NCBI RefSeq assembly: GCF_002163855.1
Contig: NZ_CP019332.1
Location: 1,467,145 to 1,531,144, forward strand
Length of the DNA: 64,000 bases
Origin: Winogradskyella sp. PC-19
Lineage (GTDB): Bacteria; Bacteroidota; Bacteroidia; Flavobacteriales; Flavobacteriaceae
Direction of reading: 5' to 3'
Notes under the pieces: generated by a model
What the model was told of the DNA's origin: nothing
Database searches by the model: none
The model's input: the letters and a program-made list of their open reading frames with translations, nothing else
In this document: in pieces, positions 1 through 64,000 of the stretch
Layout of the letters: each line of letters starts with the position of its first letter
Numbering within the stretch: position 1 is the stretch's first letter
Translations under genes and position numbers: made by a program

Positions 1-149
1 AAGAAAAAGTAATTAAGAATGAAAGTAGTCCGAGTTTGTAAAATATTGGTTTCATGATTATAGTATAAAAATGTTAATTGTGTCCAACAAAATTAGATAA
101 TCATTAAACAGAACAATATTGTTTATCAAAACATTAACAGAAATTTTAC

Positions 150-1028
150 TTATCCTCCAATCCTAATTTCAATACTTTCACCGCTTCTACGGCCGTTTCG
201 AGGTGCAAATCGTTCTAACATCTCTTTCCTCTTCTTATCCATGATTTTGTCATATTCCTCGCGATTGACCTCTTTTCCTTTAGAAGGCTCGACGATTTCA
301 ATTTTACTCTCAGGGTTAATTACAACTTTGCTACAAACGATATTTAGTTTACCATCGTGGATTTCTAAAATTAAACCTGGCAAGCCTTGATACATTGCAG
401 GTCCATTATTAACTGGCACCTGTAAGGTATACCAGGCCGTTACAGTTCGCTCTATCATTTCTGGTTCTTCTTCCTTTTTATTCTCTTCATCTTCAGTTTC
501 TTCATTAACACTAAAGCTAGAGAATGAACGTGGCTTTGGCACCATCTTTACATAAGTAGCTTTAAAGCATTGGTACTGTCCAATAAATTTGGTTTCTTTT
601 TCTAATTTCCAGTCTATTGTTTCAATATCGTCTTTTACTAAAAACACTTTTCCCATGGTATCTTTTTGGTCTGTGTAAGTACTATTTTTTGTGTTTTTGT
701 ATAACACATCAGAACCTCCACCAGAACCAATAACCATAACTTGCATATCACTTCCTCCAACTTGAGGTGGTGCTAAAGATTCTTCCTCTTTATATATTGA
801 AGCCTCTTTATTAAATGAAAGTGTAAATGTTTTTTGAAACTGCTTTTTAAGCATTGCTTGCATTTGCTTTTGTAAATCAGAAGTCATACCTGGATTGCTC
901 GTACTGTCTAACTTAATATCTACAGAACGTTGCGTTTTATAGGTTGCCTCGCCTTGAAATTCTTGAGCATTAGCACTAGTAAAAACTAGCGCTAAACCCA
1001 AAAACAAAACTCTTATAACTGTTTTCAT
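150..1028 (-). CDS. GLPGLI family secreted protein
   Basis: A 292-residue exported protein with a signal peptide of about 22 residues (hydrophobic core RVLFLGLALVF, cleavage after SANA). The family hallmark GLPGLI is readable in YQGLPGLILEIHDG in the C-terminal half. GLPGLI proteins are common in Bacteroidota, are secreted or periplasmic, and have no established function. The middle carries an acidic low-complexity stretch (TEDEENKKEEEPE) and the C-terminus is basic. It lies 21 bases behind the small secreted gene at 1050-1421 on the same strand, so the two are probably one transcript that diverges from a two-component system. That arrangement suggests, by inference only, that the pair is an output of the system. 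Family assignment is firm; role unknown. Confidence 0.9.
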   Translation of the reverse strand: MKTVIRVLFLGLALVFTSANAQEFQGEATYKTQRSVDIKLDSTSNPGMTSDLQKQMQAMLKKQFQKTFTLSFNKEASIYKEEESLAPPQVGGSDMQVMVIGSGGGSDVLYKNTKNSTYTDQKDTMGKVFLVKDDIETIDWKLEKETKFIGQYQCFKATYVKMVPKPRSFSSFSVNEETEDEENKKEEEPEMIERTVTAWYTLQVPVNNGPAMYQGLPGLILEIHDGKLNIVCSKVVINPESKIEIVEPSKGKEVNREEYDKIMDKKRKEMLERFAPRNGRRSGESIEIRIGG

Positions 1029-1049
1029 TTTATGATTGTTTTGAAATTT

Positions 1050-1421
1050 TTATCTTTTTGAATTGTAATATTTTATCGCAGCAGCTCTTACTTTTTTGAT
1101 ACTTTCAATAAATTTTTCTTTCTCGTTTGTATTTCCTTTAATCTCATATTTGATATGGGATTTTACTTCATCTCCTATTTTTTTGTCATTACACTTTATA
1201 CTAAATATAATGTTTTCATTTTCTCCTGTTTCCTTTAATATCTCTCTAAAATCTTCTACTGTAAACGTAGATTCAATTTCTTCTACAGAATCAACTTCAA
1301 CATCTATTTTAAAACTTTCTACTTTTACTTTGTTAAAGGTAATATTTCCTTTTAAATCTTTTTTCTGAGCAAACATTAGGGAAGTTAAACAGATTGCTGA
1401 TACTAAAAATAATTTTTTCAT
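1050..1421 (-). CDS. Small secreted protein of unknown function
   Basis: A 123-residue protein with a clear signal peptide (MKKLFLVSAICLTSLMFA, then QKK). The mature part is rich in Lys and Glu and predicted mixed alpha/beta; I recognise no domain. It is the first gene of a probable two-gene minus-strand unit with the GLPGLI gene, and it starts 125 bases from the divergent histidine kinase gene. The shared intergenic space holds three GTTAAC repeats, so it may be controlled by that two-component system. An open frame on the opposite strand in the same place has no signal peptide or family resemblance. Expression and function are inferred from context only. Confidence 0.75.
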   Translation of the reverse strand: MKKLFLVSAICLTSLMFAQKKDLKGNITFNKVKVESFKIDVEVDSVEEIESTFTVEDFREILKETGENENIIFSIKCNDKKIGDEVKSHIKYEIKGNTNEKEKFIESIKKVRAAAIKYYNSKR

Positions 1422-1480
1422 GATTTTGATTTTTAATGATTAATACACTGCAAATATCACGAGTCTTTTTAGTAATGATA

Positions 1481-1506
1481 GTTAACCAACGTTAACGTGT
1501 GTTAAC
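1481..1506. promoter_or_regulatory. Triple GTTAAC direct repeat, 10-bp spacing (candidate response-regulator site)
   Basis: GTTAAC occurs at 1481, 1491 and 1501, so three copies repeat at exactly 10-base intervals (one helical turn). Each hexamer is itself palindromic. The array sits midway between the divergent secreted-protein operon (starts 1421) and the histidine kinase gene (starts 1547). OmpR-family regulators, of which one is encoded at 3078-3761, typically bind tandem direct repeats with 10-11 bp periodicity. Autoregulation by this regulator is the natural inference but is not shown. Confidence 0.6.
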
Positions 1507-1534
1507 CGATTAGTGATGGTTGAGAATAAACCTA

Positions 1535-1542
1535 TACTTTTG
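1535..1542 (+). promoter_or_regulatory. Candidate -7 promoter element for the histidine kinase operon
   Basis: TACTTTTG matches the Bacteroidota -7 consensus TAnnTTTG exactly. No good -33 TTG lies 19-21 bases upstream (only TTAG at 1510-1513), which would fit a promoter needing an activator bound at the GTTAAC array. The element ends only four bases before the ATG at 1547, so if it is used the transcript would be nearly leaderless. Confidence 0.4.
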
Positions 1543-1546
1543 AAGT

Positions 1547-3085
1547 ATGAATGATAAACGCTATAGATATATATTATATGTAATTACAGTAGTAATTATT
1601 GCCACCATAGGTATTCAAATCTATTGGAATTACAAAAACTACCTCACTAATAAGCAACAACTTATTAATGATGTACAAGTAAGTTTGGACAAGGCTGTAG
1701 ATGATTATTATGCAAACCTCGCTGAAGAAACGACTATGGCATTGTCATTTGATGAAACTCCCACTTCAAAGTTTTTTGAAGAAGAAAGTGCCTTCAATAA
1801 AATTCTTGAAAACATTGATCAGAAAAATGGAAAACTGAAAGCAATAGATTCTAATAAAGTATCAGACATTAAAGGACTTTCAATCTTTAGAGGCTTTGAA
1901 GCTGACTCTATAATGGATGAACAAAGAAACAAGAATAATCACTTAAATGCAGATTCCTTTAAACTTAAGGTGAAAGAATTAAAACAAGCCAATCCAAATA
2001 TTAAAATTGGTGATTTTAAAATGCTTACCACTCAAGTAATGATATCGATTTCGAATGACACATTAAACCTAAAGGTTATTGATACACTTTTGAAAAACGA
2101 ATTAAACAGAAAGAAAATAGATATCGATTATAACCTTGATTATGAGAAACCAAAAAATAAAATACCTTTTAGTAAAGATATTATTATCGTTGAAGCAGAC
2201 ACCACATATTTTAAAGACGATTTACATTTAAGTGTTTTTTCTGAGTCTACATTTTTACCCAAAGAAGGTGACCTAAAAGTTGATTTTGCTAATGAAACTA
2301 AAGTCATTTTAAGACGAATGCTTGGCGGCATTGGCATTTCTGGTTTACTAGTCTTAAGCGTTATCGCTTGCTTATTCTATTTACTAAAAATCATAAACCA
2401 ACAGAAGCAATTAGCAGAAGTAAAAAATGACTTAATTAGCAATATCACGCATGAGTTTAAAACTCCCATTGCTACCATTGGTGCTGCTCTAGAAGGCATT
2501 AATAGTTTTAATATTATCGACGATAAAGAAAAGACCAAAAAGTATATTGATATGTCAAGTGGACAACTATCAAAACTGAACCTAATGGTCGAAAAACTTT
2601 TAGAGACTGCTACTTTGGATAGTGAAAGTTTAGAACTAAATAAAGAGGAAATTGATATTATTGCACTTCTTACATCACTGTCATCAAGATACCAAACTCA
2701 TAATGCAGATAAAACTATTCAGACTAGTTTTAAGGTTGAAAGTTTAGTGACTAAGGTTGATATATTTCATTTTGAAAATGCCATAAATAACATTTTAGAT
2801 AACGCAATAAAATATGGCGGTGATATTATTATAATAGATTTAACTCCAAGTAAAAATAGTTTTAATATCAACATTTCAGACAATGGAACAAGTTTAACTA
2901 AAGCTAGTAATGAACGTGTTTTCGAGAAATTTTATCGTGTTCCTAAAGGTAATAAGCATGATGTTAAAGGTTTTGGAATAGGCCTATATTACACAAAAAG
3001 TATCATAGAAAAACATGATGGAACAATAACACTAGACCTCAATAATAAACTCACAACTTTTAAAATAGAACTCCCAAATGGCTAA
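1547..3085 (+). CDS. Sensor histidine kinase
   Basis: A 512-residue membrane kinase. TM1 is at about residues 8-28 and TM2 at about 258-281; between them is a periplasmic sensor region of about 225 residues that I cannot assign. The HisKA H-box ISNITHEFKTPIATIG places the phosphorylated His at 302. The HATPase domain follows with N-box NAINNILDNAIKYGG (411-425), G1 ISDNGTS (443-449) and G2 GFGIGLYYTK (475-484). Its end overlaps the response regulator start by 8 bases, indicating translational coupling. The signal is unknown. The divergent GLPGLI/small secreted pair may be its regulon or part of its sensing circuit. Confidence 0.93.
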   Translation: MNDKRYRYILYVITVVIIATIGIQIYWNYKNYLTNKQQLINDVQVSLDKAVDDYYANLAEETTMALSFDETPTSKFFEEESAFNKILENIDQKNGKLKAIDSNKVSDIKGLSIFRGFEADSIMDEQRNKNNHLNADSFKLKVKELKQANPNIKIGDFKMLTTQVMISISNDTLNLKVIDTLLKNELNRKKIDIDYNLDYEKPKNKIPFSKDIIIVEADTTYFKDDLHLSVFSESTFLPKEGDLKVDFANETKVILRRMLGGIGISGLLVLSVIACLFYLLKIINQQKQLAEVKNDLISNITHEFKTPIATIGAALEGINSFNIIDDKEKTKKYIDMSSGQLSKLNLMVEKLLETATLDSESLELNKEEIDIIALLTSLSSRYQTHNADKTIQTSFKVESLVTKVDIFHFENAINNILDNAIKYGGDIIIIDLTPSKNSFNINISDNGTSLTKASNERVFEKFYRVPKGNKHDVKGFGIGLYYTKSIIEKHDGTITLDLNNKLTTFKIELPNG

Positions 3086-3761
3086 TCCGATAAAAATAGT
3101 ATTGGCGGAAGATGAAGCCGCTTTAGGACAGATTATAAAAGAAAGTTTAGAAACTCGAGACTTTGAGGTTATTCTTTGCCTAGACGGCGAAAAAGCTTTT
3201 AGAGCCTATAAATCCGAAAGTCCTGAAATTCTAGTTTTAGATGTTATGATGCCTAAGAAAGATGGCTTTACACTAGCTAAAGAGGTTAGAGAAATTGATG
3301 ATACAATCCCTATTATTTTCTTGACTGCAAAATCGCAAACACAAGACGTTGTAGAAGGCTTTACTATTGGAGGTAACGATTATCTCAAAAAGCCCTTTAG
3401 CATGGAAGAACTTATCGTTAGAATTCATAATCTAATTAGTCGTACTAGACTTCAAAAAACAGCTGATATACTAGAAATCGGCGACTATACTTTTGATTTT
3501 CCTAAGCAATTATTGACCTATAAAACTGAAGAAACTGTTCAATTAACACATCGTGAAGCACATCTATTATTTCATTTGATTAAAAATAAAAACAATGTTT
3601 TAGATCGTTCTCTAATCTTAAACAAACTTTGGGGCACGGATGATTTTTTCTCAGCTAGAAGCATGGATGTTTTTATCTCTAAACTCAGAAAAAAACTAAA
3701 ACAAGACGACCGCATTCAAATTTTAAATGTCCGTGGATTTGGATATAAATTGACGGTCTAA
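3078..3761 (+). CDS. OmpR-family response regulator
   Basis: A 227-residue cytoplasmic regulator. The receiver domain is at residues 5-120 with acidic pair E11/D12, phospho-acceptor D55 in LVLDVMMP, switch T83 and conserved Lys in LKKPF (K105). The C-terminal winged helix (about 130-227) contains LTHREAHLLFHLIKN and ends RGFGYKLTV, as is typical of OmpR/PhoB. It overlaps the upstream kinase by 8 bases, so this is a cognate pair. The GTTAAC direct repeats at 1481-1506 are the obvious candidate binding site. The gene 56 bases downstream may or may not be co-transcribed. Confidence 0.95.
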   Translation: MANPIKIVLAEDEAALGQIIKESLETRDFEVILCLDGEKAFRAYKSESPEILVLDVMMPKKDGFTLAKEVREIDDTIPIIFLTAKSQTQDVVEGFTIGGNDYLKKPFSMEELIVRIHNLISRTRLQKTADILEIGDYTFDFPKQLLTYKTEETVQLTHREAHLLFHLIKNKNNVLDRSLILNKLWGTDDFFSARSMDVFISKLRKKLKQDDRIQILNVRGFGYKLTV

Positions 3762-3817
3762 AATTCTAAATAGCAATAAGAGATTAGTGGCGTAATTTTT
3801 GTACTTTTCAAATTAGT

Positions 3818-4600
3818 ATGAAGCGTTTGCTATATATATTTTTCTGTTTCTCACTTTTTGGTTTTACCCAAGAGGCTATTAAAGCCGAACTAAAAGAAAC
3901 TACAGACATAAAAGCTGAAACATTATTTGGCGTTGATACTTTTGGTACACTTTATTACTCAGATGAAGGTGGTAGTTTTTATAAAAAAACTACCGACACT
4001 ATTATTAGTTATGCCAATTTTCAGTTAGGAAAAATCACATCTGCAAATCCTTTTAATCCACTTAAAATTAATTTGTTTTATCAAGACTTTAATACTGTTA
4101 TTGTTTTGGACAATCGTCTTGCAGAAATTACTAAGATTGACTTCAATACCATTGAAGATTATAAAAATGTATCTCTAGTATCAACTGGCTATGATAATAC
4201 CATTTGGATTTTTAATCAAGACCTACAAAGGCTAGAATTATACGACTACCTTAATAATAAAACACGAGTAAAAACAGTACCTATTCAATCTGATGTTATT
4301 TCGCTTAAGAGTGACTATAATTATTGCTACTTGCTTACTGATTCGTTTCTGTATGTCTATAATTATTCTGGGAGTTTGTTGCGTAAAATCACCAATTCAG
4401 GATTGACAGAAATGGCATTTAGTAAAGCTAATTTAGTTTTAAAATCTAAAAATGAATTATTTCTCCTTCCAAAAAACGATGATAAATTAAAATCTATATC
4501 TGGTATAGATTTGTTAATAAATCAGTTTTTAGTAACCAATGAAACCTTGTATATTTACGACGACGAAAAGCTACGTCGCTACCAACTAAAATCTCAATAA
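3818..4600 (+). CDS. Secreted protein of unknown function, beta-propeller-like
   Basis: A 260-residue protein with a signal peptide (MKRLLYIFFCFSLFGFTQ). The mature chain is a series of short hydrophobic beta-strands separated by turns, with recurring patterns such as LFGVDTFGTLYYSD and TIWIFNQDLQRLELYDY. These resemble blades of a WD/NHL-type propeller, although I cannot count complete blades. No catalytic motif is seen. It lies 3 bases before the deoxynucleoside kinase gene, so the two are probably co-transcribed, a pairing whose meaning is unclear. The function is unknown and the fold is an inference from composition. Confidence 0.7.
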   Translation: MKRLLYIFFCFSLFGFTQEAIKAELKETTDIKAETLFGVDTFGTLYYSDEGGSFYKKTTDTIISYANFQLGKITSANPFNPLKINLFYQDFNTVIVLDNRLAEITKIDFNTIEDYKNVSLVSTGYDNTIWIFNQDLQRLELYDYLNNKTRVKTVPIQSDVISLKSDYNYCYLLTDSFLYVYNYSGSLLRKITNSGLTEMAFSKANLVLKSKNELFLLPKNDDKLKSISGIDLLINQFLVTNETLYIYDDEKLRRYQLKSQ

Positions 4601-4603
4601 ACT

Positions 4604-5218
4604 ATGCATGTTGCTATTGCGGGAAATATAGGCGCAGGGAAAACTACGCTTACAAAATTACTAGCCAAACATTACAAATGGGAAGCTCAACTCGAGGATG
4701 TTGTAGACAATCCTTATTTGGATGATTTTTACAATCAAATGGAACGTTGGAGTTTCAATTTACAAGTATATTTTTTAAATAGCCGTTTTCGTCAAGTAAA
4801 CCAAATTCAACAAGGGGAAAAAGATATTATTCAAGACAGAACTATATACGAGGATGCTTATATTTTTGCACCAAACCTTCATGCAATGGGTTTAATGACA
4901 AATCGTGATTTTGAAAATTATTCATCACTTTTTGAATTAATGGAATCGTTTGTTAAAGGTCCTGATTTGTTAATCTATCTACGTAGTTCAATACCAAATT
5001 TAGTAGCGCAAATACATAAACGTGGTCGTGATTATGAAAACACAATAAGCATTGACTATCTAAGTCGACTTAATGAACGTTACGAAGCCTGGATTACTAA
5101 ATATACCAAAGGAAATCTACTAATTATTGATGTAGACAATTTAGATTTTGTTGCTAATCCTGAAGATTTAGGCGGTATTATTAATAAAATTGATGCTGAA
5201 ATTAACGGCTTATTTTAA
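4604..5218 (+). CDS. Deoxynucleoside kinase
   Basis: A 204-residue cytoplasmic enzyme that phosphorylates deoxynucleosides with ATP in nucleotide salvage. It has the P-loop GNIGAGKT at residues 7-14, the DRT form of the family DRS motif (IIQDRTIYEDAY), and an arginine-rich lid region KRGRDYE. The length matches bacterial dNKs of the dCK/dGK type; substrate preference cannot be read. It starts 3 bases after the upstream secreted protein. Its stop codon overlaps the stop of the convergent App1-like gene by three bases. A second dNK domain occurs in the window, fused to FolK at 62323-63465. Confidence 0.9.
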   Translation: MHVAIAGNIGAGKTTLTKLLAKHYKWEAQLEDVVDNPYLDDFYNQMERWSFNLQVYFLNSRFRQVNQIQQGEKDIIQDRTIYEDAYIFAPNLHAMGLMTNRDFENYSSLFELMESFVKGPDLLIYLRSSIPNLVAQIHKRGRDYENTISIDYLSRLNERYEAWITKYTKGNLLIIDVDNLDFVANPEDLGGIINKIDAEINGLF

Positions 5219-6192
5219 TTAATAAATCCATGAGCTTTTGCGTGAGCAATTGCCTCATTACTATTATCTACAATTAAAACCGGCAACTCTTTGTAATCTT
5301 TAAAAAGACTCTGAATACGTCTCATCCTTTTTTTGTGTTCTACACTTCTTAAATAAATTGCTGCTATTCTATTTGGAAATTTTTGAACTACATCTAAATA
5401 TATATCTGCATCTTTTTCGCCACAATCACCGATAAGGATAAATTGTAAATTTGGATAAGTGTCTAGGATATTAAATACCTCATGATACTTATGTGCTAGT
5501 TCTGGCTTTGGCGTTTTATCAAATGGTGTTCTAAAATCTCGAAGCAAAATTGGTCCTTTTGGAAAGTTATTTGACTTCAAGAAAAACTCTAAGTAGCGAT
5601 ACAAATTCCAAGGACTATTACTCACATAAAAAATTGGATTTACTGTATTATGAAGCAACTCATAAAAGTCTGCAGTACCTTCTAAGGCCTTTCTTTTTAA
5701 TGGTGTTTTAAAAAACGTGTTTACAACTACACGCCATTTTAATCTAGAGGTTACACCTGTATGTAATATAGTATCATCAATATCGCTTATAACTCCAAAT
5801 CTAGCTTTATTAGAAGGCACAAGCATTTGACCTTCAAAAGTATTATTCTGCTGTATTGAACGCTTTAAATTATTTTCAGTGTACTTTACTTTATAGTCTA
5901 ACCAACCTTCAATATCTGTATTCAGTTTTATTTTAGAAGTTTTATCTAGAAGATAATAACCTTCTGCATCAGTTTTTAAATCAAATTTAGTATCAGAAAT
6001 ATTAATTTGTATAGCAGAATTTCTGATTTCGTCTGTCTCAAAACGTTTCCAAGAATTTACTAGAAGACTGAACCAACCCTTTTTTGATAAGTCGATATCT
6101 TCATCTTCAAGTGCACGACCACGTAAATACAAATGTGTCTTAGTTCCGTAAGTTAGAAACGGAATAATTTGCAAGGGGTCTTTTTTAAGCAT
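5215..6192 (-). CDS. App1-like phosphatidate phosphatase family protein (DUF2183)
   Basis: The C-terminal half carries the HAD-like catalytic motif SDIDDTILHTG (DxDxT at about residues 137-141 counting from this start). It is followed by YVSNSPWNLYRYLEFF and LIGDCGEKDADIY, matching the App1/DUF2183 catalytic domain known from yeast phosphatidate phosphatase App1. The N-terminal part resembles the usual lead-in region. I chose the ATG at 6192 rather than the in-frame one at 6213, because the latter lies inside the hppA terminator hairpin (6208-6238). There is no signal peptide, so it is probably cytoplasmic. Substrate in bacteria is unestablished. Confidence 0.82.
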   Translation of the reverse strand: MLKKDPLQIIPFLTYGTKTHLYLRGRALEDEDIDLSKKGWFSLLVNSWKRFETDEIRNSAIQINISDTKFDLKTDAEGYYLLDKTSKIKLNTDIEGWLDYKVKYTENNLKRSIQQNNTFEGQMLVPSNKARFGVISDIDDTILHTGVTSRLKWRVVVNTFFKTPLKRKALEGTADFYELLHNTVNPIFYVSNSPWNLYRYLEFFLKSNNFPKGPILLRDFRTPFDKTPKPELAHKYHEVFNILDTYPNLQFILIGDCGEKDADIYLDVVQKFPNRIAAIYLRSVEHKKRMRRIQSLFKDYKELPVLIVDNSNEAIAHAKAHGFIN

Positions 6193-6203
6193 TTTCAAAT
6201 ATA

Positions 6204-6238
6204 AAAAAACCACGCTAAATTAAGTTTTTAGCGTGGTT
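6204..6238 (-). terminator. Rho-independent terminator after hppA
   Basis: A perfect 12-bp stem (AACCACGCTAAA at 6208-6219 pairing with 6227-6238) with a 7-base loop. On the minus strand it is followed by a run of seven T. It lies 26 bases beyond the hppA stop and covers the upstream ATG candidate of the App1-like gene. Confidence 0.88.
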
Positions 6239-6263
6239 ATATAATTTTAACAATTGTATACTC

Positions 6264-8657
6264 TTAATTGCTCTTTTGCTCTTTTGCGTAAGCTTCAGCT
6301 TTTTTAGCTACCTCTTCAAGATTACCTTCAAAAGTTTTTTCTTTAATTATAGTTTCTCCATCACCGATTTTAGTTTTGGTAATGATTTTTGCAACTGCCG
6401 TATCATCTAAAGTTTTGTCTCCTTTGGTTTCCACTGAAATTTCTTTGATGATTTCAACGTTTTCGTTCATAGCAACACCTTCTTCAGTATGTCCACCTAA
6501 AATTGGCGCTATAACCAAACCAATTAAACATGTTAATTTAATTAAAATATTCATTGAAGGCCCAGAAGTATCTTTAAATGGATCACCAACAGTATCTCCT
6601 GTTACTGCTGCTTTGTGAGCGTCAGAACCTTTGTATGTCATTTCTCCGTTAATTTCAACACCTGCTTCAAAAGACTTCTTAGCATTATCCCATGCACCAC
6701 CAGCATTATTCTGGAAGATTGCCCATAAGACTCCAGAAACTGTGACACCTGCCATATAACCACCTAACATTTCGGCAATAGCTAAATTATCCATACCAAA
6801 TAACATTGGCACAAATGCAATTACAAGAGGAAATCCAATAGTTAATAGACCTGGCAGCATCATTTCTTTTAAAGAGGCTTGTGTAGAAATCGCAACACAT
6901 TTATCATATTCTGGCTTTCCAGTACCTTCCATAATTCCAGGAATGTCTTTAAACTGACGACGCACTTCTTGAACCATTTCCATAGCAGCTTTACCAACGG
7001 CATTCATCGCTAAAGCAGAGAATACTACTGGCACCATACCACCAACAAATAACATAGCTAATACTGGTGCTTTAAAAATATTAATTCCGTCTATTCCTGT
7101 AAACGTAACATAAGCAGCAAATAATGCTAATGATGTTAATGCAGCAGAAGCGATAGCAAATCCTTTTCCTGTTGCAGCAGTTGTATTACCAACTGAATCT
7201 AATATATCTGTACGTTCTCTTACGATAGGTTCTTGTTCACTCATTTCTGCAATACCACCTGCATTATCAGATATTGGTCCAAAAGCATCAATAGCTAACT
7301 GCATAGCTGTTGTAGCCATCATAGCAGATGCCGCTAATGCTACACCATAAAAACCTGCGAATGCGTAAGACGCCCAGATAGCTCCAGCAAATAATAATAC
7401 TGAAGGAAATGTAGATATCATACCTGTAGCTAAACCAGCAATAATATTGGTTCCTGCACCCGTTGAAGATTGTTGTACTATCTTTAAGATTGGACTTTTA
7501 CCTAATCCTGTATAGTATTCAGTAACAGAAGAGATTACAGCGCCAACAAATAAACCAACTAAGGTTGCGTAAAATACACGCATTGCCGATATCTCAACTA
7601 AACCTTCTCCAAAAAAGTTCATTTTCATTGTTTCTGGTAACATCCAAGTTACTAGACCAAAACATGATACAGCTACTAAAATAATAGATGTCCAGTTTCC
7701 AATATTTAAAGCGCCCATTACTTGAGCTTCTTTAGCGTCGTTACTTTTAATTTTCACTAACACGGTACCGATAATTGAAATAATAATTCCTGCACCAGCA
7801 ATTGCCATTGGCAATAAGATTGGTCCAATACCTCCGAAAGCATCAGAGATTGCACCACCCATATCTTTAATAACGTAGTTACCTAATACCATTGCTGCTA
7901 ATACAGTTGCTACATAAGACCCAAATAAATCGGCTCCCATACCAGCAACATCACCAACATTATCACCAACGTTATCTGCAATAGTAGCAGGATTACGAGG
8001 ATCATCTTCTGGGATTCCAGCTTCTACTTTACCAACTAAGTCTGCACCAACATCAGCTGCCTTCGTATAAATACCACCACCTACACGCGCAAAAAGTGCG
8101 ATAGACTCTGCTCCTAACGAGAAACCAGCTAGTGTTTCTAACACAATAGTCATATCCATTGTATTTGTCCACTCGCCACCCATAAAAAATCTAAAGAAAA
8201 TTATAAAGAAAGCTGTTAATCCTAATACTGCTAAACCTGCAACACCAAGTCCCATTACTGTTCCACCTCCAAAGGAGATTTTAAGTGCGTTTGGAAGACT
8301 AGTACGTGCAGCTTGTGTTGTTCTAACGTTTGTTTTAGTGGCTATTTTCATTCCAATGTTACCAGCATATGCAGAAAACACAGCTCCAAAAACAAAGGCA
8401 ATTACGATTAGCCAATGTGTAGTTGGCACAACAAAAGACACAATAGTCAATAAAACAGCTACTATTAATACAAAAATTGCTAGTAATCTATATTCGGCAT
8501 TTAAGAATGCTAAAGCGCCTTCATAGATGTGGTCTGAAATCTCTTTCATTTTACCGTCACCAGCATCTTGTTTCATAACCCACGATTTCTTTACAAGCAT
8601 GTAAATTAATCCTAAAAGTGCCAAAGCTATTGGCATATAAATCATGTATGATTCCAT
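6264..8657 (-). CDS. hppA: Membrane-bound ion-pumping pyrophosphatase
   Basis: A 797-residue polytopic membrane protein that couples PPi hydrolysis to ion pumping. The family signature region runs from [18 protein letters not shown] through EDDPRNP to DNVGDNVGD (residues 193-236). At the potassium-dependence site it reads [10 protein letters not shown], with Ala494 and Gly497 in place of Lys/Thr, indicating a K+-dependent enzyme. The Glu that marks Na+ pumps in DLFESY is Gly246 here, while Glu184 sits in LGAESIAL. From memory this fits the Flavobacterium-type H+ pump, but ion choice remains an inference. A soluble C-terminal tail of about 75 residues, rich in Lys and Glu, follows the last membrane helix. 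It has its own promoter and terminator. Confidence 0.96.
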
Positions 8658-8691
8658 ATTATATTTTTAATTTGATTAGTTTTTAGCTGGG

Positions 8692-8699
8692 CAAAAGTA
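8692..8699 (-). promoter_or_regulatory. -7 element of the hppA promoter
   Basis: On the minus strand the sequence reads TACTTTTG, an exact TAnnTTTG match, 35 bases before the hppA ATG and just beyond the ppa terminator. No clear -33 TTG is seen at the expected distance. The placement shows hppA can be transcribed independently of ppa. Confidence 0.5.
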
Positions 8700-8712
8700 A
8701 CAAAATAGACGC

Positions 8713-8749
8713 TAAAAGAAAAACCCTTTGACGACTATTGCCAAAGGGT
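8713..8749 (-). terminator. Rho-independent terminator after ppa
   Basis: An 8-bp perfect stem, ACCCTTTG at 8723-8730 with CAAAGGGT at 8742-8749, followed on the minus strand by TTTTTCTTTT. It lies 27 bases after the ppa stop and before the hppA promoter element. Confidence 0.8.
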
Positions 8750-8776
8750 AATTTTATTGTTGATATTTATGGTTAT

Positions 8777-9304
8777 TTATATTGTAAAATCACCATTAAT
8801 TTTATGCTCACTATTTTCGTAACGCGCTACACATTTATTTAAAATATCATATGCCTCTTTTGCATCTCCCCAACCGCCAACGTCTACTTTCTTTTCTTCT
8901 AAATCTTTATAAACTTGAAAAAAATGAGTGATTTCTTTTTTACGATGCGGATTTAAATCTGACAAATCGTTATAGCTATTCCAAATTGGATCCGTAACTG
9001 GTACACAAATTAGTTTTTCATCTGGTCCTTTTTCATCAGCCATATGGAATACACCTATTGGCTTAACTTCCATAACGCACATTGGAAATGTTGGCTCTGT
9101 TCCCATAACCAATACATCTAATGGATCTCCGTCCAATGCCAAAGTTTCTGGAATAAACCCATAATCTCCTGGATACATCATCGATGAAAATAACATACGG
9201 TCAAAGCGTATTTTATTTAATTCAAAATCGTACTCGTATTTGTTTCGGCTTCCTTTAGGTATTTCTATTAAAACGTCAAATGTTAATTTTCCTGTTGCTG
9301 TCAT
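8777..9304 (-). CDS. ppa: Soluble inorganic pyrophosphatase (family I)
   Basis: Hydrolyses cytoplasmic PPi to phosphate, pulling biosynthetic reactions forward. Family I features are visible: EIPKGSRNKYEYD near the N-terminus, YPGDYGFIPETLALDGDPLDVLV with the metal-binding Asp cluster, and the later DLEEKKVDVGGWGDAKEA. The start is the ATG at 9304, giving 175 residues. A longer frame to 9331 would begin with TTG inside the -7 promoter box and so cannot be the start. It stands next to the membrane pyrophosphatase gene, so two different PPi-consuming enzymes are adjacent, separated by a terminator and a separate promoter. Confidence 0.95.
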   Translation of the reverse strand: MTATGKLTFDVLIEIPKGSRNKYEYDFELNKIRFDRMLFSSMMYPGDYGFIPETLALDGDPLDVLVMGTEPTFPMCVMEVKPIGVFHMADEKGPDEKLICVPVTDPIWNSYNDLSDLNPHRKKEITHFFQVYKDLEEKKVDVGGWGDAKEAYDILNKCVARYENSEHKINGDFTI

Positions 9305-9328
9305 AAATCTTTCTTTTAAAAAGGGCTG

Positions 9329-9358
9329 CAAAGATAGTTTATTGTTTGAGTATTACAA
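9329..9358 (-). promoter_or_regulatory. Bacteroidota promoter of ppa (-33/-7)
   Basis: Minus strand: -7 element TATCTTTG (9336-9329) and -33 TTG (9358-9356) with a 19-base spacer, matching the TTG-N19-TAnnTTTG consensus of Bacteroidota. Transcription would start near 9322, leaving a leader of about 18 bases before the ATG at 9304. This is the best promoter match in the window and fixes the ppa start. Confidence 0.8.
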
Positions 9359-9410
9359 GAGTAAATACATGTAAAGTATAGCTATAAAAAATCTAGAAAA
9401 ACTGATTGTT

Positions 9411-11921
9411 TTAAAAGAAAAAACCAAAACTACCTGTAACTCCGAATCGTCTAGCATCTGGTAAATCCAAGTAATTACCACGGAAATTAAAGTCTATTCT
9501 TAGAATTTTAAAAATGTTAGCAACACCAACACTATATTCGTAATACACTTTAGAATCTGGTGCTCTTAAAACTATTTCTGCTGGATTACCTGTTGTACTT
9601 AGCAATCTGTTTTCGTCTGACAATTCTCCCCAAACGCCACGCAGTCCTAAGACAGCTCTAAGATTATATTTCTTTAAAAATGGAATACGAGAAAAAATAC
9701 GTCCATTAAAATTATGTTCTATATGTAAAGACGTATACGTATCTGTAACAAACTCATAAAACTCTAGTTGAGGAAAGGTATTATAAATTGAAAAATAGGT
9801 TTGGTTTCCTGGCACTACACTTAATAGTGCTAAAGGTACTTCACCAAATGTTTTACCTGCTTCAACTGATGTGGTTAATCGTCCAAAACCACCAACTTGC
9901 CACGGCTGAATGTATGAAAACTGTAGCTTAGTGTAATCAAAATCACTATTCAAAAAACCTTTATCTCCACGACTTATTTGTGCAAATAGTCTTGCGAAAT
10001 TGTCATTTTTCTCTTTGCGTTCTACACCAAAACCTGTCATTTGACGTTTTGGATAATAGGCGGCAGATAATCGTGTTTCGAACTGATTTACTTCTGAAGA
10101 TATTCCTGAAACTACATCTTGATCGTTATAATCTAAACTGAATGTTGGTGATGCAGAGCGTAACTCTCGATAACTTCCGTCTAGTCGCAATACAAAATTA
10201 CGCGATGGCTCAATAGAAAAACCTAGATTAGTGAGATTAATATTGGTCAGCTTATCGTTAGCACCAGTACCAATTACGGCAGATGATGCTAGACTTCGGC
10301 CTAAAACATCAGTAGAACTGGTAAGACTAGCTCCTATTTGCTCTACGTCTCGCCGATTTCCTCCAAAAATCGTAAATCTGCTTTTTTTGTCTAAAAGCCA
10401 TTTGCCTGATATGCCATATTTAAACTTATCATCTCTAAATCCATATGCGACAAAACCTTCTAGTCGCCATAAGTCATTTGGACCAAAATAAGTTCGTCCA
10501 CCAGCTCTAAGTCTTAAGCCTTCAACATCATTAAAACCAAATGTGGAAAAAATTGGACCATAATCTAATGGTAAGCTATTAAACTCTATATAGCCGGATG
10601 CCAGAATACTTCCTAAATTATAAAGTCTTTTAAACTTTTTGACTGTTTTTAAAGTATCTAACATCTTGTAGACACCTTTTTCGTCTTTGTTAAGAGCTTC
10701 TAATCTATTTTGTTGCCAAAAATCTTCTTTACGATTATAAACGTCCTGATCATAATTATAAACTTCTTTATCGTAATATTTTGGGTCTTTTGGAATATCG
10801 AATTTGTAATTATCGTAGAGGGTTGTTCTTTTTCCGTAGACACCACGAGATTTTTCTTTTTTATTTAATGCAAAATCAGACAAAAAATAGTCGCGCTTAA
10901 TAAGGAATAGCGAATCATTAAGAACCTCAAATTCTTGTTCTATATATATTTCTTTAACCCAATTAATATTAGCGCTTTTCGATGCTTGTAGATTAATTTC
11001 TTTTATAGCATATGTAGAGTCATTTACCCAAAAATCACCTTTAAAGGTTAACTCATTTTTTCGCCTTGGATAGTATATTATATTATAACACCATTTGTTA
11101 TCAATAAAAGCACTATCAGAAAGCACATAATTATAGGTCTGAACACCTGTCCTGCTTAAAGGACTTACAAAACTCTTATCAAAAAACTTAAGGTAATTAT
11201 CATAAATATTATACTCCGAATACAAATCATCTATAAAATCTATGATTACCTGATTATTACTGAAACCTGAGTTTTTATTACCTATTAAATCTTCTCGTTT
11301 TTTCCCAAGCTCATTATCTCCTGAAATCTTTTTTACAGATTCGTTTAAAAAAATTGGCAGATACGTTTTTCCTGTTACTCGAGACGTATCAACTTCTTCG
11401 AAAACAAATTCCATACCTCTAAAGAGTTTACTTTTTACGAGAGCACTATCTATAGTATTTAAATCAAATTCGACTTTTTCGTATTGATCGTATTCGTATT
11501 GTTTAAATTGACTGAGTCCATTTTGACGTTTACGTTCCCATATTTTTTTGAGTATTCGTATCGCAGGGTTTTCAGATGCTTTTTTAGATTGCTTACCTGT
11601 AACAATAACTACAGCGTCTAGAGCTGCAGCTTCTTCTTTCAAAGTAAATTTAAGTTCGTAGTTAACACGCTTTGGCAAAGCATAAGTAAGAATTTCATAA
11701 CCTAAAAAAGAGACTTCTAATGTATCCCAGTTTTCTTCAGACTCTAAATAAAATTTACCGTTTTCGTTTGTAGTAGTACCAATGGTTGAGCCCTTAAAAA
11801 TAACACTTGCGTAAGCAACGGGTTCATTAAATTCATCAAAAACGTAACCACTTACTTTTGTTTGTGCAAAAGCATATGCTGAGTTAAAGATTATAATAAG
11901 TAGGAGTAGTTTATGCTTCAT
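9411..11921 (-). CDS. DUF5686 outer-membrane protein with carboxypeptidase-like regulatory domain
   Basis: About 836 residues with signal peptide MKHKLLLLIIIFNSAYAFAQ. Next comes a CarboxypepD_reg-like beta-sandwich (VSGYVFDEFNEPVAYASVIFKG ... GKFYLESE) at about residues 22-100, as at the N-terminus of many TonB-linked receptors. The long remainder fits DUF5686 and ends in alternating beta-strands terminating in VTGSFGFFF, an aromatic C-terminus typical of outer-membrane beta-barrels. Family function is unknown. I chose the ATG at 11921, which directly precedes the signal peptide, over two in-frame ATGs upstream. It lies downstream of the E1 beta gene on the same strand with an 84-base gap. 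Confidence 0.85.
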   Translation of the reverse strand: MKHKLLLLIIIFNSAYAFAQTKVSGYVFDEFNEPVAYASVIFKGSTIGTTTNENGKFYLESEENWDTLEVSFLGYEILTYALPKRVNYELKFTLKEEAAALDAVVIVTGKQSKKASENPAIRILKKIWERKRQNGLSQFKQYEYDQYEKVEFDLNTIDSALVKSKLFRGMEFVFEEVDTSRVTGKTYLPIFLNESVKKISGDNELGKKREDLIGNKNSGFSNNQVIIDFIDDLYSEYNIYDNYLKFFDKSFVSPLSRTGVQTYNYVLSDSAFIDNKWCYNIIYYPRRKNELTFKGDFWVNDSTYAIKEINLQASKSANINWVKEIYIEQEFEVLNDSLFLIKRDYFLSDFALNKKEKSRGVYGKRTTLYDNYKFDIPKDPKYYDKEVYNYDQDVYNRKEDFWQQNRLEALNKDEKGVYKMLDTLKTVKKFKRLYNLGSILASGYIEFNSLPLDYGPIFSTFGFNDVEGLRLRAGGRTYFGPNDLWRLEGFVAYGFRDDKFKYGISGKWLLDKKSRFTIFGGNRRDVEQIGASLTSSTDVLGRSLASSAVIGTGANDKLTNINLTNLGFSIEPSRNFVLRLDGSYRELRSASPTFSLDYNDQDVVSGISSEVNQFETRLSAAYYPKRQMTGFGVERKEKNDNFARLFAQISRGDKGFLNSDFDYTKLQFSYIQPWQVGGFGRLTTSVEAGKTFGEVPLALLSVVPGNQTYFSIYNTFPQLEFYEFVTDTYTSLHIEHNFNGRIFSRIPFLKKYNLRAVLGLRGVWGELSDENRLLSTTGNPAEIVLRAPDSKVYYEYSVGVANIFKILRIDFNFRGNYLDLPDARRFGVTGSFGFFF

Positions 11922-12005
11922 ATTAAAAAACTTCATCAACTATCGTGCTAAAATGCATATTCAATAGTAGATGAAGTTTAATTAACGCAGAAATCTGCGA
12001 ATTAT

Positions 12006-12983
12006 TTACTTGTACATTACTTTTTTCACTGCTTTAATTACAGATTCATGGTTTGGTAACCATTCTGCTAAAAGAACAGGTGAATAAGGTGCAGGTGTAT
12101 CTGCTGTATTTATCTTTACAATTGGTGCATCTAAATAATCAAATGCTTCCGACTGAACTAAATATGTAATTTCTGTAGAAACGTTTCCAAATGGCCATGC
12201 CTCTTCAAGAACAACTAAACGGTTAGTTTTCTTAACAGACTCCAAAATCGCTTTTCTATCTAAAGGACGAACGGTACGTAAATCTATTATCTCACAAGAG
12301 ATACCTTCTTTTTCTAGTTCATCAGCTGCTTTGTAAGCTTCTTTTATGATTTTTCCAAAAGAGACGATTGTAACATCCGTACCTTCACGCTTCAATTCTG
12401 CAACACCTAAAGGTATCGTATATTCTCCTTCTGGCACCTCTCCTTTATCACCATACATTTGCTCGCTTTCCATAAAAATAACTGGATCGTCATCTCTGAT
12501 AGCAGATTTTAATAAACCTTTTGCATCATACGGATTAGAAGGCACTACAACCTTTAGACCTGGAGTGTTGGCAAACCAATTTTCAAAAGCTTGAGAATGT
12601 GTTGCAGCTAATTGACCCGCAGATGCAGTTGGGCCACGAAATACAATTGGGCATTTAAACTGTCCGCCTGACATTTGTCTAATCTTAGCCGCATTATTTA
12701 TAATTTGGTCTATACCTACTAAAGAGAAGTTAAATGTCATATATTCTACGATTGGTCTGTTTCCAGTCATTGTAGAACCAATAGCAACCCCAGCAAAACC
12801 AAGCTCGGCAATTGGTGTGTCTATAACACGCTTTGCGCCAAACTCATCTAGCATTCCTTTAGAAGCTTTATAAGCACCATTATATTCAGCTACCTCTTCA
12901 CCCATTAGGTAAATACTCTCATCACGGCGCATTTCTTCGCTCATGGCTTCGCATATAGCCTCTCTAAATTGAATCGTCTTCAT
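12006..12983 (-). CDS. pdhB: Pyruvate dehydrogenase E1 component, beta subunit
   Basis: A 325-residue protein, the usual length for the beta subunit of heterotetrameric 2-oxoacid dehydrogenase E1. Recognisable stretches are MSEEMRRDESIYLMGEEVAEYNGAYK, RVIDTPIAELGF, and a C-terminal transketolase domain with DLRTVRPLDRKAI and EEAWPFGNVS. With a thiamine-diphosphate-binding alpha subunit (not seen in this window) it decarboxylates pyruvate to feed acetyl-CoA formation. Pyruvate rather than branched-chain specificity is inferred from overall resemblance. On the minus strand a TATTTTTG -7-like element lies at 13005-13012, about 20 bases before the start. Confidence 0.92.
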   Translation of the reverse strand: MKTIQFREAICEAMSEEMRRDESIYLMGEEVAEYNGAYKASKGMLDEFGAKRVIDTPIAELGFAGVAIGSTMTGNRPIVEYMTFNFSLVGIDQIINNAAKIRQMSGGQFKCPIVFRGPTASAGQLAATHSQAFENWFANTPGLKVVVPSNPYDAKGLLKSAIRDDDPVIFMESEQMYGDKGEVPEGEYTIPLGVAELKREGTDVTIVSFGKIIKEAYKAADELEKEGISCEIIDLRTVRPLDRKAILESVKKTNRLVVLEEAWPFGNVSTEITYLVQSEAFDYLDAPIVKINTADTPAPYSPVLLAEWLPNHESVIKAVKKVMYK

Positions 12984-13165
12984 TATTCTTTTTTAATTGG
13001 AAAACAAAAATAGCAATAAATGAAAAACTTTTAATCTGAAATTTCTTTAAAATTTATTATGCACGCATAGTAAATATTCAAAAAAAAGTATTTATCTTCG
13101 TAACCACTTAATTAGTAGGGCGTTTTTATACTTAAAACCCTATAAAACAAAGTGTTTTAATAAAA

Positions 13166-13187
13166 TTTACGATAACGTTATCGTAAA
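13166..13187. promoter_or_regulatory. 22-bp perfect palindrome upstream of etfBA (candidate operator)
   Basis: The two 11-base arms TTTACGATAAC and GTTATCGTAAA are exact reverse complements with no spacer, centred 45 bases before the etfB ATG. The even-length palindrome with an AACGTT core resembles operators of LacI- or TetR-type dimeric regulators. It is too AU-rich and lacks the loop expected of a terminator. The cognate regulator is unknown. Confidence 0.65.
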
Positions 13188-13221
13188 AAATTATATTATT
13201 TTAAAAAGAAAAAGAAGACTT

Positions 13222-13968
13222 ATGAAGATTTTAGTATGTATTAGTCATGTACCAGATACAACATCAAAAATTAACTTCACCGATGGTGATACTAAGTTTG
13301 ATACAAATGGTGTACAATATGTTATTAACCCTAATGATGAATTTGGCCTAACTCGTGCCATGTGGTTTAAAGAAAAGCAAGGCGCATCTGTAGATGTAGT
13401 GAATGTTGGTGGCCCAGAAACGGAACCAACTTTACGTAAAGCTTTAGCGATTGGTGCAGATAGCGCAATCCGTGTAAACACAGAAGCAAAAGATGGTTTT
13501 GCTGTTGCTAAAGAATTGGCAAAAGTAGTCACCGATGGTGGTTATAATTTAGTCATCGCTGGTCGTGAATCTATTGATTATAATGGCGGAATGGTTCCTG
13601 GAATGTTAGCAGGATTAACTGGTGCAAATTTTGTTGCCAACTGTATTTCTTTAGATGTAGATGGCACTAACGCAAAAGCATCTCGTGAAATTGACGGTGG
13701 AAAAGAAACTGTAAATACATCACTTCCTTTAGTCATTGGTGGTCAAAAAGGATTAGTTGAAGAAAGCGATTTACGTATACCTAACATGAGAGGTATTATG
13801 ATGGCTCGTAAAAAACCACTAAATGTTGTTGAGCCAATTGGAGCAAATGCTGAAACTTCAGCAACTAGCTTTGAAAAGCCTGCGCCAAAAGGTGCTGTGA
13901 AATTGGTAGATGCAGATAATATAGATGAATTAATAAACTTACTTCACAACGAAGCAAAGGTAATCTAA
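13222..13968 (+). CDS. etfB: Electron transfer flavoprotein, beta subunit
   Basis: A 248-residue subunit of the ETF heterodimer that carries electrons from acyl-CoA dehydrogenases to the respiratory chain. N-terminus MKILVCISHVPDTTSKINF, the AMP-binding region LVIAGRESIDYNGG, and the recognition-loop region RIPNMRGIMMARKKPL are typical of EtfB. etfA follows 42 bases later, giving a standard etfBA operon. A 22-bp palindrome in the leader suggests repressor control. Confidence 0.96.
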   Translation: MKILVCISHVPDTTSKINFTDGDTKFDTNGVQYVINPNDEFGLTRAMWFKEKQGASVDVVNVGGPETEPTLRKALAIGADSAIRVNTEAKDGFAVAKELAKVVTDGGYNLVIAGRESIDYNGGMVPGMLAGLTGANFVANCISLDVDGTNAKASREIDGGKETVNTSLPLVIGGQKGLVEESDLRIPNMRGIMMARKKPLNVVEPIGANAETSATSFEKPAPKGAVKLVDADNIDELINLLHNEAKVI

Positions 13969-14010
13969 CCGTTAACCCAAAAAGTTTATAACCATTTAAA
14001 AAAGAAAAAT

Positions 14011-14973
14011 ATGTCAGTTTTAGTATATACAGAATCAGAAAACGGAAAATTAAAAAAAGCAGCATTAGAGTGTGTGTCTTACGCAAAAGCTATAGCAGAT
14101 GAGATGGGAACTAGCGTAACGGCGGTTACTATTAATGCAGATGATGCTGATGCTTTAGGAAACTTTGGTGCATCTAAAGTATTGAATGTTAAAAATGATG
14201 CTCTAAGCACATTTAATGCAAAAAAGTATGCATCGGTTATTGCCGAAGCGGCGAAACAAGAAGGCGCAAAAGTAGCCATCGTAAGCTCAAGTGCAGATAG
14301 CAAGTATTTAGCTCCTCTTTTATCGGTAAGTTTAGAAGCAGGTTATGTATCTAACGTGGTAGAAAAGCCATCAAGCTTAGCTCCTTTTACTGTAAAGCGT
14401 ACAGCTTTTACAAACAAAGCTTTTGCTAACACAGAAATTAGTACAGATGTAAAATTAATAGGTCTGTCAAACAACTCATTTGGTTTAGTAGAATCTGGGG
14501 GTTCTGCTTCAGTAGAAGAATTCTCACCAGCAGTTGCAGATTCAGAAGTTTCAGTAGAATCTGTTGATAAAGCCGTTGGAAAAGTAACTATCGCAGATGC
14601 AGATGTAGTGATATCTGGTGGTCGTGGATTAAAAGGCCCAGAAAATTGGGGATTAGTCGAAGACCTTGCTGAAGTTTTAGGTGCAGCAACTGCATGTTCT
14701 AAGCCAGTATCTGATTTAGGATGGCGTTCACATGGTGAGCACGTTGGTCAAACTGGTAAGCCTGTGGCGACCAATCTATACATTGCGATTGGTATTTCAG
14801 GAGCTATCCAACATTTAGCTGGTATTAGTGCTTCAAAAGTAAAAGTTGTCATAAATACAGACCCGGAAGCACCTTTCTTTAAGGCTGCAGATTATGGTAT
14901 TGTTGGCGATGCGTTTGAAGTAGTTCCTGTATTGACAGAAAAACTAAAAGCTTTCAAAGCACAAAACGCTTAA
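14011..14973 (+). CDS. etfA: Electron transfer flavoprotein, alpha subunit
   Basis: A 320-residue partner of EtfB that holds the FAD. The C-terminal FAD domain is unmistakable: VISGGRGLKGPENWGLVEDLA, then SKPVSDLGWRSHGEHVGQTG, then YIAIGISGAIQHLAGI and INTDPEAPFF near the end. Length and order are normal. A long hairpin follows the gene at 14996-15052. No ETF:quinone oxidoreductase gene is in the window. Confidence 0.97.
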   Translation: MSVLVYTESENGKLKKAALECVSYAKAIADEMGTSVTAVTINADDADALGNFGASKVLNVKNDALSTFNAKKYASVIAEAAKQEGAKVAIVSSSADSKYLAPLLSVSLEAGYVSNVVEKPSSLAPFTVKRTAFTNKAFANTEISTDVKLIGLSNNSFGLVESGGSASVEEFSPAVADSEVSVESVDKAVGKVTIADADVVISGGRGLKGPENWGLVEDLAEVLGAATACSKPVSDLGWRSHGEHVGQTGKPVATNLYIAIGISGAIQHLAGISASKVKVVINTDPEAPFFKAADYGIVGDAFEVVPVLTEKLKAFKAQNA

Positions 14974-14995
14974 TAATTTTTTGAAATTATAGTGT

Positions 14996-15052
14996 AAAGA
15001 ACCGTTTAGATTTGATTGGCAGTTGCTAAAGTCAAAATTTAAACGGTTCTTT
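14996..15052 (+). terminator. Long hairpin after etfBA
   Basis: An 18-bp stem (14996-15013 with 15035-15052, one G-T wobble, core AAAGAACCGTTTA) enclosing a 21-base loop, 22 bases after the etfA stop. Only three T follow, so it may end transcripts weakly or protect a 3' end. Confidence 0.5.
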
Positions 15053-15156
15053 GCGTTCAATAACACTTTGCAAAAAAGTCATATTTTTAGGTGTTAAAAG
15101 ACGAAAGCATTCGGATGTAATTTCGAAATATTTAAACCTCGGTTATCGAGTAAATT

Positions 15157-15774
15157 ATGAGTTTAGTACGTTTAAACATAAAGGGCATATCGTATAGCCA
15201 AACCCAAAATGGCGCTTATGCTTTAATATTAAATGAGGTTGATGGTGACCGAAAACTACCTATAGTTATAGGCGCTTTTGAAGCACAGTCTATTGCTATT
15301 GCTTTAGAAAAAGAGATTCGTCCTCCTCGACCATTGACTCACGATTTATTCAAAAATTTCTCAGACCGCTTTCAAATAATAGTTAAGCAAGTTATTATTC
15401 ATAAACTTGTTGATGGTGTTTTTTATTCGAGTTTAATTTGCGAACGTGATAATATTGAAGAAATAATAGATGCACGAACAAGTGATGCTATTGCATTAGC
15501 GTTACGTTTTCAGGCTCCAATTTTTACTTACAAAAACATACTAGACAAAGCCGGAATTTATTTAAAAGTAAATCCTAATAAAGAAGAACAAGATGAAGAT
15601 AGTATTTTAATGGACGAGCTTATTGCTGAAGAAATTGAAACCACTGCCTTTGGAGATGAAGATATTTATAAAGACAAATCGTTAGAAGAATTACATAAAC
15701 TCTTAGACGAAGCTGTAAATGACGAAGATTATGAAGTTGCAGCAAAAATAAGAGACGAAATTTCTAAACGTTAA
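15157..15774 (+). CDS. Bifunctional nuclease family protein with C-terminal UVR motif
   Basis: 205 residues. The N-terminal DUF151/bifunctional nuclease domain (about 1-130) shows GAFEAQSIAIALE, RPLTHDLF and DARTSDAIALALR, as in plant and bacterial BFN proteins. An acidic linker follows. The last about 27 residues (LHKLLDEAVNDEDYEVAAKIRDE) form a UVR (UvrB/UvrC-type) helical hairpin that mediates protein contacts. This domain pairing is common in Bacteroidota. Nuclease activity is inferred from the family and is not certain for bacteria. The nucleoside transporter gene starts 13 bases later, which suggests co-transcription. Confidence 0.88.
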   Translation: MSLVRLNIKGISYSQTQNGAYALILNEVDGDRKLPIVIGAFEAQSIAIALEKEIRPPRPLTHDLFKNFSDRFQIIVKQVIIHKLVDGVFYSSLICERDNIEEIIDARTSDAIALALRFQAPIFTYKNILDKAGIYLKVNPNKEEQDEDSILMDELIAEEIETTAFGDEDIYKDKSLEELHKLLDEAVNDEDYEVAAKIRDEISKR

Positions 15775-15787
15775 TTCCACCATCAAA

Positions 15788-17431
15788 ATGAAACATTTTT
15801 TATTAGCTGTTGCAGCTATTTTTTTTGGACTGAATATTAGTGCTCAAGAGCTAGAAAAAGAGTGGCAACTAAATACTGGAGAAACTTTTAAATTAAATGA
15901 TGGAAGCTTCAATCACAATGATTTATCTGGTGATTACATTCGTCAAAACAACTTATTAGTTTTATATCATAACGATTCAATAAATACTGTTGAACGTTAC
16001 AAAATCACAGAACTTACAGATTCTACATTAGTTTTCGGAAACAGTCTTAAGACTTTCAACCTAGAAAATATTCCTGAGAAACTTGAAATTAATAATAGTA
16101 TCAACCCACAAGACGAAATAGTTCCAAGTCAAGGTTTTTCATTAAATAGTCTTTGGAGAGGTATTTTAGGAATGGTGACTCTACTGTTTATTGCCTTTTT
16201 ATTTAGTAGCAATCGTAAAGCTATTAATTGGAAAACCATTGGTATCGGCTTGGCATTTCAACTAGTTATTGCAGTTGGTGTTTTAAAAGTAGAATTTGTA
16301 AAAACTGCCTTTGAATTCATAGGAAAAGGATTTATAGAAATCCTAAAATTTACTCAGGCTGGTAGTCAATTCCTATTTGGAGATATGCTTAATATTGATT
16401 CTTTTGGATACATATTTGCTTTTCAAGTACTACCAACAATAATATTCTTTTCTGCATTAACTTCAGTACTATTTTATCTTGGAATTATTCAAAAAGTAGT
16501 TAAGGGAATGGGATGGCTATTAACAAAAGTATTAGGTATTTCTGGCGCAGAAAGTCTAAGTGTTGCAGGTAATATTTTCTTAGGACAAACCGAAGCACCA
16601 TTACTTATTAAGGCTTATTTAGAAAAAATGAATAAGTCAGAGATTCTACTTGTAATGATTGGTGGAATGGCTACAGTAGCTGGCGCTGTTTTAGCGGCTT
16701 ACATTGGATTTTTAGGCGGCGATGATCCAGAGTTACAATTATTTTACGCTAAGCATTTATTAGCCGCATCTGTTATGGCTGCTCCAGGAGCAATTGTAAT
16801 TTCAAAAATATTATTTCCACAAGTTGAAGAAATTAATACAGATGTTTCTGTTTCCCAAGAGAAAATTGGCTCTAATATTTTAGAATCTATCGCCAACGGA
16901 ACTACTGAAGGTCTTAGGCTAGCAGTTAACGTCGGCGCTATGCTATTGGTATTTGTAGCTTTTATAGCAATGATAAACGGAATATTAGGTGGTATTGGAG
17001 AAATTACATCAATAAACGAATGGGTAGTTGCTAATACACCGTACCAAAGCCTATCATTAGAATTAATTTTGGGTTACACCTTCGCACCTCTAATGTGGTT
17101 AATAGGCATTGCTCAGGAAGATATGGCATTAATGGGACAACTTCTAGGAATTAAATTAGCAGCTAGCGAATTTGTAGGCTATATACAATTAGCTGATTTA
17201 AAAGATGTGACTAGTGCGACGCATTTAAAATATCAAAAATCTGTAATCATGGCAACTTACATGCTTTGTGGTTTTGCAAACTTTGCGTCTATAGGCATAC
17301 AAATTGGTGGTATAGGTTCACTAGCACCAGGACAGCGTAAACAATTATCCAAATTTGGGATTAAGGCCTTAATTGGAGGTACAATTGCATCATTAATTTC
17401 TGCTACAATAGCTGGAATGATTATTGGCTAG
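15788..17431 (+). CDS. CNT/NupC-type nucleoside transporter with N-terminal periplasmic domain
   Basis: 547 residues. The concentrative nucleoside transporter core is at about 120-545, with the family signature GNIFLGQTEAPLLIKAYLEK and a C-terminal MCGFANFASIGIQ-like segment (LCGFANFASIGIQIGG). It imports nucleosides with Na+ or H+. The core is preceded by about 120 extra residues: a signal peptide (MKHFLLAVAAIFFGLNISAQ) and a small beta-rich domain (DGSFNHNDLSGDYIRQNNLLVLYHN ... STLVFGN) that looks lipocalin-like. Typical NupC proteins are about 400 residues and lack this extension. It sits in a neighbourhood with thyA and DHFR, consistent with thymidine/nucleoside supply. Confidence 0.9.
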   Translation: MKHFLLAVAAIFFGLNISAQELEKEWQLNTGETFKLNDGSFNHNDLSGDYIRQNNLLVLYHNDSINTVERYKITELTDSTLVFGNSLKTFNLENIPEKLEINNSINPQDEIVPSQGFSLNSLWRGILGMVTLLFIAFLFSSNRKAINWKTIGIGLAFQLVIAVGVLKVEFVKTAFEFIGKGFIEILKFTQAGSQFLFGDMLNIDSFGYIFAFQVLPTIIFFSALTSVLFYLGIIQKVVKGMGWLLTKVLGISGAESLSVAGNIFLGQTEAPLLIKAYLEKMNKSEILLVMIGGMATVAGAVLAAYIGFLGGDDPELQLFYAKHLLAASVMAAPGAIVISKILFPQVEEINTDVSVSQEKIGSNILESIANGTTEGLRLAVNVGAMLLVFVAFIAMINGILGGIGEITSINEWVVANTPYQSLSLELILGYTFAPLMWLIGIAQEDMALMGQLLGIKLAASEFVGYIQLADLKDVTSATHLKYQKSVIMATYMLCGFANFASIGIQIGGIGSLAPGQRKQLSKFGIKALIGGTIASLISATIAGMIIG

Positions 17432-17457
17432 TTTAGTTAATAACTTTTTATATCATT

Positions 17458-17498
17458 AAAAGTCTTAAACTTTATCGTTTAAGGCTTTTTTTTATTTT
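17458..17498 (+). terminator. Rho-independent terminator after the nucleoside transporter
   Basis: An 11-bp stem, AAGTCTTAAAC (17460-17470) with GTTTAAGGCTT (17477-17487, one wobble), a 6-base loop and then eight T (17486-17493). Confidence 0.85.
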
Positions 17499-17505
17499 AG
17501 CTTTA

Positions 17506-17585
17506 GCGTCATACTGAACTCGTTTCAGTATCTCACCACAAGATTTTAGTTGAATTTAAAAAGATTTCCGTAATCACGGAAAATG
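17506..17585. repeat. REP/BIME-like double hairpin abutting thyA
   Basis: Two inverted repeats lie between GTCAT (17509-17513) and ATGAA (17583-17587): ATACTGAA-CTCGT-TTCAGTAT (17511-17531) and TTTCCGT-AATC-ACGGAAA (17565-17582). The pattern GTCATnCTGAACnnGTTTCAGnATCTCA is familiar to me as a dispersed REP-like repeat in flavobacterial genomes. The second hairpin ends exactly at the upstream in-frame ATG of thyA (17583), so that ATG is probably part of the repeat. Copy number elsewhere cannot be checked here. Confidence 0.65.
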
Positions 17586-17588
17586 AAT

Positions 17589-18413
17589 ATGAAGCAATAC
17601 CACGACCTAGTAAAACACGTTTTAGCCGAAGGTAACCAAAAAGGAGATAGAACAGGAACAGGAACAAAAAGTGTTTTTGGATACCAAATGCGTTTTGATT
17701 TAAGTGAAGGTTTTCCAATGGTAACTACAAAAAAGTTACATCTTAAATCTATTATCTACGAATTGCTTTGGTTTTTAAAAGGTGATACAAACATTAATTA
17801 TTTGACTGAAAATGGCGTTCGTATTTGGAACGATTGGGCTGACGAAAACGGTGACTTAGGTCCTGTTTATGGACACCAATGGCGCAACTGGAATGATGAC
17901 GAAATAGACCAAATTAGAGATGTAATTAAGACTTTAAAAACTAGTCCAAATAGTCGTCGCATGATGGTATCTGCTTGGAATCCATCAGTAATGCCAGACA
18001 CTTCAAAATCTTTTTCAGAAAATGTCGCTAATGGTAAAGCTGCGCTTCCGCCATGTCATGCATTTTTTCAGTTTTATGTCGCTGAAGGAAAATTATCTTG
18101 TCAATTATATCAACGTAGTGCAGACATATTTTTAGGTGTACCTTTTAATATTGCATCATACGCACTATTCACAATGATGATGGCTCAGGTTTGTGGTTAT
18201 CAGCCAGGAGACTTTATTCATACTTTTGGTGATGCACATATTTATAATAACCATATGGAGCAGTTAGAATTACAACTGTCAAGAGACATAAGACCTTTAC
18301 CAAAAATGATTTTGAATCCAGAAATTAAAGATATTTTTGAATTTGATTTCGAAGATTTCACATTAGTAGATTATAATCCTCATCCACATATCAAAGGAGT
18401 AGTTGCAGTATAG
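17589..18413 (+). CDS. thyA: Thymidylate synthase
   Basis: Converts dUMP to dTMP using methylene-tetrahydrofolate. The protein has [26 protein letters not shown] at the N-terminus, the substrate-phosphate arginines in [12 protein letters not shown], the catalytic Cys in [11 protein letters not shown] (about residue 156), and the C-terminal YNPHPHIKG. About 274 residues: slightly longer than E. coli ThyA because of an insert ([17 protein letters not shown]) before the catalytic loop, common in Bacteroidota. I prefer the ATG at 17589 (MKQYHDL) to the one at 17583, because the latter coincides with the end of the REP-like hairpin. DHFR, which recycles its dihydrofolate product, lies 0.9 kb downstream. 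Confidence 0.97.
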
Positions 18414-18416
18414 GTC

Positions 18417-19225
18417 ATGAAGAACTTTTTAACTATTGTATTATTTTTTTAATTTCTTCAATCGGAAACGCTCAAAACAACGAGATTCCACTATTTAAAG
18501 ATTGCGACTCCAAGGATAATGCATTAGCTTGTTCATATTTTAAAATCCATCAATTAATTTTATCAAAACTTAATCATCTAGATACTTCTTCAATTCAATT
18601 AGACAAAGAAGATGAATTAATAATTTCTACAGTACTAAATTTTGATAAAGAAGGTAAATTAAAAAGAAAAAATTCTGTTTTATATTCCTCTTTAATAAAT
18701 GCAGATTCTGATTTCGAGGAAATTTTAAAATCGATTCCCGAGGTTTATCCAAAACTAAATAATAAAGGTGAACCAAAAGGACAATATTTCAGAAACACAT
18801 TTTACTACAGATACTCAAATAATTCATTTGAGACGTGGAATAACACTAAAGCTAAAAAAGACGATTTTTTTATGCCAGAAAAAGTTCCTGTTTACAAAGG
18901 TTGTAAACCGAAATGGAGTAATAAAAAATTAAAGGATTGTATGTCACTAAAAATTGCACAATACATACTATCAGGATTTAATTCAAAAGAAGCTGTCAAG
19001 AAATCTGGACTCATATCAGGTGCTGATGTTACAATATTTGTATTTTTTAAAATAGACGAAACAGGAAAAGTATTTGATATAAAAGCCAAAGCTTCAAGAA
19101 AAGCTTTAGAAAAAGAGGTAATTAGATTAGTAAAAGGTTTACCTAAAATTGAACCTGGATATCAGGGAAATAAACCAGTTACAGTTCCCTATTCACTGCC
19201 AATACGATTTAAAGTTTCTTTCTAG
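18417..19225 (+). pseudogene. Frameshifted secreted protein with two TonB-C-like domains
   Basis: The frame from the ATG at 18417, 3 bases after thyA, reads MKNFLTIVLFF and stops at 18450. The stop falls at the end of a run of seven T (18444-18450). Adding one T gives MKNFLTIVLFFLISSIGNAQ, a perfect signal peptide, and then an uninterrupted frame to 19225 (269 residues). Within it are two similar halves, each starting with two Cys (LFKDCDSKDNALAC; VYKGCKPKWSNKKLKDC) and showing VLNFDKEGKLK or FKIDETGKVFD; the second ends VPYSLPIRFKVSF, as in TonB C-terminal-like domains. An ATG at 18872 opens only the second half. It is a real inactivation, a phase-variable run or a sequencing error. Confidence 0.8.
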
Positions 19226-19273
19226 ATCAATAATTAATTTTCAATATCTTTACACTAGATATTTTTATTTCCT

Positions 19274-20206
19274 ATGTTCGGCAAGAAAAAACAAACCTCA
19301 TCTATAGACAAAGACCAATTAGAGCTTATTGAAAATGCTCAAAAACGTATTAAACAAAAAAAGCGTTTGTACATTCATTTTGTCATATTCTTAATCGGTG
19401 CTGTTTTTCTGATTATTGCTAACACCTTTTTGGGTATCGGCGAAGATTTTACAATTGCAGGAATTAATTGGTTTGTTTATGCTATTTTGGCTTGGTTATT
19501 TCTATTTATCTATCATTTCGTTAATGTGTTTATCACAAACAAATTCATGGGTAAAGACTGGGAAAAACAGCAACTTGATAAACTTGTTGCAAAGCAGCAA
19601 CAACGCATTAATAAACTTGAAGAAAGACTTTCTACAAAAGATACAGGTGTAACAAAAGCTAAAGTCATAAAGGAGATAAAAACACCAATTGTTACTTCTA
19701 AAAAAAATAAGAATTCTGAGTTAACTATAATTGTAGCGGCAGGAGAAAACAATGCTATCGGTAAGGACAATGACCTTATCTGGCATTTGAGTGATGACCT
19801 TAAACGCTTTAAGCAATTAACAAACGGACATCATATTATCATGGGACGTAAAACGTTTGAAAGTTTTCCAAAACCTTTACCAAATCGAATTCATATTGTA
19901 ATCACAAGGCAAGAAAAATATCAAGCGACCGATGGTGTTATAATCGTTAACTCATTGGCCGATGCTTTAGATGCCGCTCGTTCAGACAAAAATCCTTTTG
20001 TTATTGGTGGAGGTGAAATCTACAAACAAGCTATGCCTTTAGCAGACAAATTAGAGATTACTAGAGTACATGCTACTTTTGATGATGCAGACACCTTTTT
20101 TCCTGAAATAGATTCTAATTTATGGGAAGAAAAAAGTAGAATCACTCATGATGCAGACGAAAAGCATGCCCATGCGTTTTCTTTTATCACTTACGTAAAG
20201 AGATAA
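19274..20206 (+). CDS. 2TM domain - dihydrofolate reductase fusion
   Basis: 310 residues in two parts. Residues 1-115 form a 2TM domain: a basic amphipathic N-terminus, TM1 at about 32-53, TM2 at about 65-87 and a short coiled coil (KQQQRINKLEERL). Residues 149-310 are a complete dihydrofolate reductase, with NNAIGKDNDLIWHLSDDLKRFK (catalytic acid in SDDLKRF), GHHIIMGRKTFESF, and the NADPH loop FVIGGGEIYKQAM. It reduces dihydrofolate to tetrahydrofolate, but here would be anchored to the inner membrane. DHFRs are normally about 160-residue soluble proteins. A single frame runs through with a Lys/Thr-rich linker, so the fusion is not an artefact of merging. thyA is close upstream. Confidence 0.92.
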   Translation: MFGKKKQTSSIDKDQLELIENAQKRIKQKKRLYIHFVIFLIGAVFLIIANTFLGIGEDFTIAGINWFVYAILAWLFLFIYHFVNVFITNKFMGKDWEKQQLDKLVAKQQQRINKLEERLSTKDTGVTKAKVIKEIKTPIVTSKKNKNSELTIIVAAGENNAIGKDNDLIWHLSDDLKRFKQLTNGHHIIMGRKTFESFPKPLPNRIHIVITRQEKYQATDGVIIVNSLADALDAARSDKNPFVIGGGEIYKQAMPLADKLEITRVHATFDDADTFFPEIDSNLWEEKSRITHDADEKHAHAFSFITYVKR

Positions 20207-20215
20207 TTTGATAAT

Positions 20216-20240
20216 CTAGGCAACCATTGGTTGTCTATTT
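20216..20240 (+). terminator. Hairpin after the DHFR fusion gene
   Basis: AGGCAACC (20218-20225) pairs with GGTTGTCT (20229-20236, one wobble) around a 3-base loop, 11 bases after the stop. Only a short AT-rich tail follows, so termination is plausible but not strong. Confidence 0.45.
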
Positions 20241-20355
20241 TCGTCTTTATTGGTATAGACCCTTTTTTCTATTTCGAATCAAATTTCTGATATATTGTAA
20301 CGGATATTAGAAACTGTCGTCTTAATTATAACTATCAATCAAAAAAACCTAACCA

Positions 20356-21240
20356 ATGAGCACATTAAAAATTTCCAATTTATCTAAAACTTACGCTAAC
20401 GGTGTTAAAGCTTTAGACAATGTATCTTTAGAATTAGAAAATGGAATGTTTGGTCTTTTAGGACCAAATGGCGCAGGAAAATCATCACTAATGCGTACGC
20501 TAGCAACATTGCAAGAAGCAGATTCTGGCACAGCTACTTTAGACGATATAGACATCCTAAAACAACCTGCCGAATTACGTAAAGTCCTCGGATATTTACC
20601 ACAAGAGTTTGGTGTGTATCCTCGTATTACTGCTGAGCAATTGCTTAATCATATAGCAGTATTAAAAGGTATTACCAATCCTAAAGAACGAAAATTACTG
20701 GTGAGATATCTACTGGACAAAGTGAATCTTTATGATAAACGAAACAAGTCTGTAAAAGGATTTTCTGGTGGTATGAAACAACGTGTTGGCATTGCTCAGG
20801 CACTCATTGGAAATCCAAAACTAATTATTGTAGATGAACCAACAGCAGGTTTAGATCCGGGAGAACGTAACCGTTTTTATAATCTCTTAGCTGATGTTGG
20901 TAAAGAAGTCATTGTAATTTTGTCTACACATATTGTTGAAGATGTACATGAACTTTGTACCAAAATGGCAATCATGAACTTTGGCGAAATTGTATATCAC
21001 GGTTCTCCAAAAGATGCTACCGAAGCACTTAACGGTAAAGTATATCAAAAAATAGTAGGTAGAGATGAGCTAAAAACTTATGCTTCGGATTATAAGATTA
21101 TCTCAAACAAAATGGTTGGTGGACAACCATTAATACATGTATTTAGTGAAGACCATCCGCAAAATGGTTTTGAACAAGTATCTCCAAATCTGGAGGATGT
21201 TTTCTTTTCAAAAATAAATACAGCAAACGTACTTGTTTAA
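20356..21240 (+). CDS. ABC transporter ATP-binding protein
   Basis: A 294-residue nucleotide-binding subunit. Walker A GPNGAGKSS (about 36-44), the signature FSGGMKQRVGIAQA, Walker B LIIVDEPTAGLD and the switch His in STHIVEDV are all present. The C-terminal about 70 residues follow the pattern of exporters of the CcmA/NatA type. It is followed 21 bases later by the permease-M1 peptidase fusion and must energise it. Substrate unknown; export or a membrane-protein-processing role is inferred from the partner. Confidence 0.94.
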   Translation: MSTLKISNLSKTYANGVKALDNVSLELENGMFGLLGPNGAGKSSLMRTLATLQEADSGTATLDDIDILKQPAELRKVLGYLPQEFGVYPRITAEQLLNHIAVLKGITNPKERKLLVRYLLDKVNLYDKRNKSVKGFSGGMKQRVGIAQALIGNPKLIIVDEPTAGLDPGERNRFYNLLADVGKEVIVILSTHIVEDVHELCTKMAIMNFGEIVYHGSPKDATEALNGKVYQKIVGRDELKTYASDYKIISNKMVGGQPLIHVFSEDHPQNGFEQVSPNLEDVFFSKINTANVLV

Positions 21241-21261
21241 TCTTCACTAATCTTATTTATT

Positions 21262-24200
21262 ATGTTTAAGACATTTTTTCTTTCAGAATTAAAGTATACA
21301 CTGAAACAACCTATGGTGTATATTTTTATGTTTATTATAGGTTTATTAGAGTTTGGAGCTACTGTTAGTGACAACGTTCAAATTGGTGGTGCCATTGGAA
21401 ATGTTAATATAAATTCCCCATACACCTTAACTATTCACGTTACCATATGGTGCATTTTTTCGTTATTAATGGCTGCTGCATTTTTTAATAATGCAGCTTT
21501 AAGAGACCACAACAACGAGTTTAACGAAATTTTATTTACAACACCTTTAAGCAAACCAGGCTACTTTTTTGGTCGCTTTTTTGGCGCACTTTTTATATCT
21601 ACACTTCCCATCGTAGGTGCTTTTATTGGACTTATACTTGGCTATTGGCTTAATCTCGCCAATGAATGGGTAGACCCAAATCGTTTTGGTCCTTTTTACT
21701 TATCGGCTTTTGTAAATAATTACTTGCTATTCATATTACCAAATATGTTTTTAGCAGGAACTGTCATATTTGCTATGGCTAACAAATGGAAGAGTACTAT
21801 AATTTCTTTTGTTGGTGGACTCGTAATTATTGTGGCTTATATTGTAGCAGGCTCATTCTCTTCTGATGTGGATAATGAAACTGTTGCCGCTTTAACAGAT
21901 ATGTTTGCAGTCAACACCTATCAAATCGAAACAAAGTACTTTACGCCTATTGAAAAGAACACTATAATTCCAGGATTTTCAGGTTTATTACTTTATAATC
22001 GTTTGATATGGATTAGTGTTGGCTTAATCATTTTAGCGTTATCTTATTTTAGTTTTTCATTTAAACAAAAAAATAAAAAAGTCAAAAAAGAAAAAACTAA
22101 GGCTTCAAAAGTTGAAACTATTTTCGCATTACCTAAGTTAAATCCATCTTTCAATCGTGCTACAAACTGGCAACAATTCAAAAGCTTTTTCTATACTAAT
22201 TTCCTGAGTATTATTAAGAGTGTGACCTTTAAAATACTCTTCTTATTCTGTGTTATTATTTTGGTGACAGATTTAGCTGGTGGTTTCGAGTATTTTGGAT
22301 TACAGTCTTATCCTGTAACCTATAAACTCGTAGATTCTATAAATGACAATACAAATATTTTCATCATAATAATAGTAATCTTTTTTAGTGGTGAACTCAT
22401 TTGGCGTGATAGAGATTACAAAATAAATGAAGTTATAGATGCAACTGCACACACCTCATTTATCTCTATGGTAGCTAAAACCCTATCTCTTGTGAGTATT
22501 GCGACCATTCTTAACATGTTTTTTATCATTATTGGAGTTCTTTATCAATTACTCAATGGTTACACAGGTATAGAATTGGATGTCTATCTATTAGATTTCT
22601 TGTATAGCAATCTGCCTTTCTTTTTTGTGTTTGGTGCTATTTCTATATTAATACAAGTATTAGCCAGTAATAAGTATATCGGTTATTTTATAGCTGTTCT
22701 TATTTTATTTGGGCTGAATATAATTTTGAGTGTTTTTGATATTTACACGAACATGATGTATATCGCTGTTACGCCATCTACCCAATACTCAGACATGAAT
22801 AATTTTGGACCTGGTCTCAAAGGTGCACTTTGGTTTAACCTATACTGGTGTCTATTTGCCATTATAGGATTATTAATTGCTGGTGCATTATGGAATCGTG
22901 GCTCAAAAAGCTCACTTTTAAACCGAATCAAAACAGCCCGAAAAGAAGTCCCAAAAAGTTATAGAGGTCTCATTATTGGCTCAGCTGTCGCATGGATTGC
23001 TGTTGCTGCATTTGTATATTATAATACGCAAGTTTTAAATCCGTATTACTCAGGAGACACACAAGAACAACTTGCTGTAGATTACGAAAAAACATACAGT
23101 AAATACAGAGATGTAGCTTCTCCAAAAATTACAGATGCAAAGTATTTTATTGATATTTTCCCTAACGAAAGAAGCATTTTGGTTAAAGCAGAGTTAGAAA
23201 TGACTAATGCAACCAACAAGCCTCTTGATTCTATACATATCTATGGACAAGAAGATTGGGACATGACACTTAACATACCTAACGCCAAGCCTGTATTTAA
23301 AGACAGTACGTATTTTTTTACAATTTACAAGTTAACTCCTGCTTTACAGCCTGGAGATACGCTAATTGCTAAACTAGAGAATAATTATGTTACCAAAGGA
23401 TTTAGTAATGGTCGAGGAAACACCAACATTATTAAAAACGGAACTTTTATAAATAATGGTGGTATTCTTCCTGTAATGGGTTATAATGAAGGTATTGAAA
23501 TCAATGATAAGAATACGCGTAAAAAATATGACTTACCGGAAAAAGAACGTACTCCTGAGTTAACACCAGGTGTAACAGAATTACACATGGGCAATTACTT
23601 ATCTGGCGAGCAAGGTGATTTTATAAATGTTGAAACCATTATTTCTACATCAAAAGACCAAACCGCAATAGCTCCAGGGTCATTAATAAAAACATGGGAA
23701 GAAAATGATAGACAGTATTTTCATTATAAAATAGACACACCATCGTTAAATTTCTATTCGTTTATATCTGCTGATTTTGAAATTGCTAAACGTAAATGGA
23801 ATGGTGTAGATATCGAAATTTATCATGATAAAAAGCATACTGTAAATATTGACATGATGCTAGATGCTGTTCAGCGTTCATTAGAATATTACACCAAAAA
23901 TTTTGGTCCTTATTATCACAAGCAAGCACGTATTATCGAGTTTCCTAGGTATGCAAATTTTGCTCAGGCATTCCCTGGCACAATGCCTTACTCTGAATCT
24001 TTTGGTTTTATAACAAATCTCGAGGATGAAACAGAAAACAATGTTATTGACTTTGTTATCGCTCATGAAATGGGGCATCAATGGTGGGCGCATCAACTTA
24101 TCGGTGCCGAAATGCAAGGTGGCACTATGCTTAGTGAGAGTTTTTCTCAGTATTCTGCAACTATGACAATGAAAGGTATTACTGAAAATCCTATGAAAAT

Positions 24201-24843
24201 GCGTGATTTTTTAAAGTATGACCATGACAGATATTTATCAGGACGAAGTGGTGAACGTCTTAAAGAATTACCGCTTTATAAGGTAGAAAATCAGTCTTAT
24301 ATTCATTATGGAAAAGGAAGCGTTATTTTATATGCACTTCAAGATTATATAGGAGAAGATAAGGTTAACAATGCTATGAAAAGCTTTTTAGAAGAGTACC
24401 GCTATAATGCGCCGCCATACCCAAGTTCGCATGACTTTTTACGTCATCTAGAACCACAAATTCCAGACTCTTTAAGTTATTTAATTAAAGATTGGTTTAA
24501 GGAAATCACGCTTTATGACAATAGACTTAAAGAAGCGACTTACAAAAAGCTAGATAATGGTAAATACCAAGTAAAGCTAGATATTGAAAGTTATAAAATT
24601 AAGTCAGATAGTTTAGGAAATGAAACAAGGGTACCAATTAACGATTGGGTAGATGTTGGTTTCTTTATGGACAATGATGAAGAAAGGCTATACGAACAAC
24701 GACGATTAAAATTCAATAAAGACAAGTCTACATTGACTATTGAGCTGGACTCACTTCCTGCAAAAGCCGCTATTGACCCAAGACACATCTTAATAGACCG
24801 TGTATTTAAGGATAATATTAAAGGACTAAGTATCGAAGAATAG
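21262..24843 (+). CDS. ABC-2 permease fused to M1-type aminopeptidase
   Basis: 1193 residues. The N-terminal about 585 residues hold roughly a dozen membrane helices of ABC-2 permease type in two related halves. The remainder, starting near residue 620, is an extracytoplasmic M1-like metallopeptidase with HEMGH at 935-939 and the Glu ligand candidate at 959 (LSESFSQY). By my count 19 residues separate HExxH from that Glu, one more than the usual 18. M1 hallmark YGKGS (HYGKGSVILYAL) is also present. This fusion recurs in Bacteroidota. It pairs with the ATPase gene 21 bases upstream. The peptidase would face the periplasm; substrate unknown. Confidence 0.9.
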   Translation: MFKTFFLSELKYTLKQPMVYIFMFIIGLLEFGATVSDNVQIGGAIGNVNINSPYTLTIHVTIWCIFSLLMAAAFFNNAALRDHNNEFNEILFTTPLSKPGYFFGRFFGALFISTLPIVGAFIGLILGYWLNLANEWVDPNRFGPFYLSAFVNNYLLFILPNMFLAGTVIFAMANKWKSTIISFVGGLVIIVAYIVAGSFSSDVDNETVAALTDMFAVNTYQIETKYFTPIEKNTIIPGFSGLLLYNRLIWISVGLIILALSYFSFSFKQKNKKVKKEKTKASKVETIFALPKLNPSFNRATNWQQFKSFFYTNFLSIIKSVTFKILFLFCVIILVTDLAGGFEYFGLQSYPVTYKLVDSINDNTNIFIIIIVIFFSGELIWRDRDYKINEVIDATAHTSFISMVAKTLSLVSIATILNMFFIIIGVLYQLLNGYTGIELDVYLLDFLYSNLPFFFVFGAISILIQVLASNKYIGYFIAVLILFGLNIILSVFDIYTNMMYIAVTPSTQYSDMNNFGPGLKGALWFNLYWCLFAIIGLLIAGALWNRGSKSSLLNRIKTARKEVPKSYRGLIIGSAVAWIAVAAFVYYNTQVLNPYYSGDTQEQLAVDYEKTYSKYRDVASPKITDAKYFIDIFPNERSILVKAELEMTNATNKPLDSIHIYGQEDWDMTLNIPNAKPVFKDSTYFFTIYKLTPALQPGDTLIAKLENNYVTKGFSNGRGNTNIIKNGTFINNGGILPVMGYNEGIEINDKNTRKKYDLPEKERTPELTPGVTELHMGNYLSGEQGDFINVETIISTSKDQTAIAPGSLIKTWEENDRQYFHYKIDTPSLNFYSFISADFEIAKRKWNGVDIEIYHDKKHTVNIDMMLDAVQRSLEYYTKNFGPYYHKQARIIEFPRYANFAQAFPGTMPYSESFGFITNLEDETENNVIDFVIAHEMGHQWWAHQLIGAEMQGGTMLSESFSQYSATMTMKGITENPMKMRDFLKYDHDRYLSGRSGERLKELPLYKVENQSYIHYGKGSVILYALQDYIGEDKVNNAMKSFLEEYRYNAPPYPSSHDFLRHLEPQIPDSLSYLIKDWFKEITLYDNRLKEATYKKLDNGKYQVKLDIESYKIKSDSLGNETRVPINDWVDVGFFMDNDEERLYEQRRLKFNKDKSTLTIELDSLPAKAAIDPRHILIDRVFKDNIKGLSIEE

Positions 24844-24864
24844 TTTCAACTTATACAAACTATA

Positions 24865-24905
24865 AAAACACCTTAACTATTAATTTAGCTAAGGTGTTTT
24901 CTTTT
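24865..24905 (+). terminator. Rho-independent terminator after the ABC-M1 gene
   Basis: An 11-bp perfect stem, AAAACACCTTA (24865-24875) with TAAGGTGTTTT (24890-24900), a 14-base loop and a tail CTTTT. Confidence 0.75.
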
Positions 24906-24908
24906 AAT

Positions 24909-24916
24909 TAGCTTTG
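24909..24916 (+). promoter_or_regulatory. Candidate -7 element before the flavoprotein gene
   Basis: TAGCTTTG matches TAnnTTTG and ends four bases before the ATG at 24921, the same geometry as at the histidine kinase gene (1535-1542). No -33 TTG is seen. Usage would give a leaderless or nearly leaderless mRNA. Confidence 0.35.
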
Positions 24917-24920
24917 TGTT

Positions 24921-26477
24921 ATGGTGAAGGCATTTCAAATACGATTAAATTTACATCAAGAAAAAAGGCCAGATGGTTTACTTAACAAAGCGGCTTACGA
25001 TTTAGATATTCCTACTTCAAAGATTCATGGAATTAAAGTCTTAAGAAAATCTATCGATGCTCGTAAACGAAAAATCATGTTTAATTACAAAGTTGAAGTT
25101 TACATCAATGAACCAATGCCAGAATTATCTGATTACACCTTTGATTATAAAGATGTATCTAACGGAAAGCCAATACATATCATAGGTTTTGGTCCAGCGG
25201 GAATGTGGGCAGCATTACGTTGTATTGAGTTAGGTTTTAAACCAATTGTATTAGAAAGAGGAAAAAATGTCCGCGACCGTAGACGTGATTTAAAAGCCAT
25301 AAACCAAGACCATATTGTCAATGAAGATTCCAACTATTGCTTCGGCGAAGGTGGCGCAGGAACATACAGTGATGGTAAATTATATACGAGAAGCTTAAAG
25401 CGTGGAGATGTTCGTCGCATTTTCGAAAGTTTGGTTTACCATGGTGCAACAGACCAAATTCTAATTGATGCACATCCACATATCGGCACAAATAAATTAC
25501 CGAAAGTGGTAAAAAACATTCGAGAAACTATCTTAGAGTTTGGTGGCGAAGTTCATTTTGAAACACGGGTTACAGATTTCACTTTAAAAGACGATAAAAT
25601 AGTAGCGATTCAACTTCAAAATGGTAACGAATTAGATGTTTATAAAGTAATTTTAGCAACAGGACACTCGGCACGAGATATTTTTTATTTATTGAATGAA
25701 AAGAATGTTGCACTAAAAGCAAAATCATTTGCAATGGGTGTTCGTGTAGAGCATCCACAACAAATAATTGACGGTATTCAATACCATTGCCCAAACGAAG
25801 CTAGAGACGAAATTCTTCCAGCAGCAGCATACAGTTTAGTCGAGCAAGTCAATGGTCGTGGTGTGTATTCCTTTTGTATGTGTCCAGGTGGATTTATTGT
25901 ACCTGCAGCAACTGCAAACGGTGAAGTCGTTGTAAACGGTATGTCACCTTCAAAACGAAATAATAAATTCGCAAATTCGGGTATAGTTGTAGAGATTAAT
26001 GCTGAACGTGATTTGTATAAATATGAAAAATTTGGTGAATTAAAAGCCTTAGAATATCAGAAAAATTTAGAACGCTTAGCTTTTACATCAGGTGGAAGAA
26101 ATCAAACTGCACCAGCACAAAAATTGACTGATTTCGTAGAGGGTAAATTATCGGCAGACCTAAATAAAACTTCATACCAACCAGGTTTAAACTCATCACC
26201 TTTACACTCATTATTCCCTAAGTTAATTGGTGGTTCATTGAGAAAAGGCTTTAAAGCTTTTGGGGAAAAAATGAAAGGTTTTTATACCGAAGAAGCTAAT
26301 ATCATTGGTGTAGAATCACGGACTTCATCACCAGTAAATATTCCAAGAAATGAAACTTTAGAACATCCTGAAATCTCTAATTTGTTTCCTTGTGGCGAAG
26401 GTGGTGGATATGCTGGCGGAATTGTTTCTGCAGCAATGGATGGCGAACGATGTGCTGAGGCTGCATGCACTAAATAA
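24921..26477 (+). CDS. FAD-dependent oxidoreductase (COG2509-like)
   Basis: A 518-residue cytoplasmic flavoprotein of a conserved but uncharacterised family. An N-terminal domain of about 85 residues (SKIHGIKVLRKSIDARKR) precedes the dinucleotide fold HIIGFGPAGMWAALRCIE at about residue 90. The family motif GEGGAGTYSDGKLYTR follows, and a C-terminal GEGGGYAGGIVSAAMDG binds FAD. Reaction is unknown; it resembles proteins annotated only as NAD(P)/FAD-dependent oxidoreductases. It stands between two terminated units and is followed 43 bases later by fabD, which has its own promoter-like element. Confidence 0.88.
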   Translation: MVKAFQIRLNLHQEKRPDGLLNKAAYDLDIPTSKIHGIKVLRKSIDARKRKIMFNYKVEVYINEPMPELSDYTFDYKDVSNGKPIHIIGFGPAGMWAALRCIELGFKPIVLERGKNVRDRRRDLKAINQDHIVNEDSNYCFGEGGAGTYSDGKLYTRSLKRGDVRRIFESLVYHGATDQILIDAHPHIGTNKLPKVVKNIRETILEFGGEVHFETRVTDFTLKDDKIVAIQLQNGNELDVYKVILATGHSARDIFYLLNEKNVALKAKSFAMGVRVEHPQQIIDGIQYHCPNEARDEILPAAAYSLVEQVNGRGVYSFCMCPGGFIVPAATANGEVVVNGMSPSKRNNKFANSGIVVEINAERDLYKYEKFGELKALEYQKNLERLAFTSGGRNQTAPAQKLTDFVEGKLSADLNKTSYQPGLNSSPLHSLFPKLIGGSLRKGFKAFGEKMKGFYTEEANIIGVESRTSSPVNIPRNETLEHPEISNLFPCGEGGGYAGGIVSAAMDGERCAEAACTK

Positions 26478-26493
26478 TTAAGAATATTTATCC

Positions 26494-26501
26494 TATTTTT
26501 G
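26494..26501 (+). promoter_or_regulatory. -7 element of fabD
   Basis: TATTTTTG followed by C matches TAnnTTTG, 19 bases before the fabD ATG. A -33 TTG is not evident at the right spacing. Confidence 0.45.
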
Positions 26502-26520
26502 CGAGACTAATTTAATAACA

Positions 26521-27414
26521 ATGAACGCATATATATTTCCAGGTCAAGGAGCTCAATTCTCAGGAATGGGATTAGACCTTTACGAAAACTCTCCGTTAGC
26601 ACAAGAATTGTTTGAAAGAGCAAACGAGATTCTTGGTTTTTCTATTACTGATATCATGTTTGAAGGTTCTGCTGAAGACTTAAAACAAACAAAAGTTACC
26701 CAACCTGCAATCTTTTTACACTCTGTAATTTTAGCAAAAACTTTAGGTGATAGTTTTATACCAGATATGGTAGCTGGGCATTCGTTAGGAGAATTTTCGG
26801 CACTTGTTGCTGCAGGTGCTTTAACCTTTGAAGATGGACTTAAACTCGTTTCACAACGTGCTCAAGCCATGCAAAAAGCTTGCGAATTACAACCAAGTAC
26901 AATGGCAGCCGTTTTAGGTTTAGAAGATTCGGTTGTAGAAAAAATTTGTGAAGATACAGAAGGTGTTGTTGTCGCTGCAAATTATAATTGTCCAGGTCAA
27001 TTAGTGATTTCTGGAGAAGTTGAAGCTATTAATCGTGCTTGTGAAGCGATGAAAGATGCAGGCGCAAGACGCGCACTAGTATTACCTGTTGGTGGTGCTT
27101 TTCACTCACCAATGATGGAGCCTGCTCGTGAAGAATTAGCTGCGGCCATAGAAAACACAACATTTAGCAAGCCAAATTGCCCAATTTACCAAAATGTAAC
27201 AGCATCTGCAATCACAGATGAAACTGAGATTAAAGCCAATTTAATTTCACAATTAACAGCACCTGTACGTTGGACACAATCTGTACAACAAATGATTGCC
27301 GATGGCGGAAATCACTTTACAGAAGTTGGTCCTGGAAAAGTGTTACAAGGCTTAGTCCGTAAGATTAATCGTGAAGCTGAAACAGCTTCCGCTTCATTTG
27401 AAACTAACGCCTAA
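26521..27414 (+). CDS. fabD: Malonyl-CoA:ACP transacylase
   Basis: A 297-residue enzyme that moves malonyl from CoA to acyl carrier protein to start fatty-acid elongation. FPGQGAQFSGMG is at the N-terminus, the catalytic Ser is in AGHSLGEFSALVAAG (Ser88), and the active-site His is in VGGAFHSPMM. The terminal PGKVLQGLVRKI is typical. Length is normal. lspA follows 11 bases later on a TTG start, so the two are probably an operon. Confidence 0.96.
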   Translation: MNAYIFPGQGAQFSGMGLDLYENSPLAQELFERANEILGFSITDIMFEGSAEDLKQTKVTQPAIFLHSVILAKTLGDSFIPDMVAGHSLGEFSALVAAGALTFEDGLKLVSQRAQAMQKACELQPSTMAAVLGLEDSVVEKICEDTEGVVVAANYNCPGQLVISGEVEAINRACEAMKDAGARRALVLPVGGAFHSPMMEPAREELAAAIENTTFSKPNCPIYQNVTASAITDETEIKANLISQLTAPVRWTQSVQQMIADGGNHFTEVGPGKVLQGLVRKINREAETASASFETNA

Positions 27415-27425
27415 ATTTTATTGTT

Positions 27426-27932
27426 TTGAACAGAAATTTATTTATTACAGTTATAATTATATTCAACGTTGCTATAGACCAAATCTCAAAAGTTTTGGTT
27501 AGAGCAAATATAAGTGAAAGCCCTCGTGAAGAAATCCAATTAATTGGACAGAAATTTATAATGACCAACGTATTCAACGAAGGCGCTTTTTTAGGTATGG
27601 GTAGCGATATGAATCCTACATTACATTTTATTTTTTTAAAGCTACTACCACTTTTGGTTTTAGGGTATGTTGTTTATTACATTATAAAAACTAAGGAATT
27701 AGACCGGTTAAGTTTAATAGCATTTAGCTGTATTGTTGGTGGTGGGCTATCTAACGTTTTTGATCGTTTCGCCTTTGGAAAAGTTACTGACTTTTTCTAT
27801 ATCGATTTAGGTGGCGTATTTAAAACAGGTATTTTTAATGTCGCTGATGTCGCGGTAACAACTGGTATGTTTATGCTAATATTTAGCAACTTTATTTTGA
27901 AAAAGAAAAAGGATATTATTACAGAGAAATAA
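27426..27932 (+). CDS. lspA: Lipoprotein signal peptidase II
   Basis: A 168-residue inner-membrane aspartic protease that cleaves prolipoprotein signal peptides. Four hydrophobic helices and the conserved DQISK, NVFNEGAFLG, NVFDRFAFG and FNVADVAV motifs place the catalytic Asp pair at 113 and 141. The start is TTG at 27426, 11 bases after fabD; no ATG start preserves helix 1. The enzyme matters locally because at least six lipoproteins are encoded in the window. The convergent M23 gene ends 30 bases beyond. Confidence 0.95.
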   Translation: MNRNLFITVIIIFNVAIDQISKVLVRANISESPREEIQLIGQKFIMTNVFNEGAFLGMGSDMNPTLHFIFLKLLPLLVLGYVVYYIIKTKELDRLSLIAFSCIVGGGLSNVFDRFAFGKVTDFFYIDLGGVFKTGIFNVADVAVTTGMFMLIFSNFILKKKKDIITEK

Positions 27933-27962
27933 TATGCTTAACTATATAGGAAATAGTTATTA

Positions 27963-28796
27963 TTAATATTCCTTTAGATATGTAACTCCTTTTTTAAGTT
28001 CATCAACAATCTCATCTTTGTTAATCTTAAATTGTGTCCTCAAAGTCTTGTATTTATTGTTTTTATCGGTGAGATACAAATCAATATGTAAATGAGGTGC
28101 GGTACTCCAACCCACATTACCACTTAGCCCAATATAATCCCCTTTTTCTATTTTTTGTCCTTTACGAACCTTTACACCGTTTTGCTTAAAATGTAAATAT
28201 TGCATTATTGTACCATCATCATGTAATATTTTGACAAGATTATTATACTCAGCACATTTTGATTCATTACAACGTTTAAAATTTTTTTCAACTACTTGGA
28301 CAACGATTCCATCTCTGCAAGCCAGTATCTTTGTACCGACAGGCATATCAAAATCAATTGCAAATTTGTTTTGATGAGAAATATTACCATTATAGCCTTG
28401 ACCAATCTTAAAAGATTTATTGGGTTCAAAAGGTAAATCATAAACAAAATCTTCATCATACTCAGTATCAGTTAAATCACCTAAGTAAGTTTTTGCGTTA
28501 CCTTTTTTAAATTTCCATCCTTTAGACTTATCTATTTTATCAAATCGCACTACTTCGTAACCTTCCGTCTTAGGTGGAACAACAACAAAAGTCCCATTTG
28601 GCTTATCTGCTTTAAGATTTGTTGCATTATAATCTAACACAAAAGTAATTGGCAACCAATTTTCATTATTAGCCAATAGTCGAGTACCACCGTCATAATT
28701 TTCCCAATAAGATTTGTAGGCTTTAATCCAGTCTCTATTTTGCGCATTTGTCCCTAAGAAAACTAATAGTATTACTAAGGTGAATAGTTTTTTCAT
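27963..28796 (-). CDS. Secreted M23-family metallopeptidase
   Basis: 277 residues with signal peptide (MKKLFTLVILLVFLGTNAQ). The C-terminal LytM/M23 domain (about 140-265) shows ligands in SHQNKFAIDFD and the HLHID motif (APHLHIDLYL), with VGTKILACRDGIVV and HFKQNGVKVRKGQKIEKGDYIG between. M23 enzymes cut peptidoglycan cross-links in the periplasm. A Cys pair (KRCNESKC) sits inside the domain. The N-terminal part is unassigned. It is the last gene of a tight four-gene operon with the amidohydrolase, galE and DegT genes. Confidence 0.9.
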   Translation of the reverse strand: MKKLFTLVILLVFLGTNAQNRDWIKAYKSYWENYDGGTRLLANNENWLPITFVLDYNATNLKADKPNGTFVVVPPKTEGYEVVRFDKIDKSKGWKFKKGNAKTYLGDLTDTEYDEDFVYDLPFEPNKSFKIGQGYNGNISHQNKFAIDFDMPVGTKILACRDGIVVQVVEKNFKRCNESKCAEYNNLVKILHDDGTIMQYLHFKQNGVKVRKGQKIEKGDYIGLSGNVGWSTAPHLHIDLYLTDKNNKYKTLRTQFKINKDEIVDELKKGVTYLKEY

Positions 28797-28803
28797 ATTA
28801 GAA

Positions 28804-30075
28804 TTATTTTTTATAAACTTTACCTTCTTTCATTACAAAAACAACATTTTCCATTGTTTTAATATTTTTTGTTGGGTCTTCATCTACTGCTATAATATCT
28901 GCGATGAACCCACCTTTAATTTGCCCTAATTTATCTTCCATCTTTAATATCATTGCATTTGTAGTTGTTGCACTCTGTAAAGTTTCTATAGCTGGCATAC
29001 CAGCTTCAACCATGTAGAAAAACTCTTTTCCATTATCACCATGATAAAAAACAGCGGCATCTGTACCAAATGCAATACCAACACCAGCTTTATATGCGCG
29101 GCTGAACATGCCTTGAATTTTCGGGCCAATATCTAAAGCCTTTGGTACAATGACTTCAGGGTAATACCCTTTTATTTTTGCTTTATCAGACACAAATTTA
29201 CCAGCACTAATAGTAGGTACTAAATACACATCATTTTTTTTCATAAGTTCCATCGTTTCAGAACTCATTAGTGTGCCATGCTCTATCGTTTTTACACCTC
29301 CAAGAATTGCTCGTTGCATACCTTCGTCTCCGTGTGCATGAGCAGCTACATGAAATCCATAGTCTTTAGCTGTTTCGCAAATTGCTTTTATTTCCTCCAA
29401 TGTAAACTGAGGATTTTGTCCATTCTTTGCAACGCTTAAAACACCACCTGTTGCGGTAATTTTAATTAAATCAGCACCATTTTTGTAGCGTTGTCTTACA
29501 GCTTTTTTTGCATCTTCAACTCCATTAACCACACCTTCTTTTGGCCCTGGATTACCAATTAAACTTCGCTTTGCACCATTTGTAGGATCTGCATGTCCAC
29601 CAGTTGTTGCTAATGCTTTTTCTGCGGTTAAGATTCTTGGACCTTTTACCTTCCCAAGATTTATTGCATTACGTAACGATACATTAACTCCAGATCCGCC
29701 TAAATCTCTAACGGTTGTAAAACCATTCATTAATGTAACTTCGGCATAATGGATTGAATTAAAAGCTACATCTGCATCATTCAATGTATACGCTTGCAAA
29801 TATTTTTTAGGATTAGTTTCTGACTCTATATGTACATGCATATCAATCAATCCTGGCATAACTGTTTTAGATTTCAAATCAATCACAGTCCCATTTTCAG
29901 GCTTTACATAACCATCTTCTACACTAGTAATCTTAATACCAGAAACGATAATGGTTTTCTCCGTTAAAACTTTCCCAGACTTCGTATCTATTAATTTACC
30001 ACAATGCAAATATGTGTTTTGAGCGTATGTACTTATTGCAAATAGTAAAACGCACAATTTTAAAAATCCTTTCAT
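28804..30075 (-). CDS. Exported amidohydrolase family protein
   Basis: 423 residues with signal peptide (MKGFLKLCVLLFAISTYAQ). The metal-dependent hydrolase fold shows DMHVHIE after LPG-type strand (MPGLIDMHVHIE), the carboxylated-Lys candidate in DLIKITATGG, His ligands in AAHAHGDEG and IEHGTLMS, and the Asp in FGTDAAVF. Relatives are annotated as imidazolonepropionase-like or Xaa-Pro dipeptidases, but the periplasmic location argues against histidine catabolism. Substrate unknown. Spacing is 7 bases to each neighbour (galE upstream, M23 peptidase downstream). Confidence 0.9.
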   Translation of the reverse strand: MKGFLKLCVLLFAISTYAQNTYLHCGKLIDTKSGKVLTEKTIIVSGIKITSVEDGYVKPENGTVIDLKSKTVMPGLIDMHVHIESETNPKKYLQAYTLNDADVAFNSIHYAEVTLMNGFTTVRDLGGSGVNVSLRNAINLGKVKGPRILTAEKALATTGGHADPTNGAKRSLIGNPGPKEGVVNGVEDAKKAVRQRYKNGADLIKITATGGVLSVAKNGQNPQFTLEEIKAICETAKDYGFHVAAHAHGDEGMQRAILGGVKTIEHGTLMSSETMELMKKNDVYLVPTISAGKFVSDKAKIKGYYPEVIVPKALDIGPKIQGMFSRAYKAGVGIAFGTDAAVFYHGDNGKEFFYMVEAGMPAIETLQSATTTNAMILKMEDKLGQIKGGFIADIIAVDEDPTKNIKTMENVVFVMKEGKVYKK

Positions 30076-30082
30076 ATTATGT

Positions 30083-31102
30083 TTATTTAGTTCTTATTTT
30101 TTGTTCCCATTTCCAAGCATCTAATATGGCATCATTTAAGGAGTATTGTGGTTTCCATCCCAAAGTATTATTCACTTTGGTTGTGTCCGCATATGCAGAA
30201 ATCACATCTCCTTTTCGCCTTTCGACTATTTTATAATTCAATTTTTGCTTAGAAACATCTTCAAATGCTTTAATAACTTCAATTACCGAACTTCCTTTTC
30301 CTGTTCCTATATTAAAAACTTCAAAATTATTTTCTTGCTGATTTTTAAACAACCTTTTTAATGCCGAAACATGTGCCTTTGCAACGTCTACGACATGTAT
30401 ATAGTCTCTTATACAAGTCCCATCTTTAGTCGGATAGTCATTACCAAAGACAGATAACTGCTCTCGAAGTCCTATTGCAGTTTGGGTTATATATGGAACT
30501 AAATTTTGAGGAATTCCCTGAGGTAATTCTCCAATATGTGCTGAACTGTGTGCGCCTATTGGATTAAAATAACGCAGTGCGATTGTATTTAATTTTGTGT
30601 TTATTTGGCAAGAATCCTTCAGTATTTCTTCTCCTACTTGCTTGGTATTACCATATGGTGAACGCGCTTTTTTTATAGGTGAACTCTCAGTTATTGGCTG
30701 TATATCAGCTTCGCCATAAACAGTGCAGGACGAACTAAAAATAAAGTTTTGGTGGTTTAGTTTTTGAAACTCTTGAAGCACATAAATCAAAGTTGATATA
30801 TTATTTTCATAATAATGCAATGGCTTTTCTACACTTTCGCCAACAGCTTTACTTGCTGCAAAATGTATAACGCCATCAATATCTTGATGGCGTTTAAAGA
30901 ATTTTTTGACTTTATCTTTATCTCTTAAATCTATATTTTCAAACTCTGGTTTAACTCCTGTAATGTTGGTGATTCCATCAAGAACGTCTTTTGAAGAGTT
31001 TGACAAATTATCAATCACTACAACATTATGTCCTTCATTTTGAAGTTCTACAACGGTATGCGAACCAATATAACCAAGTCCTCCAGTGACTAAAACCTTC
31101 AT
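30083..31102 (-). CDS. galE: UDP-glucose 4-epimerase
   Basis: A 339-residue short-chain dehydrogenase-type epimerase. The NAD-binding TGGLGYIGSHTVVEL is at the N-terminus, catalytic Ser/Tyr/Lys are in SSSCTVYG and SPYGNTKQ, and ALRYFNPIGAHSS and RDYIHVVDVAKAH are typical. It interconverts UDP-glucose and UDP-galactose for surface polysaccharide precursors. Next gene upstream (9 bases) is a sugar aminotransferase-type gene, supporting a cell-surface glycan role. Confidence 0.95.
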   Translation of the reverse strand: MKVLVTGGLGYIGSHTVVELQNEGHNVVVIDNLSNSSKDVLDGITNITGVKPEFENIDLRDKDKVKKFFKRHQDIDGVIHFAASKAVGESVEKPLHYYENNISTLIYVLQEFQKLNHQNFIFSSSCTVYGEADIQPITESSPIKKARSPYGNTKQVGEEILKDSCQINTKLNTIALRYFNPIGAHSSAHIGELPQGIPQNLVPYITQTAIGLREQLSVFGNDYPTKDGTCIRDYIHVVDVAKAHVSALKRLFKNQQENNFEVFNIGTGKGSSVIEVIKAFEDVSKQKLNYKIVERRKGDVISAYADTTKVNNTLGWKPQYSLNDAILDAWKWEQKIRTK

Positions 31103-31111
31103 ATAAAAATA

Positions 31112-32266
31112 TTAAGCATCAATAAAATCCAACACGGTTTTGGTTATAAAATCTATTTGTTCATCCTCCAACTCGGTATGCATTGGTAAGGAAATTACAG
31201 ATTGTACCAATTGATTTGTCACTGTAAAATCGGCTTCATTATAACGTTCGTCTAAATAAGCTTTTTGCTTGTGCAATGGTATTGGATAATATACACCACA
31301 TGGAATTCCTTTTTCATTTAAATGTGCAACAAGGGCATCGCGATCTACATTTTTTAAATTTAAAGTATATTGATGAAACACGTGACAATCACAGGTATCA
31401 CATATGCCACCACATTCAGTTAACCCACTTGGCGTTGTAATTTTTTCGTGTCCTTTAAATGCTGAATTATATTTACGAGCTGCATTTCTACGTGCATCAT
31501 TATACGAATCTAAATGAGGTAATTTGGCATCCAAAACAGCTGCTTGCATAGAATCTAATCGCGAATTTACTCCGATAACATCGTGATGATAACGTTTGTA
31601 CATACCATGATTAACAATACCTCTTATGATATGGGCTAAATCATCGTCATTTGTAAAAATAGCACCACCATCGCCATAACATCCTAAATTTTTTGATGGG
31701 AAAAATGAGGTTGAAGCTACGTGTCCAATGACTCCTGTTTTGGTTTTAGAACCATCTTTATGGGTGTAATTTCCACCTATACCTTGAGCATTATCCTCTA
31801 TGACATAAAGGTTATGTTCTTTAGCTAAATCCATAATCTCGTTCATATTTGCAGCTAATCCAAATAAATGTACAGGCACTATGGCCTTAGTTTTTGGAGT
31901 TATTGCCTTTCTTACCGCATCGACATCAATGTTAAAAGTTACTGGATCTACATCTACTAAAACTGGTGTTAATTTTAATAGAGCAATAACCTCTACAGTT
32001 GCTGCAAAGGTAAAATCTGCTGTTATAACCTCATCACCTTGCTCTAAACCTAAGCCCATCATGGCAATTTGTAAGGCATCAGTTCCGTTTGCACACGGAA
32101 TAACGTGTTTAACGTCAAGGTATTCTTCTAAGTTTTTTTGGAACTGGTGGACTTTAGGTCCATTTATAAAAGCAGCACTTTCTATAACTTCATTTAAAGA
32201 TGGATTAATAACATCTTTAATTTTTGCGTATTGGCCTTGTAAATCGACCATTTGAATCTTTTTCAT
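31112..32266 (-). CDS. DegT/DnrJ/EryC1/StrS-family sugar aminotransferase
   Basis: A 384-residue PLP enzyme. The PLP Lys lies in SFFPSKNLGCYGDGGA, preceded by VIEDNAQGIGG (PLP-contacting Asp/Gln) and PVHLFG. It aminates nucleotide keto-sugars for lipopolysaccharide or glycan synthesis; the exact sugar cannot be read. A Cys-rich segment GGICDTCDCHVFHQY is unusual within the family. First gene of the four-gene minus-strand operon, divergent from waaA. Confidence 0.92.
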   Translation of the reverse strand: MKKIQMVDLQGQYAKIKDVINPSLNEVIESAAFINGPKVHQFQKNLEEYLDVKHVIPCANGTDALQIAMMGLGLEQGDEVITADFTFAATVEVIALLKLTPVLVDVDPVTFNIDVDAVRKAITPKTKAIVPVHLFGLAANMNEIMDLAKEHNLYVIEDNAQGIGGNYTHKDGSKTKTGVIGHVASTSFFPSKNLGCYGDGGAIFTNDDDLAHIIRGIVNHGMYKRYHHDVIGVNSRLDSMQAAVLDAKLPHLDSYNDARRNAARKYNSAFKGHEKITTPSGLTECGGICDTCDCHVFHQYTLNLKNVDRDALVAHLNEKGIPCGVYYPIPLHKQKAYLDERYNEADFTVTNQLVQSVISLPMHTELEDEQIDFITKTVLDFIDA

Positions 32267-32382
32267 TCTCGTTGGATATTAAAAATAAGATAGCCTTTTG
32301 ACTACTAGCGAAAGTACAAAATTGTTATGGCTCGTCAATGTAATTCATTCAAAGAAATGTATTTTAGCATAAATCAAATGTC

Positions 32383-33618
32383 TTGAGGTTACTTTACACA
32401 ATAGGAATTTATTTAACTGGTCTAGTCCTAAAGGTTATATCATTATTTAGCTCTAAAATAAAACTTGGTGTTATTGGGAGAGCTAAAACATTTGATATAC
32501 TAAAAAATAAAATCTCAACTACAGACAAAATTATTTGGATGCATTGTGCGTCTCTCGGGGAATTTGAACAGGGTTTACCTTTACTACAAGGCTTAAAGAA
32601 AGAGTATAAAAATTATAAAATTATAGTTTCATTTTTTTCACCATCTGGTTATCAAGTTAAAAAAGATACACCTGCCGCAGACGTGGTTGTTTATTTACCT
32701 TTGGATACTCCAACAAATGCAAAGCGTTTTTTAGATATTGTTCGTCCCGAATTGATTCTTTTTGTGAAATATGAAATTTGGCCAAATATTATTTTAGAAG
32801 CAAAAAAAAGAAAAATACAATCATTATTAATATCAGCTACTTTTAGGCCTAAACAAGTGTATTTTAAATGGTATGGTAATCTTATGCGAAAAGCATTACT
32901 TTCTTTTAATCATATTTTTACTCAAGATAAAGACTCTAAAAACCTAATAAAAAGTATTGGCTATGATTCAGTAACAGTTTCTGGTGATACACGTTTTGAC
33001 CGCGTGAATCAACAGCTAAATGTAGATAATAAAGTTTTATTTGTCGAAAATTTTACTGGAGATAAAACCACTATTGTTTTTGGAAGCTCTTGGCCTGCAG
33101 ACGATGAACTTTTTATACCGTTTATAAATTCAAACAATACTAATGGTATAAAATATATAATTGCACCTCACAATATCAAACCCAGCTATATAAATTCAAT
33201 AAAAAAACAGTTGAAAGTTAAAACGATTTGCTTCTCTGAAATAGATGAAAAAAATCTATCTGATTATGATGTATTTATATTAGACACTATAGGTTACCTA
33301 GGTCGTGTTTACAGTTATGCAGATATTGCTTATGTTGGTGGTGGTGCTGGACATACAGGATTACATAACATTTTAGAGCCAGCAGTTTTTGGAATACCAA
33401 TTGTTATTGGCAAAAACTATAATAATTTTCCAGAAGCAGAAGCACTTGTAAAACTTAAAGGTGTTACAGTTGTTAAAAATGAAAATGAATTTAATAATGT
33501 GCTTACAGAACTTTTGAATAACTACTCCAAACAAAAAGTCCAAGGTGAAATAAACTCATCATACATTAAGAGAAATATTGGAGCAGTCATCCAAATTATG
33601 GATTATATACGTATATAA
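32383..33618 (+). CDS. waaA: 3-deoxy-D-manno-octulosonic acid (Kdo) transferase
   Basis: 411 residues, GT30 family. An N-terminal membrane-anchor helix is followed by WMHCASLGEFEQGLPLL (catalytic Glu region), the central FGSSWPADDE and the C-terminal GGGAGHTGLHNILEPAVFGIP. It adds Kdo to lipid A precursor at the inner membrane. The start is TTG at 32383; the ATG five bases upstream runs into a stop at once. It diverges from the DegT/galE operon, so envelope glycan genes cluster here. Confidence 0.94.
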   Translation: MRLLYTIGIYLTGLVLKVISLFSSKIKLGVIGRAKTFDILKNKISTTDKIIWMHCASLGEFEQGLPLLQGLKKEYKNYKIIVSFFSPSGYQVKKDTPAADVVVYLPLDTPTNAKRFLDIVRPELILFVKYEIWPNIILEAKKRKIQSLLISATFRPKQVYFKWYGNLMRKALLSFNHIFTQDKDSKNLIKSIGYDSVTVSGDTRFDRVNQQLNVDNKVLFVENFTGDKTTIVFGSSWPADDELFIPFINSNNTNGIKYIIAPHNIKPSYINSIKKQLKVKTICFSEIDEKNLSDYDVFILDTIGYLGRVYSYADIAYVGGGAGHTGLHNILEPAVFGIPIVIGKNYNNFPEAEALVKLKGVTVVKNENEFNNVLTELLNNYSKQKVQGEINSSYIKRNIGAVIQIMDYIRI

Positions 33619-33679
33619 CGTATTGCTAAAACATTTTTTAGTAATTTTAAAAAATCAACCAAATAAAACTAAAATTAAG

Positions 33680-34159
33680 ATGAAAAAAATCGTAAAAACT
33701 TTATCGCTTTGCGCAATGGTAGCATTAGCATTTACTTCTTGTAAGGAAACAAAAGCTGAAGCTGAAAAAGCAGCAGACAAGATGGAAGAAGCTGCCGAAA
33801 AAACTGGTGTTGCAATTGATGAAGCTGCCAAAGACCTTAAAGATGCTGCAAACGAAACTGCAGATAATGCTAAAGATGCAGTTAGTACTATGATGGCTGA
33901 CGCTCAAAATGAATTAAAGGCTGCAGAAGAGGCACTTGCAAACGCTACTGGTGAAGCTAAAGAAAAAGCTCAAGCAACTGTAGATGCTGCAAAAGCAAAA
34001 CTTGAAGAAGTTAAGAATAAAGCTTCTGAGTCTGTAGAAGATGCAAAAGATACTATAGAAGGTGTTAAAGATGCAGCCAATTATGCTGTTGATGATGCTG
34101 TTGATGATGCAAAAAAAGTAGAAAGCGACGCTGTGGATAAACTAAAAACAGGTAATTAA
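33680..34159 (+). CDS. Lipoprotein with LEA/apolipoprotein-like amphipathic helices
   Basis: 159 residues from the ATG at 33680, which begins a lipoprotein signal (MKKIVKTLSLCAMVALAFTSC, lipid Cys at 21). The frame can be extended upstream to 33578, but that would bury the signal peptide. The mature part is almost entirely Ala/Lys/Glu/Asp in an 11-residue-like rhythm (AEKAADKMEEAAEKTG, KEKAQATVDAAKAKLEEVK), predicting one long amphipathic helix. It resembles LEA or YtxH-type stress proteins. Function unknown. It follows waaA by 61 bases and ends in a strong hairpin. Confidence 0.85.
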   Translation: MKKIVKTLSLCAMVALAFTSCKETKAEAEKAADKMEEAAEKTGVAIDEAAKDLKDAANETADNAKDAVSTMMADAQNELKAAEEALANATGEAKEKAQATVDAAKAKLEEVKNKASESVEDAKDTIEGVKDAANYAVDDAVDDAKKVESDAVDKLKTGN

Positions 34160-34180
34160 TATTATCTAATTTTATAGCTT

Positions 34181-34212
34181 AAAAGGTCTAGAAATAATCT
34201 AGGCCTTTTTTT
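34181..34212 (+). terminator. Terminator between the helical lipoprotein and lacI-type genes
   Basis: AAAAGGTCTAGA (34181-34192) pairs with TCTAGGCCTTTT (34198-34209, one wobble) over a 5-base loop, and a run of seven T ends at 34212. It overlaps the 3' end of the convergent LacI-type gene. The minus strand has only four T after the stem, so it may work weakly that way too. Confidence 0.8.
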
Positions 34213-35206
34213 GTGTTGTATCATTAAAGATTAGCTCACTTTTTACCATTATAGTTTTATGAGGTATCTTATATACAGATCCTAAATGGTTTAATAGTAA
34301 CTCAGCTGAATTTTGGCCTATCTCAAAGGCTTTTTGATCTATTACTGATATCTTTGGACTAGAAACATACTTAGCATCTTCATAGCCAAAACCAATAACA
34401 GAGATATCCTCAGGGATACGTTTACCAACTAATTTAGACTTATTTAAAGCCATAATACCTGTAATGTGATCTATGGAAAGAATAGCATCTATTTCAGGAT
34501 TTTTATTTAGGTAATTATAAATAAATGTTCTGGGATTTTTTTCTCTTCCTAGTTTTAAAATATTTGGACTTAAGCCAGATTCCTCGATCGCTTTATTGTA
34601 GCCATTGATACGGTACTTACCCACACTCAACTCTTCAATATTACTTATTAGAAGGATTTTTTTTCGGTGCTCTTCTTGGATTAAATATTTAGTAGCATCA
34701 TAAACTGATTGAAAATCGTCTACAACAACCTTAGTGCATTCTACGTCATTAATAACTCTATCAAACATTATGATAGGCGTATTTTTACCAACTCTATTAA
34801 AATGGTTAATACTATGCTTAGTTTGTGTTTCTCTTGCTACTGCAACAATAAAACCATCTACACTTCCTGTAGATAATAAATCAAAACTTCGTTGTTCTTT
34901 TTCTAAACTCTCATTAGATATACATACGGTCATATCGTAATTATGATTATCTAAAGTAGTTTCTATACCATGTACAACTTCTGCAAAAAAAGGATTCATT
35001 AGACTTGGCACAACGACACCTACAACCATTGTCTTACTAGACTTAAGTTGTTGTGCAATTCTGTTAGGTTTGTAATTAAGCTCTCTTGCAAGCTCATTAA
35101 CTCTGTTTTTTGTAGTCTCGCCAATTTCATTACTATCACTCAACGCTTTAGAAACTGTAGAGATAGAAACATTTAATAATTTTGCAAGTTCTTTTAAGGT
35201 TACCAT
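34199..35206 (-). CDS. LacI-family transcriptional regulator of the beta-glucan locus
   Basis: 335 residues. The N-terminal LacI HTH (TLKELAKLLNVSISTVSKALSDS) and hinge (LNYKPNRIAQQLKSS) lead into a periplasmic-binding-protein-like sensor (VGVVVPSLMNPFFAEVVHGIE ... ISVIGFGYEDAKYVSSPKISVIDQ). Such regulators respond to sugars. It is the last gene of the glycan locus on the same strand, immediately behind a perfect hairpin, so its expression may depend on readthrough. Regulation of the intracellular glucan genes is the likely role, by context. Confidence 0.92.
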   Translation of the reverse strand: MVTLKELAKLLNVSISTVSKALSDSNEIGETTKNRVNELARELNYKPNRIAQQLKSSKTMVVGVVVPSLMNPFFAEVVHGIETTLDNHNYDMTVCISNESLEKEQRSFDLLSTGSVDGFIVAVARETQTKHSINHFNRVGKNTPIIMFDRVINDVECTKVVVDDFQSVYDATKYLIQEEHRKKILLISNIEELSVGKYRINGYNKAIEESGLSPNILKLGREKNPRTFIYNYLNKNPEIDAILSIDHITGIMALNKSKLVGKRIPEDISVIGFGYEDAKYVSSPKISVIDQKAFEIGQNSAELLLNHLGSVYKIPHKTIMVKSELIFNDTTQKKA

Positions 35207-35212
35207 AGTATT

Positions 35213-35247
35213 GAATTAAAAAGCCACACTAATATAGTGTGGCTTTT
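35213..35247 (-). terminator. Terminator at the end of the glucan operon, upstream of the LacI gene
   Basis: A perfect 13-bp stem, AAAAGCCACACTA (35219-35231) with TAGTGTGGCTTTT (35235-35247), and a 3-base loop. On the minus strand the stem is followed by TTTTTAATTC. It lies 24 bases after the T9SS gene stop and only 12 bases before the LacI-type start. Confidence 0.85.
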
Positions 35248-35271
35248 GTTATATGTAAAGATTAATGAAGA

Positions 35272-36657
35272 TTAATTTTTTACCAATTTAATTGTCTTAG
35301 TAGCACCATTAGAGTATAACTTAGCTAAGTAAATACCTGTACCTAAATTTGAAGCATCAATTGTTACTTGTTGGCTATTTGGGCTAAGATTTAAAACTCT
35401 TTTTCCAAGAAGGTCATATATTTCTATAGTATCAATAGATATATTTGAAGATTCAATGTTCCATACGTCATTTGAAGGATTTGGTGATACTTTCAAATCG
35501 TTGATTGAAAAATCATCCGCGCCAAGTACTGTGCCTTTATGGAAATAAAAATTTGTAAGATAAGTAGGTCCAAAAGCAGCACCCTGAGCAACTATTTGAA
35601 TTTGTTGTATATTATTTTTTGCTAAAGTAGGGTTAGAAAAACTAGCCAAATCTATGTCTACAGTGTTCCAAGTTTCAACACCTGGAGTGTTTACATCTAT
35701 TGTGGCTTCTAAATTATGCTGAAAAGCTCCTGAAACAGGATCAAATTGTTGAAGTATAATCCTAATAACAGAGTCCGCCGCACCGGCGTCTAAAACCCAC
35801 GAGTCTAAATGTACAGTGGTAAAGTTAGTTAAATCTAAACCTGTATCTGTACCAAAAAAATATTGATACTGAGCACCATCACCTGGAGATGGTGTTGTCA
35901 ATTCTCTTGCGTCATCCGTTGTGACTGCGGTGTAATTTACAAACGTCGCACCCCCAAATTGCTGCACACCAGAAGGTGGTACATCTAAGTAAGCAGGACC
36001 AAATACCGATAAAACATCTAATAATGGTCTAGCAGGAGCAGCAACTATTGTAGTTGGTGGTTGAGGACATACATTTGGACAAGTACCTCCACAATCTACA
36101 CCCGTTTCTGTACCATTCTGTATTCCATCTGTACACGTAGCAGCAGGGTCAGCAACAACAGTTATATCATCAAACCAGTATGTGCCAAGAGCAGTATTAC
36201 CAACACCAGAATCAGCAAAAATAACAATAGTTGCAAAAGTCCCAAGTCCAGCAGGGAAATTAACAAGTACTGTTTGCTCGTCAGGCCCAACGGTATTGAA
36301 ATATAATTCTGCAACTACAGGTCCACCAACTCCTCCTTCAAATTTCAGTAAGTGAGTTCTTTCCTCAGCTGCACCAAGGGCGTCTTGTGGATCCACTGTT
36401 AATGATATTGTATTGTTTGAAGCATCTGACAAATCTACTGCCACAGCTAGAGCTAGGAAAGTTCCGTCAAAATCGGCTCCATTACTTACGAGTTGAAACA
36501 CGTTGTTAGTTCCAGAACCATCGTCAATAACTGAAGAAGCTGCACCGTTAAAGACACCCCATGCATTATCAGCTGCATCTTCAAAGTCTAATGGAAACTC
36601 TTGGGAAAAACTAATCGATGTGATCAGTAATGAGAGAATAAATGTAATTTTTTTCAT
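35272..36657 (-). CDS. T9SS-secreted protein with two jelly-roll (CBM-like) domains
   Basis: 461 residues: signal peptide (MKKITFILSLLITSISFSQ), then a jelly-roll domain at about 20-165 (EFPLDFEDAADNAW ... GTYWFDDITVV) like those in the lipoprotein at 45672-48455. A Cys-rich linker with CTDGIQNGTETGVDCGGTC (four Cys) follows. A second jelly roll at about 200-375 resembles the C-terminal domain of the 49382-50815 lipoprotein. The chain ends in a type A T9SS sorting domain (LKVSPNPSNDVWNIE to the C-terminal TIKLVKN). No catalytic domain is seen. By position it is probably a secreted glucan-binding protein. Confidence 0.85.
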   Translation of the reverse strand: MKKITFILSLLITSISFSQEFPLDFEDAADNAWGVFNGAASSVIDDGSGTNNVFQLVSNGADFDGTFLALAVAVDLSDASNNTISLTVDPQDALGAAEERTHLLKFEGGVGGPVVAELYFNTVGPDEQTVLVNFPAGLGTFATIVIFADSGVGNTALGTYWFDDITVVADPAATCTDGIQNGTETGVDCGGTCPNVCPQPPTTIVAAPARPLLDVLSVFGPAYLDVPPSGVQQFGGATFVNYTAVTTDDARELTTPSPGDGAQYQYFFGTDTGLDLTNFTTVHLDSWVLDAGAADSVIRIILQQFDPVSGAFQHNLEATIDVNTPGVETWNTVDIDLASFSNPTLAKNNIQQIQIVAQGAAFGPTYLTNFYFHKGTVLGADDFSINDLKVSPNPSNDVWNIESSNISIDTIEIYDLLGKRVLNLSPNSQQVTIDASNLGTGIYLAKLYSNGATKTIKLVKN

Positions 36658-36752
36658 AGTTTAGAATTTAAGTTATTACTAAGTTGTAAAGTTATTGATT
36701 TTTTTTTATTAAATAAGTTGTATTGCACCACAACACTACCTATACAATTCTC

Positions 36753-36769
36753 AATATTATGTTAATATT
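36753..36769. promoter_or_regulatory. 7-3-7 inverted repeat before the T9SS gene
   Basis: AATATTA-TGT-TAATATT, in the 138-base gap between the cytoplasmic GH17 gene and the T9SS gene. The arms are perfect but pure A/T, so chance is a serious alternative. It might be an operator or an mRNA-processing hairpin that separates the last gene from the operon. Confidence 0.3.
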
Positions 36770-36795
36770 TTATCAATTATCGAAATTACAAGCAT

Positions 36796-37707
36796 TTAAA
36801 ATTTCAAATTCTCGTTTTTATCCCATAATCCCCAAAATGCACCTACGTCTCCTTCATCACCAGTTTTCCAAGATTCGTCAAAAGATGAGAAGTAGAAAAT
36901 TGGTATATCATTTTCTTCTGTCCAGCGAATAGTGTCTATAAAATATTTCATCGCGGCTTCCTCTCCAGCAAAAGCGCCTTTAAGATTTCCGCCTTGACTT
37001 GGCCATCCAGTTTCTGTAATTATTATAGGTTTTCCTTGAGCAGCATCTACAACTTGACCATACATAGCTTGCATATGACCCAAAGCATACTCAATAGGGC
37101 ATCCTTCCCAATATGGATATAAGTTAGCTAATATTACATCAGAATGTTCAACTAATTCTGGATGTCTAGAAAACTCGTAATAGGCATCTACATATCCAAC
37201 AGGAATATCTAATCCTGAGAGTGCTTCTTTTACTCTTTTTATATAACCTAGTAATTCTTCTAATGATAAATCATCGCGGTATAACACTTCGTTTCCGACT
37301 GCAGCTACATCTACATGTCCTGCTTTTGCTAAAGCTATTAAACCTTCAATTTCCTTTTCATTATCTTCTTTATCGTCACTTAACCAAGCACCAACAAGAG
37401 TCTTTAAGCCATGCTTTTTTGCAACCACAGGAATGTGCTCATTACCTTCAATACAAGAAAAAGAGCGAATTCCTTTTACAAAAGGCTTTAATATTTTTAC
37501 ACGACGCTCGACTTGACCAATACTTATTTCGTCACCTGGTACTTGACCATCTTCGTACATACTAAAACAAATACCATGCATTCCATGTTCTATGGCCTTT
37601 CGCCACATTACCTTTAATTCTTCAATGGAATATTTTGAAGCATCAATACCCTGAGTATTAATTTGACTGTAATTTGATTTATAATAGGATTCTTCTCTGT
37701 ATGACAT
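36796..37707 (-). CDS. Cytoplasmic GH17 beta-1,3-glucanase-type enzyme
   Basis: A 303-residue TIM-barrel enzyme of GH17. The acid/base Glu is in VAAVGNEVLY (E140) and the nucleophile in IIITETGWPSQGG (E232), the standard GH17 signature. Other family features are GICFSMYEDGQ and SDVILANLYPYWEG. There is no signal peptide or lipobox, so it should act in the cytoplasm on imported beta-1,3-gluco-oligosaccharides, unlike the lipoprotein GH17 at 40817-42106. It follows the symporter gene by 22 bases. Hydrolysis rather than transglycosylation is assumed. Confidence 0.92.
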   Translation of the reverse strand: MSYREESYYKSNYSQINTQGIDASKYSIEELKVMWRKAIEHGMHGICFSMYEDGQVPGDEISIGQVERRVKILKPFVKGIRSFSCIEGNEHIPVVAKKHGLKTLVGAWLSDDKEDNEKEIEGLIALAKAGHVDVAAVGNEVLYRDDLSLEELLGYIKRVKEALSGLDIPVGYVDAYYEFSRHPELVEHSDVILANLYPYWEGCPIEYALGHMQAMYGQVVDAAQGKPIIITETGWPSQGGNLKGAFAGEEAAMKYFIDTIRWTEENDIPIFYFSSFDESWKTGDEGDVGAFWGLWDKNENLKF

Positions 37708-37729
37708 TTTGTTATTTATATTTTTAGCT

Positions 37730-39295
37730 TTATAACTCGCCTCTTCGTTCTACTAATATTTCTTTGATTTCTTTTGCTCGCTTTTCATTCAAGCTATACT
37801 TCCACATAACCAGCATTGCTAAACCAGCGGTAACTGCAGGTACTACAATATCAGCAATTCTAAGAGAAGTCATAGTTTCCATTGCTTGTTCGGTTATATT
37901 TTGATCAAAACCAACAATTTTAAGTATAACACCACTCAATATGATTGCTATGGCTTGACCTAATTTTACCATCCACCAGTAGATTGCACCGAAAGTACCT
38001 TCTTTACGAGGCATACCGTTCTCTAATTCATCTAAATCACAGACATCAGCTGTCATACTCATCATAAGGGTAAATAAGCCTCCCATACCAAAAGCAAAAA
38101 ATGGAATAGGTAAAAAGATTAACCAAGGAATTCCATTACTAGTATCTATACTAAACCACGACATACCTGCACTTTCTAAATATGGGTTTAAAAACTCAAA
38201 TAAAGAGGCTACTCCACTAGTCATAGATTGACCAATATCAGTTTGATTGAAACTTTCGTTAAGTTCTATATCAAAGCCCCACCATTTTAATACATAACCA
38301 ATAATAGATAAAGCTGTAGAGATTAAGAATGCTTTTCTTTTACCCCATTTTGTTGCCATTTTAGAAATAATAGGAATAACAATAAATGCAGTAATAATTG
38401 CATTTAATGTATTAAACCAAGCTGGCCAAGTACCTGCCTGTTCCCAACTACCACTATTCATATAAAAAACAATAATAAAAACTGAAAAAGCTGCCACTAA
38501 CTGAAAACCATTAAAGACCAAAAAGGTCGCTCCACATAATTTCATGAACGGCTTATTCTTTGATACTTGTTTTATACCTCTAAATAACTCTTTCATATTA
38601 GAAGAAAGCGTTTTAAAATTTATCACCTGTCGATTTTCCATATTTGCCGAATCTATACCTCTACAGAAAAAAGCCGGTAAAACTCCAAATACTATACAGA
38701 CTACACCAACAATAACAGCCATGGTTCTGACTCCTTCAGCTGGGTTGTCAAATGTATTAACATCAGGGATAATTACATATAACCAAGGCACAATCATCCA
38801 AGCAATTTGCCCCATACTATTTGCTAAACTCATCAATCTAGTTCTTTCATTGTAGTCAGATGTCATCTCATATCCTAAACCTACAAGCGGTGTAGCAAAC
38901 ATGGTGTTACCTACCAAGAATAAAATCTGGAGAATCATTACATACCAGAAGTTGAATGTCTGTGATGCATTTTCGTCTAGCTGCCACATTAAGATAAAAA
39001 GTATCCCACTGATTATAGCACCAGCAAATATATAGGGTCTTCGTCTTCCATATCGTGAGTTAGTATTATCAGATATGAACCCCATTACTGGATCAGTCAA
39101 AGCATCAAATATTCTAGGTAAACCACCTAAAAGACCTGCCCAAACAGGATCCATACCAAAGGCAGTTAAAATAAAAACTTGAAGATAGACACCAAGTACA
39201 CCTGGTAAAAGGTTAAGTACAAAATGTCCTGCACCAAAAGCTGCTTTTTGACCAAAAGGAACCTTATTCCTCGAAACTTTTTCAATAGTTGGCAT
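37730..39295 (-). CDS. GPH/MFS-type sugar:cation symporter
   Basis: 521 residues with about 12 membrane helices. The N-terminal FGAGHFVLNLLPGVLGVY and DALTDPVMGFISDNTNSRYGRRRPYI (the conserved Asp-x-x-x-D-P loop and RxGRRRP) mark the glycoside-pentoside-hexuronide branch. It would carry glucose or short glucans across the inner membrane. It sits between the periplasmic GH30 and the cytoplasmic GH17, 15 and 22 bases away, exactly where an inner-membrane step is needed. Substrate inferred from context. Confidence 0.93.
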   Translation of the reverse strand: MPTIEKVSRNKVPFGQKAAFGAGHFVLNLLPGVLGVYLQVFILTAFGMDPVWAGLLGGLPRIFDALTDPVMGFISDNTNSRYGRRRPYIFAGAIISGILFILMWQLDENASQTFNFWYVMILQILFLVGNTMFATPLVGLGYEMTSDYNERTRLMSLANSMGQIAWMIVPWLYVIIPDVNTFDNPAEGVRTMAVIVGVVCIVFGVLPAFFCRGIDSANMENRQVINFKTLSSNMKELFRGIKQVSKNKPFMKLCGATFLVFNGFQLVAAFSVFIIVFYMNSGSWEQAGTWPAWFNTLNAIITAFIVIPIISKMATKWGKRKAFLISTALSIIGYVLKWWGFDIELNESFNQTDIGQSMTSGVASLFEFLNPYLESAGMSWFSIDTSNGIPWLIFLPIPFFAFGMGGLFTLMMSMTADVCDLDELENGMPRKEGTFGAIYWWMVKLGQAIAIILSGVILKIVGFDQNITEQAMETMTSLRIADIVVPAVTAGLAMLVMWKYSLNEKRAKEIKEILVERRGEL

Positions 39296-39310
39296 ATTAA
39301 TCTAGATTAT

Positions 39311-40801
39311 TTAGTTAATAATTATAGTTTGTAATGCTTGCGCATTTATGTGAATATCAATAGATTTTTCGTTTAAAGAAAGATTAAAATTTTGTTCAGT
39401 TTCGCCTTCATTAAAAACAACAACTGCAATTGTACCGTCAGGATTTTGGGCCGCAGTAATTTGAAGGTCTTTATTACCATTTTCAACACCTAAGACCTCA
39501 GCACCAGGGCGAATATATTTACTAAAATGTGCCATAACATAATACAGTGGCGTGAAATAAATCTCGTCGGCATCTGGATCTACAATCACTGGTGCTGCAC
39601 ACCAATTTTTGAACCAGTTTGGTCCACCTTGGCGATCTAAAACCATATTCCAGTCGACCCAACCGTCTACCCAATTATTCATACAACCAATAATATCTCT
39701 GGCGTATCTATTTACAGGAGCATATTTAGGGTGTAAATATTTTTCTTCTTCAGAGGCCCAATCCCAACCCCAATCTGTTGCTTCTTTGCTCCAATACCAA
39801 TTATCATCTTTCCAAGCAGGTACTTCAGAATCTACACAACCTTCAGTTTCAATAAGAAATTTATTTGGTGCTTTGTTATGAGCATATTGTAATTCTTCAG
39901 GGAAAACTTCGTATGTACTTTCGTACCAATGAATTGCTGTTCCGTCAAAATACTTTGATGTTTCTTCATCCTTATACATAGAATCAACCCACTCTTTTAA
40001 TCCAGCTCGGTTTTGATCATAACCTAAAATAATTTTATCGCCATGTCCATCAGATTCTAACTTTGGCCCTAGGTGATTCATAACAAAATTGGTCATCTCA
40101 TCAGGTGTATAGTGCATACTTTCCCAATTATTACCGTTGCCATGTGGTTCATTTTCTACAGTGAGGCCCCAAATATCAATACCTTGCTCCTTATAGGCAT
40201 CTATATACTTAGAAAAGAAAAGTGCCCAAGTGTTGTAGTATTTAGGTAGTAGTTTACCTCCAACCCATTCATTATTATCTTTCATCCATGGCGCAGCTGT
40301 CCAAGGTGACGCAAAAATTTTAAATCCATCTTCAGAAGTTTGCATAGCATCTTTAATCATAGGAATCAAATCGTCCATATCATCTTTTATGGTAAAATGC
40401 TCTAAGTTGACGTCATCTACTACTGGAGAGTATGAATACTGAGATAGTGAAAAATCACAGGAATTCATATGTGTTCTGGTTAACGAATAATTGGCACCTT
40501 CTCTACCGAAATATGCATTTATAATTGTATCTCTATTCTTTTTACTAAGTCTATTAAGTAAATAAGCTGATGACTCGGTAAAAGCACCACCAAATCCCGT
40601 TATCTTCTGTAATCTTTTAGTTGTATCAATACTTACAGTATCTATGTCCTTATTTGTAGTTTCTTTGAAATCAGTAATCTCAGTTAGTTGATTACCGCTT
40701 TTTGAAGTTTCATAAATATTTACCTTCAATTCATTATTATTACTTTCACAACTCATTATTAATACTAAAAAACAAATGCTATAATACGTTACTGATTTCA
40801 T
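39311..40801 (-). CDS. GH30 lipoprotein (probable beta-1,6-glucosidase)
   Basis: 496 residues with a lipoprotein signal (FLVLIMSC, lipid Cys18). The GH30 catalytic barrel shows ITGFGGAFTESSAY, ASPWTAAPWMK, acid/base Glu218 in GLTVENEPHG and nucleophile Glu320 in LIETEGC, followed by a C-terminal beta domain. Marine flavobacterial GH30 enzymes in laminarin loci remove the beta-1,6-glucose branches, and that is the likely job here. Anchored in the periplasm or at the outer membrane. Spacing of 15 bases on both sides places it in the operon. Confidence 0.93.
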   Translation of the reverse strand: MKSVTYYSICFLVLIMSCESNNNELKVNIYETSKSGNQLTEITDFKETTNKDIDTVSIDTTKRLQKITGFGGAFTESSAYLLNRLSKKNRDTIINAYFGREGANYSLTRTHMNSCDFSLSQYSYSPVVDDVNLEHFTIKDDMDDLIPMIKDAMQTSEDGFKIFASPWTAAPWMKDNNEWVGGKLLPKYYNTWALFFSKYIDAYKEQGIDIWGLTVENEPHGNGNNWESMHYTPDEMTNFVMNHLGPKLESDGHGDKIILGYDQNRAGLKEWVDSMYKDEETSKYFDGTAIHWYESTYEVFPEELQYAHNKAPNKFLIETEGCVDSEVPAWKDDNWYWSKEATDWGWDWASEEEKYLHPKYAPVNRYARDIIGCMNNWVDGWVDWNMVLDRQGGPNWFKNWCAAPVIVDPDADEIYFTPLYYVMAHFSKYIRPGAEVLGVENGNKDLQITAAQNPDGTIAVVVFNEGETEQNFNLSLNEKSIDIHINAQALQTIIIN

Positions 40802-40816
40802 CTTAAATAGTTTTTA

Positions 40817-42106
40817 TTAATGCGTAGCCATAACCTCATCTTTTGATGGAGGCACTAGAACATCTTTCATTAAATCTACTTTATTGCCATTGTAGGTTTT
40901 TCTAATCGTATTCCCGTCTCGAGTTAAACCATCAAAAACACCTTCATCAACTAAATCCCAAATAGGGTATTTAGCTTTTCCATCAATAGTGAATAATCCA
41001 AAATGATTTTCTGACCCATTAGGATGCGCAGCGTCTTTCCATTGCTCATTAAAAGCTTCAAAATAAAAACAAGATATACCAGCTCTATTTGTCCATGCTC
41101 TCATTTGCTGATGAAATAAGCCTTGCTTATACTCATCTGTTGCTCTAGACCCATTATTACCATATTGTCCACTAGAAACTGAAGCCCAACCTGTTTCTCC
41201 GATATGAATAGGTTTTTTAACACCTAGACTCTTCATGTAATTCGTTACACTATCGTATTGTTTTTGAGAAAATTTAATCGCTCGCTCCATAGCCATCTCA
41301 ATCTTGGTAGTATCTGGCATACCTTTATGAGCATTTGGAACATGCCAAAACTCAGGATTATAATGTGTATTATGATATGGATAAGTATGCATTGAAATGT
41401 AATCGACCGCCTTAACTAAATCCTCTAAAGCTTTTACATGGTATTTATCTTCTCCGCCACCCCAAGATGCAAAATCATCCGAACTGGTGATCCACAATTC
41501 TTTGGAAAGTTTACCTTCTGTTTTTAAATCCTGTAAATGATTTACCCATTTTAGGATTACATCAGGCTGGACATAGTAACTTGTTGCCCATTTTACCATG
41601 GCTTCATTACCAACTGCGATAACTTTTACAATCTCTGGATATTGATTAGCTAAATCAACTGCTCTAGCTATTTCACTGGCATTGTTTGGACTCTCTACAT
41701 CATGATTTGGCACTTTATCTGTCCAAGCGTTTAAGCAATCAATCCATGCTCCTAACATCACATACATTTCAAAATTTTCGTCCTCGTTCTTTAACTCTGT
41801 AATAGCCTTTAAGATGTTTGAAGCGTGAGGTAGTTTTGATTGTACATTATAAGTTCGTATAACTTTAATACCCATGGCAGAGAGAATCTTCATATCCTCT
41901 TTTAATTGAGGAATAGTTGGTTGACTATCTCTAGATTTTTTTCTATAACCTCCGTAAGAAATAGCCTGATAATCTGGATTTCCTAGTATGTCTTTTGCTG
42001 TCACTTGCTTCTGTGTCTGCATTATTGTTTCTTTTTTCTTTTGATTACAGGCCATGACGAATATTGAAAATAGTATACAAATTGCTATGTTATAATTCGT
42101 CTTCAT
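40817..42106 (-). CDS. GH17 lipoprotein (periplasmic or surface beta-1,3-glucanase)
   Basis: 429 residues with lipoprotein signal ending FSIFVMAC (Cys20). A GH17 barrel has acid/base Glu168 in VIAVGNEAMV and nucleophile Glu304 in PIHIGETGWASV. It also shows MGIKVIRTYNVQS and YISMHTYPYHNTHYNP. Longer than the cytoplasmic paralogue at 36796-37707 and poorly alike outside the catalytic motifs, so this is not a recent duplicate. It would shorten laminarin-derived oligosaccharides before inner-membrane transport. Five bases separate it from the upstream phosphorylase candidate. Confidence 0.92.
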   Translation of the reverse strand: MKTNYNIAICILFSIFVMACNQKKKETIMQTQKQVTAKDILGNPDYQAISYGGYRKKSRDSQPTIPQLKEDMKILSAMGIKVIRTYNVQSKLPHASNILKAITELKNEDENFEMYVMLGAWIDCLNAWTDKVPNHDVESPNNASEIARAVDLANQYPEIVKVIAVGNEAMVKWATSYYVQPDVILKWVNHLQDLKTEGKLSKELWITSSDDFASWGGGEDKYHVKALEDLVKAVDYISMHTYPYHNTHYNPEFWHVPNAHKGMPDTTKIEMAMERAIKFSQKQYDSVTNYMKSLGVKKPIHIGETGWASVSSGQYGNNGSRATDEYKQGLFHQQMRAWTNRAGISCFYFEAFNEQWKDAAHPNGSENHFGLFTIDGKAKYPIWDLVDEGVFDGLTRDGNTIRKTYNGNKVDLMKDVLVPPSKDEVMATH

Positions 42107-42111
42107 AAAAA

Positions 42112-45100
42112 TTATTTTAATATTGCTGAATTGATATGCACATCTATTCTACGAATAGCTCCTGTTCTAGAAAATAATGAATCACTGAGTTTTACATCCA
42201 ACTGTAATCCTTCAAAAGTACTTTTTGACTCATCAGTCATAGTAACTTCGATGCTGTTATTCGTTGAAATATGATAGACAACAGGTACTTGACAATAAGT
42301 GAAAGCTAGGCTGCCTTTAACTAACTTCAAATCTGTAAATTCCCCATCAATGTTGACATATTTGGTTTCTTTATCTGCTTGTAAAAATTCTTCTTTTCGT
42401 AAGAGACAAGGATTAAAAGTTAACCTACCTTCTTCAACAAAAACTCCTAGTTCTCCGAAACGACTTAAAATGTCTTCCTTTACCTGACCGGTCATTCCTG
42501 GTTGTTGTGCTCCTTTTCCGCCAGGTGTATGAGAATAAGGATCTGTTGGAAAAGCACCATATAACTCAGGCGATTTGTGAACTCCGATTCCCTCGTTAAT
42601 CTCGTAAAAGTGCTCTAATAATTGTCCTATGACTACTTCATTTTCTGCTGCATTAACAGCATCTACACAGCATTCCTGAACAGCTAATAACAACTTAGAC
42701 ACCATATGCCAATATATAGAACCTAAACCTTCATAACCGTAAAATGTTCCTGATCGTCCAGTAAATGCTTTATGGTTAAAAACATCTTCAAAAGTCTGCA
42801 ATACTTTCGGTGTATCTGACTCTAAATACTCACTATACTTGGTTTCAGAAAGTTTTTCTAATGCATCCGATAAATCACCTGCATTTTTGAAATTTCCATT
42901 AAAATGATATTCTCCATTAACATCTTGCTCTACTATTTGAGCATTTTTATCTTGTAATAACTCTTGTAATAACCTTGAAGATTGTATAGCTTCTTCGGGA
43001 ATTGTATTTCTATCTAAAAACCCTTTTAGCTCTTTATTTGGATAAAGCAAATAACTATACTGATCTTGTCTAAAAAGTTTACTCTGTTTAAGCGCATTTA
43101 AAACATCAAGTGTCTCATTAGCATTTAAATACCCTGAACTTAAAACAGCAACCTGACCTTCTAACATCTCACTTAAATAAGAAATAGAAACAGAATTATC
43201 TTCATTTACTGTCATTAAATTATAAGCATGATATAGATTATCCGAACGCTTATTAGCTCTTATAGAATGCTCTAAATAAGATTTACTAATCGTAACAAAA
43301 TCCTTTAGTCTATCTATTGAAAGTGTTGTTTTTCTTCCTGAGAATGCATTATTGTATATATTATCTCTAAACTGACTACCTGCTTTACCTAAACTATCTA
43401 AAATTAGCTTTTTGTCAGAATCGTTAATTGCATCTCCTAATAATGATTTGTGATTTTCAAAAGTATTTAATACGCCATTGAAAAAATCAAATATTTCGTT
43501 AGAAACTTGTACATCTTTAATATTTGTAGTAGCAAGTAGTTCTTCAAAGAAATTAAAGAATCTTCTTAAGTAATAAAGTGTAACCATAGAGACACCATTA
43601 CCTACCAATGCATTATTAGCATCATTCCATTCTGGTCGCTGGGTATTCATCCATATACCACCTTCAGGTATGAAGTTTGATAATTTAGCTAATGATGTTG
43701 CTAATATTTTCTCGACAAAATTAGCTTTAATAATAAATCTGTTTTCGTCTCTAAGTAAAGCACCGTCTGCACCAAGTTGCTGACGTTCTTCATTAATCTT
43801 ATGGTCTAATGCTTCATCAAAAACAATAGTATCTTTAGGGTCTTTAAGTAAATCTTTGTAAGACTTTATTTTGTATGGCACATTAGCATAGACAAATAAG
43901 TCTTTGGAAAAGAAACCTTCTAATTTACCTGGCTGATGATTATTTATAAATTCTAAAAACTTAAGTAGATATATAATTTGGTGATCGCCCCAATAACCAA
44001 TATATGACCAAGGGTCATCTGGTTCGATAGTTTCCCAATCAAAACCACCTTTTGTTACTCTGTAAGGATTGTAACCGTCGAATGTCGTAGCATTTAGGAA
44101 TTTATGAATCATACTCTCTATAAACTGAGGATAAGAATGCGCTAAAGCTTCCCAGTTTTGAAATATGTCTCTCCAATTACCTTCGTAATCTAATATTTTT
44201 GACCCATCAATTTCGCTTCTTGTATTAATAGAAAATTTGTTCCATGGTCTACTTGGGTCGCCGTGACGACGACTAAACTTTAGTGGCATATATTCAAGAC
44301 ATAGGCGTCTAAAATTTTTGTCTTCACTATTGTAAGCTATGGTTTGTATATCAGCTAAAGAAAATACTTCAGGCAGATTTTCTAGAACTGACTCGGATGT
44401 CCTTGCAACTTTCTTATTTGCATTACTTAGATAGTTTTTAAAATCCCATTTTTCTATTTGATAACCATTATCAAAAATACCTCCACGCATTATATTAAAT
44501 AGTGTATTAGCAAAATGGCGGGTATCTCTTAAACTATCTGCAGAAACTTGAATACCGTCTGAGGCAGCATTCAATTTTACAAGTCGCTTGGTTCCTTCGC
44601 TAATGTTTTGGTTGACTTTATCAATTAAAGAATTATCTTCTTTTATCTGTTTTGCTAAATAAGCAATATCTGAATGGTTTTTATTAACATCAGCAACTAT
44701 CATCCATTGCTTTGAAGTTTGCGCCGATAGTTCTATTTCAGTTGAAACAAAATATGCTCCTTTTTCAGCTTTTATATCTAGTTCTTGAGAAATAGACTTA
44801 CGCGACCTGAAATTATCTAATTGTAATGACGACAACAAATATGTTGGATTCTCAAAGCCCAAAGACCAAACTACATTGGCCTTTAATGCTTCACTAGCCT
44901 CTGCTTTATCTACAAGAATTGCACTAAGTGCAAAAATTCCCATCCCGGTAGGCTCATGTAATTCATTACGCTTGTATGCATCGACCAAATTACTTGCAGA
45001 ATTTTGTATATCACTGCCAATACTTGCAGGAACAATATTCTGAATCCCGTCAAGTAATGTAACCTTTACAGGAGTTTCTGATGTATTAATTAATTTAGAT

Positions 45101-45606
45101 TTTTTTATAAATCCAAATTGATTTGAAGAACTCCATTGATATCTAAAAGTTAAACCTAAGTCATGATTAATTTCCTCAAAAATCACCTTATTACCATATC
45201 GGCTTTTGTAAAGATTTTGGGTTGTATTATACTTGCCTAGTGACCGTATGGCTAATGGCTCCCACATGTATACTTGACCATCTTTTGTGATTTTAAAAAC
45301 AGATTTATTACCTGTAATATCTGCAGATTCTGTTATTTTATCGTCTGTATAATATGGGAATAAAGCAAATTCAGAATTTTTTCGTCCCGCGGTTAGACCT
45401 CCATTACTAGATATAAACATCCAGTGGTTAGAGTCGCTAACGATACTCATAAAAAACGGACGCATCTTGTCGCTGTTAGAGATTTTGAAATAATTTTCAT
45501 TATCTATAACAATTGTTTTAAGTTCTATATTATTGGTAAAATTCAAGGTTTGCTCTTTTTCTGCTAAAACAGTGTTAGTCATTATACGATTAATGTTAAG
45601 TAACAT
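42112..45606 (-). CDS. Candidate beta-1,3-glucan phosphorylase (GH149/GH94-like)
   Basis: A 1164-residue cytoplasmic protein with no signal peptide. An N-terminal beta-sandwich region (about 20-330) precedes an alpha-helical barrel. GH94-like landmarks are WRDIFQNWEA (about residue 475), DPWSYIGYWGDHQIIYLLKFLE, RPEWNDANNALVGNG (candidate catalytic Asp662) and a C-terminal PGMTGQVKEDILSRFGELGV. Size and domain order fit GH149 beta-1,3-oligoglucan phosphorylases (about 1100 residues), with GH161 or GH94 as alternatives. It would release glucose 1-phosphate from imported oligosaccharides. The first ATG overlaps a palindrome; the ATG at 45582 is an alternative start. Family call is by motif memory. 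Confidence 0.72.
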   Translation of the reverse strand: MLLNINRIMTNTVLAEKEQTLNFTNNIELKTIVIDNENYFKISNSDKMRPFFMSIVSDSNHWMFISSNGGLTAGRKNSEFALFPYYTDDKITESADITGNKSVFKITKDGQVYMWEPLAIRSLGKYNTTQNLYKSRYGNKVIFEEINHDLGLTFRYQWSSSNQFGFIKKSKLINTSETPVKVTLLDGIQNIVPASIGSDIQNSASNLVDAYKRNELHEPTGMGIFALSAILVDKAEASEALKANVVWSLGFENPTYLLSSLQLDNFRSRKSISQELDIKAEKGAYFVSTEIELSAQTSKQWMIVADVNKNHSDIAYLAKQIKEDNSLIDKVNQNISEGTKRLVKLNAASDGIQVSADSLRDTRHFANTLFNIMRGGIFDNGYQIEKWDFKNYLSNANKKVARTSESVLENLPEVFSLADIQTIAYNSEDKNFRRLCLEYMPLKFSRRHGDPSRPWNKFSINTRSEIDGSKILDYEGNWRDIFQNWEALAHSYPQFIESMIHKFLNATTFDGYNPYRVTKGGFDWETIEPDDPWSYIGYWGDHQIIYLLKFLEFINNHQPGKLEGFFSKDLFVYANVPYKIKSYKDLLKDPKDTIVFDEALDHKINEERQQLGADGALLRDENRFIIKANFVEKILATSLAKLSNFIPEGGIWMNTQRPEWNDANNALVGNGVSMVTLYYLRRFFNFFEELLATTNIKDVQVSNEIFDFFNGVLNTFENHKSLLGDAINDSDKKLILDSLGKAGSQFRDNIYNNAFSGRKTTLSIDRLKDFVTISKSYLEHSIRANKRSDNLYHAYNLMTVNEDNSVSISYLSEMLEGQVAVLSSGYLNANETLDVLNALKQSKLFRQDQYSYLLYPNKELKGFLDRNTIPEEAIQSSRLLQELLQDKNAQIVEQDVNGEYHFNGNFKNAGDLSDALEKLSETKYSEYLESDTPKVLQTFEDVFNHKAFTGRSGTFYGYEGLGSIYWHMVSKLLLAVQECCVDAVNAAENEVVIGQLLEHFYEINEGIGVHKSPELYGAFPTDPYSHTPGGKGAQQPGMTGQVKEDILSRFGELGVFVEEGRLTFNPCLLRKEEFLQADKETKYVNIDGEFTDLKLVKGSLAFTYCQVPVVYHISTNNSIEVTMTDESKSTFEGLQLDVKLSDSLFSRTGAIRRIDVHINSAILK

Positions 45607-45608
45607 TA
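45591..45608. promoter_or_regulatory. 8-2-8 inverted repeat at the phosphorylase gene start
   Basis: TAATGTTA-AG-TAACATTA, perfect 8-base arms, overlapping the first ATG (45606) of the phosphorylase-like gene and lying 9 bases before the second ATG (45582). Suitable in size for a dimeric repressor such as the LacI-type protein at 34199-35206, but this is inference. Confidence 0.4.
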
Positions 45609-45613
45609 TTTTA

Positions 45614-45654
45614 TAACAAAAGGCTAACTCTTAGAATAGTAATAGTTAGCCTTT
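45614..45654 (-). terminator. Hairpin between surface and intracellular modules
   Basis: AAAGGCTAACT (45619-45629) with AGTTAGCCTTT (45644-45654), a perfect 11-bp stem and 14-base loop, 18 bases after the stop of the multi-jelly-roll lipoprotein gene. On the minus strand TTTTG follows, a short T tract. Partial termination with readthrough is plausible. Confidence 0.65.
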
Positions 45655-45671
45655 CTATTTATGTATTTAAT

Positions 45672-48455
45672 TTATTCTAAACGGATATTATCGAAGTAAA
45701 ACACTTTATCTGTTGTTGTAACTTCTGTATCAGTACCGTCAGGGTTATCTGGCTTAATTACCAATTGATTTACACCTGTATTACTTGGCGGTATTCCAGT
45801 AAAAGTAATCTCAACTTCAGTCCATGTATTTGCGTTAGTAATTGTTGCAAACTGAGGGCCAGGATTACCAGAGTTAGGATCTTGTGGATCACTATTAATT
45901 TCAAAACGCATAACCACATTTGCTTCATTAGTATATACTAAGAATTTGAATGTTCCTGTACCATCAAAATTACTTGGAAATGCATTTTGAATTCCGCCCC
46001 AACGATTTATCCCTGCAGATTTATCTACTCGTAATACAAAATCAGACGTATTTAAACCTGAGGCATCTGGGTTATCTGTTAGGCTAGTTGCCATTCCTGC
46101 TCCTGTGCTAGAAAACGTACTTGTAAATGACTCACAATCTTCAAAAGTCACTGGGAAAGCTGTTGCTGGAACTGCACCAGTAGTACAACCACCACCAGTT
46201 CCGCCACCGCCACCTCCAGGTGTACCGTAAACCATTAAGTCATCAAAATAATATGTACTACCATCTGCAACATTAAAGTTGAAGAAAATCACAAGCTTAT
46301 TAAATTGTGGTGTTGCAGTTGGAGCAAAATCATAAGTTAATTCTGTCCATGTATTTGCAGCACCTGTTGTTTGCAAAATTTCAACAAAATTTCCAGCATT
46401 ACCTATTTCTTCTAGTTTTAATAAAACTGGTGTGTTAGCTACTGGCGACCAAACTTTCATTTTCATACCTTCTGAAGTATTGAAGTCTAGCTTATCCGTT
46501 AAATCAATTTGTACATTGTCAAATGGAGAAGCATTGAATCTTATAACCTCTGCAACTCTACATGAGCTATTTACAGAACCTGCAAAATCAGGATTATCGA
46601 TATAAGACACACCAGTATTGTCTCCAATTAAAGCAGGAGTATCAGTCTGGAATGTGATATTTAAATCTGCTGCTGCAATGGACTCTGTAGTTTCAGGAAC
46701 ACAGTTTCCTCCACCGCCACCTCCAGCGCCATAAACCATAATGTCGTCAACAAAATATGTACTAGCATCACCAACATTAAAGTTGAAGAAGATAACCATT
46801 TTGTTGAACTGAGGAGTTGCTGTTGCTGGGAAGTCATATGTTAGTTCTGTCCATGTGTTTGCAGCACCAGTAGTTTGTAATATTTCAACAAAATTTCCTG
46901 AGTTTCCTATTTCTTCTAATTTTAAAAGAACAGGTGTATTTGCAACTGGTGACCAAACCTTCATTTTCATACCTTCAGAAGTATTAAAATCTAATTTATC
47001 AGCTAAATCTATTTGAAGATTATCAAAAGGCGAATTATTAAATCTTGTGACTTGACCAACTCTACAAGACATGTTTGCTCCAGAAGCATCTGGATTGTCA
47101 ATATAAGAGAAAGCTACATTATCTTCAATTACTGTAGGTGAATCTGTTTGGAATGTAATGTTTAAATCCGCTGCTGCTATTGACTCTGTAGTTTCAGGTG
47201 TACAAGCTGGACCAGTATTACCAGAAACTTGTGCAAAATCATCAACATAAAAAGTTCCAGCATCAGTTTGATTAAATGCTACAAATAGCACCATATCATT
47301 ATAAGAACCAGTAGAGTTTAGAGTAAATGTCAACTCTTCCCAACCAGTACCCATGTGCATTTGATTATCTTCAACATCAGCTTCTGTACCATCTTCAAAC
47401 TTTAATAAAATTGGAAGCGCTTGATTTGAAAATATTTTTACGCTAACACCTTGGTCTGTAGAAAAATCAATTGGAACATCTAAATTAAAAAATGCATTTT
47501 CAAAATTGTCGCCACCATTGGTGATTTGACCTACTTTTGTTGCATCTGCATTGATACCAGATAATTCAGGATTATCAACAACTGTAAAACTAACATTACC
47601 TACTATTTTTGCTGCATAATCAATTGTTTCACAATCAAAATCCATTGGGAATTCTAAGTCTGTATCTGTACATGGGATATCAGCTGTGTTAATTTGAGAA
47701 ATGTCATCTATGTAAAATGTTCCTGCTGTAGTACCTGGACCATCAACAAAAAATGTTACTGTAGAATAGCTAGCTGCTGAGTCAAAGGTAAAATAAAGTT
47801 CTTCCCATCCTGTACCACCATGACTAGCTAAAATTTCTGTATCTGCAGCTGTTCCATTTTCTAACTTTAATAGAATATCAATTGGAGAAGTAGACCAGAA
47901 AAGTATTTTCACTGTTTTGTCTACAGATAAGTCAAGGTCTACACCTAAATCAAAAAAGAAGCCTTCAAAAGTTGCGCCACTATTTACAATTTCTCCAACA
48001 TTTGAAACCGTTGGATTTGCTCCTGAAGCATCTGGATTTTCAACTATTTGAAATGCTGTTCCACCAAATACAGTTGCTCCATAATCTACTAATGGATTAT
48101 CAAAAGAAATAGGGAAACCTACTTCTTCAGGTATAGCGATAGTAAAAGTGTCCTCAAAAGTATCAGAAGCTCCTGCAACATTTGTTGCTTCTAAAACTAC
48201 AGTATATGTACCCGATGTATATACCTTTATAGGATTTACTTCTGTTGATGTTGTTCCATCTCCTAAATCCCAAGTATAGTTATCTGCATTGGTAGATGTG
48301 TTAATAAATGATACAACACCAGTATCTTGATTAATTGTTTGAGTGAACTCTGCATTAATCTGTGGTAAGACTGCATCGTCTTCATCACAACCTAAATATG
48401 CTAAAGCCAAAAACAAGACTGACAGCAACTTTATTCCTTTCGTTATTTTTTTCAT
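45672..48455 (-). CDS. Surface glycan-binding lipoprotein: PKD plus five jelly-roll domains
   Basis: About 927 residues from ATG 48455, with lipoprotein signal LFLALAYLGC. A PKD domain (AEFTQTINQDTGVVSF ... YTWDLGDGTTSTE) is followed by five jelly-roll modules of about 150 residues. Each opens with a FPxxFD- or TTESIAAADL-type strand and closes with a FYxDD motif. Modules three and four are nearly identical in protein, joined by Gly-rich linkers (GGGGGGN, GGGGGG), but differ at many synonymous codon positions. No catalytic residues are evident. It directly follows the GH16 gene and takes the place of SusE/SGBP-type proteins in ordinary loci. Glucan binding is inferred. Confidence 0.85.
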   Translation of the reverse strand: MKKITKGIKLLSVLFLALAYLGCDEDDAVLPQINAEFTQTINQDTGVVSFINTSTNADNYTWDLGDGTTSTEVNPIKVYTSGTYTVVLEATNVAGASDTFEDTFTIAIPEEVGFPISFDNPLVDYGATVFGGTAFQIVENPDASGANPTVSNVGEIVNSGATFEGFFFDLGVDLDLSVDKTVKILFWSTSPIDILLKLENGTAADTEILASHGGTGWEELYFTFDSAASYSTVTFFVDGPGTTAGTFYIDDISQINTADIPCTDTDLEFPMDFDCETIDYAAKIVGNVSFTVVDNPELSGINADATKVGQITNGGDNFENAFFNLDVPIDFSTDQGVSVKIFSNQALPILLKFEDGTEADVEDNQMHMGTGWEELTFTLNSTGSYNDMVLFVAFNQTDAGTFYVDDFAQVSGNTGPACTPETTESIAAADLNITFQTDSPTVIEDNVAFSYIDNPDASGANMSCRVGQVTRFNNSPFDNLQIDLADKLDFNTSEGMKMKVWSPVANTPVLLKLEEIGNSGNFVEILQTTGAANTWTELTYDFPATATPQFNKMVIFFNFNVGDASTYFVDDIMVYGAGGGGGGNCVPETTESIAAADLNITFQTDTPALIGDNTGVSYIDNPDFAGSVNSSCRVAEVIRFNASPFDNVQIDLTDKLDFNTSEGMKMKVWSPVANTPVLLKLEEIGNAGNFVEILQTTGAANTWTELTYDFAPTATPQFNKLVIFFNFNVADGSTYYFDDLMVYGTPGGGGGGTGGGCTTGAVPATAFPVTFEDCESFTSTFSSTGAGMATSLTDNPDASGLNTSDFVLRVDKSAGINRWGGIQNAFPSNFDGTGTFKFLVYTNEANVVMRFEINSDPQDPNSGNPGPQFATITNANTWTEVEITFTGIPPSNTGVNQLVIKPDNPDGTDTEVTTTDKVFYFDNIRLE

Positions 48456-48479
48456 AATATTATTGTATTGCATGATTTA

Positions 48480-49349
48480 TTATTGTTTGTAAACTCGAAC
48501 GTAATCTACGAGCATGGTTTGTGGAAATTCTGTTTCTGCGTTTGGTGGTCCTGGCAAGTTACCTCCAACTGCTACGTTTAATATGATATAGAATGGTCTA
48601 TCATTAAACACCCATTCGCCTTCCCCATTTGTTTCCTCATCTATATCTTCTGGAGTAATCTGATTATATAATACATCGTCAATATAGAAGTTAATATAGT
48701 CTGGACCCCACTCAATGCCGTATACATGAAACTCTGTGTCTACTCTTGTATTTTCTAAAGTATAGCTTTTTGATACAGACTCTGCTCCTGAATAACTTGG
48801 TCCATGAACAGTACCAAATATTTTAGTTGGTTCGTCACCTACATTTTCCATAATATCAATTTCACCAATTTGCGGCCAAATTGAACCATCACTATCTTCT
48901 CCTAACAACCAAAATGCCGGCCACATTCCTTGTCCATAAGGTAAACGTATGCGAGCCTCAAAGCGTCCATATTGTTGTTGAACATTATTTTTTGTTTGCA
49001 GTCTTGCTGAAGTATACTGTGCACCATTGAACTCTTCTTGTCTAGGTGTTATTAGTAGATACCCGTTTTCTACAGTGGCATTTTCAGGCCTATCAGTATA
49101 ATATTGTAATTCATTATTTCCCCAACCTGGTATTCCTTGTGCTGTACCGTCACCAATATCGAAATTCCATATGTCTGTGTCTATCACACCATCCTTATCG
49201 AAGTTGTCTTCAAAAACTAAATTACTAAAAGTTGCAACGGTTTGTGTTTCGTCTGTATTACAGCTTACTGTAGAAGCTATTAAAAAAATACCGAGAAGTA
49301 CATTCCCTAAGGTTAGTTTTTTTGTTGTTTTCATAATCTTCATTTTCAT
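48480..49349 (-). CDS. GH16 lipoprotein (laminarinase type)
   Basis: 289 residues with lipoprotein signal ending LIASTVSC (Cys30 from this start; ATGs at 49343 and 49334 are alternatives). The GH16 beta-jelly-roll has catalytic motif GEIDIMENVG (nucleophile Glu163, Asp165, acid/base Glu168), preceded by WPAFWLLG and RLQTKNNVQQQYGRFEARI. EIDIME with the extra Met is the laminarinase (beta-bulge) form. It probably cuts beta-1,3-glucan at the cell surface. Located between two binding lipoproteins. Confidence 0.95.
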   Translation of the reverse strand: MKMKIMKTTKKLTLGNVLLGIFLIASTVSCNTDETQTVATFSNLVFEDNFDKDGVIDTDIWNFDIGDGTAQGIPGWGNNELQYYTDRPENATVENGYLLITPRQEEFNGAQYTSARLQTKNNVQQQYGRFEARIRLPYGQGMWPAFWLLGEDSDGSIWPQIGEIDIMENVGDEPTKIFGTVHGPSYSGAESVSKSYTLENTRVDTEFHVYGIEWGPDYINFYIDDVLYNQITPEDIDEETNGEGEWVFNDRPFYIILNVAVGGNLPGPPNAETEFPQTMLVDYVRVYKQ

Positions 49350-49381
49350 ATTACTTTATAAAATATATGTCATTGATACCT

Positions 49382-50815
49382 TTAATAGAAATAAATATTG
49401 TCTACGAAAAGATTTGATATCGTTGGATTTGCTGGTCCACTCTCAGAATTAAATAATAGTAGTCCTATTCTAGATAAATCACTCAATCCTGAAAAACTAG
49501 ATAATGGGATATCAAAGCTTACCCAAGTATCTTGAGCTAGTTCGCTTCCATTTATTAAGAAGGAGCCAACTGTTTCCGTAGCGCCATAATTAGTAAGTTC
49601 TAATAATAGTCTATCTCCTGATTGCAACGCTTCCTGAACATTTATATCTATATGCAATGTCGTTAAATTTGTAGCGTTAACTGGAGGCACTGCTTCTGCT
49701 GGGAATATTACATCGTTAAAAACTATACCAACAAAATTTAAATTTGTGTAGCTGATTATTGATTGATTAGCAACAGGCAAAACTCCACCTAGTGTCGTCT
49801 GAAAAGGCTCAAAAAATGAATTATATCTAGAGACTGGAATATCAGTGTATGCATCACTGAACAAAGAAACCACTGATGAAGCATCTTGGGTTGGTACAGG
49901 TGCAAATTGAAATGGCCCGCTAGTTGTTATCTCTAATGAACCTTCGGCTAAAACTCCATTTAGTTGTGCAGTGATTGTTGCAGAACCTTCGCCAATAATA
50001 GAAATCTCTCCAAGTTCATTAACAATAGCAACATCTATATTTGAAGACTCAAAATCAAAATAAGAAGGAGATGCTCCGACCGTTATGTTGCTACCATCTT
50101 CTACGTTAAACGTTTGTGTAAGGCCTGTAATTTCTATTGTTGTATCCGTAAAAGCTTGTTGAACTATATCTTGACCATCAAAAATTCTTGGTCTTGGTTG
50201 AGCAATCGTTCCAAGATTTTCGAATCTTAACTCATCAATCCAAAATGTAAAACCAAATCCATTAGTACTGTTAGTTCCTGCAGAAAAAATAAACACTCCC
50301 TTTTCTTGTATTAATTTTGATGGGTCTGGAATTGGAATTGTATATTTTCTCCAGTCAGTAGAAAGTTGCGTATCTGATTTACCAACGCTATACTTATTTT
50401 CTTCAAAATCAGTACCAAATCCAAATAAGCCTACAGTAGCAGTTGTCGAAGCTTTAGCATAAAATGTTAACGCATCAAACCCACTTAAATCTCTTCCTGT
50501 TCCTCGATCTAGAAAAATACCTCCAATAAAACCGCCATTTGGGTCGTTTGGTGCAGGCACATCTATTCGTATTGAAGAGTTACCTTCAAAAGCTTCATTT
50601 TCGTCAGTACCAAAGCCTTGAGGATTAGCGCCAGCAGCTGGATCAAAAGAAACAAAAAATTCGTCTGTAAGACCTACGGGTGCATCTGTAAATATATCTC
50701 CTGTAGCAGGAAATGAAGCAAATTCAACATCGTCTGACAATCCTCTCTCACATCCTAGCATCACAAAAGTAAAAGCTAGAATTGTAAATACTTTATATGT
50801 ATTAATTTTTTTCAT
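49382..50815 (-). CDS. Lipoprotein with CBM-like, BIG2-like and jelly-roll domains
   Basis: 477 residues, lipoprotein signal FVMLGC (Cys22). Residues about 30-205 form a carbohydrate-binding-like jelly roll (FEGNSSIRIDVPAPND, FWIDELRFENL). About 215-300 is a BIG2-like Ig domain (ITVGASPSYFDFESSNIDVA ... GSATITAQLNG). About 305-477 is a second jelly roll starting APVPTQDASSVVSLFSDAY, the type often attached to flavobacterial GH16 enzymes. It is non-catalytic by inspection. It begins 8 bases after the barrel-fusion gene and is probably a surface glucan-binding partner of it. Confidence 0.85.
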   Translation of the reverse strand: MKKINTYKVFTILAFTFVMLGCERGLSDDVEFASFPATGDIFTDAPVGLTDEFFVSFDPAAGANPQGFGTDENEAFEGNSSIRIDVPAPNDPNGGFIGGIFLDRGTGRDLSGFDALTFYAKASTTATVGLFGFGTDFEENKYSVGKSDTQLSTDWRKYTIPIPDPSKLIQEKGVFIFSAGTNSTNGFGFTFWIDELRFENLGTIAQPRPRIFDGQDIVQQAFTDTTIEITGLTQTFNVEDGSNITVGASPSYFDFESSNIDVAIVNELGEISIIGEGSATITAQLNGVLAEGSLEITTSGPFQFAPVPTQDASSVVSLFSDAYTDIPVSRYNSFFEPFQTTLGGVLPVANQSIISYTNLNFVGIVFNDVIFPAEAVPPVNATNLTTLHIDINVQEALQSGDRLLLELTNYGATETVGSFLINGSELAQDTWVSFDIPLSSFSGLSDLSRIGLLLFNSESGPANPTISNLFVDNIYFY

Positions 50816-50823
50816 CTTAAAAA

Positions 50824-53800
50824 TTATTTTCCAATATTAATATGTACATAAGTTCTAATTTCCCATTCTTGACCATTATCAAAACCAACGTTACTAATAG
50901 GTGGTACTGGCGGGAATGTGTTTGGCGCAACAAAATTAGGTCCAAAGCGAGGTGAGAATTCATTTAATGATCTCCATGTACCTCTTATTCCAATTCTTGT
51001 ACTTGGCAGAATAAACCAATCTGGTTTTCCTAGGCTAGTTGAAATATCTACCATAAGCTGTAAAGGGAATGTGAGGTTAAAGTCTCTATGATAATCGAAT
51101 GGTCCCCAATCATTTACCTTAACATGTGTTTGAAGCATCATTTTTTTATAAATAACCCTTACATCTCCTCCAAAGCGTTTAATCAATCTATCACTATCTC
51201 CGTTTGCTTGTCCGTTACCATAATAGAAGTTTCCTATTATACCTAAATCGTTATTTAGTTTTGAAACCATTCTTGAGTTAATCTCCCATAAATCTTCAGC
51301 TGGTGCTGATTGAGGAAAAGCAAAAAACTGTCTGTTTGCTAGAAATCCAATGTGTGCATCAGTTGTAGTAGGAAGACGACGATATGTAAATCCTAAATTT
51401 GCTGCAAATTCAGCATCTTCAGCACGGTCATTATTCCATTCATACATCCATGTTCCTGGTGTTGGATCGTATGTCACTAACATTTCATACCCATAAGTTT
51501 CTCTATTACCGTTTCTAACTGCAAAAGGGTCATCAATAACATTTCTTAATCTTCCTGGTCCTTGAACGTCATTAGGCATCTGAGCCACCAAAGGCTTTTG
51601 GAACATAAAATTTGGAGCTATCTGGAAGTCTCCCATTGTATATGTAAATCCTGATAATAGGTTAACTTGGTTCCCGCTACCTGAGTCTTTTAATCTCCAA
51701 CCAGTAAATGTTTGAGTTTGATCAGCACCACCATTGGCAACTAAGCCCATATAAGCACCTTGGCCGTACCAATTAAAACGACCGCCTTGATACATGACCT
51801 TAAACTTTCCACCCCAATTATCGCTAGATTGAACTTTATCATTATATACTACATAGTTACCTGAGGTTCCTCTAGTGTCTTGAAAACCAACACCATTTAA
51901 TGGGCTTCCTGCCCATATACCACCGACCATAACATTGAATTTACCATAGTCTTTTTCTACAGCAACTGTTGCTCTCTCAGTAGGAAAAGCTGGGATAATA
52001 CCACTTCGTACTTGGTTTGCATCTAATACACGTTGACCAGTATCAGGGTCAATCTGAATTTCTGTTTCAAAATCTCTATGATAAATACCTGTTATATCAT
52101 ACCCTTTATAGTTTTTAGAATATTTGAATAACATTGTAGGGTTTGCACCCCACCAAAGTTGTGGTCCAATTGCAGCTTTTAAACCTTTGAAAGCTCCTTT
52201 ACCATCAATTTCGGCACCTAATATCTCACCACCGTAAATATCTAAATTAGGTCCATAATTAGCTTCTGGATATAATCCAAAAAAGTCTCCTTCATATCCC
52301 CAATGATAATGACCTGTTCTATAAAATCCTCTTAAATCAAAGTCCTTAGCGTTCCACTCAAATTCAGCATTGTAAACTTGAACTCTATTGTTATCATTTA
52401 TAATAATATCCTCTCCATTTGCACCTTCAACAGTAATAGGTCTTGCTCTGTTTTCATAAAAAATCTCATCTATTGGGTTTTGAGCAACATTACCAGTAAT
52501 ATTAAAGTTTACATTAGCACGCATGTTAGATGAAGGCTTTCCTTGAACTCCAATGAAATAAGATTGCATATGATCAAAACCTAATTGATTTGGAAATGCA
52601 TTAGAAGCTGGGTCAGGACTATCTGGTGTTGTAATTAGACTACCACCAGTACTAAATGTTGAAAATCTGGCACTTAATTGGCTTATACTTAATTTACCAC
52701 CATCTTGTGACCCCAAAGCCGCTTTGTCTCCTCTTGCCTTTAAAACAGCATCCATTAAATTAATATTACTGAAATAGTTCTCAACAAAATCAGAATCAAC
52801 TCCTTCATCATAAGGGTTTAACTGATGCGCTTCTTTTAAAGCATAATACACAGCACGAGGATATAAGTCGTAAAGACCTCTTTCATTTGTTGGCCCTTTT
52901 GCACAAATACCAAACCACTCTTCATTCATATTATTACCACCAGGAGCTAAATCTCTCTCATAACCTCCATTTGGCCAAGTAGCCGTTGTATTATGAACGT
53001 CGAAGTCTTTTGTTTGATTCCATTTCCACCAACCATCGCTTGACTGAAAAGTGAAACCACCTATTGAGTTTCCTGTCTTACCCAATCCTGCTGCATTTTG
53101 ATAGATCTCTTTCCAATTACCAATGTTATAGTAAGCTTGACTAAATTGGTCTTCTTTGTTATCTATTGCATTAAATGCATCCGCTCCAAATTCAGCAAAA
53201 AGAATAGGTTTATCCAATTCATCATTCACTCTTTGAAACGCATCACTAAATGAAATACCTCTATACATATTTGTACCATATATATCAACATCTTTACAGT
53301 ACTCTTTAACAATGTCAAGGTATAGTAAATCACCATTACAAATAGCAACCGGAACAGAGTTGTCTATTGCTTTTATTTCTATCGCTGCATCATTGACTGC
53401 TTTGTATAATCCCTCAGCTGCTAATCTTATACCTGGATCAACTCCATCGATAGGAATCGCTTCAGTTTCAGCACCTGTCCATGATAGGTGATAATTATTT
53501 TCGTTACCAATCATGTATATTAATAGCCCAGGAGTATTCTTGTACTTTTTTGCCATATCGGTAACCTCTTTCATAAGAACTTTTCTTGTTTCAGAGTCGG
53601 TGTAGTCGGTTTGTGGTGTCCATGCTCCGTTAATTGTCAAACCATAAGCACCGAATTGGGTATTTAACATTGTGTAAATCCCATAATTCTCATAAATGTA
53701 CGTTATCCATCTAGGCTCCAAACCATAAGTACGAATGGCATTAACACCCATGTTTTTAAATAGTGCCATTTCAGAATCCAATGCAGCTTTGATAATATCA

Positions 53801-54003
53801 TCTGACTGATTCCATATACCTTTATCAAGAATTCCGTTACCTATTGGAACATAATCCCAATTGATACCATTGACGATAAATTCTTTTCCATTGACAACTA
53901 ATTTTTTTCCAGAAGTATCACTAACGATGGATATTTTCTCAGTTTGTGTAAAAACTGAGTTTGTAATAAGGATTACTATAAACCCGAGAATTAATTTCTT
54001 CAT
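50824..54003 (-). CDS. TIM-barrel glycosidase fused to a predicted outer-membrane beta-barrel
   Basis: 1059 residues with signal peptide (MKKLILGFIVILITNSVFTQ). Residues about 30-395 are a clan GH-A-like TIM barrel: GKEFIVNGINWDY, NAIRTYGLEPRW, acid/base candidate Glu168 in YMIGNENNYH and nucleophile candidate Glu271 in PILFAEFGADAF. After a linker, about 470-1059 is a long series of alternating amphipathic strands with aromatic girdles (RTGHYHWGYEGDFFGLYPEA, WYGQGAYMGLV, HIGFLANRQFFAF), ending RTYVHINIGK, as in porin-like barrels. No TonB-receptor plug is seen. It is the first gene of the locus. Family (GH2-, GH5- or GH17-like) is uncertain; the two-part architecture is clear. Confidence 0.82.
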   Translation of the reverse strand: MKKLILGFIVILITNSVFTQTEKISIVSDTSGKKLVVNGKEFIVNGINWDYVPIGNGILDKGIWNQSDDIIKAALDSEMALFKNMGVNAIRTYGLEPRWITYIYENYGIYTMLNTQFGAYGLTINGAWTPQTDYTDSETRKVLMKEVTDMAKKYKNTPGLLIYMIGNENNYHLSWTGAETEAIPIDGVDPGIRLAAEGLYKAVNDAAIEIKAIDNSVPVAICNGDLLYLDIVKEYCKDVDIYGTNMYRGISFSDAFQRVNDELDKPILFAEFGADAFNAIDNKEDQFSQAYYNIGNWKEIYQNAAGLGKTGNSIGGFTFQSSDGWWKWNQTKDFDVHNTTATWPNGGYERDLAPGGNNMNEEWFGICAKGPTNERGLYDLYPRAVYYALKEAHQLNPYDEGVDSDFVENYFSNINLMDAVLKARGDKAALGSQDGGKLSISQLSARFSTFSTGGSLITTPDSPDPASNAFPNQLGFDHMQSYFIGVQGKPSSNMRANVNFNITGNVAQNPIDEIFYENRARPITVEGANGEDIIINDNNRVQVYNAEFEWNAKDFDLRGFYRTGHYHWGYEGDFFGLYPEANYGPNLDIYGGEILGAEIDGKGAFKGLKAAIGPQLWWGANPTMLFKYSKNYKGYDITGIYHRDFETEIQIDPDTGQRVLDANQVRSGIIPAFPTERATVAVEKDYGKFNVMVGGIWAGSPLNGVGFQDTRGTSGNYVVYNDKVQSSDNWGGKFKVMYQGGRFNWYGQGAYMGLVANGGADQTQTFTGWRLKDSGSGNQVNLLSGFTYTMGDFQIAPNFMFQKPLVAQMPNDVQGPGRLRNVIDDPFAVRNGNRETYGYEMLVTYDPTPGTWMYEWNNDRAEDAEFAANLGFTYRRLPTTTDAHIGFLANRQFFAFPQSAPAEDLWEINSRMVSKLNNDLGIIGNFYYGNGQANGDSDRLIKRFGGDVRVIYKKMMLQTHVKVNDWGPFDYHRDFNLTFPLQLMVDISTSLGKPDWFILPSTRIGIRGTWRSLNEFSPRFGPNFVAPNTFPPVPPISNVGFDNGQEWEIRTYVHINIGK

Positions 54004-54309
54004 TATTTAAATATGTTTAAATGAATTTTAAAAATTCTATTGATTCTATAATTATCAAATCAACAACTGTAGAAAGAATTTTTTAATGTTTTGTTAAAAA
54101 TAACTGAATTAATTGCGGATATCACAAATGCTACCACTATAAAAAACATACATCTCTAAAAGTGTTTCTTAAAAAAATTGTATTGTTAAACAAAAACATT
54201 TACATAATTGATATTCAATTATTTATAATTTTTAAATAACAGCAAAAACAACACAAAAATTGATGTTTGTATGGCTAATGTTGTAGTTTAAATAAAGAAT
54301 GTTAACAGA
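54004..54309. other. 306-base intergenic region upstream of the glucan operon
   Basis: Strongly AT-rich gap between the barrel-fusion gene and the membrane regulator gene, both on the minus strand. It must contain the operon promoter, but I find no exact TAnnTTTG on the minus strand. It holds a 19-bp inverted repeat at 54204-54222. I see no gene or RNA in it. Confidence 0.6.
54204..54222. promoter_or_regulatory. 8-3-8 inverted repeat upstream of the glucan operon
   Basis: ATAATTGA-TAT-TCAATTAT, perfect arms, about 200 bases before the first gene of the operon and about 90 bases from the end of the regulator gene. A candidate site for the LuxR-type HTH of that regulator. The all-AT composition of most positions lowers confidence. 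Confidence 0.4.
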
Positions 54310-57138
54310 TTATATCTCTAAAATATAATTTGTTAAGCTTGTCTCATGTGATAATTCCATCTTTTTACGCAAACGATATCGTTTTACCTCTACACTTCTA
54401 TGAGAAATATTAAGTAGAGGAGCAATCTCTTTTGAAGATAGGTTTAGTCTAAGATAAGCGCACAGTTTTAAATCATTAGGAGTTAATGCGGGATGCTTCT
54501 TTTTTACTTTCTTTAAGAAGTCTTTATCTGCATTATTAAAAGCTTCTTCGAAGAATTTCCAGTCTTCGGTATTATTTATATTTTTATCTATAATTTTTAT
54601 AATCTTATTTAACTCTTTACCTTTTTCTAAATCATTTAGCTCTTTCTTGAGAGTAGCTAAAAATTCATTTTTTCGAATGAGAGTCATTGTAGATAAACCA
54701 AGCTCTCGATTTTTATTCTCAATATCTTGTTGAAGACTTTTATTCTTATACTCCATCAACTGTCGCTGGCTCTCTAATTCTTTTATTTCTAGTTCTTTCT
54801 CTTTTGTTGTCAATAAAGAATCCTTCTGTCTTTTGTAGTACAACCTATTTAAATACTGGATTAATGACGCAATAACAATAAATAGTAAAACATAACCAGC
54901 TATTGCAAAAGGCTTTAGATACCATGGTTTTTCAATAGTAAAATTGAAAGTGGCAGTATTTGAAGAGATATCACTACCTACTTTTGCCCTGACTTCAAAA
55001 GTGTAATCACCATGAGGAAGGTTTTCAAATAATATATCTGATTTAGAAGACCATTCGCTCCAATAATCATAAATACCAACTAGTCTGTATTGATAAAATG
55101 ATGGGGAAAGTTTAACAAAATCAGACACACTATAAGTAAAGTAAAGATCATTCTGTTTATTCTTTAAAAAAATGTCCGTAGAAATATCGATTGGCTGAAT
55201 ATCTTGTTGCAATATTAAGTAGGACGCATTATCGATTGATATGGTATACTCTTTTACATTGAACTTTTCGGTGTCAATTACCAAATAACCATCCGTTGTT
55301 CCTAATAAATAAGAATTATTCTTTAGGTACAAAATATTTTCAAAACCTGGTTTGCTTTTTCTTAAATCACTAGGCAAATCAATGGTATTGATGATTGGTT
55401 TTTCTGTAAGTTTACCTGGCTCTATGAAAATTAATTGATTGTTAAAAAAGCTCCACAATCTGTCTTTATTCTCATCATAAACCAGATTGCCTGAGGCGTA
55501 ATTAGATGCAGTAAAATATGGCTTTAGCAAATCTGTTTTTTTGAATACTTCTTTTTTATCGTCATAAGAAAATACACCATCATGATATACATACAATATC
55601 TCTCCTTTATAATGTATAAGACTAGAACCAATACCCTTATCTACTTCAAGTTTATTTGAACTTATAACTTTTGACAAATCATTATCAAGATTTAATTTAT
55701 AAACTCCTTTATATTCATGACTAACTAAAAGTTCTGAATCATTTACAAACTCAAAATACCTTGAAGAAATATCAAATCCTTCAACTTTATTTCTAAATTT
55801 CCAAATACCCGCAGACGACTTCTCTATTACGCTAAGACCATTGTAATTGCCAATCATTAGTAAATCCGGCCTCTTTTTTATAGATTTAATTATCCAAGAA
55901 CCTTCTTCAGTAGAAATTTCAACAGCAGTACTGTTTTTAATCTCAAAACTTCCCTTATCATGACCACAGAATAAAGTGCCATTAATCTGTTTTAAAAACC
56001 ATACCTGACCTTTAGTTTTTGGAATTAATTTGAACTTATCTGAACTATTAATTGGCTTATAAAACAAACCTTGATTTGTTCCTAAATAAATATTTTCTGA
56101 TGTTTTCTCAGATGCATATACGGTTCCTAAATAGCCTTGATTATCGGTGTAAACTCTGTAAGGTGAATTAAGGTTTAATACATTAATACCGTTATCTAAA
56201 CCCATCCAAATATTACCTGAAATGTCTTGAAAAACAGAAAGAACTGTGTTATTAGATAAACCAGAGTTTTTATTCATCCTAAAAAGTACATTTCCTTTCT
56301 TATCTAGCTTAATAATACCGTTAGAAATAGTACCTAAAATAAAATTTCCGTTACGTAACCTAATACTATTATATACACTGACCTGAGACAATAATGGATT
56401 AGAGGATATCTCCCATTTTTTTAAATCTCCATTGTAATATTCATAGAATCCGCTTTCTCTTGAGTGAATAAGTAATTTGTTATCATTCTTATATATATTA
56501 ACTATTTCTTCTTCTTTTAGTAGTTTTTCATCACTAATAAGAACTGCTTTTCCATTTTCTATTTTAGAAATTCCCACACCTGATTCTTGAAAATATATAG
56601 ATTCATCAACTCTAAATGCCTTTGTTATAGCTGTTTTAGACTTTATAATTCTAAATGTTTTTTTTGATGTGTTATAAATATAAATGCGGTCTAATGATTG
56701 AAACAACACAAACTCACCATATGGTATTATGTTCCAAAACTCTTCGTCTTCTAATAAATTTTCATCTAAGTTCTCAGAAATAGATTCGTAAATTAATGTA
56801 CCAAAACTGTCTCTCTTCCAAAATCCGAAATTCATATAACTTCCGGTATATACTAAATCATTGATTACAGCGACTGACCTAATAATACTTTGATCAGCTA
56901 GAGTATATAGATTCCAACGTGCTCCATTATACTCTAATAAACCTTTATTATTAGCTACATATATATTTTTATCATTGTCTTGACTAATTGACCAATTTTG
57001 ATCATCCGCTTTATAGTCTTGAGGTGTAAACCTTTCGATTGGGGGAAACTCTTGAGCAGAAGCTGAAGTTATAAAAAAGATATATATTAAATAGAATGCA
57101 ATTTTTTCGAATATGAGCTTGTAGGTTTTTAACAACAT
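54310..57138 (-). CDS. Membrane-spanning triple-tyrosine regulator with LuxR-type HTH
   Basis: 942 residues. A signal peptide (to about 29) is followed by a large periplasmic sensor of two-bladed-propeller type repeats (NIYVANNKGLLEYNGARW; NIWMGLDNGINVLNL) and a Y_Y_Y domain (YQYRLVGIYDYWSEWSSK ... GDYTFEVRAKVG). One TM at about 737-760 leads to a coiled coil and a C-terminal HTH (LTPNDLKLCAYLRLNLSSKEIAPLLNIS). It has no kinase or receiver domain, so it is a one-component regulator that binds DNA while in the membrane. It most likely senses glucan breakdown products and activates the adjacent operon. Confidence 0.9.
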   Translation of the reverse strand: MLLKTYKLIFEKIAFYLIYIFFITSASAQEFPPIERFTPQDYKADDQNWSISQDNDKNIYVANNKGLLEYNGARWNLYTLADQSIIRSVAVINDLVYTGSYMNFGFWKRDSFGTLIYESISENLDENLLEDEEFWNIIPYGEFVLFQSLDRIYIYNTSKKTFRIIKSKTAITKAFRVDESIYFQESGVGISKIENGKAVLISDEKLLKEEEIVNIYKNDNKLLIHSRESGFYEYYNGDLKKWEISSNPLLSQVSVYNSIRLRNGNFILGTISNGIIKLDKKGNVLFRMNKNSGLSNNTVLSVFQDISGNIWMGLDNGINVLNLNSPYRVYTDNQGYLGTVYASEKTSENIYLGTNQGLFYKPINSSDKFKLIPKTKGQVWFLKQINGTLFCGHDKGSFEIKNSTAVEISTEEGSWIIKSIKKRPDLLMIGNYNGLSVIEKSSAGIWKFRNKVEGFDISSRYFEFVNDSELLVSHEYKGVYKLNLDNDLSKVISSNKLEVDKGIGSSLIHYKGEILYVYHDGVFSYDDKKEVFKKTDLLKPYFTASNYASGNLVYDENKDRLWSFFNNQLIFIEPGKLTEKPIINTIDLPSDLRKSKPGFENILYLKNNSYLLGTTDGYLVIDTEKFNVKEYTISIDNASYLILQQDIQPIDISTDIFLKNKQNDLYFTYSVSDFVKLSPSFYQYRLVGIYDYWSEWSSKSDILFENLPHGDYTFEVRAKVGSDISSNTATFNFTIEKPWYLKPFAIAGYVLLFIVIASLIQYLNRLYYKRQKDSLLTTKEKELEIKELESQRQLMEYKNKSLQQDIENKNRELGLSTMTLIRKNEFLATLKKELNDLEKGKELNKIIKIIDKNINNTEDWKFFEEAFNNADKDFLKKVKKKHPALTPNDLKLCAYLRLNLSSKEIAPLLNISHRSVEVKRYRLRKKMELSHETSLTNYILEI

Positions 57139-57222
57139 CTGTAGAAATTTTTGTTAAGGTAGCAAAAACTTAATAAAGTCTATAAATAGCGACTTAAAAG
57201 CTACAGTACAACAATAATGTAT

Positions 57223-57234
57223 TGGTTATAACCA
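57223..57234. promoter_or_regulatory. 12-bp palindrome upstream of the membrane regulator
   Basis: TGGTTATAACCA, an exact palindrome 85 bases before the regulator ATG, in a 234-base gap without genes. A possible autoregulatory operator; unproven. Confidence 0.35.
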
Positions 57235-57335
57235 TTATAATTTTAAAGAGAAGAAAGTGTTTAGTTACAAAATATGGTTCTTAAAGAAGAAACAAATCAC
57301 TATACAACTTTATAAAAATCACATACATTCTTAAA

Positions 57336-57371
57336 AACAAAAAAGCCCAATCTTTCGATTGAGCTTTTTTT
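57336..57371 (-). terminator. Terminator after the tRNA pair
   Basis: AAAAGCCCAATC (57341-57352) pairs with GATTGAGCTTTT (57357-57368, one mismatch) around a 4-base loop. On the minus strand TTTTTTGTTTTT follows. It is two bases from the tRNA-Leu 3' end. Confidence 0.75.
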
Positions 57372-57372
57372 G

Positions 57373-57456
57373 TACTGAAGACGGGACTTGAACCCGTACG
57401 AACTAATGTTCATTGGATTTTAAGTCCAACGTGTCTACCAATTCCACCACTTCAGC
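57373..57456 (-). tRNA. tRNA-Leu (anticodon TAA)
   Basis: 84 nt with acceptor stem GCTGAAG / CTTCAGT, discriminator A, anticodon stem TTGGA-CTTAAAA-TCCAA giving anticodon TAA, a variable arm of class II length, and T-arm ACGGGTTCAAGTCCCGT. CCA is not encoded. It is downstream of tRNA-Gly on the same strand, 34 bases away, so they are probably one transcript. Confidence 0.95.
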
Positions 57457-57490
57457 AACTTGGTTACAGACTGTAACCTGTTTTATATAG

Positions 57491-57562
57491 AGCGAAAGAT
57501 GGGATTTGAACCCACGACCTCCACCTTGGCAAGGTGATGCTCTACCCCTGAGCTACTTTCGC
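57491..57562 (-). tRNA. tRNA-Gly (anticodon GCC)
   Basis: 72 nt with acceptor stem GCGAAAG / CTTTCGC, discriminator T, D-arm AGCTCAGGGGTAGAGC, anticodon stem-loop TCACC-TTGCCAA-GGTGG giving anticodon GCC, and T-arm GTGGGTTCAAATCCCAT. CCA is not encoded. Confidence 0.95.
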
Positions 57563-57658
57563 AGTTTTTAAAGAACTTGTTTGCTTCTAAAAGCGGATGC
57601 AAATTTAAAATATTTATTAGAAAACCAAAGCCTTTTTTTAAAATAAATAGAATTTATT

Positions 57659-60271
57659 TTAGGCTTGTTTTTTCTTAAGCAACATCCGTTTAATTTCATT
57701 AAGCTTCATTAAGGCTTCAACAGGAGTAAGCGTATCAATATCAGTGTGCAGAATTTCATCTTTTATTTCTTCTAACAACGGATCATCTAAATTAAAGAAA
57801 CTCAATTGTAAATCGTCTTTCAGTGTTTTGACCTTGTCTGTTAATTCTTCACTTGAATGCGACTTTTCTAATTTTGATAGTATTTTATTTGCACGACGTA
57901 TAACTTGTTGTGGCATACCAGCCATTTTTGCTACATGAATACCAAAGCTATGCTCACTTCCGCCTTCAACAAGCTTACGAACAAAAAGTACATTATCTTT
58001 CAACTCTTTTACTGCAACATTAAAGTTTTTAATGCGAGAAAATGTCTCCGTCATTTCGTTAAGTTCGTGATAGTGAGTAGCGAATAAGGTTTTAGGTTTT
58101 GCTGGATGTTCGTGTAAATATTCACTAATGGCCCAAGCAATTGATATACCATCATAGGTACTTGTACCACGACCAATCTCGTCTAATAGCACCAAACTTC
58201 TATCAGAAATATTATTAAGAATAGATGCAGTTTCATTCATTTCTACCATAAAGGTAGATTCTCCCATAGAGATATTATCACTTGCGCCAACTCTGGTAAA
58301 TATCTTGTCAACCAATCCTATTCTTGCCTCTTTAGCTGGCACAAAACTTCCTATTTGCGCTAATAAAACGATTAGAGCAGTCTGTCTTAATATTGCCGAT
58401 TTACCAGACATATTTGGTCCAGTAATCATGATAATTTGCTGAGATTCTCTATCGAGATAAACATCGTTGGCAATGTAAGGTTCACCTAATGGTAATTGTT
58501 TTTCGATTACCGGATGACGACCATCTTTAATTTCTAAATCAAAGCTATCATCAATCTGCGGGTAATTATATTTATTAGCTTTTGCCAAACTAGCAAATCC
58601 ACACAAACAATCTAACTGCCCAATCAATTGTGCATTCTGCTGAACTTGAAGTATGAATTGATGCATCCAAGTCACCAATTCAGCAAACAATTGTTGCTCA
58701 ATGGCTAAAATACGCTCTTCGGCTCCCAAAATTTTAGCTTCATATTCTTTAAGTTCCTCGGTAATATAACGCTCTGCATTGACTAATGTTTGCTTTCTAA
58801 TCCACTCTTCAGGAACTTTATCTTTATGAAGATTACGTACTTCAATATAATAACCAAACACATTATTTGATGCTATTTTAAGTGAGGTTATTCCAGTACG
58901 CTCACTTTCACGTTGCAACATACTATCTAGATAATCTTTACCAGATTTTGACAAACCTCTAAGCTCATCTAACTCTGCTGAAAAACCTTCTGCGATTGTA
59001 TGACCCTTTAAAACATTTACCGGTGCTTCCTCGTTAAGTGTTTGTTTAATTTTCTCGCGAAGTAAATCACAATTATTTAAGCTTTCACCTAAAACTTTTA
59101 AGGCTTCGTTTTTACAGTTTTCTGCAATTGACTTAATAGGTACAATTGCTTCTAAAGAATTTTTAAGCTGAATCACTTCTCGCGGACTCACTTTGGTAGT
59201 GGCAATTTTTGAAATCAATCGTTCAATATCGCCAATATGCTTAATCTGATTCTGAATTTTTTGAAGCTCTTCAGGATTATCTAACAGATATTGCACAACT
59301 TCATGACGCTGTTTTATCTTATCTGCATGCTTTAAAGGCAATGCTAACCAACGTTTCAAGGTGCGTCCACCCATTGCAGAAATGGTCTTATCAATAACAT
59401 TAATAAGTGTCACTGCGTTAGCATTTGTCGAATGGTATAACTCAAGATTTCTAATCGTAAATTTATCCATCCAAACATAATCGTCCGTTGCAATCCTTGA
59501 AATTGTAGCAATATGTTCTAATTTATTATGTCTAGTTTCGGACAAATAATGAAGTACAACTCCTGAAGCAATAATACCTTCGTATAAATCGGCAATACCA
59601 AAACCTTTCAGTGTTTTTGTATTGAAATGTTTTGTCAAAGTTTCGTTAGCGTAATCTGCTTGAAACACCCAATCTTCTAAATAAAATGTATGAAAATCAG
59701 TTCCAAAAATTTCTGTAAATTCTTTTCGGCTTTTTTTAGAAATTAAAACTTCACTAGGGTTAAAATTCTGGAGTAGCTTATCAATGTATTCTGCATTTCC
59801 TTGAGATGTTAAAAATTCGCCTGTAGAGATGTCTAAGAATGATATACCGATATAACGCTTATCAAAATGAACTGCTGCTAAAAAATTGTTAGACTTAGAA
59901 TGCAAAATATCGTCATTAAAAGCCACACCTGGCGTTACTAATTCTGTAACACCACGTTTTACAATTTTTTTGGTTTGTTTTGGATCTTCTAATTGGTCAC
60001 AAATAGCAACACGCTCTCCAGCTCTTACTAATTTTGGCAAATACGTATTTAAAGAATGATGTGGAAAACCAGCGAGTTCGGTTTCGCTATCGCTACCTGC
60101 ACCACGCTTAGTTAAAATAATATCTAAAATTTTTGATGCTTTTACAGCATCGCTTCCAAAGGTTTCGTAGAAATCACCTACTCTAAATAACAACAGCGCA
60201 TCAGGATACTTAGCCTTGATAGCATTGTATTGCTTCATTAATGGGGTTTCCTTTTTTACCTTTTTAGCCAA
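57659..60271 (-). CDS. mutS: DNA mismatch repair protein MutS
   Basis: 870 residues, full length. The N-terminal mismatch-binding domain has the Phe-x-Glu motif in [13 protein letters not shown], which inserts at mispairs. The connector, lever and clamp domains follow. The ATPase domain carries Walker A GPNMSGKS at 618-625, Walker [18 protein letters not shown] and FATHYHEL. The C-terminal about 60 residues hold the helix-turn-helix and dimer tail. Diverges from the TrmH-type gene. No mutL in the window. Confidence 0.97.
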
Positions 60272-60382
60272 TGGTTTTTATGTATTTTTGTTGAAATTGT
60301 AAGATTGCTAATGTAGCTAAATAACAGAGTTCTATAAAGCTAAAAAGCTAGAAGTTATTTACAAAAAGAATAAGATTTCAAC

Positions 60383-60922
60383 ATGCGAAAACTAAAAAAT
60401 AGTGAATTAGACCGTCTAGAGGTTTCTGAATTTAAAGAGGCTAAAAAGTCTCCGATTATAATTATTCTTGATAACATTAGAAGTCTTAATAATATTGGTT
60501 CGGTTTTTAGAACGAGTGACGCTTTTTTAATAGAAAAAATATATCTCTGTGGTATAACAGCACAACCGCCACATAACGACATACGAAAAACAGCGTTAGG
60601 AAGCACCGAAACTGTAGATTGGGAATACGCTGAAAATACTTTAGATATCATAAATAAATTAAAATCTGAAAGTGTACAAATCTGTTCTATCGAACAAGCC
60701 GAAAACGCAACAATGCTTAATGATTTCAAACCTCAACCAAATACTAAATATGCTTTTGTCTTTGGGAACGAAGTTAAAGGTGTTGCACAAGATGTAGTTG
60801 ATGCAAGTGACGTTGTTATAGAAATTCCACAATTTGGCACAAAGCATTCATTGAATATTTCAGTAAGTGCAGGTGTTGTGATTTGGGATGTGTTTAGTAA
60901 GATGAAAAGGGAGCCCATCTAA
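60383..60922 (+). CDS. TrmH/SpoU-family RNA 2'-O-methyltransferase
   Basis: A 179-residue SPOUT (knotted) methyltransferase. Motif 1 is LDNIRSLNNIGSVFRTSDAF, motif 2 FVFGNEVKGV and motif 3 IEIPQFGTKHSLNISVSAGVVIWD, giving the SAM-binding knot and catalytic Arg/Asn. It lacks the N-terminal substrate-binding extension of longer relatives, so the tRNA or rRNA target cannot be named. An exact TAnnTTTG (TATTTTTG, 60283-60290) lies 92 bases upstream and may be its promoter. Confidence 0.92.
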   Translation: MRKLKNSELDRLEVSEFKEAKKSPIIIILDNIRSLNNIGSVFRTSDAFLIEKIYLCGITAQPPHNDIRKTALGSTETVDWEYAENTLDIINKLKSESVQICSIEQAENATMLNDFKPQPNTKYAFVFGNEVKGVAQDVVDASDVVIEIPQFGTKHSLNISVSAGVVIWDVFSKMKREPI

Positions 60923-60945
60923 ATCTTCCCTGAGGGAAGACTTTC
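60921..60945 (+). terminator. Hairpin after the SpoU methyltransferase gene
   Basis: TCTTCCC (60924-60930) and GGGAAGA (60934-60940) pair perfectly around TGA, two bases after the stop. The tail CTTTC is T-poor, so it may be a REP-like hairpin instead of a classic terminator. Confidence 0.5.
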
Positions 60946-60977
60946 ATATATACTTAAATTAAAAGTTAAGAAATTAA

Positions 60978-61226
60978 ATGGAACAAAATAACATAAACTA
61001 TGGTACTTTGATAGGTGGTAACACAAGGTTCTATATTAAACTGTTCCTTTTCTACATTAAAGTTATTGGTAAAAAACCTCGAAAAGCAGATTACTTAAAT
61101 GAACCAAACAAAGAAAAACATTACCTAAAATATACAGACTTTCATTTCAGAAACAGTATAGCAACAATTATCACACTATTCATTTTTCTTTCTGCATTTT
61201 TTAAATTTTTAAAAATATTGTTTTAA
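60978..61226 (+). CDS. Small membrane protein of unknown function
   Basis: 82 residues, with a basic middle (KVIGKKPRKADYLNEPNKEKHYLKY) and a C-terminal membrane helix (IATIITLFIFLSAFFKFLKILF). The N-terminal segment RFYIKLFLFYIKVIG could be a second, shorter membrane helix. I recognise no family. Its stop overlaps the start of the SAM methyltransferase gene by one base (TAATG), a sign of translational coupling, which is the main argument that it is real. Confidence 0.65.
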   Translation: MEQNNINYGTLIGGNTRFYIKLFLFYIKVIGKKPRKADYLNEPNKEKHYLKYTDFHFRNSIATIITLFIFLSAFFKFLKILF

Positions 61227-61873
61227 TGCTCAAAAAACCTTGGCCAACCAAAGCAGTAATGGAGCAAATTTATGAGAAGAATCTTTGGGGAGGCAAAGAC
61301 TTTGATTTTTACTCAGGTATTGGTTCGCACGACCCAATGATGGTTAATCTTTATGTAAAAACTGTTACTGATTTTTTAAAATCTCATGAAAATAAACTGA
61401 CGATTTGCGATTTAGGCTGTGGAGATTTTAATATTGGAAAACACTTTTTAGAACACTCAGAATACTATTATGCTATTGATATTGTGGAATCGCTTATTGA
61501 ACGTAACAAAAAGCTTTACAAAGCAGCTAATTTAGAATTTCGGTGTTTAGACATTTCAAAAGATAACTTACCAAAAGCAGACTGTGTGATTTTACGACAA
61601 GTACTTCAGCATTTATCTAATAATGAGATTCAGCGTATTCTTAAGAAACTTGAGAATTACAAATACATCATTTTAACAGAACATATTCCTTATGGTAATT
61701 TTACACCAAACAAGGATAAAATTGCAGGTCAAGGTATACGATTAAAAGAAAAAAGTGGTGTTGATATTTTGAGTGCGCCTTTTATCTTTAAAGTAAAAAA
61801 AGTAGAGCTACTTAACGAAGTGATTTTACAAAATGATAATGGAAAGATTATGACTTCTTTATTTATAGTATAG
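61226..61873 (+). CDS. Class I SAM-dependent methyltransferase
   Basis: 215 residues. The glycine-rich SAM motif I TICDLGCGDFNIGKHFL is followed by the acidic residue at the end of strand 2 (YAIDIVES) and motif III-like KADCVILRQVLQHLS. The remainder fits a Rossmann methyltransferase. Substrate unknown. The N-terminal LWGGKDFDFYSGIGSHD resembles small-molecule methyltransferases. It is coupled to the 82-residue membrane protein gene upstream and overlaps the convergent GyrI-like gene by 11 bases. Confidence 0.88.
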   Translation: MLKKPWPTKAVMEQIYEKNLWGGKDFDFYSGIGSHDPMMVNLYVKTVTDFLKSHENKLTICDLGCGDFNIGKHFLEHSEYYYAIDIVESLIERNKKLYKAANLEFRCLDISKDNLPKADCVILRQVLQHLSNNEIQRILKKLENYKYIILTEHIPYGNFTPNKDKIAGQGIRLKEKSGVDILSAPFIFKVKKVELLNEVILQNDNGKIMTSLFIV

Positions 61874-62354
61874 GAATCCAAATCTCCTCTTCGTTTACGT
61901 TCTGTGTCGGGCTGTAACTTGGTGGTAACCTTTCAAAATGAGGCCTATTATCTAATTCAAAATCAGAACTTGGTAACCAGCTAGAATGGATTTTTTGCCA
62001 AAACTCAATAAAATCAGGAATTGAACCTTTAAAATCAATAACCAAATATCTTCCTGAAGTTATAGTTAACGTTTCCATATTTTCTGGAACTTCATCTAAA
62101 CTATTAACTTCTACTCCAATCCACTTCTCAAACATCTCATTAGGATTGAAGTTTTTAAAGTTAAAGCGATTGTAATTTTGAAGTGATAGTGTAAATGTGT
62201 TTTTCCTATTTATCACTTCATCTAACCTAGGCATAAATTGCTTTGCTAATTGCCGTGTAACTTGGCTAATATTTTGGAAGTTAGCTTTAGCTTTTAAACC
62301 TACAACGAGAATCTCTTCGCTATCAACTACTCTGTACTTCATCATTAATTTCAT
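61863..62354 (-). CDS. GyrI-like (effector-binding) domain protein
   Basis: 163 residues consistent with a stand-alone GyrI/AraC effector-binding domain: YRVVDSEEILVVGLKAKANF at the N-terminus, WIGVEVNSLDEVPENMETLTITSGRYLVIDFKG in the middle, and HFERLPP ... EEEIWIPIL at the end. Such domains bind small ligands or act as hydrolases. No DNA-binding part is attached. The ATG could also be at 62345 or 62342; all lie within the end of the upstream FolK-dNK gene (overlap 20-32 bases), which suggests coupling. Confidence 0.8.
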   Translation of the reverse strand: MKLMMKYRVVDSEEILVVGLKAKANFQNISQVTRQLAKQFMPRLDEVINRKNTFTLSLQNYNRFNFKNFNPNEMFEKWIGVEVNSLDEVPENMETLTITSGRYLVIDFKGSIPDFIEFWQKIHSSWLPSSDFELDNRPHFERLPPSYSPTQNVNEEEIWIPIL

Positions 62355-63465
62355 TTAAAATCCATAGATAGTCTTCACGATTTTTTACAAAATCACGGTC
62401 AGAAATATCAATGATTTTTACATTTAAATCTGTTTGAGATTTTAAGAACTCTAAGTAACCAGAATTTAATTTCTCTAGATATTCGTCCTTGATATCGCTT
62501 TCGTATTTTCGACCACGTTTTTTGATATTGGCCTGAAGTCTTTGTGTATTTTGGTAAAGATAAACATACAAGTCTGGCTTAGCGATATCTTTATAAACTT
62601 GATAAAAGAGCTTTCGGTACAAACGAAACTCGTCCTCAGGCAATGTCACTTTAGAAAAAATGAGTGACTTATTAACGTCATAATCACTAACCATAAAATC
62701 CTTAAACAAATCGAGCTGAGATAAATCGTCACTAATTTGCTGGTAACGGTCAGCTAAAAAAGACATCTCCAAAGTAAAGGCGTAACGTTCTGGCTCTTTA
62801 TAAAACTTTGGTAAAAATGCATTATCTGCAAAACGCTCTAATATTAGTTTTGCATTAAAATCTTCGGATATTTTGTTAGCCAAGCTGGTCTTACCTGCGC
62901 CAATGTTACCTTCTATAGCTATATAATTATAATCCTTAAAAGTATAGGATTTACGAGGGTTTTTCAACCAAATATTTATAGGCTCTATAGCAGAATTATC
63001 TTCACATTCTTCCAATAAGATTTCTATAGTTTTTTTAAAAACTGGATGTATAAAATCTTTCAGAATATCTAATAACGGTTGTAAAACAAACGTTCGGTTC
63101 TGAATCTCCGGATGTGGAATTGTTAGATGCTTATCATTTATGACTTCATCTCCATAAAAAACAATATCTAAATCTATCTCTCTAGATTCGTATTCATCTG
63201 TTGTTTTTTGTGCACGACCAAGCTTTTTTTCAATACACTGAAGTTCTTTTAAAAGCTTCTTTGGAGTAAGGTGTGTTTCTACTTTTATACAAGCATTATA
63301 AAATTCATCTCCTTCGAAACCGATTGCTGGAGTTTTGTAAACCTTTGATAGCTTTTTTACTGCTCCAACGGTTTCGAAAATGGCATCAACGGCAGATTGC
63401 AAGTATTGCAATTTATTGCCCTTATTACTGCCAAGCGCTATGTAAACTAGTTTTGATAGTTTCAT
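62323..63465 (-). CDS. folK: FolK - deoxynucleoside kinase fusion
   Basis: 380 residues in two enzymes. Residues 1-160 are HPPK (FolK), which pyrophosphorylates 6-hydroxymethyl-dihydropterin in folate synthesis, with ALGSNKGNKLQYL, FEGDEFYNACIKVET and REIDLDIVFYGDE ... IPHPEIQNRTFVLQPL. Residues about 180-380 are a deoxynucleoside kinase with P-loop GNIGAGKTS (186-194) and lid KKRGRKYE. The dNK half has DYDVNKS where the usual DRS motif lies (SDYDVNKSLIF), a variation also seen in some relatives. The separate dNK gene at 4604-5218 is a paralogue. Continuous frame, no linker disruption. FolK call firm; dNK substrate unknown. Confidence 0.93.
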   Translation of the reverse strand: MKLSKLVYIALGSNKGNKLQYLQSAVDAIFETVGAVKKLSKVYKTPAIGFEGDEFYNACIKVETHLTPKKLLKELQCIEKKLGRAQKTTDEYESREIDLDIVFYGDEVINDKHLTIPHPEIQNRTFVLQPLLDILKDFIHPVFKKTIEILLEECEDNSAIEPINIWLKNPRKSYTFKDYNYIAIEGNIGAGKTSLANKISEDFNAKLILERFADNAFLPKFYKEPERYAFTLEMSFLADRYQQISDDLSQLDLFKDFMVSDYDVNKSLIFSKVTLPEDEFRLYRKLFYQVYKDIAKPDLYVYLYQNTQRLQANIKKRGRKYESDIKDEYLEKLNSGYLEFLKSQTDLNVKIIDISDRDFVKNREDYLWILNEINDEVQSS

Positions 63466-63536
63466 TGAATAGACAAATTAACTAAAAGAAATATTAATAG
63501 ATTATCTTTACCTAAACTATTTATTAACCATTTTTA

Positions 63537-64000
63537 ATGCAGTTAAAAGACAAACTTCTAGCACAACGCATCTATCTCTTTTTGGGTGCACTGTTTATAA
63601 CATCCTTAGTCGTTTCTAATCTTATTTTTCAGAAATTCTTTCATTGGTATCCAGTAGATATCGAAATCTTTGACTCAAAATTATTTGAAATTTCTGTAGG
63701 TATTTTGCCTTACCCAATTACCTTTCTTATTACAGATTTAATAAGTGAAATTTATGGCAAAAAGCGGGCAAACGATATTGTAATTGCGGGTATTTTTGCA
63801 TCTTTCTTTTCTATGCTTATTATTTATGTTGCTAATGCTGTGCCAGCTACATCGTGGTCTCCGGTGCAAGATAATACGTTTACAATTGTATTTGGAAGTA
63901 CTGCCATTGCCGTTTTTGCGAGTATGATGGCCTACCTTTTAGCCCAATTTGTTGATATTCAGATTTATCATTTTTGGAAGAAGCTAACAAAAGGCAAACA
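63537..64000 (+). CDS. Queuosine precursor transporter (VUT/YhhQ family), 3' end outside the window
   Basis: A partial gene: the ATG at 63537 opens 154 codons that run off the window edge. The translation begins MQLKDKLLAQRIYLFLGALF and shows VVSNLIFQKFF, then the conserved LPYPITFLITDLISEIYG and several membrane helices, matching the YhhQ/VUT family that imports queuosine precursors. The length of the family is about 220-250 residues, so roughly one third is missing. A TATCTTTA sequence (a weak -7 variant) precedes it. Confidence 0.85.
   Translation, partial: MQLKDKLLAQRIYLFLGALFITSLVVSNLIFQKFFHWYPVDIEIFDSKLFEISVGILPYPITFLITDLISEIYGKKRANDIVIAGIFASFFSMLIIYVANAVPATSWSPVQDNTFTIVFGSTAIAVFASMMAYLLAQFVDIQIYHFWKKLTKGK

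Follow-up and report, generated by a model that had tools for sequence, protein, structure and literature searches.

How a bacterium takes up laminarin, a main marine carbon store, when its glucan locus carries no SusC/SusD importer is the question raised by the locus analyzed here. Published work already describes GH149 gene clusters that lack susCD, and the available portion of that source names no outer-membrane importer for them (PMC5827456); a laminarin locus without susCD is also described, in the available excerpt of PMC10108472, for a North Sea MAG that ranks among the most active. The window, i.e., the whole stretch of 64,000 nucleotides of Winogradskyella sp. PC-19 that was analyzed, contains a beta-1,3-glucan locus on the minus strand. 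The gene studied here (50824..54003) is the first after a Reg_prop/Y_Y_Y/LuxR regulator (54310..57138, minus strand, Pfam), with 306 bases between them, and 8 bases after it starts the gene of a lipoprotein, LP477 (49382..50815, minus strand). The other minus-strand genes encode a GH16 lipoprotein, likely a surface laminarinase (48480..49349), a PKD and CBM4_9 lipoprotein, likely a surface glycan binder (45672..48473), a GH149 beta-1,3-glucan phosphorylase with no signal peptide seen (42112..45606; NF058639, 1815 bits), a likely periplasmic GH17 lipoprotein (40817..42106), a GH30 protein (39311..40801), an MFS_2 sugar transporter (37730..39295), a second GH17 protein with no signal peptide seen (36796..37707), a protein with a type IX secretion tail (Por_Secre_tail, 35272..36657) and a LacI-type regulator (34199..35206); all but the GH149 protein were assigned by Pfam. 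No SusC or SusD was seen in the gene run 34199-57138, in agreement with the initial annotation, which had described the 50824..54003 gene as the first of a beta-glucan gene run lacking SusCD.

Positions 50824-54003 hold a single open frame of 1059 amino acids on the minus strand, and the plus-strand reading has many stops. The domain order can be followed directly along this frame. Residues 1-20, MKKLILGFIVILITNSVFTQ, were recognized by reading as a type I signal peptide (53944..54003, minus strand), Gln20 being invariant in 63 rows of one alignment. A clan GH-A TIM barrel (residues 21-400; 52804..53943, minus strand), defined by Pfam and GH158 profile matches (9oro, 6pal), is followed by a conserved tail of the enzyme domain (residues 401-430; 52714..52803, minus strand), common to barrel-less relatives up to about residue 417-431. 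After a hinge found to be variable by sequence comparison (residues 431-436; 52696..52713, minus strand), the protein continues as a predicted outer-membrane beta-barrel of about 26 strands (residues 437-1059; 50827..52695, minus strand). At E up to 1, Pfam found no TonB plug or receptor domain in the protein, and one sub-threshold DUF match besides Glyco_hydro_2_C. The frame, the signal peptide and the motifs GNENN (Glu168) and FAEFGAD (Glu271) all lie where the initial annotation had placed them, and its view of a GH-A enzyme joined in one chain to a plug-less, beta-rich, outer-membrane-like domain is borne out.

The Pfam model Glyco_hydro_2_C matched residues 32-286 (E 5e-12) and was found in 42 of 43 members, Glyco_hydro_72 in 5 of 43. 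The best profile matches of the enzyme part were GH158 structures (9oro, 6pal), weak and partial at E about 5e-4. R91, N167, E168, Y247, E271 and W325 are invariant in all 170 full-length sequences, the window's included. Glu168 (53500..53502, minus strand), the predicted acid/base, aligns with the GNE of 9oro and 6pal, and Glu271 (53191..53193, minus strand), the predicted nucleophile, with the TEFG of 9oro and the TEWG of 6pal. By alignment, the N-terminal part belongs to clan GH-A, with a TIM barrel, Asn-Glu and a later second Glu at the catalytic places. GH2 enzymes carry N-terminal jelly-roll and Ig-like domains ahead of the TIM barrel. Membership in GH2 was rejected, since the TIM match begins at residue 32, right after the signal peptide, with no preceding sandwich domains.

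The C-terminal part of about 620 residues is predicted to be a plug-less outer-membrane beta-barrel. Along it, short turns of constant length alternate with longer loops: in 169 sequences (L115 was excluded), 12 turns had a mean of 4 residues and 0.2% length variants, and 13 loops a mean of 23 residues and 18%, in a count that was not blind, since the indel list had already been viewed when the 26 strands and their hairpins were placed by eye, ahead of the coevolution runs. Strand 19 was first set at 881-893, where length varies in 20% of sequences, and later shifted to 880-889; 6 of the 13 loops show hardly any variation. Relatives from Bacteroides finegoldii and Persicobacter have length changes in loops and none in turns. 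Coevolution in antiparallel register was seen between adjacent strands across turns (p 8e-4) and across loops (p 4e-6), a signal of which part reflects mere nearness, because strand pairs two apart and parallel registers were also raised; the neighbor pairs 6-7 and 16-17 ranked at the bottom. Moreover, the C-terminal part has no Cys in 160 of 170 sequences, and the B. finegoldii copy has two Cys there and ends in Phe. This alternation over 26 strands, the coevolution of neighbors and the near lack of Cys argue against the alternative, in which a periplasmic enzyme carries a C-terminal chain of soluble beta domains, e.g., glycan-binding sandwiches. In favor of such a chain, no outer-membrane family matches this part well. 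Outer-membrane beta-barrels usually end in an aromatic residue, and none of the 170 sequences has one at its C-terminus; barrel closure (coevolution of strands 1 and 26) was not detected, its value lying at the 66th percentile. With both sides weighed, soluble domains appear very improbable.

TonB-receptor models gave weak matches to the C-terminal part in 5 of 43 members (best E 0.0033), and nothing in Pfam, the PDB or the profile comparisons, SusC included, gave a genuine match to it, the PDB profile search being empty at E up to 10. Comparison by hhalign with 18 SusC of the same loci, with soluble neighbors and with the enzyme part gave no alignment and no discrimination. The median strand density per 100 residues was 1.68 in the C-terminal part, 1.57 in the 18 SusC and 0.50 in the enzyme part, as given by our own amphipathic strand scorer with hand-set weights and a threshold of 4.5, which placed E. 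coli LptD and LamB below LacZ (only LptD at 4.0). Soluble PKD-CBM proteins overlapped the C-terminal part on this scale, though the medians put the C-terminal part and SusC above the other groups. An automatic strand path over-predicts, with 40 strands.

As drawn, the strand number is even, which would leave both ends of the barrel facing the periplasm. The enzyme is likelier to be periplasmic, at the inner mouth of the barrel, than at the surface, because the hinge is short and the barrel-less relatives lack an evident signal for surface export. Among six such relatives, L194, L195 and L242 look like ordinary type I signal-peptide proteins, L237 and L238 look like lipoproteins in which the next six residues include one acidic residue at most, and the start of L239 is ambiguous. 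Mean net acid past the lipid Cys was 3.7 for PKD-CBM, 2.6 for SusD, 2.1 for GH16, 1.7 for LP477, -0.1 for GH30 and -1.2 for GH17 proteins, with a rough lipobox finder, which also reports a lipobox in 9 of the 80 fusion proteins. The surface enzyme of the initial annotation is, on these grounds, probably wrong. The same two-domain protein could still hold its enzyme outside, as an autotransporter-like passenger or on an odd-stranded barrel, cutting surface glucan and feeding the pore; the adjoining GH16 and CBM proteins look surface-exposed, the enzyme domain of L195 is fused to GH16, and the tail 401-430, which reads as helical and could count as a linker, could in principle lie in the pore. 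Nevertheless, the tail common with the barrel-less relatives ends about 6 to 12 residues ahead of the first predicted strand, short for threading, and an outside enzyme is considered unlikely given also the periplasmic look of those relatives and the even strand count. In a comparison for exchange of enzyme and barrel parts, 14 of 14365 sequence pairs differed by 20 points or more.

The fusion is widespread in Bacteroidota. Nor is the frame a product of chance: relatives at E up to 1e-3 are encoded in at least 586 candidate stretches of genome contigs, a number that may include enzyme-only kin, and the frame is full-length (1037 residues or more) in all of the best 80 of these. The most distant of the 170 distinct full-length sequences is 52% identical to that of the window. 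A full single frame was present in 28 of 296 genomes of a phylum sample (any match in 30) and in 78 of 397 of a family sample (any match in 87). No relatives were found in viral contigs with two sequence patterns. The copy of the gut species B. finegoldii has no annotated SusCD beside it. The pairing with LP477 was observed directly: this lipoprotein lies immediately downstream of the fusion in 78 of 78 loci drawn from the best 80 of at least 586 relatives and in 39 of 40 separately sampled fusion loci. It has an acidic stretch past the lipid Cys, and some members contain domains that are Ig-like (Big_2) and CBM11/CBM30-like.

Complementarity with SusCD was also found. SusC, sought by BLAST with one SusC query, lay upstream of the fusion in 6 of the 39 loci sampled (L268, with 2.6 kb upstream only, was left out). 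By comparison, each of the barrel-less relatives that had sufficient context carried SusC-SusD on its contig (5 of 5; Fisher p 4e-4); this set leaves out L239, whose contig is short, L240, which lies at a contig end, and L241, which is truncated and has SusC and SusD nearby on the other strand. Within the same gene run, SusC-SusD accompanied 4 of the 5 (p 0.007); in G129 it is part of a different cluster, farther along the same contig. Pfam found no TonB receptor among nine hand-picked unmatched long frames of fusion loci, two of which had no Pfam match at all and one of these, L254:9773-13036, a barrel-like end. Among the nearest loci, the best 80 of at least 586, at least 22 also carry SusC in the flank, and SusC is upstream in 18 of the 76 with at least 2.5 kb upstream. 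The latter count is in line with a barrel that is an anchor or scaffold for the enzyme and LP477 without sugar passage, uptake occurring via SusCD elsewhere or general porins; in the available portion of PMC11345257, the laminarin SusCD of Maribacter are scattered in the genome, so that SusCD may lie elsewhere in the genome here too. The rarity of SusC upstream of sampled fusions, its presence with all five barrel-less relatives and a strand number exceeding an anchor's need make a mere anchor rather improbable.

On balance, the protein is probably a periplasm-facing enzyme-porin fusion that, with LP477, can take the place of SusCD at beta-1,3-glucan loci. The TIM barrel would sit on its short hinge at the periplasmic mouth of a closed barrel of about 26 strands. 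LP477, GH16 and PKD-CBM lipoproteins would capture and cut laminarin at the surface, and oligosaccharides would cross the barrel and be cleaved or transglycosylated on emerging, which would act as a hydrolysis ratchet and trap them without TonB energy. The breakdown would be completed by periplasmic GH17 and GH30 together with the MFS carrier and GH149 phosphorylase, the barrel and LP477 replacing SusC and SusD. The broader proposal of a TonB-independent Bacteroidota glycan importer, in which the fusion and its constant lipoprotein partner form a cleavage-driven one-way gate that is interchangeable with SusCD, ranges from Flavobacteriaceae of the sea to Bacteroides of the gut and escapes locus finders based on SusCD, is put forward tentatively and may well not hold in full. 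The fusion, which the initial annotation had singled out as the best candidate for an uptake device, stands as a good one, and offers a tangible candidate for the importer that susCD-less laminarin loci would need. Since it is common in Bacteroidota, frequently in places that lack the customary sugar importer genes, these results suggest an overlooked route for algal and dietary beta-glucan uptake. If true, SusCD-defined screens overlook a class of uptake loci, one of them in gut Bacteroides, and one-way uptake could come from cutting instead of TonB.

Among known systems, GH2, the family named in existing annotation (PMC13188888; RefSeq WP_022275059.1), shares the Glyco_hydro_2_C match to the TIM barrel with the fusion, whereas the C-terminal part of the fusion is unlike GH2. 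GH158 endo-beta-1,3-glucanases such as BuGH158 share clan GH-A, the Asn-Glu acid/base and the Glu nucleophile. In the available part of PMC7157763, BuGH158 is predicted to be a surface enzyme and carries an Ig-like domain at its C-terminus, in contrast to the barrel predicted after the enzyme here. A laminarin enzyme and a transporter also occur in one chain in Formosa FbGH17b, a GH17-MFS fusion according to the available text of PMC6246565. FbGH17b, however, belongs to the inner membrane with its alpha-helical MFS part, and the fusion described here is predicted in the outer membrane. PgaA and BcsC, export porins with TPR domains and no catalytic domain, have an N-terminal periplasmic domain and then an outer-membrane barrel; the fusion would have the same order, with a catalytic domain instead of TPR. 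Autotransporters with enzyme passengers (EstA, PlpD) also combine enzyme and barrel in one chain, but their barrels, which secrete the passenger, have 12 or 16 strands and the one predicted here about 26. Membership among the TonB-dependent SusC proteins was rejected on the missing Pfam domains (E up to 1), the failed alignment to the 18 SusC and the absence of an adjacent SusD. The fusion nevertheless shares with SusC/SusD importers a large outer-membrane-type barrel gene with a lipoprotein gene at once after it, near a regulator, in glucan loci. It differs from them in having an enzyme at its N-terminus in place of CarbopepD_reg, Plug and TonB-receptor domains, and the Ig/CBM-like LP477 as its partner in place of SusD.

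The reading frame at 50824-54003 on the minus strand, described initially as a glycosidase TIM barrel joined to an outer-membrane beta-barrel, was borne out as a real gene encoding 1059 aa that begin, as judged by eye, with a type I signal peptide. At least 586 candidate stretches in genome_contigs encode a relative at E values up to 1e-3, and 80 of them were kept. In the phylum sample, a profile of the barrel part matched 30 of 296 genomes, 28 of them within one frame of 1028-1084 aa; the other two matches were a broken or fragmentary copy (genome G241) and a remnant behind a stop (genome G125). The whole profile matched 87 of the 397 family-sample genomes, 78 of them with a single full-length frame, five in pieces and four through the enzyme part alone; in the order sample it matched 19 of 395, of which 17 were full-length and two again showed the enzyme part alone. 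No free-standing barrel was seen in the searches of these three samples. Full-length fusions were also detected in the plasmid collection, in Persicobacter (60% identical) and in the gut species Bacteroides finegoldii (54% identical).

The Pfam family Glyco_hydro_2_C, a TIM barrel, covers residues 32-286 of the fusion (E 5e-12), and Arg91, Asn167, Glu168, Tyr247, Glu271 and Trp325 do not vary in any of 170 sequences, that of the window included. The best PDB profile matches of the enzyme part were 9oro, named GH158 (E 5e-4), and 6pal (E 6e-4), which we take to be BuGH158, and both catalytic Glu columns align with these two structures. GH72, a family of glucanosyltransferases, was also matched by five of 43 members. 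On these grounds the enzyme part is assigned from sequence at the level of clan GH-A, and it probably acts on beta-1,3-glucan. In three loci (L003, L004 and L005) the identities of the enzyme and barrel parts to the window are 64/88, 87/74 and 88/72%, as though one part had been swapped.

For the C-terminal 620 residues Pfam gave weak hits at most (best E 0.044, 43 members), and the PDB yielded nothing at an E cutoff of 10. Pfam showed neither a TonB plug nor a TonB-receptor domain in the window's fusion (E up to 1), and a TonB-receptor model was weakly matched in five of the 43 members (best E 0.0033). When 26 strands were drawn by eye, the 12 turns had a mean of 4 residues and changed in length in 0.2% of cases, and the 13 loops had a mean of 23 residues and changed in 18%, six of them hardly varying (169 sequences). 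The B. finegoldii and Persicobacter proteins, neither of which was used for the drawing, keep 12 of 12 turns and place their length changes in loops, except for a one-residue change inside one Persicobacter strand. Antiparallel coevolution of neighbouring strands exceeded that of pairs at least three strands apart, both across turns (p 8e-4) and across loops (p 4e-6); the parallel-register controls gave p 0.05 and 0.01, pairs two strands apart were somewhat raised too, some neighbour pairs gave no signal, and the closing pair 1-26 did not stand out. The part is free of Cys in 160 of 170 sequences, its strand density is about that of 18 SusC proteins from the same loci, by a weak scorer, and the usual aromatic C-terminal residue occurs in none of the 170. 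Weighed together, these features make an outer-membrane barrel very probable. One control for strand scoring was an 842-aa CarbopepD_reg_2 and DUF5686 protein at 9411-11939, unrelated to the glucan locus. Locus L254, which is without SusC, encodes upstream of the fusion and on the same strand a 1088-aa frame (L254:9773-13036) with a barrel-like end (LYLSFGMDF) and no Pfam match.

The gene after the fusion encodes a lipoprotein, LP477 (49382-50815, minus strand, in the window), and this pairing holds in 78 of the 78 nearest loci showing a next gene (two of the 80 end there) and in 39 of 40 loci from other genomes. Among 32 members of LP477, Pfam recognized Big_2 in 15, CBM11 in three and CBM30 in one. 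In B. finegoldii the order is a DUF6377 protein, the fusion, a Big_2 lipoprotein, GH16, two lipoprotein-like proteins and GH3, and neither SusC nor SusD occurs among the 18 annotated features of 29 kb, in an incomplete gene table. Immediately before the fusion, 46 of the 80 nearest loci carry the regulator, with no SusC in the flank covered; SusC is upstream in 18, four combine the regulator in that position with SusC elsewhere in the flank, four have no upstream DNA in their records and eight are arranged otherwise. Gene order differs in places: in L270 the fusion follows LP477, GH16, GH149, GH30, MFS and LP477 instead of preceding them, L004, L022, L027 and L053 have a tandem pair of GH17-like genes after GH149, and in L014, L032, L035 and L043 a frame of some 600 aa without a match lies between PKD-CBM and GH17, the place of GH149 in other loci. 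GH3 replaces GH149 in some Muricauda (PMC13188888).

The 40 further loci comprised 26 of the 30 phylum-sample barrel matches and 14 chosen from the family and order samples. SusC lay upstream in six of 39 further fusion loci (about 10 kb upstream and about 2.5 kb downstream covered), whereas SusC-SusD was on the contig in five of five barrel-less relatives with enough context, and in the same gene run in four (Fisher p 4e-4, or 0.007 for the same gene run only, the lineages not being independent). Nine chosen from among the unmatched long frames in SusC-free loci contained no TonB receptor by Pfam, and two were without any match. A quick tree built from 63 enzyme domains scatters the barrel-less forms, and its well-supported branches force at least four changes, whether gains or losses. 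In barrel-less L239 a barrel piece persists behind the stop, a demonstration of loss in that case. We infer that the barrel is dispensable where SusCD is at hand. One of the six barrel-less relatives carries GH16 in place of the barrel on its enzyme domain (L195:6382-8436), in a gene run containing SusC-SusD.

The initial annotation placed the enzyme at the cell surface. In Bacteroidota, the mark of a surface lipoprotein is a stretch rich in acidic residues behind the lipid Cys. Across the 80 loci the mean net acid there is +3.7 for PKD-CBM (lipobox in 53/61), +2.6 for SusD (20/22), +2.1 for GH16 (83/86) and +1.7 for LP477 (78/86); the stretch is absent in GH17 (-1.2, 59/72) and GH30 (-0.1, 30/42). 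By reading, three barrel-less relatives (L194, L195 and L242) have plain signal peptides, two (L237 and L238) are lipoproteins in which no more than one of the next six residues is acidic, and the start of L239 is ambiguous. The enzyme tail is common to the fusion and these relatives up to about residue 417-431, residues 431-436 of the fusion are variable and the first drawn strand begins at 437, which in most comparisons leaves about 6 to 12 residues between the two parts. An even number of strands would leave the N-terminus periplasmic. Since the barrel-less relatives give no clear acidic signal, the hinge is this short and the strand count is even, a surface position is probably wrong, and the enzyme is likely to sit at the periplasmic mouth of the barrel. 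The fusion of enzyme and probable barrel in one frame stood, and its interpretation changed from a surface enzyme to one probably inside.

The protein is probably an enzyme-porin fusion whose enzyme lies on the inner side; with its lipoprotein partner it could probably replace SusCD, its transport, orientation and substrate being predicted. The syntenic laminarin locus of Muricauda contains a GH2 gene, in a report whose main text lacks the terms "outer membrane" and "porin" (PMC13188888). Because contig SGIU01000001.1, which carries L035, is in the list of that report, we infer that this GH2 is the fusion protein. In expressed laminarin loci, GH149 adjoins an unclassified GH0, among the top 10% of genes in one MAG (PMC10108472); judging by gene order, our guess is that this is the fusion as well. 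Bacteroidetes GH149 genes are mostly in PULs and in CAZyme clusters without susCD (PMC5827456), laminarin PUL variants have been listed (PMC6298971), and in Maribacter the SusCD for laminarin is scattered (PMC11345257). In the literature searched, mostly open-access articles, no account of a glycosidase joined to an outer-membrane barrel turned up. A transporter-CAZyme fusion, of GH17 and MFS, has been described by authors who knew of none in other bacteria (PMC6246565).
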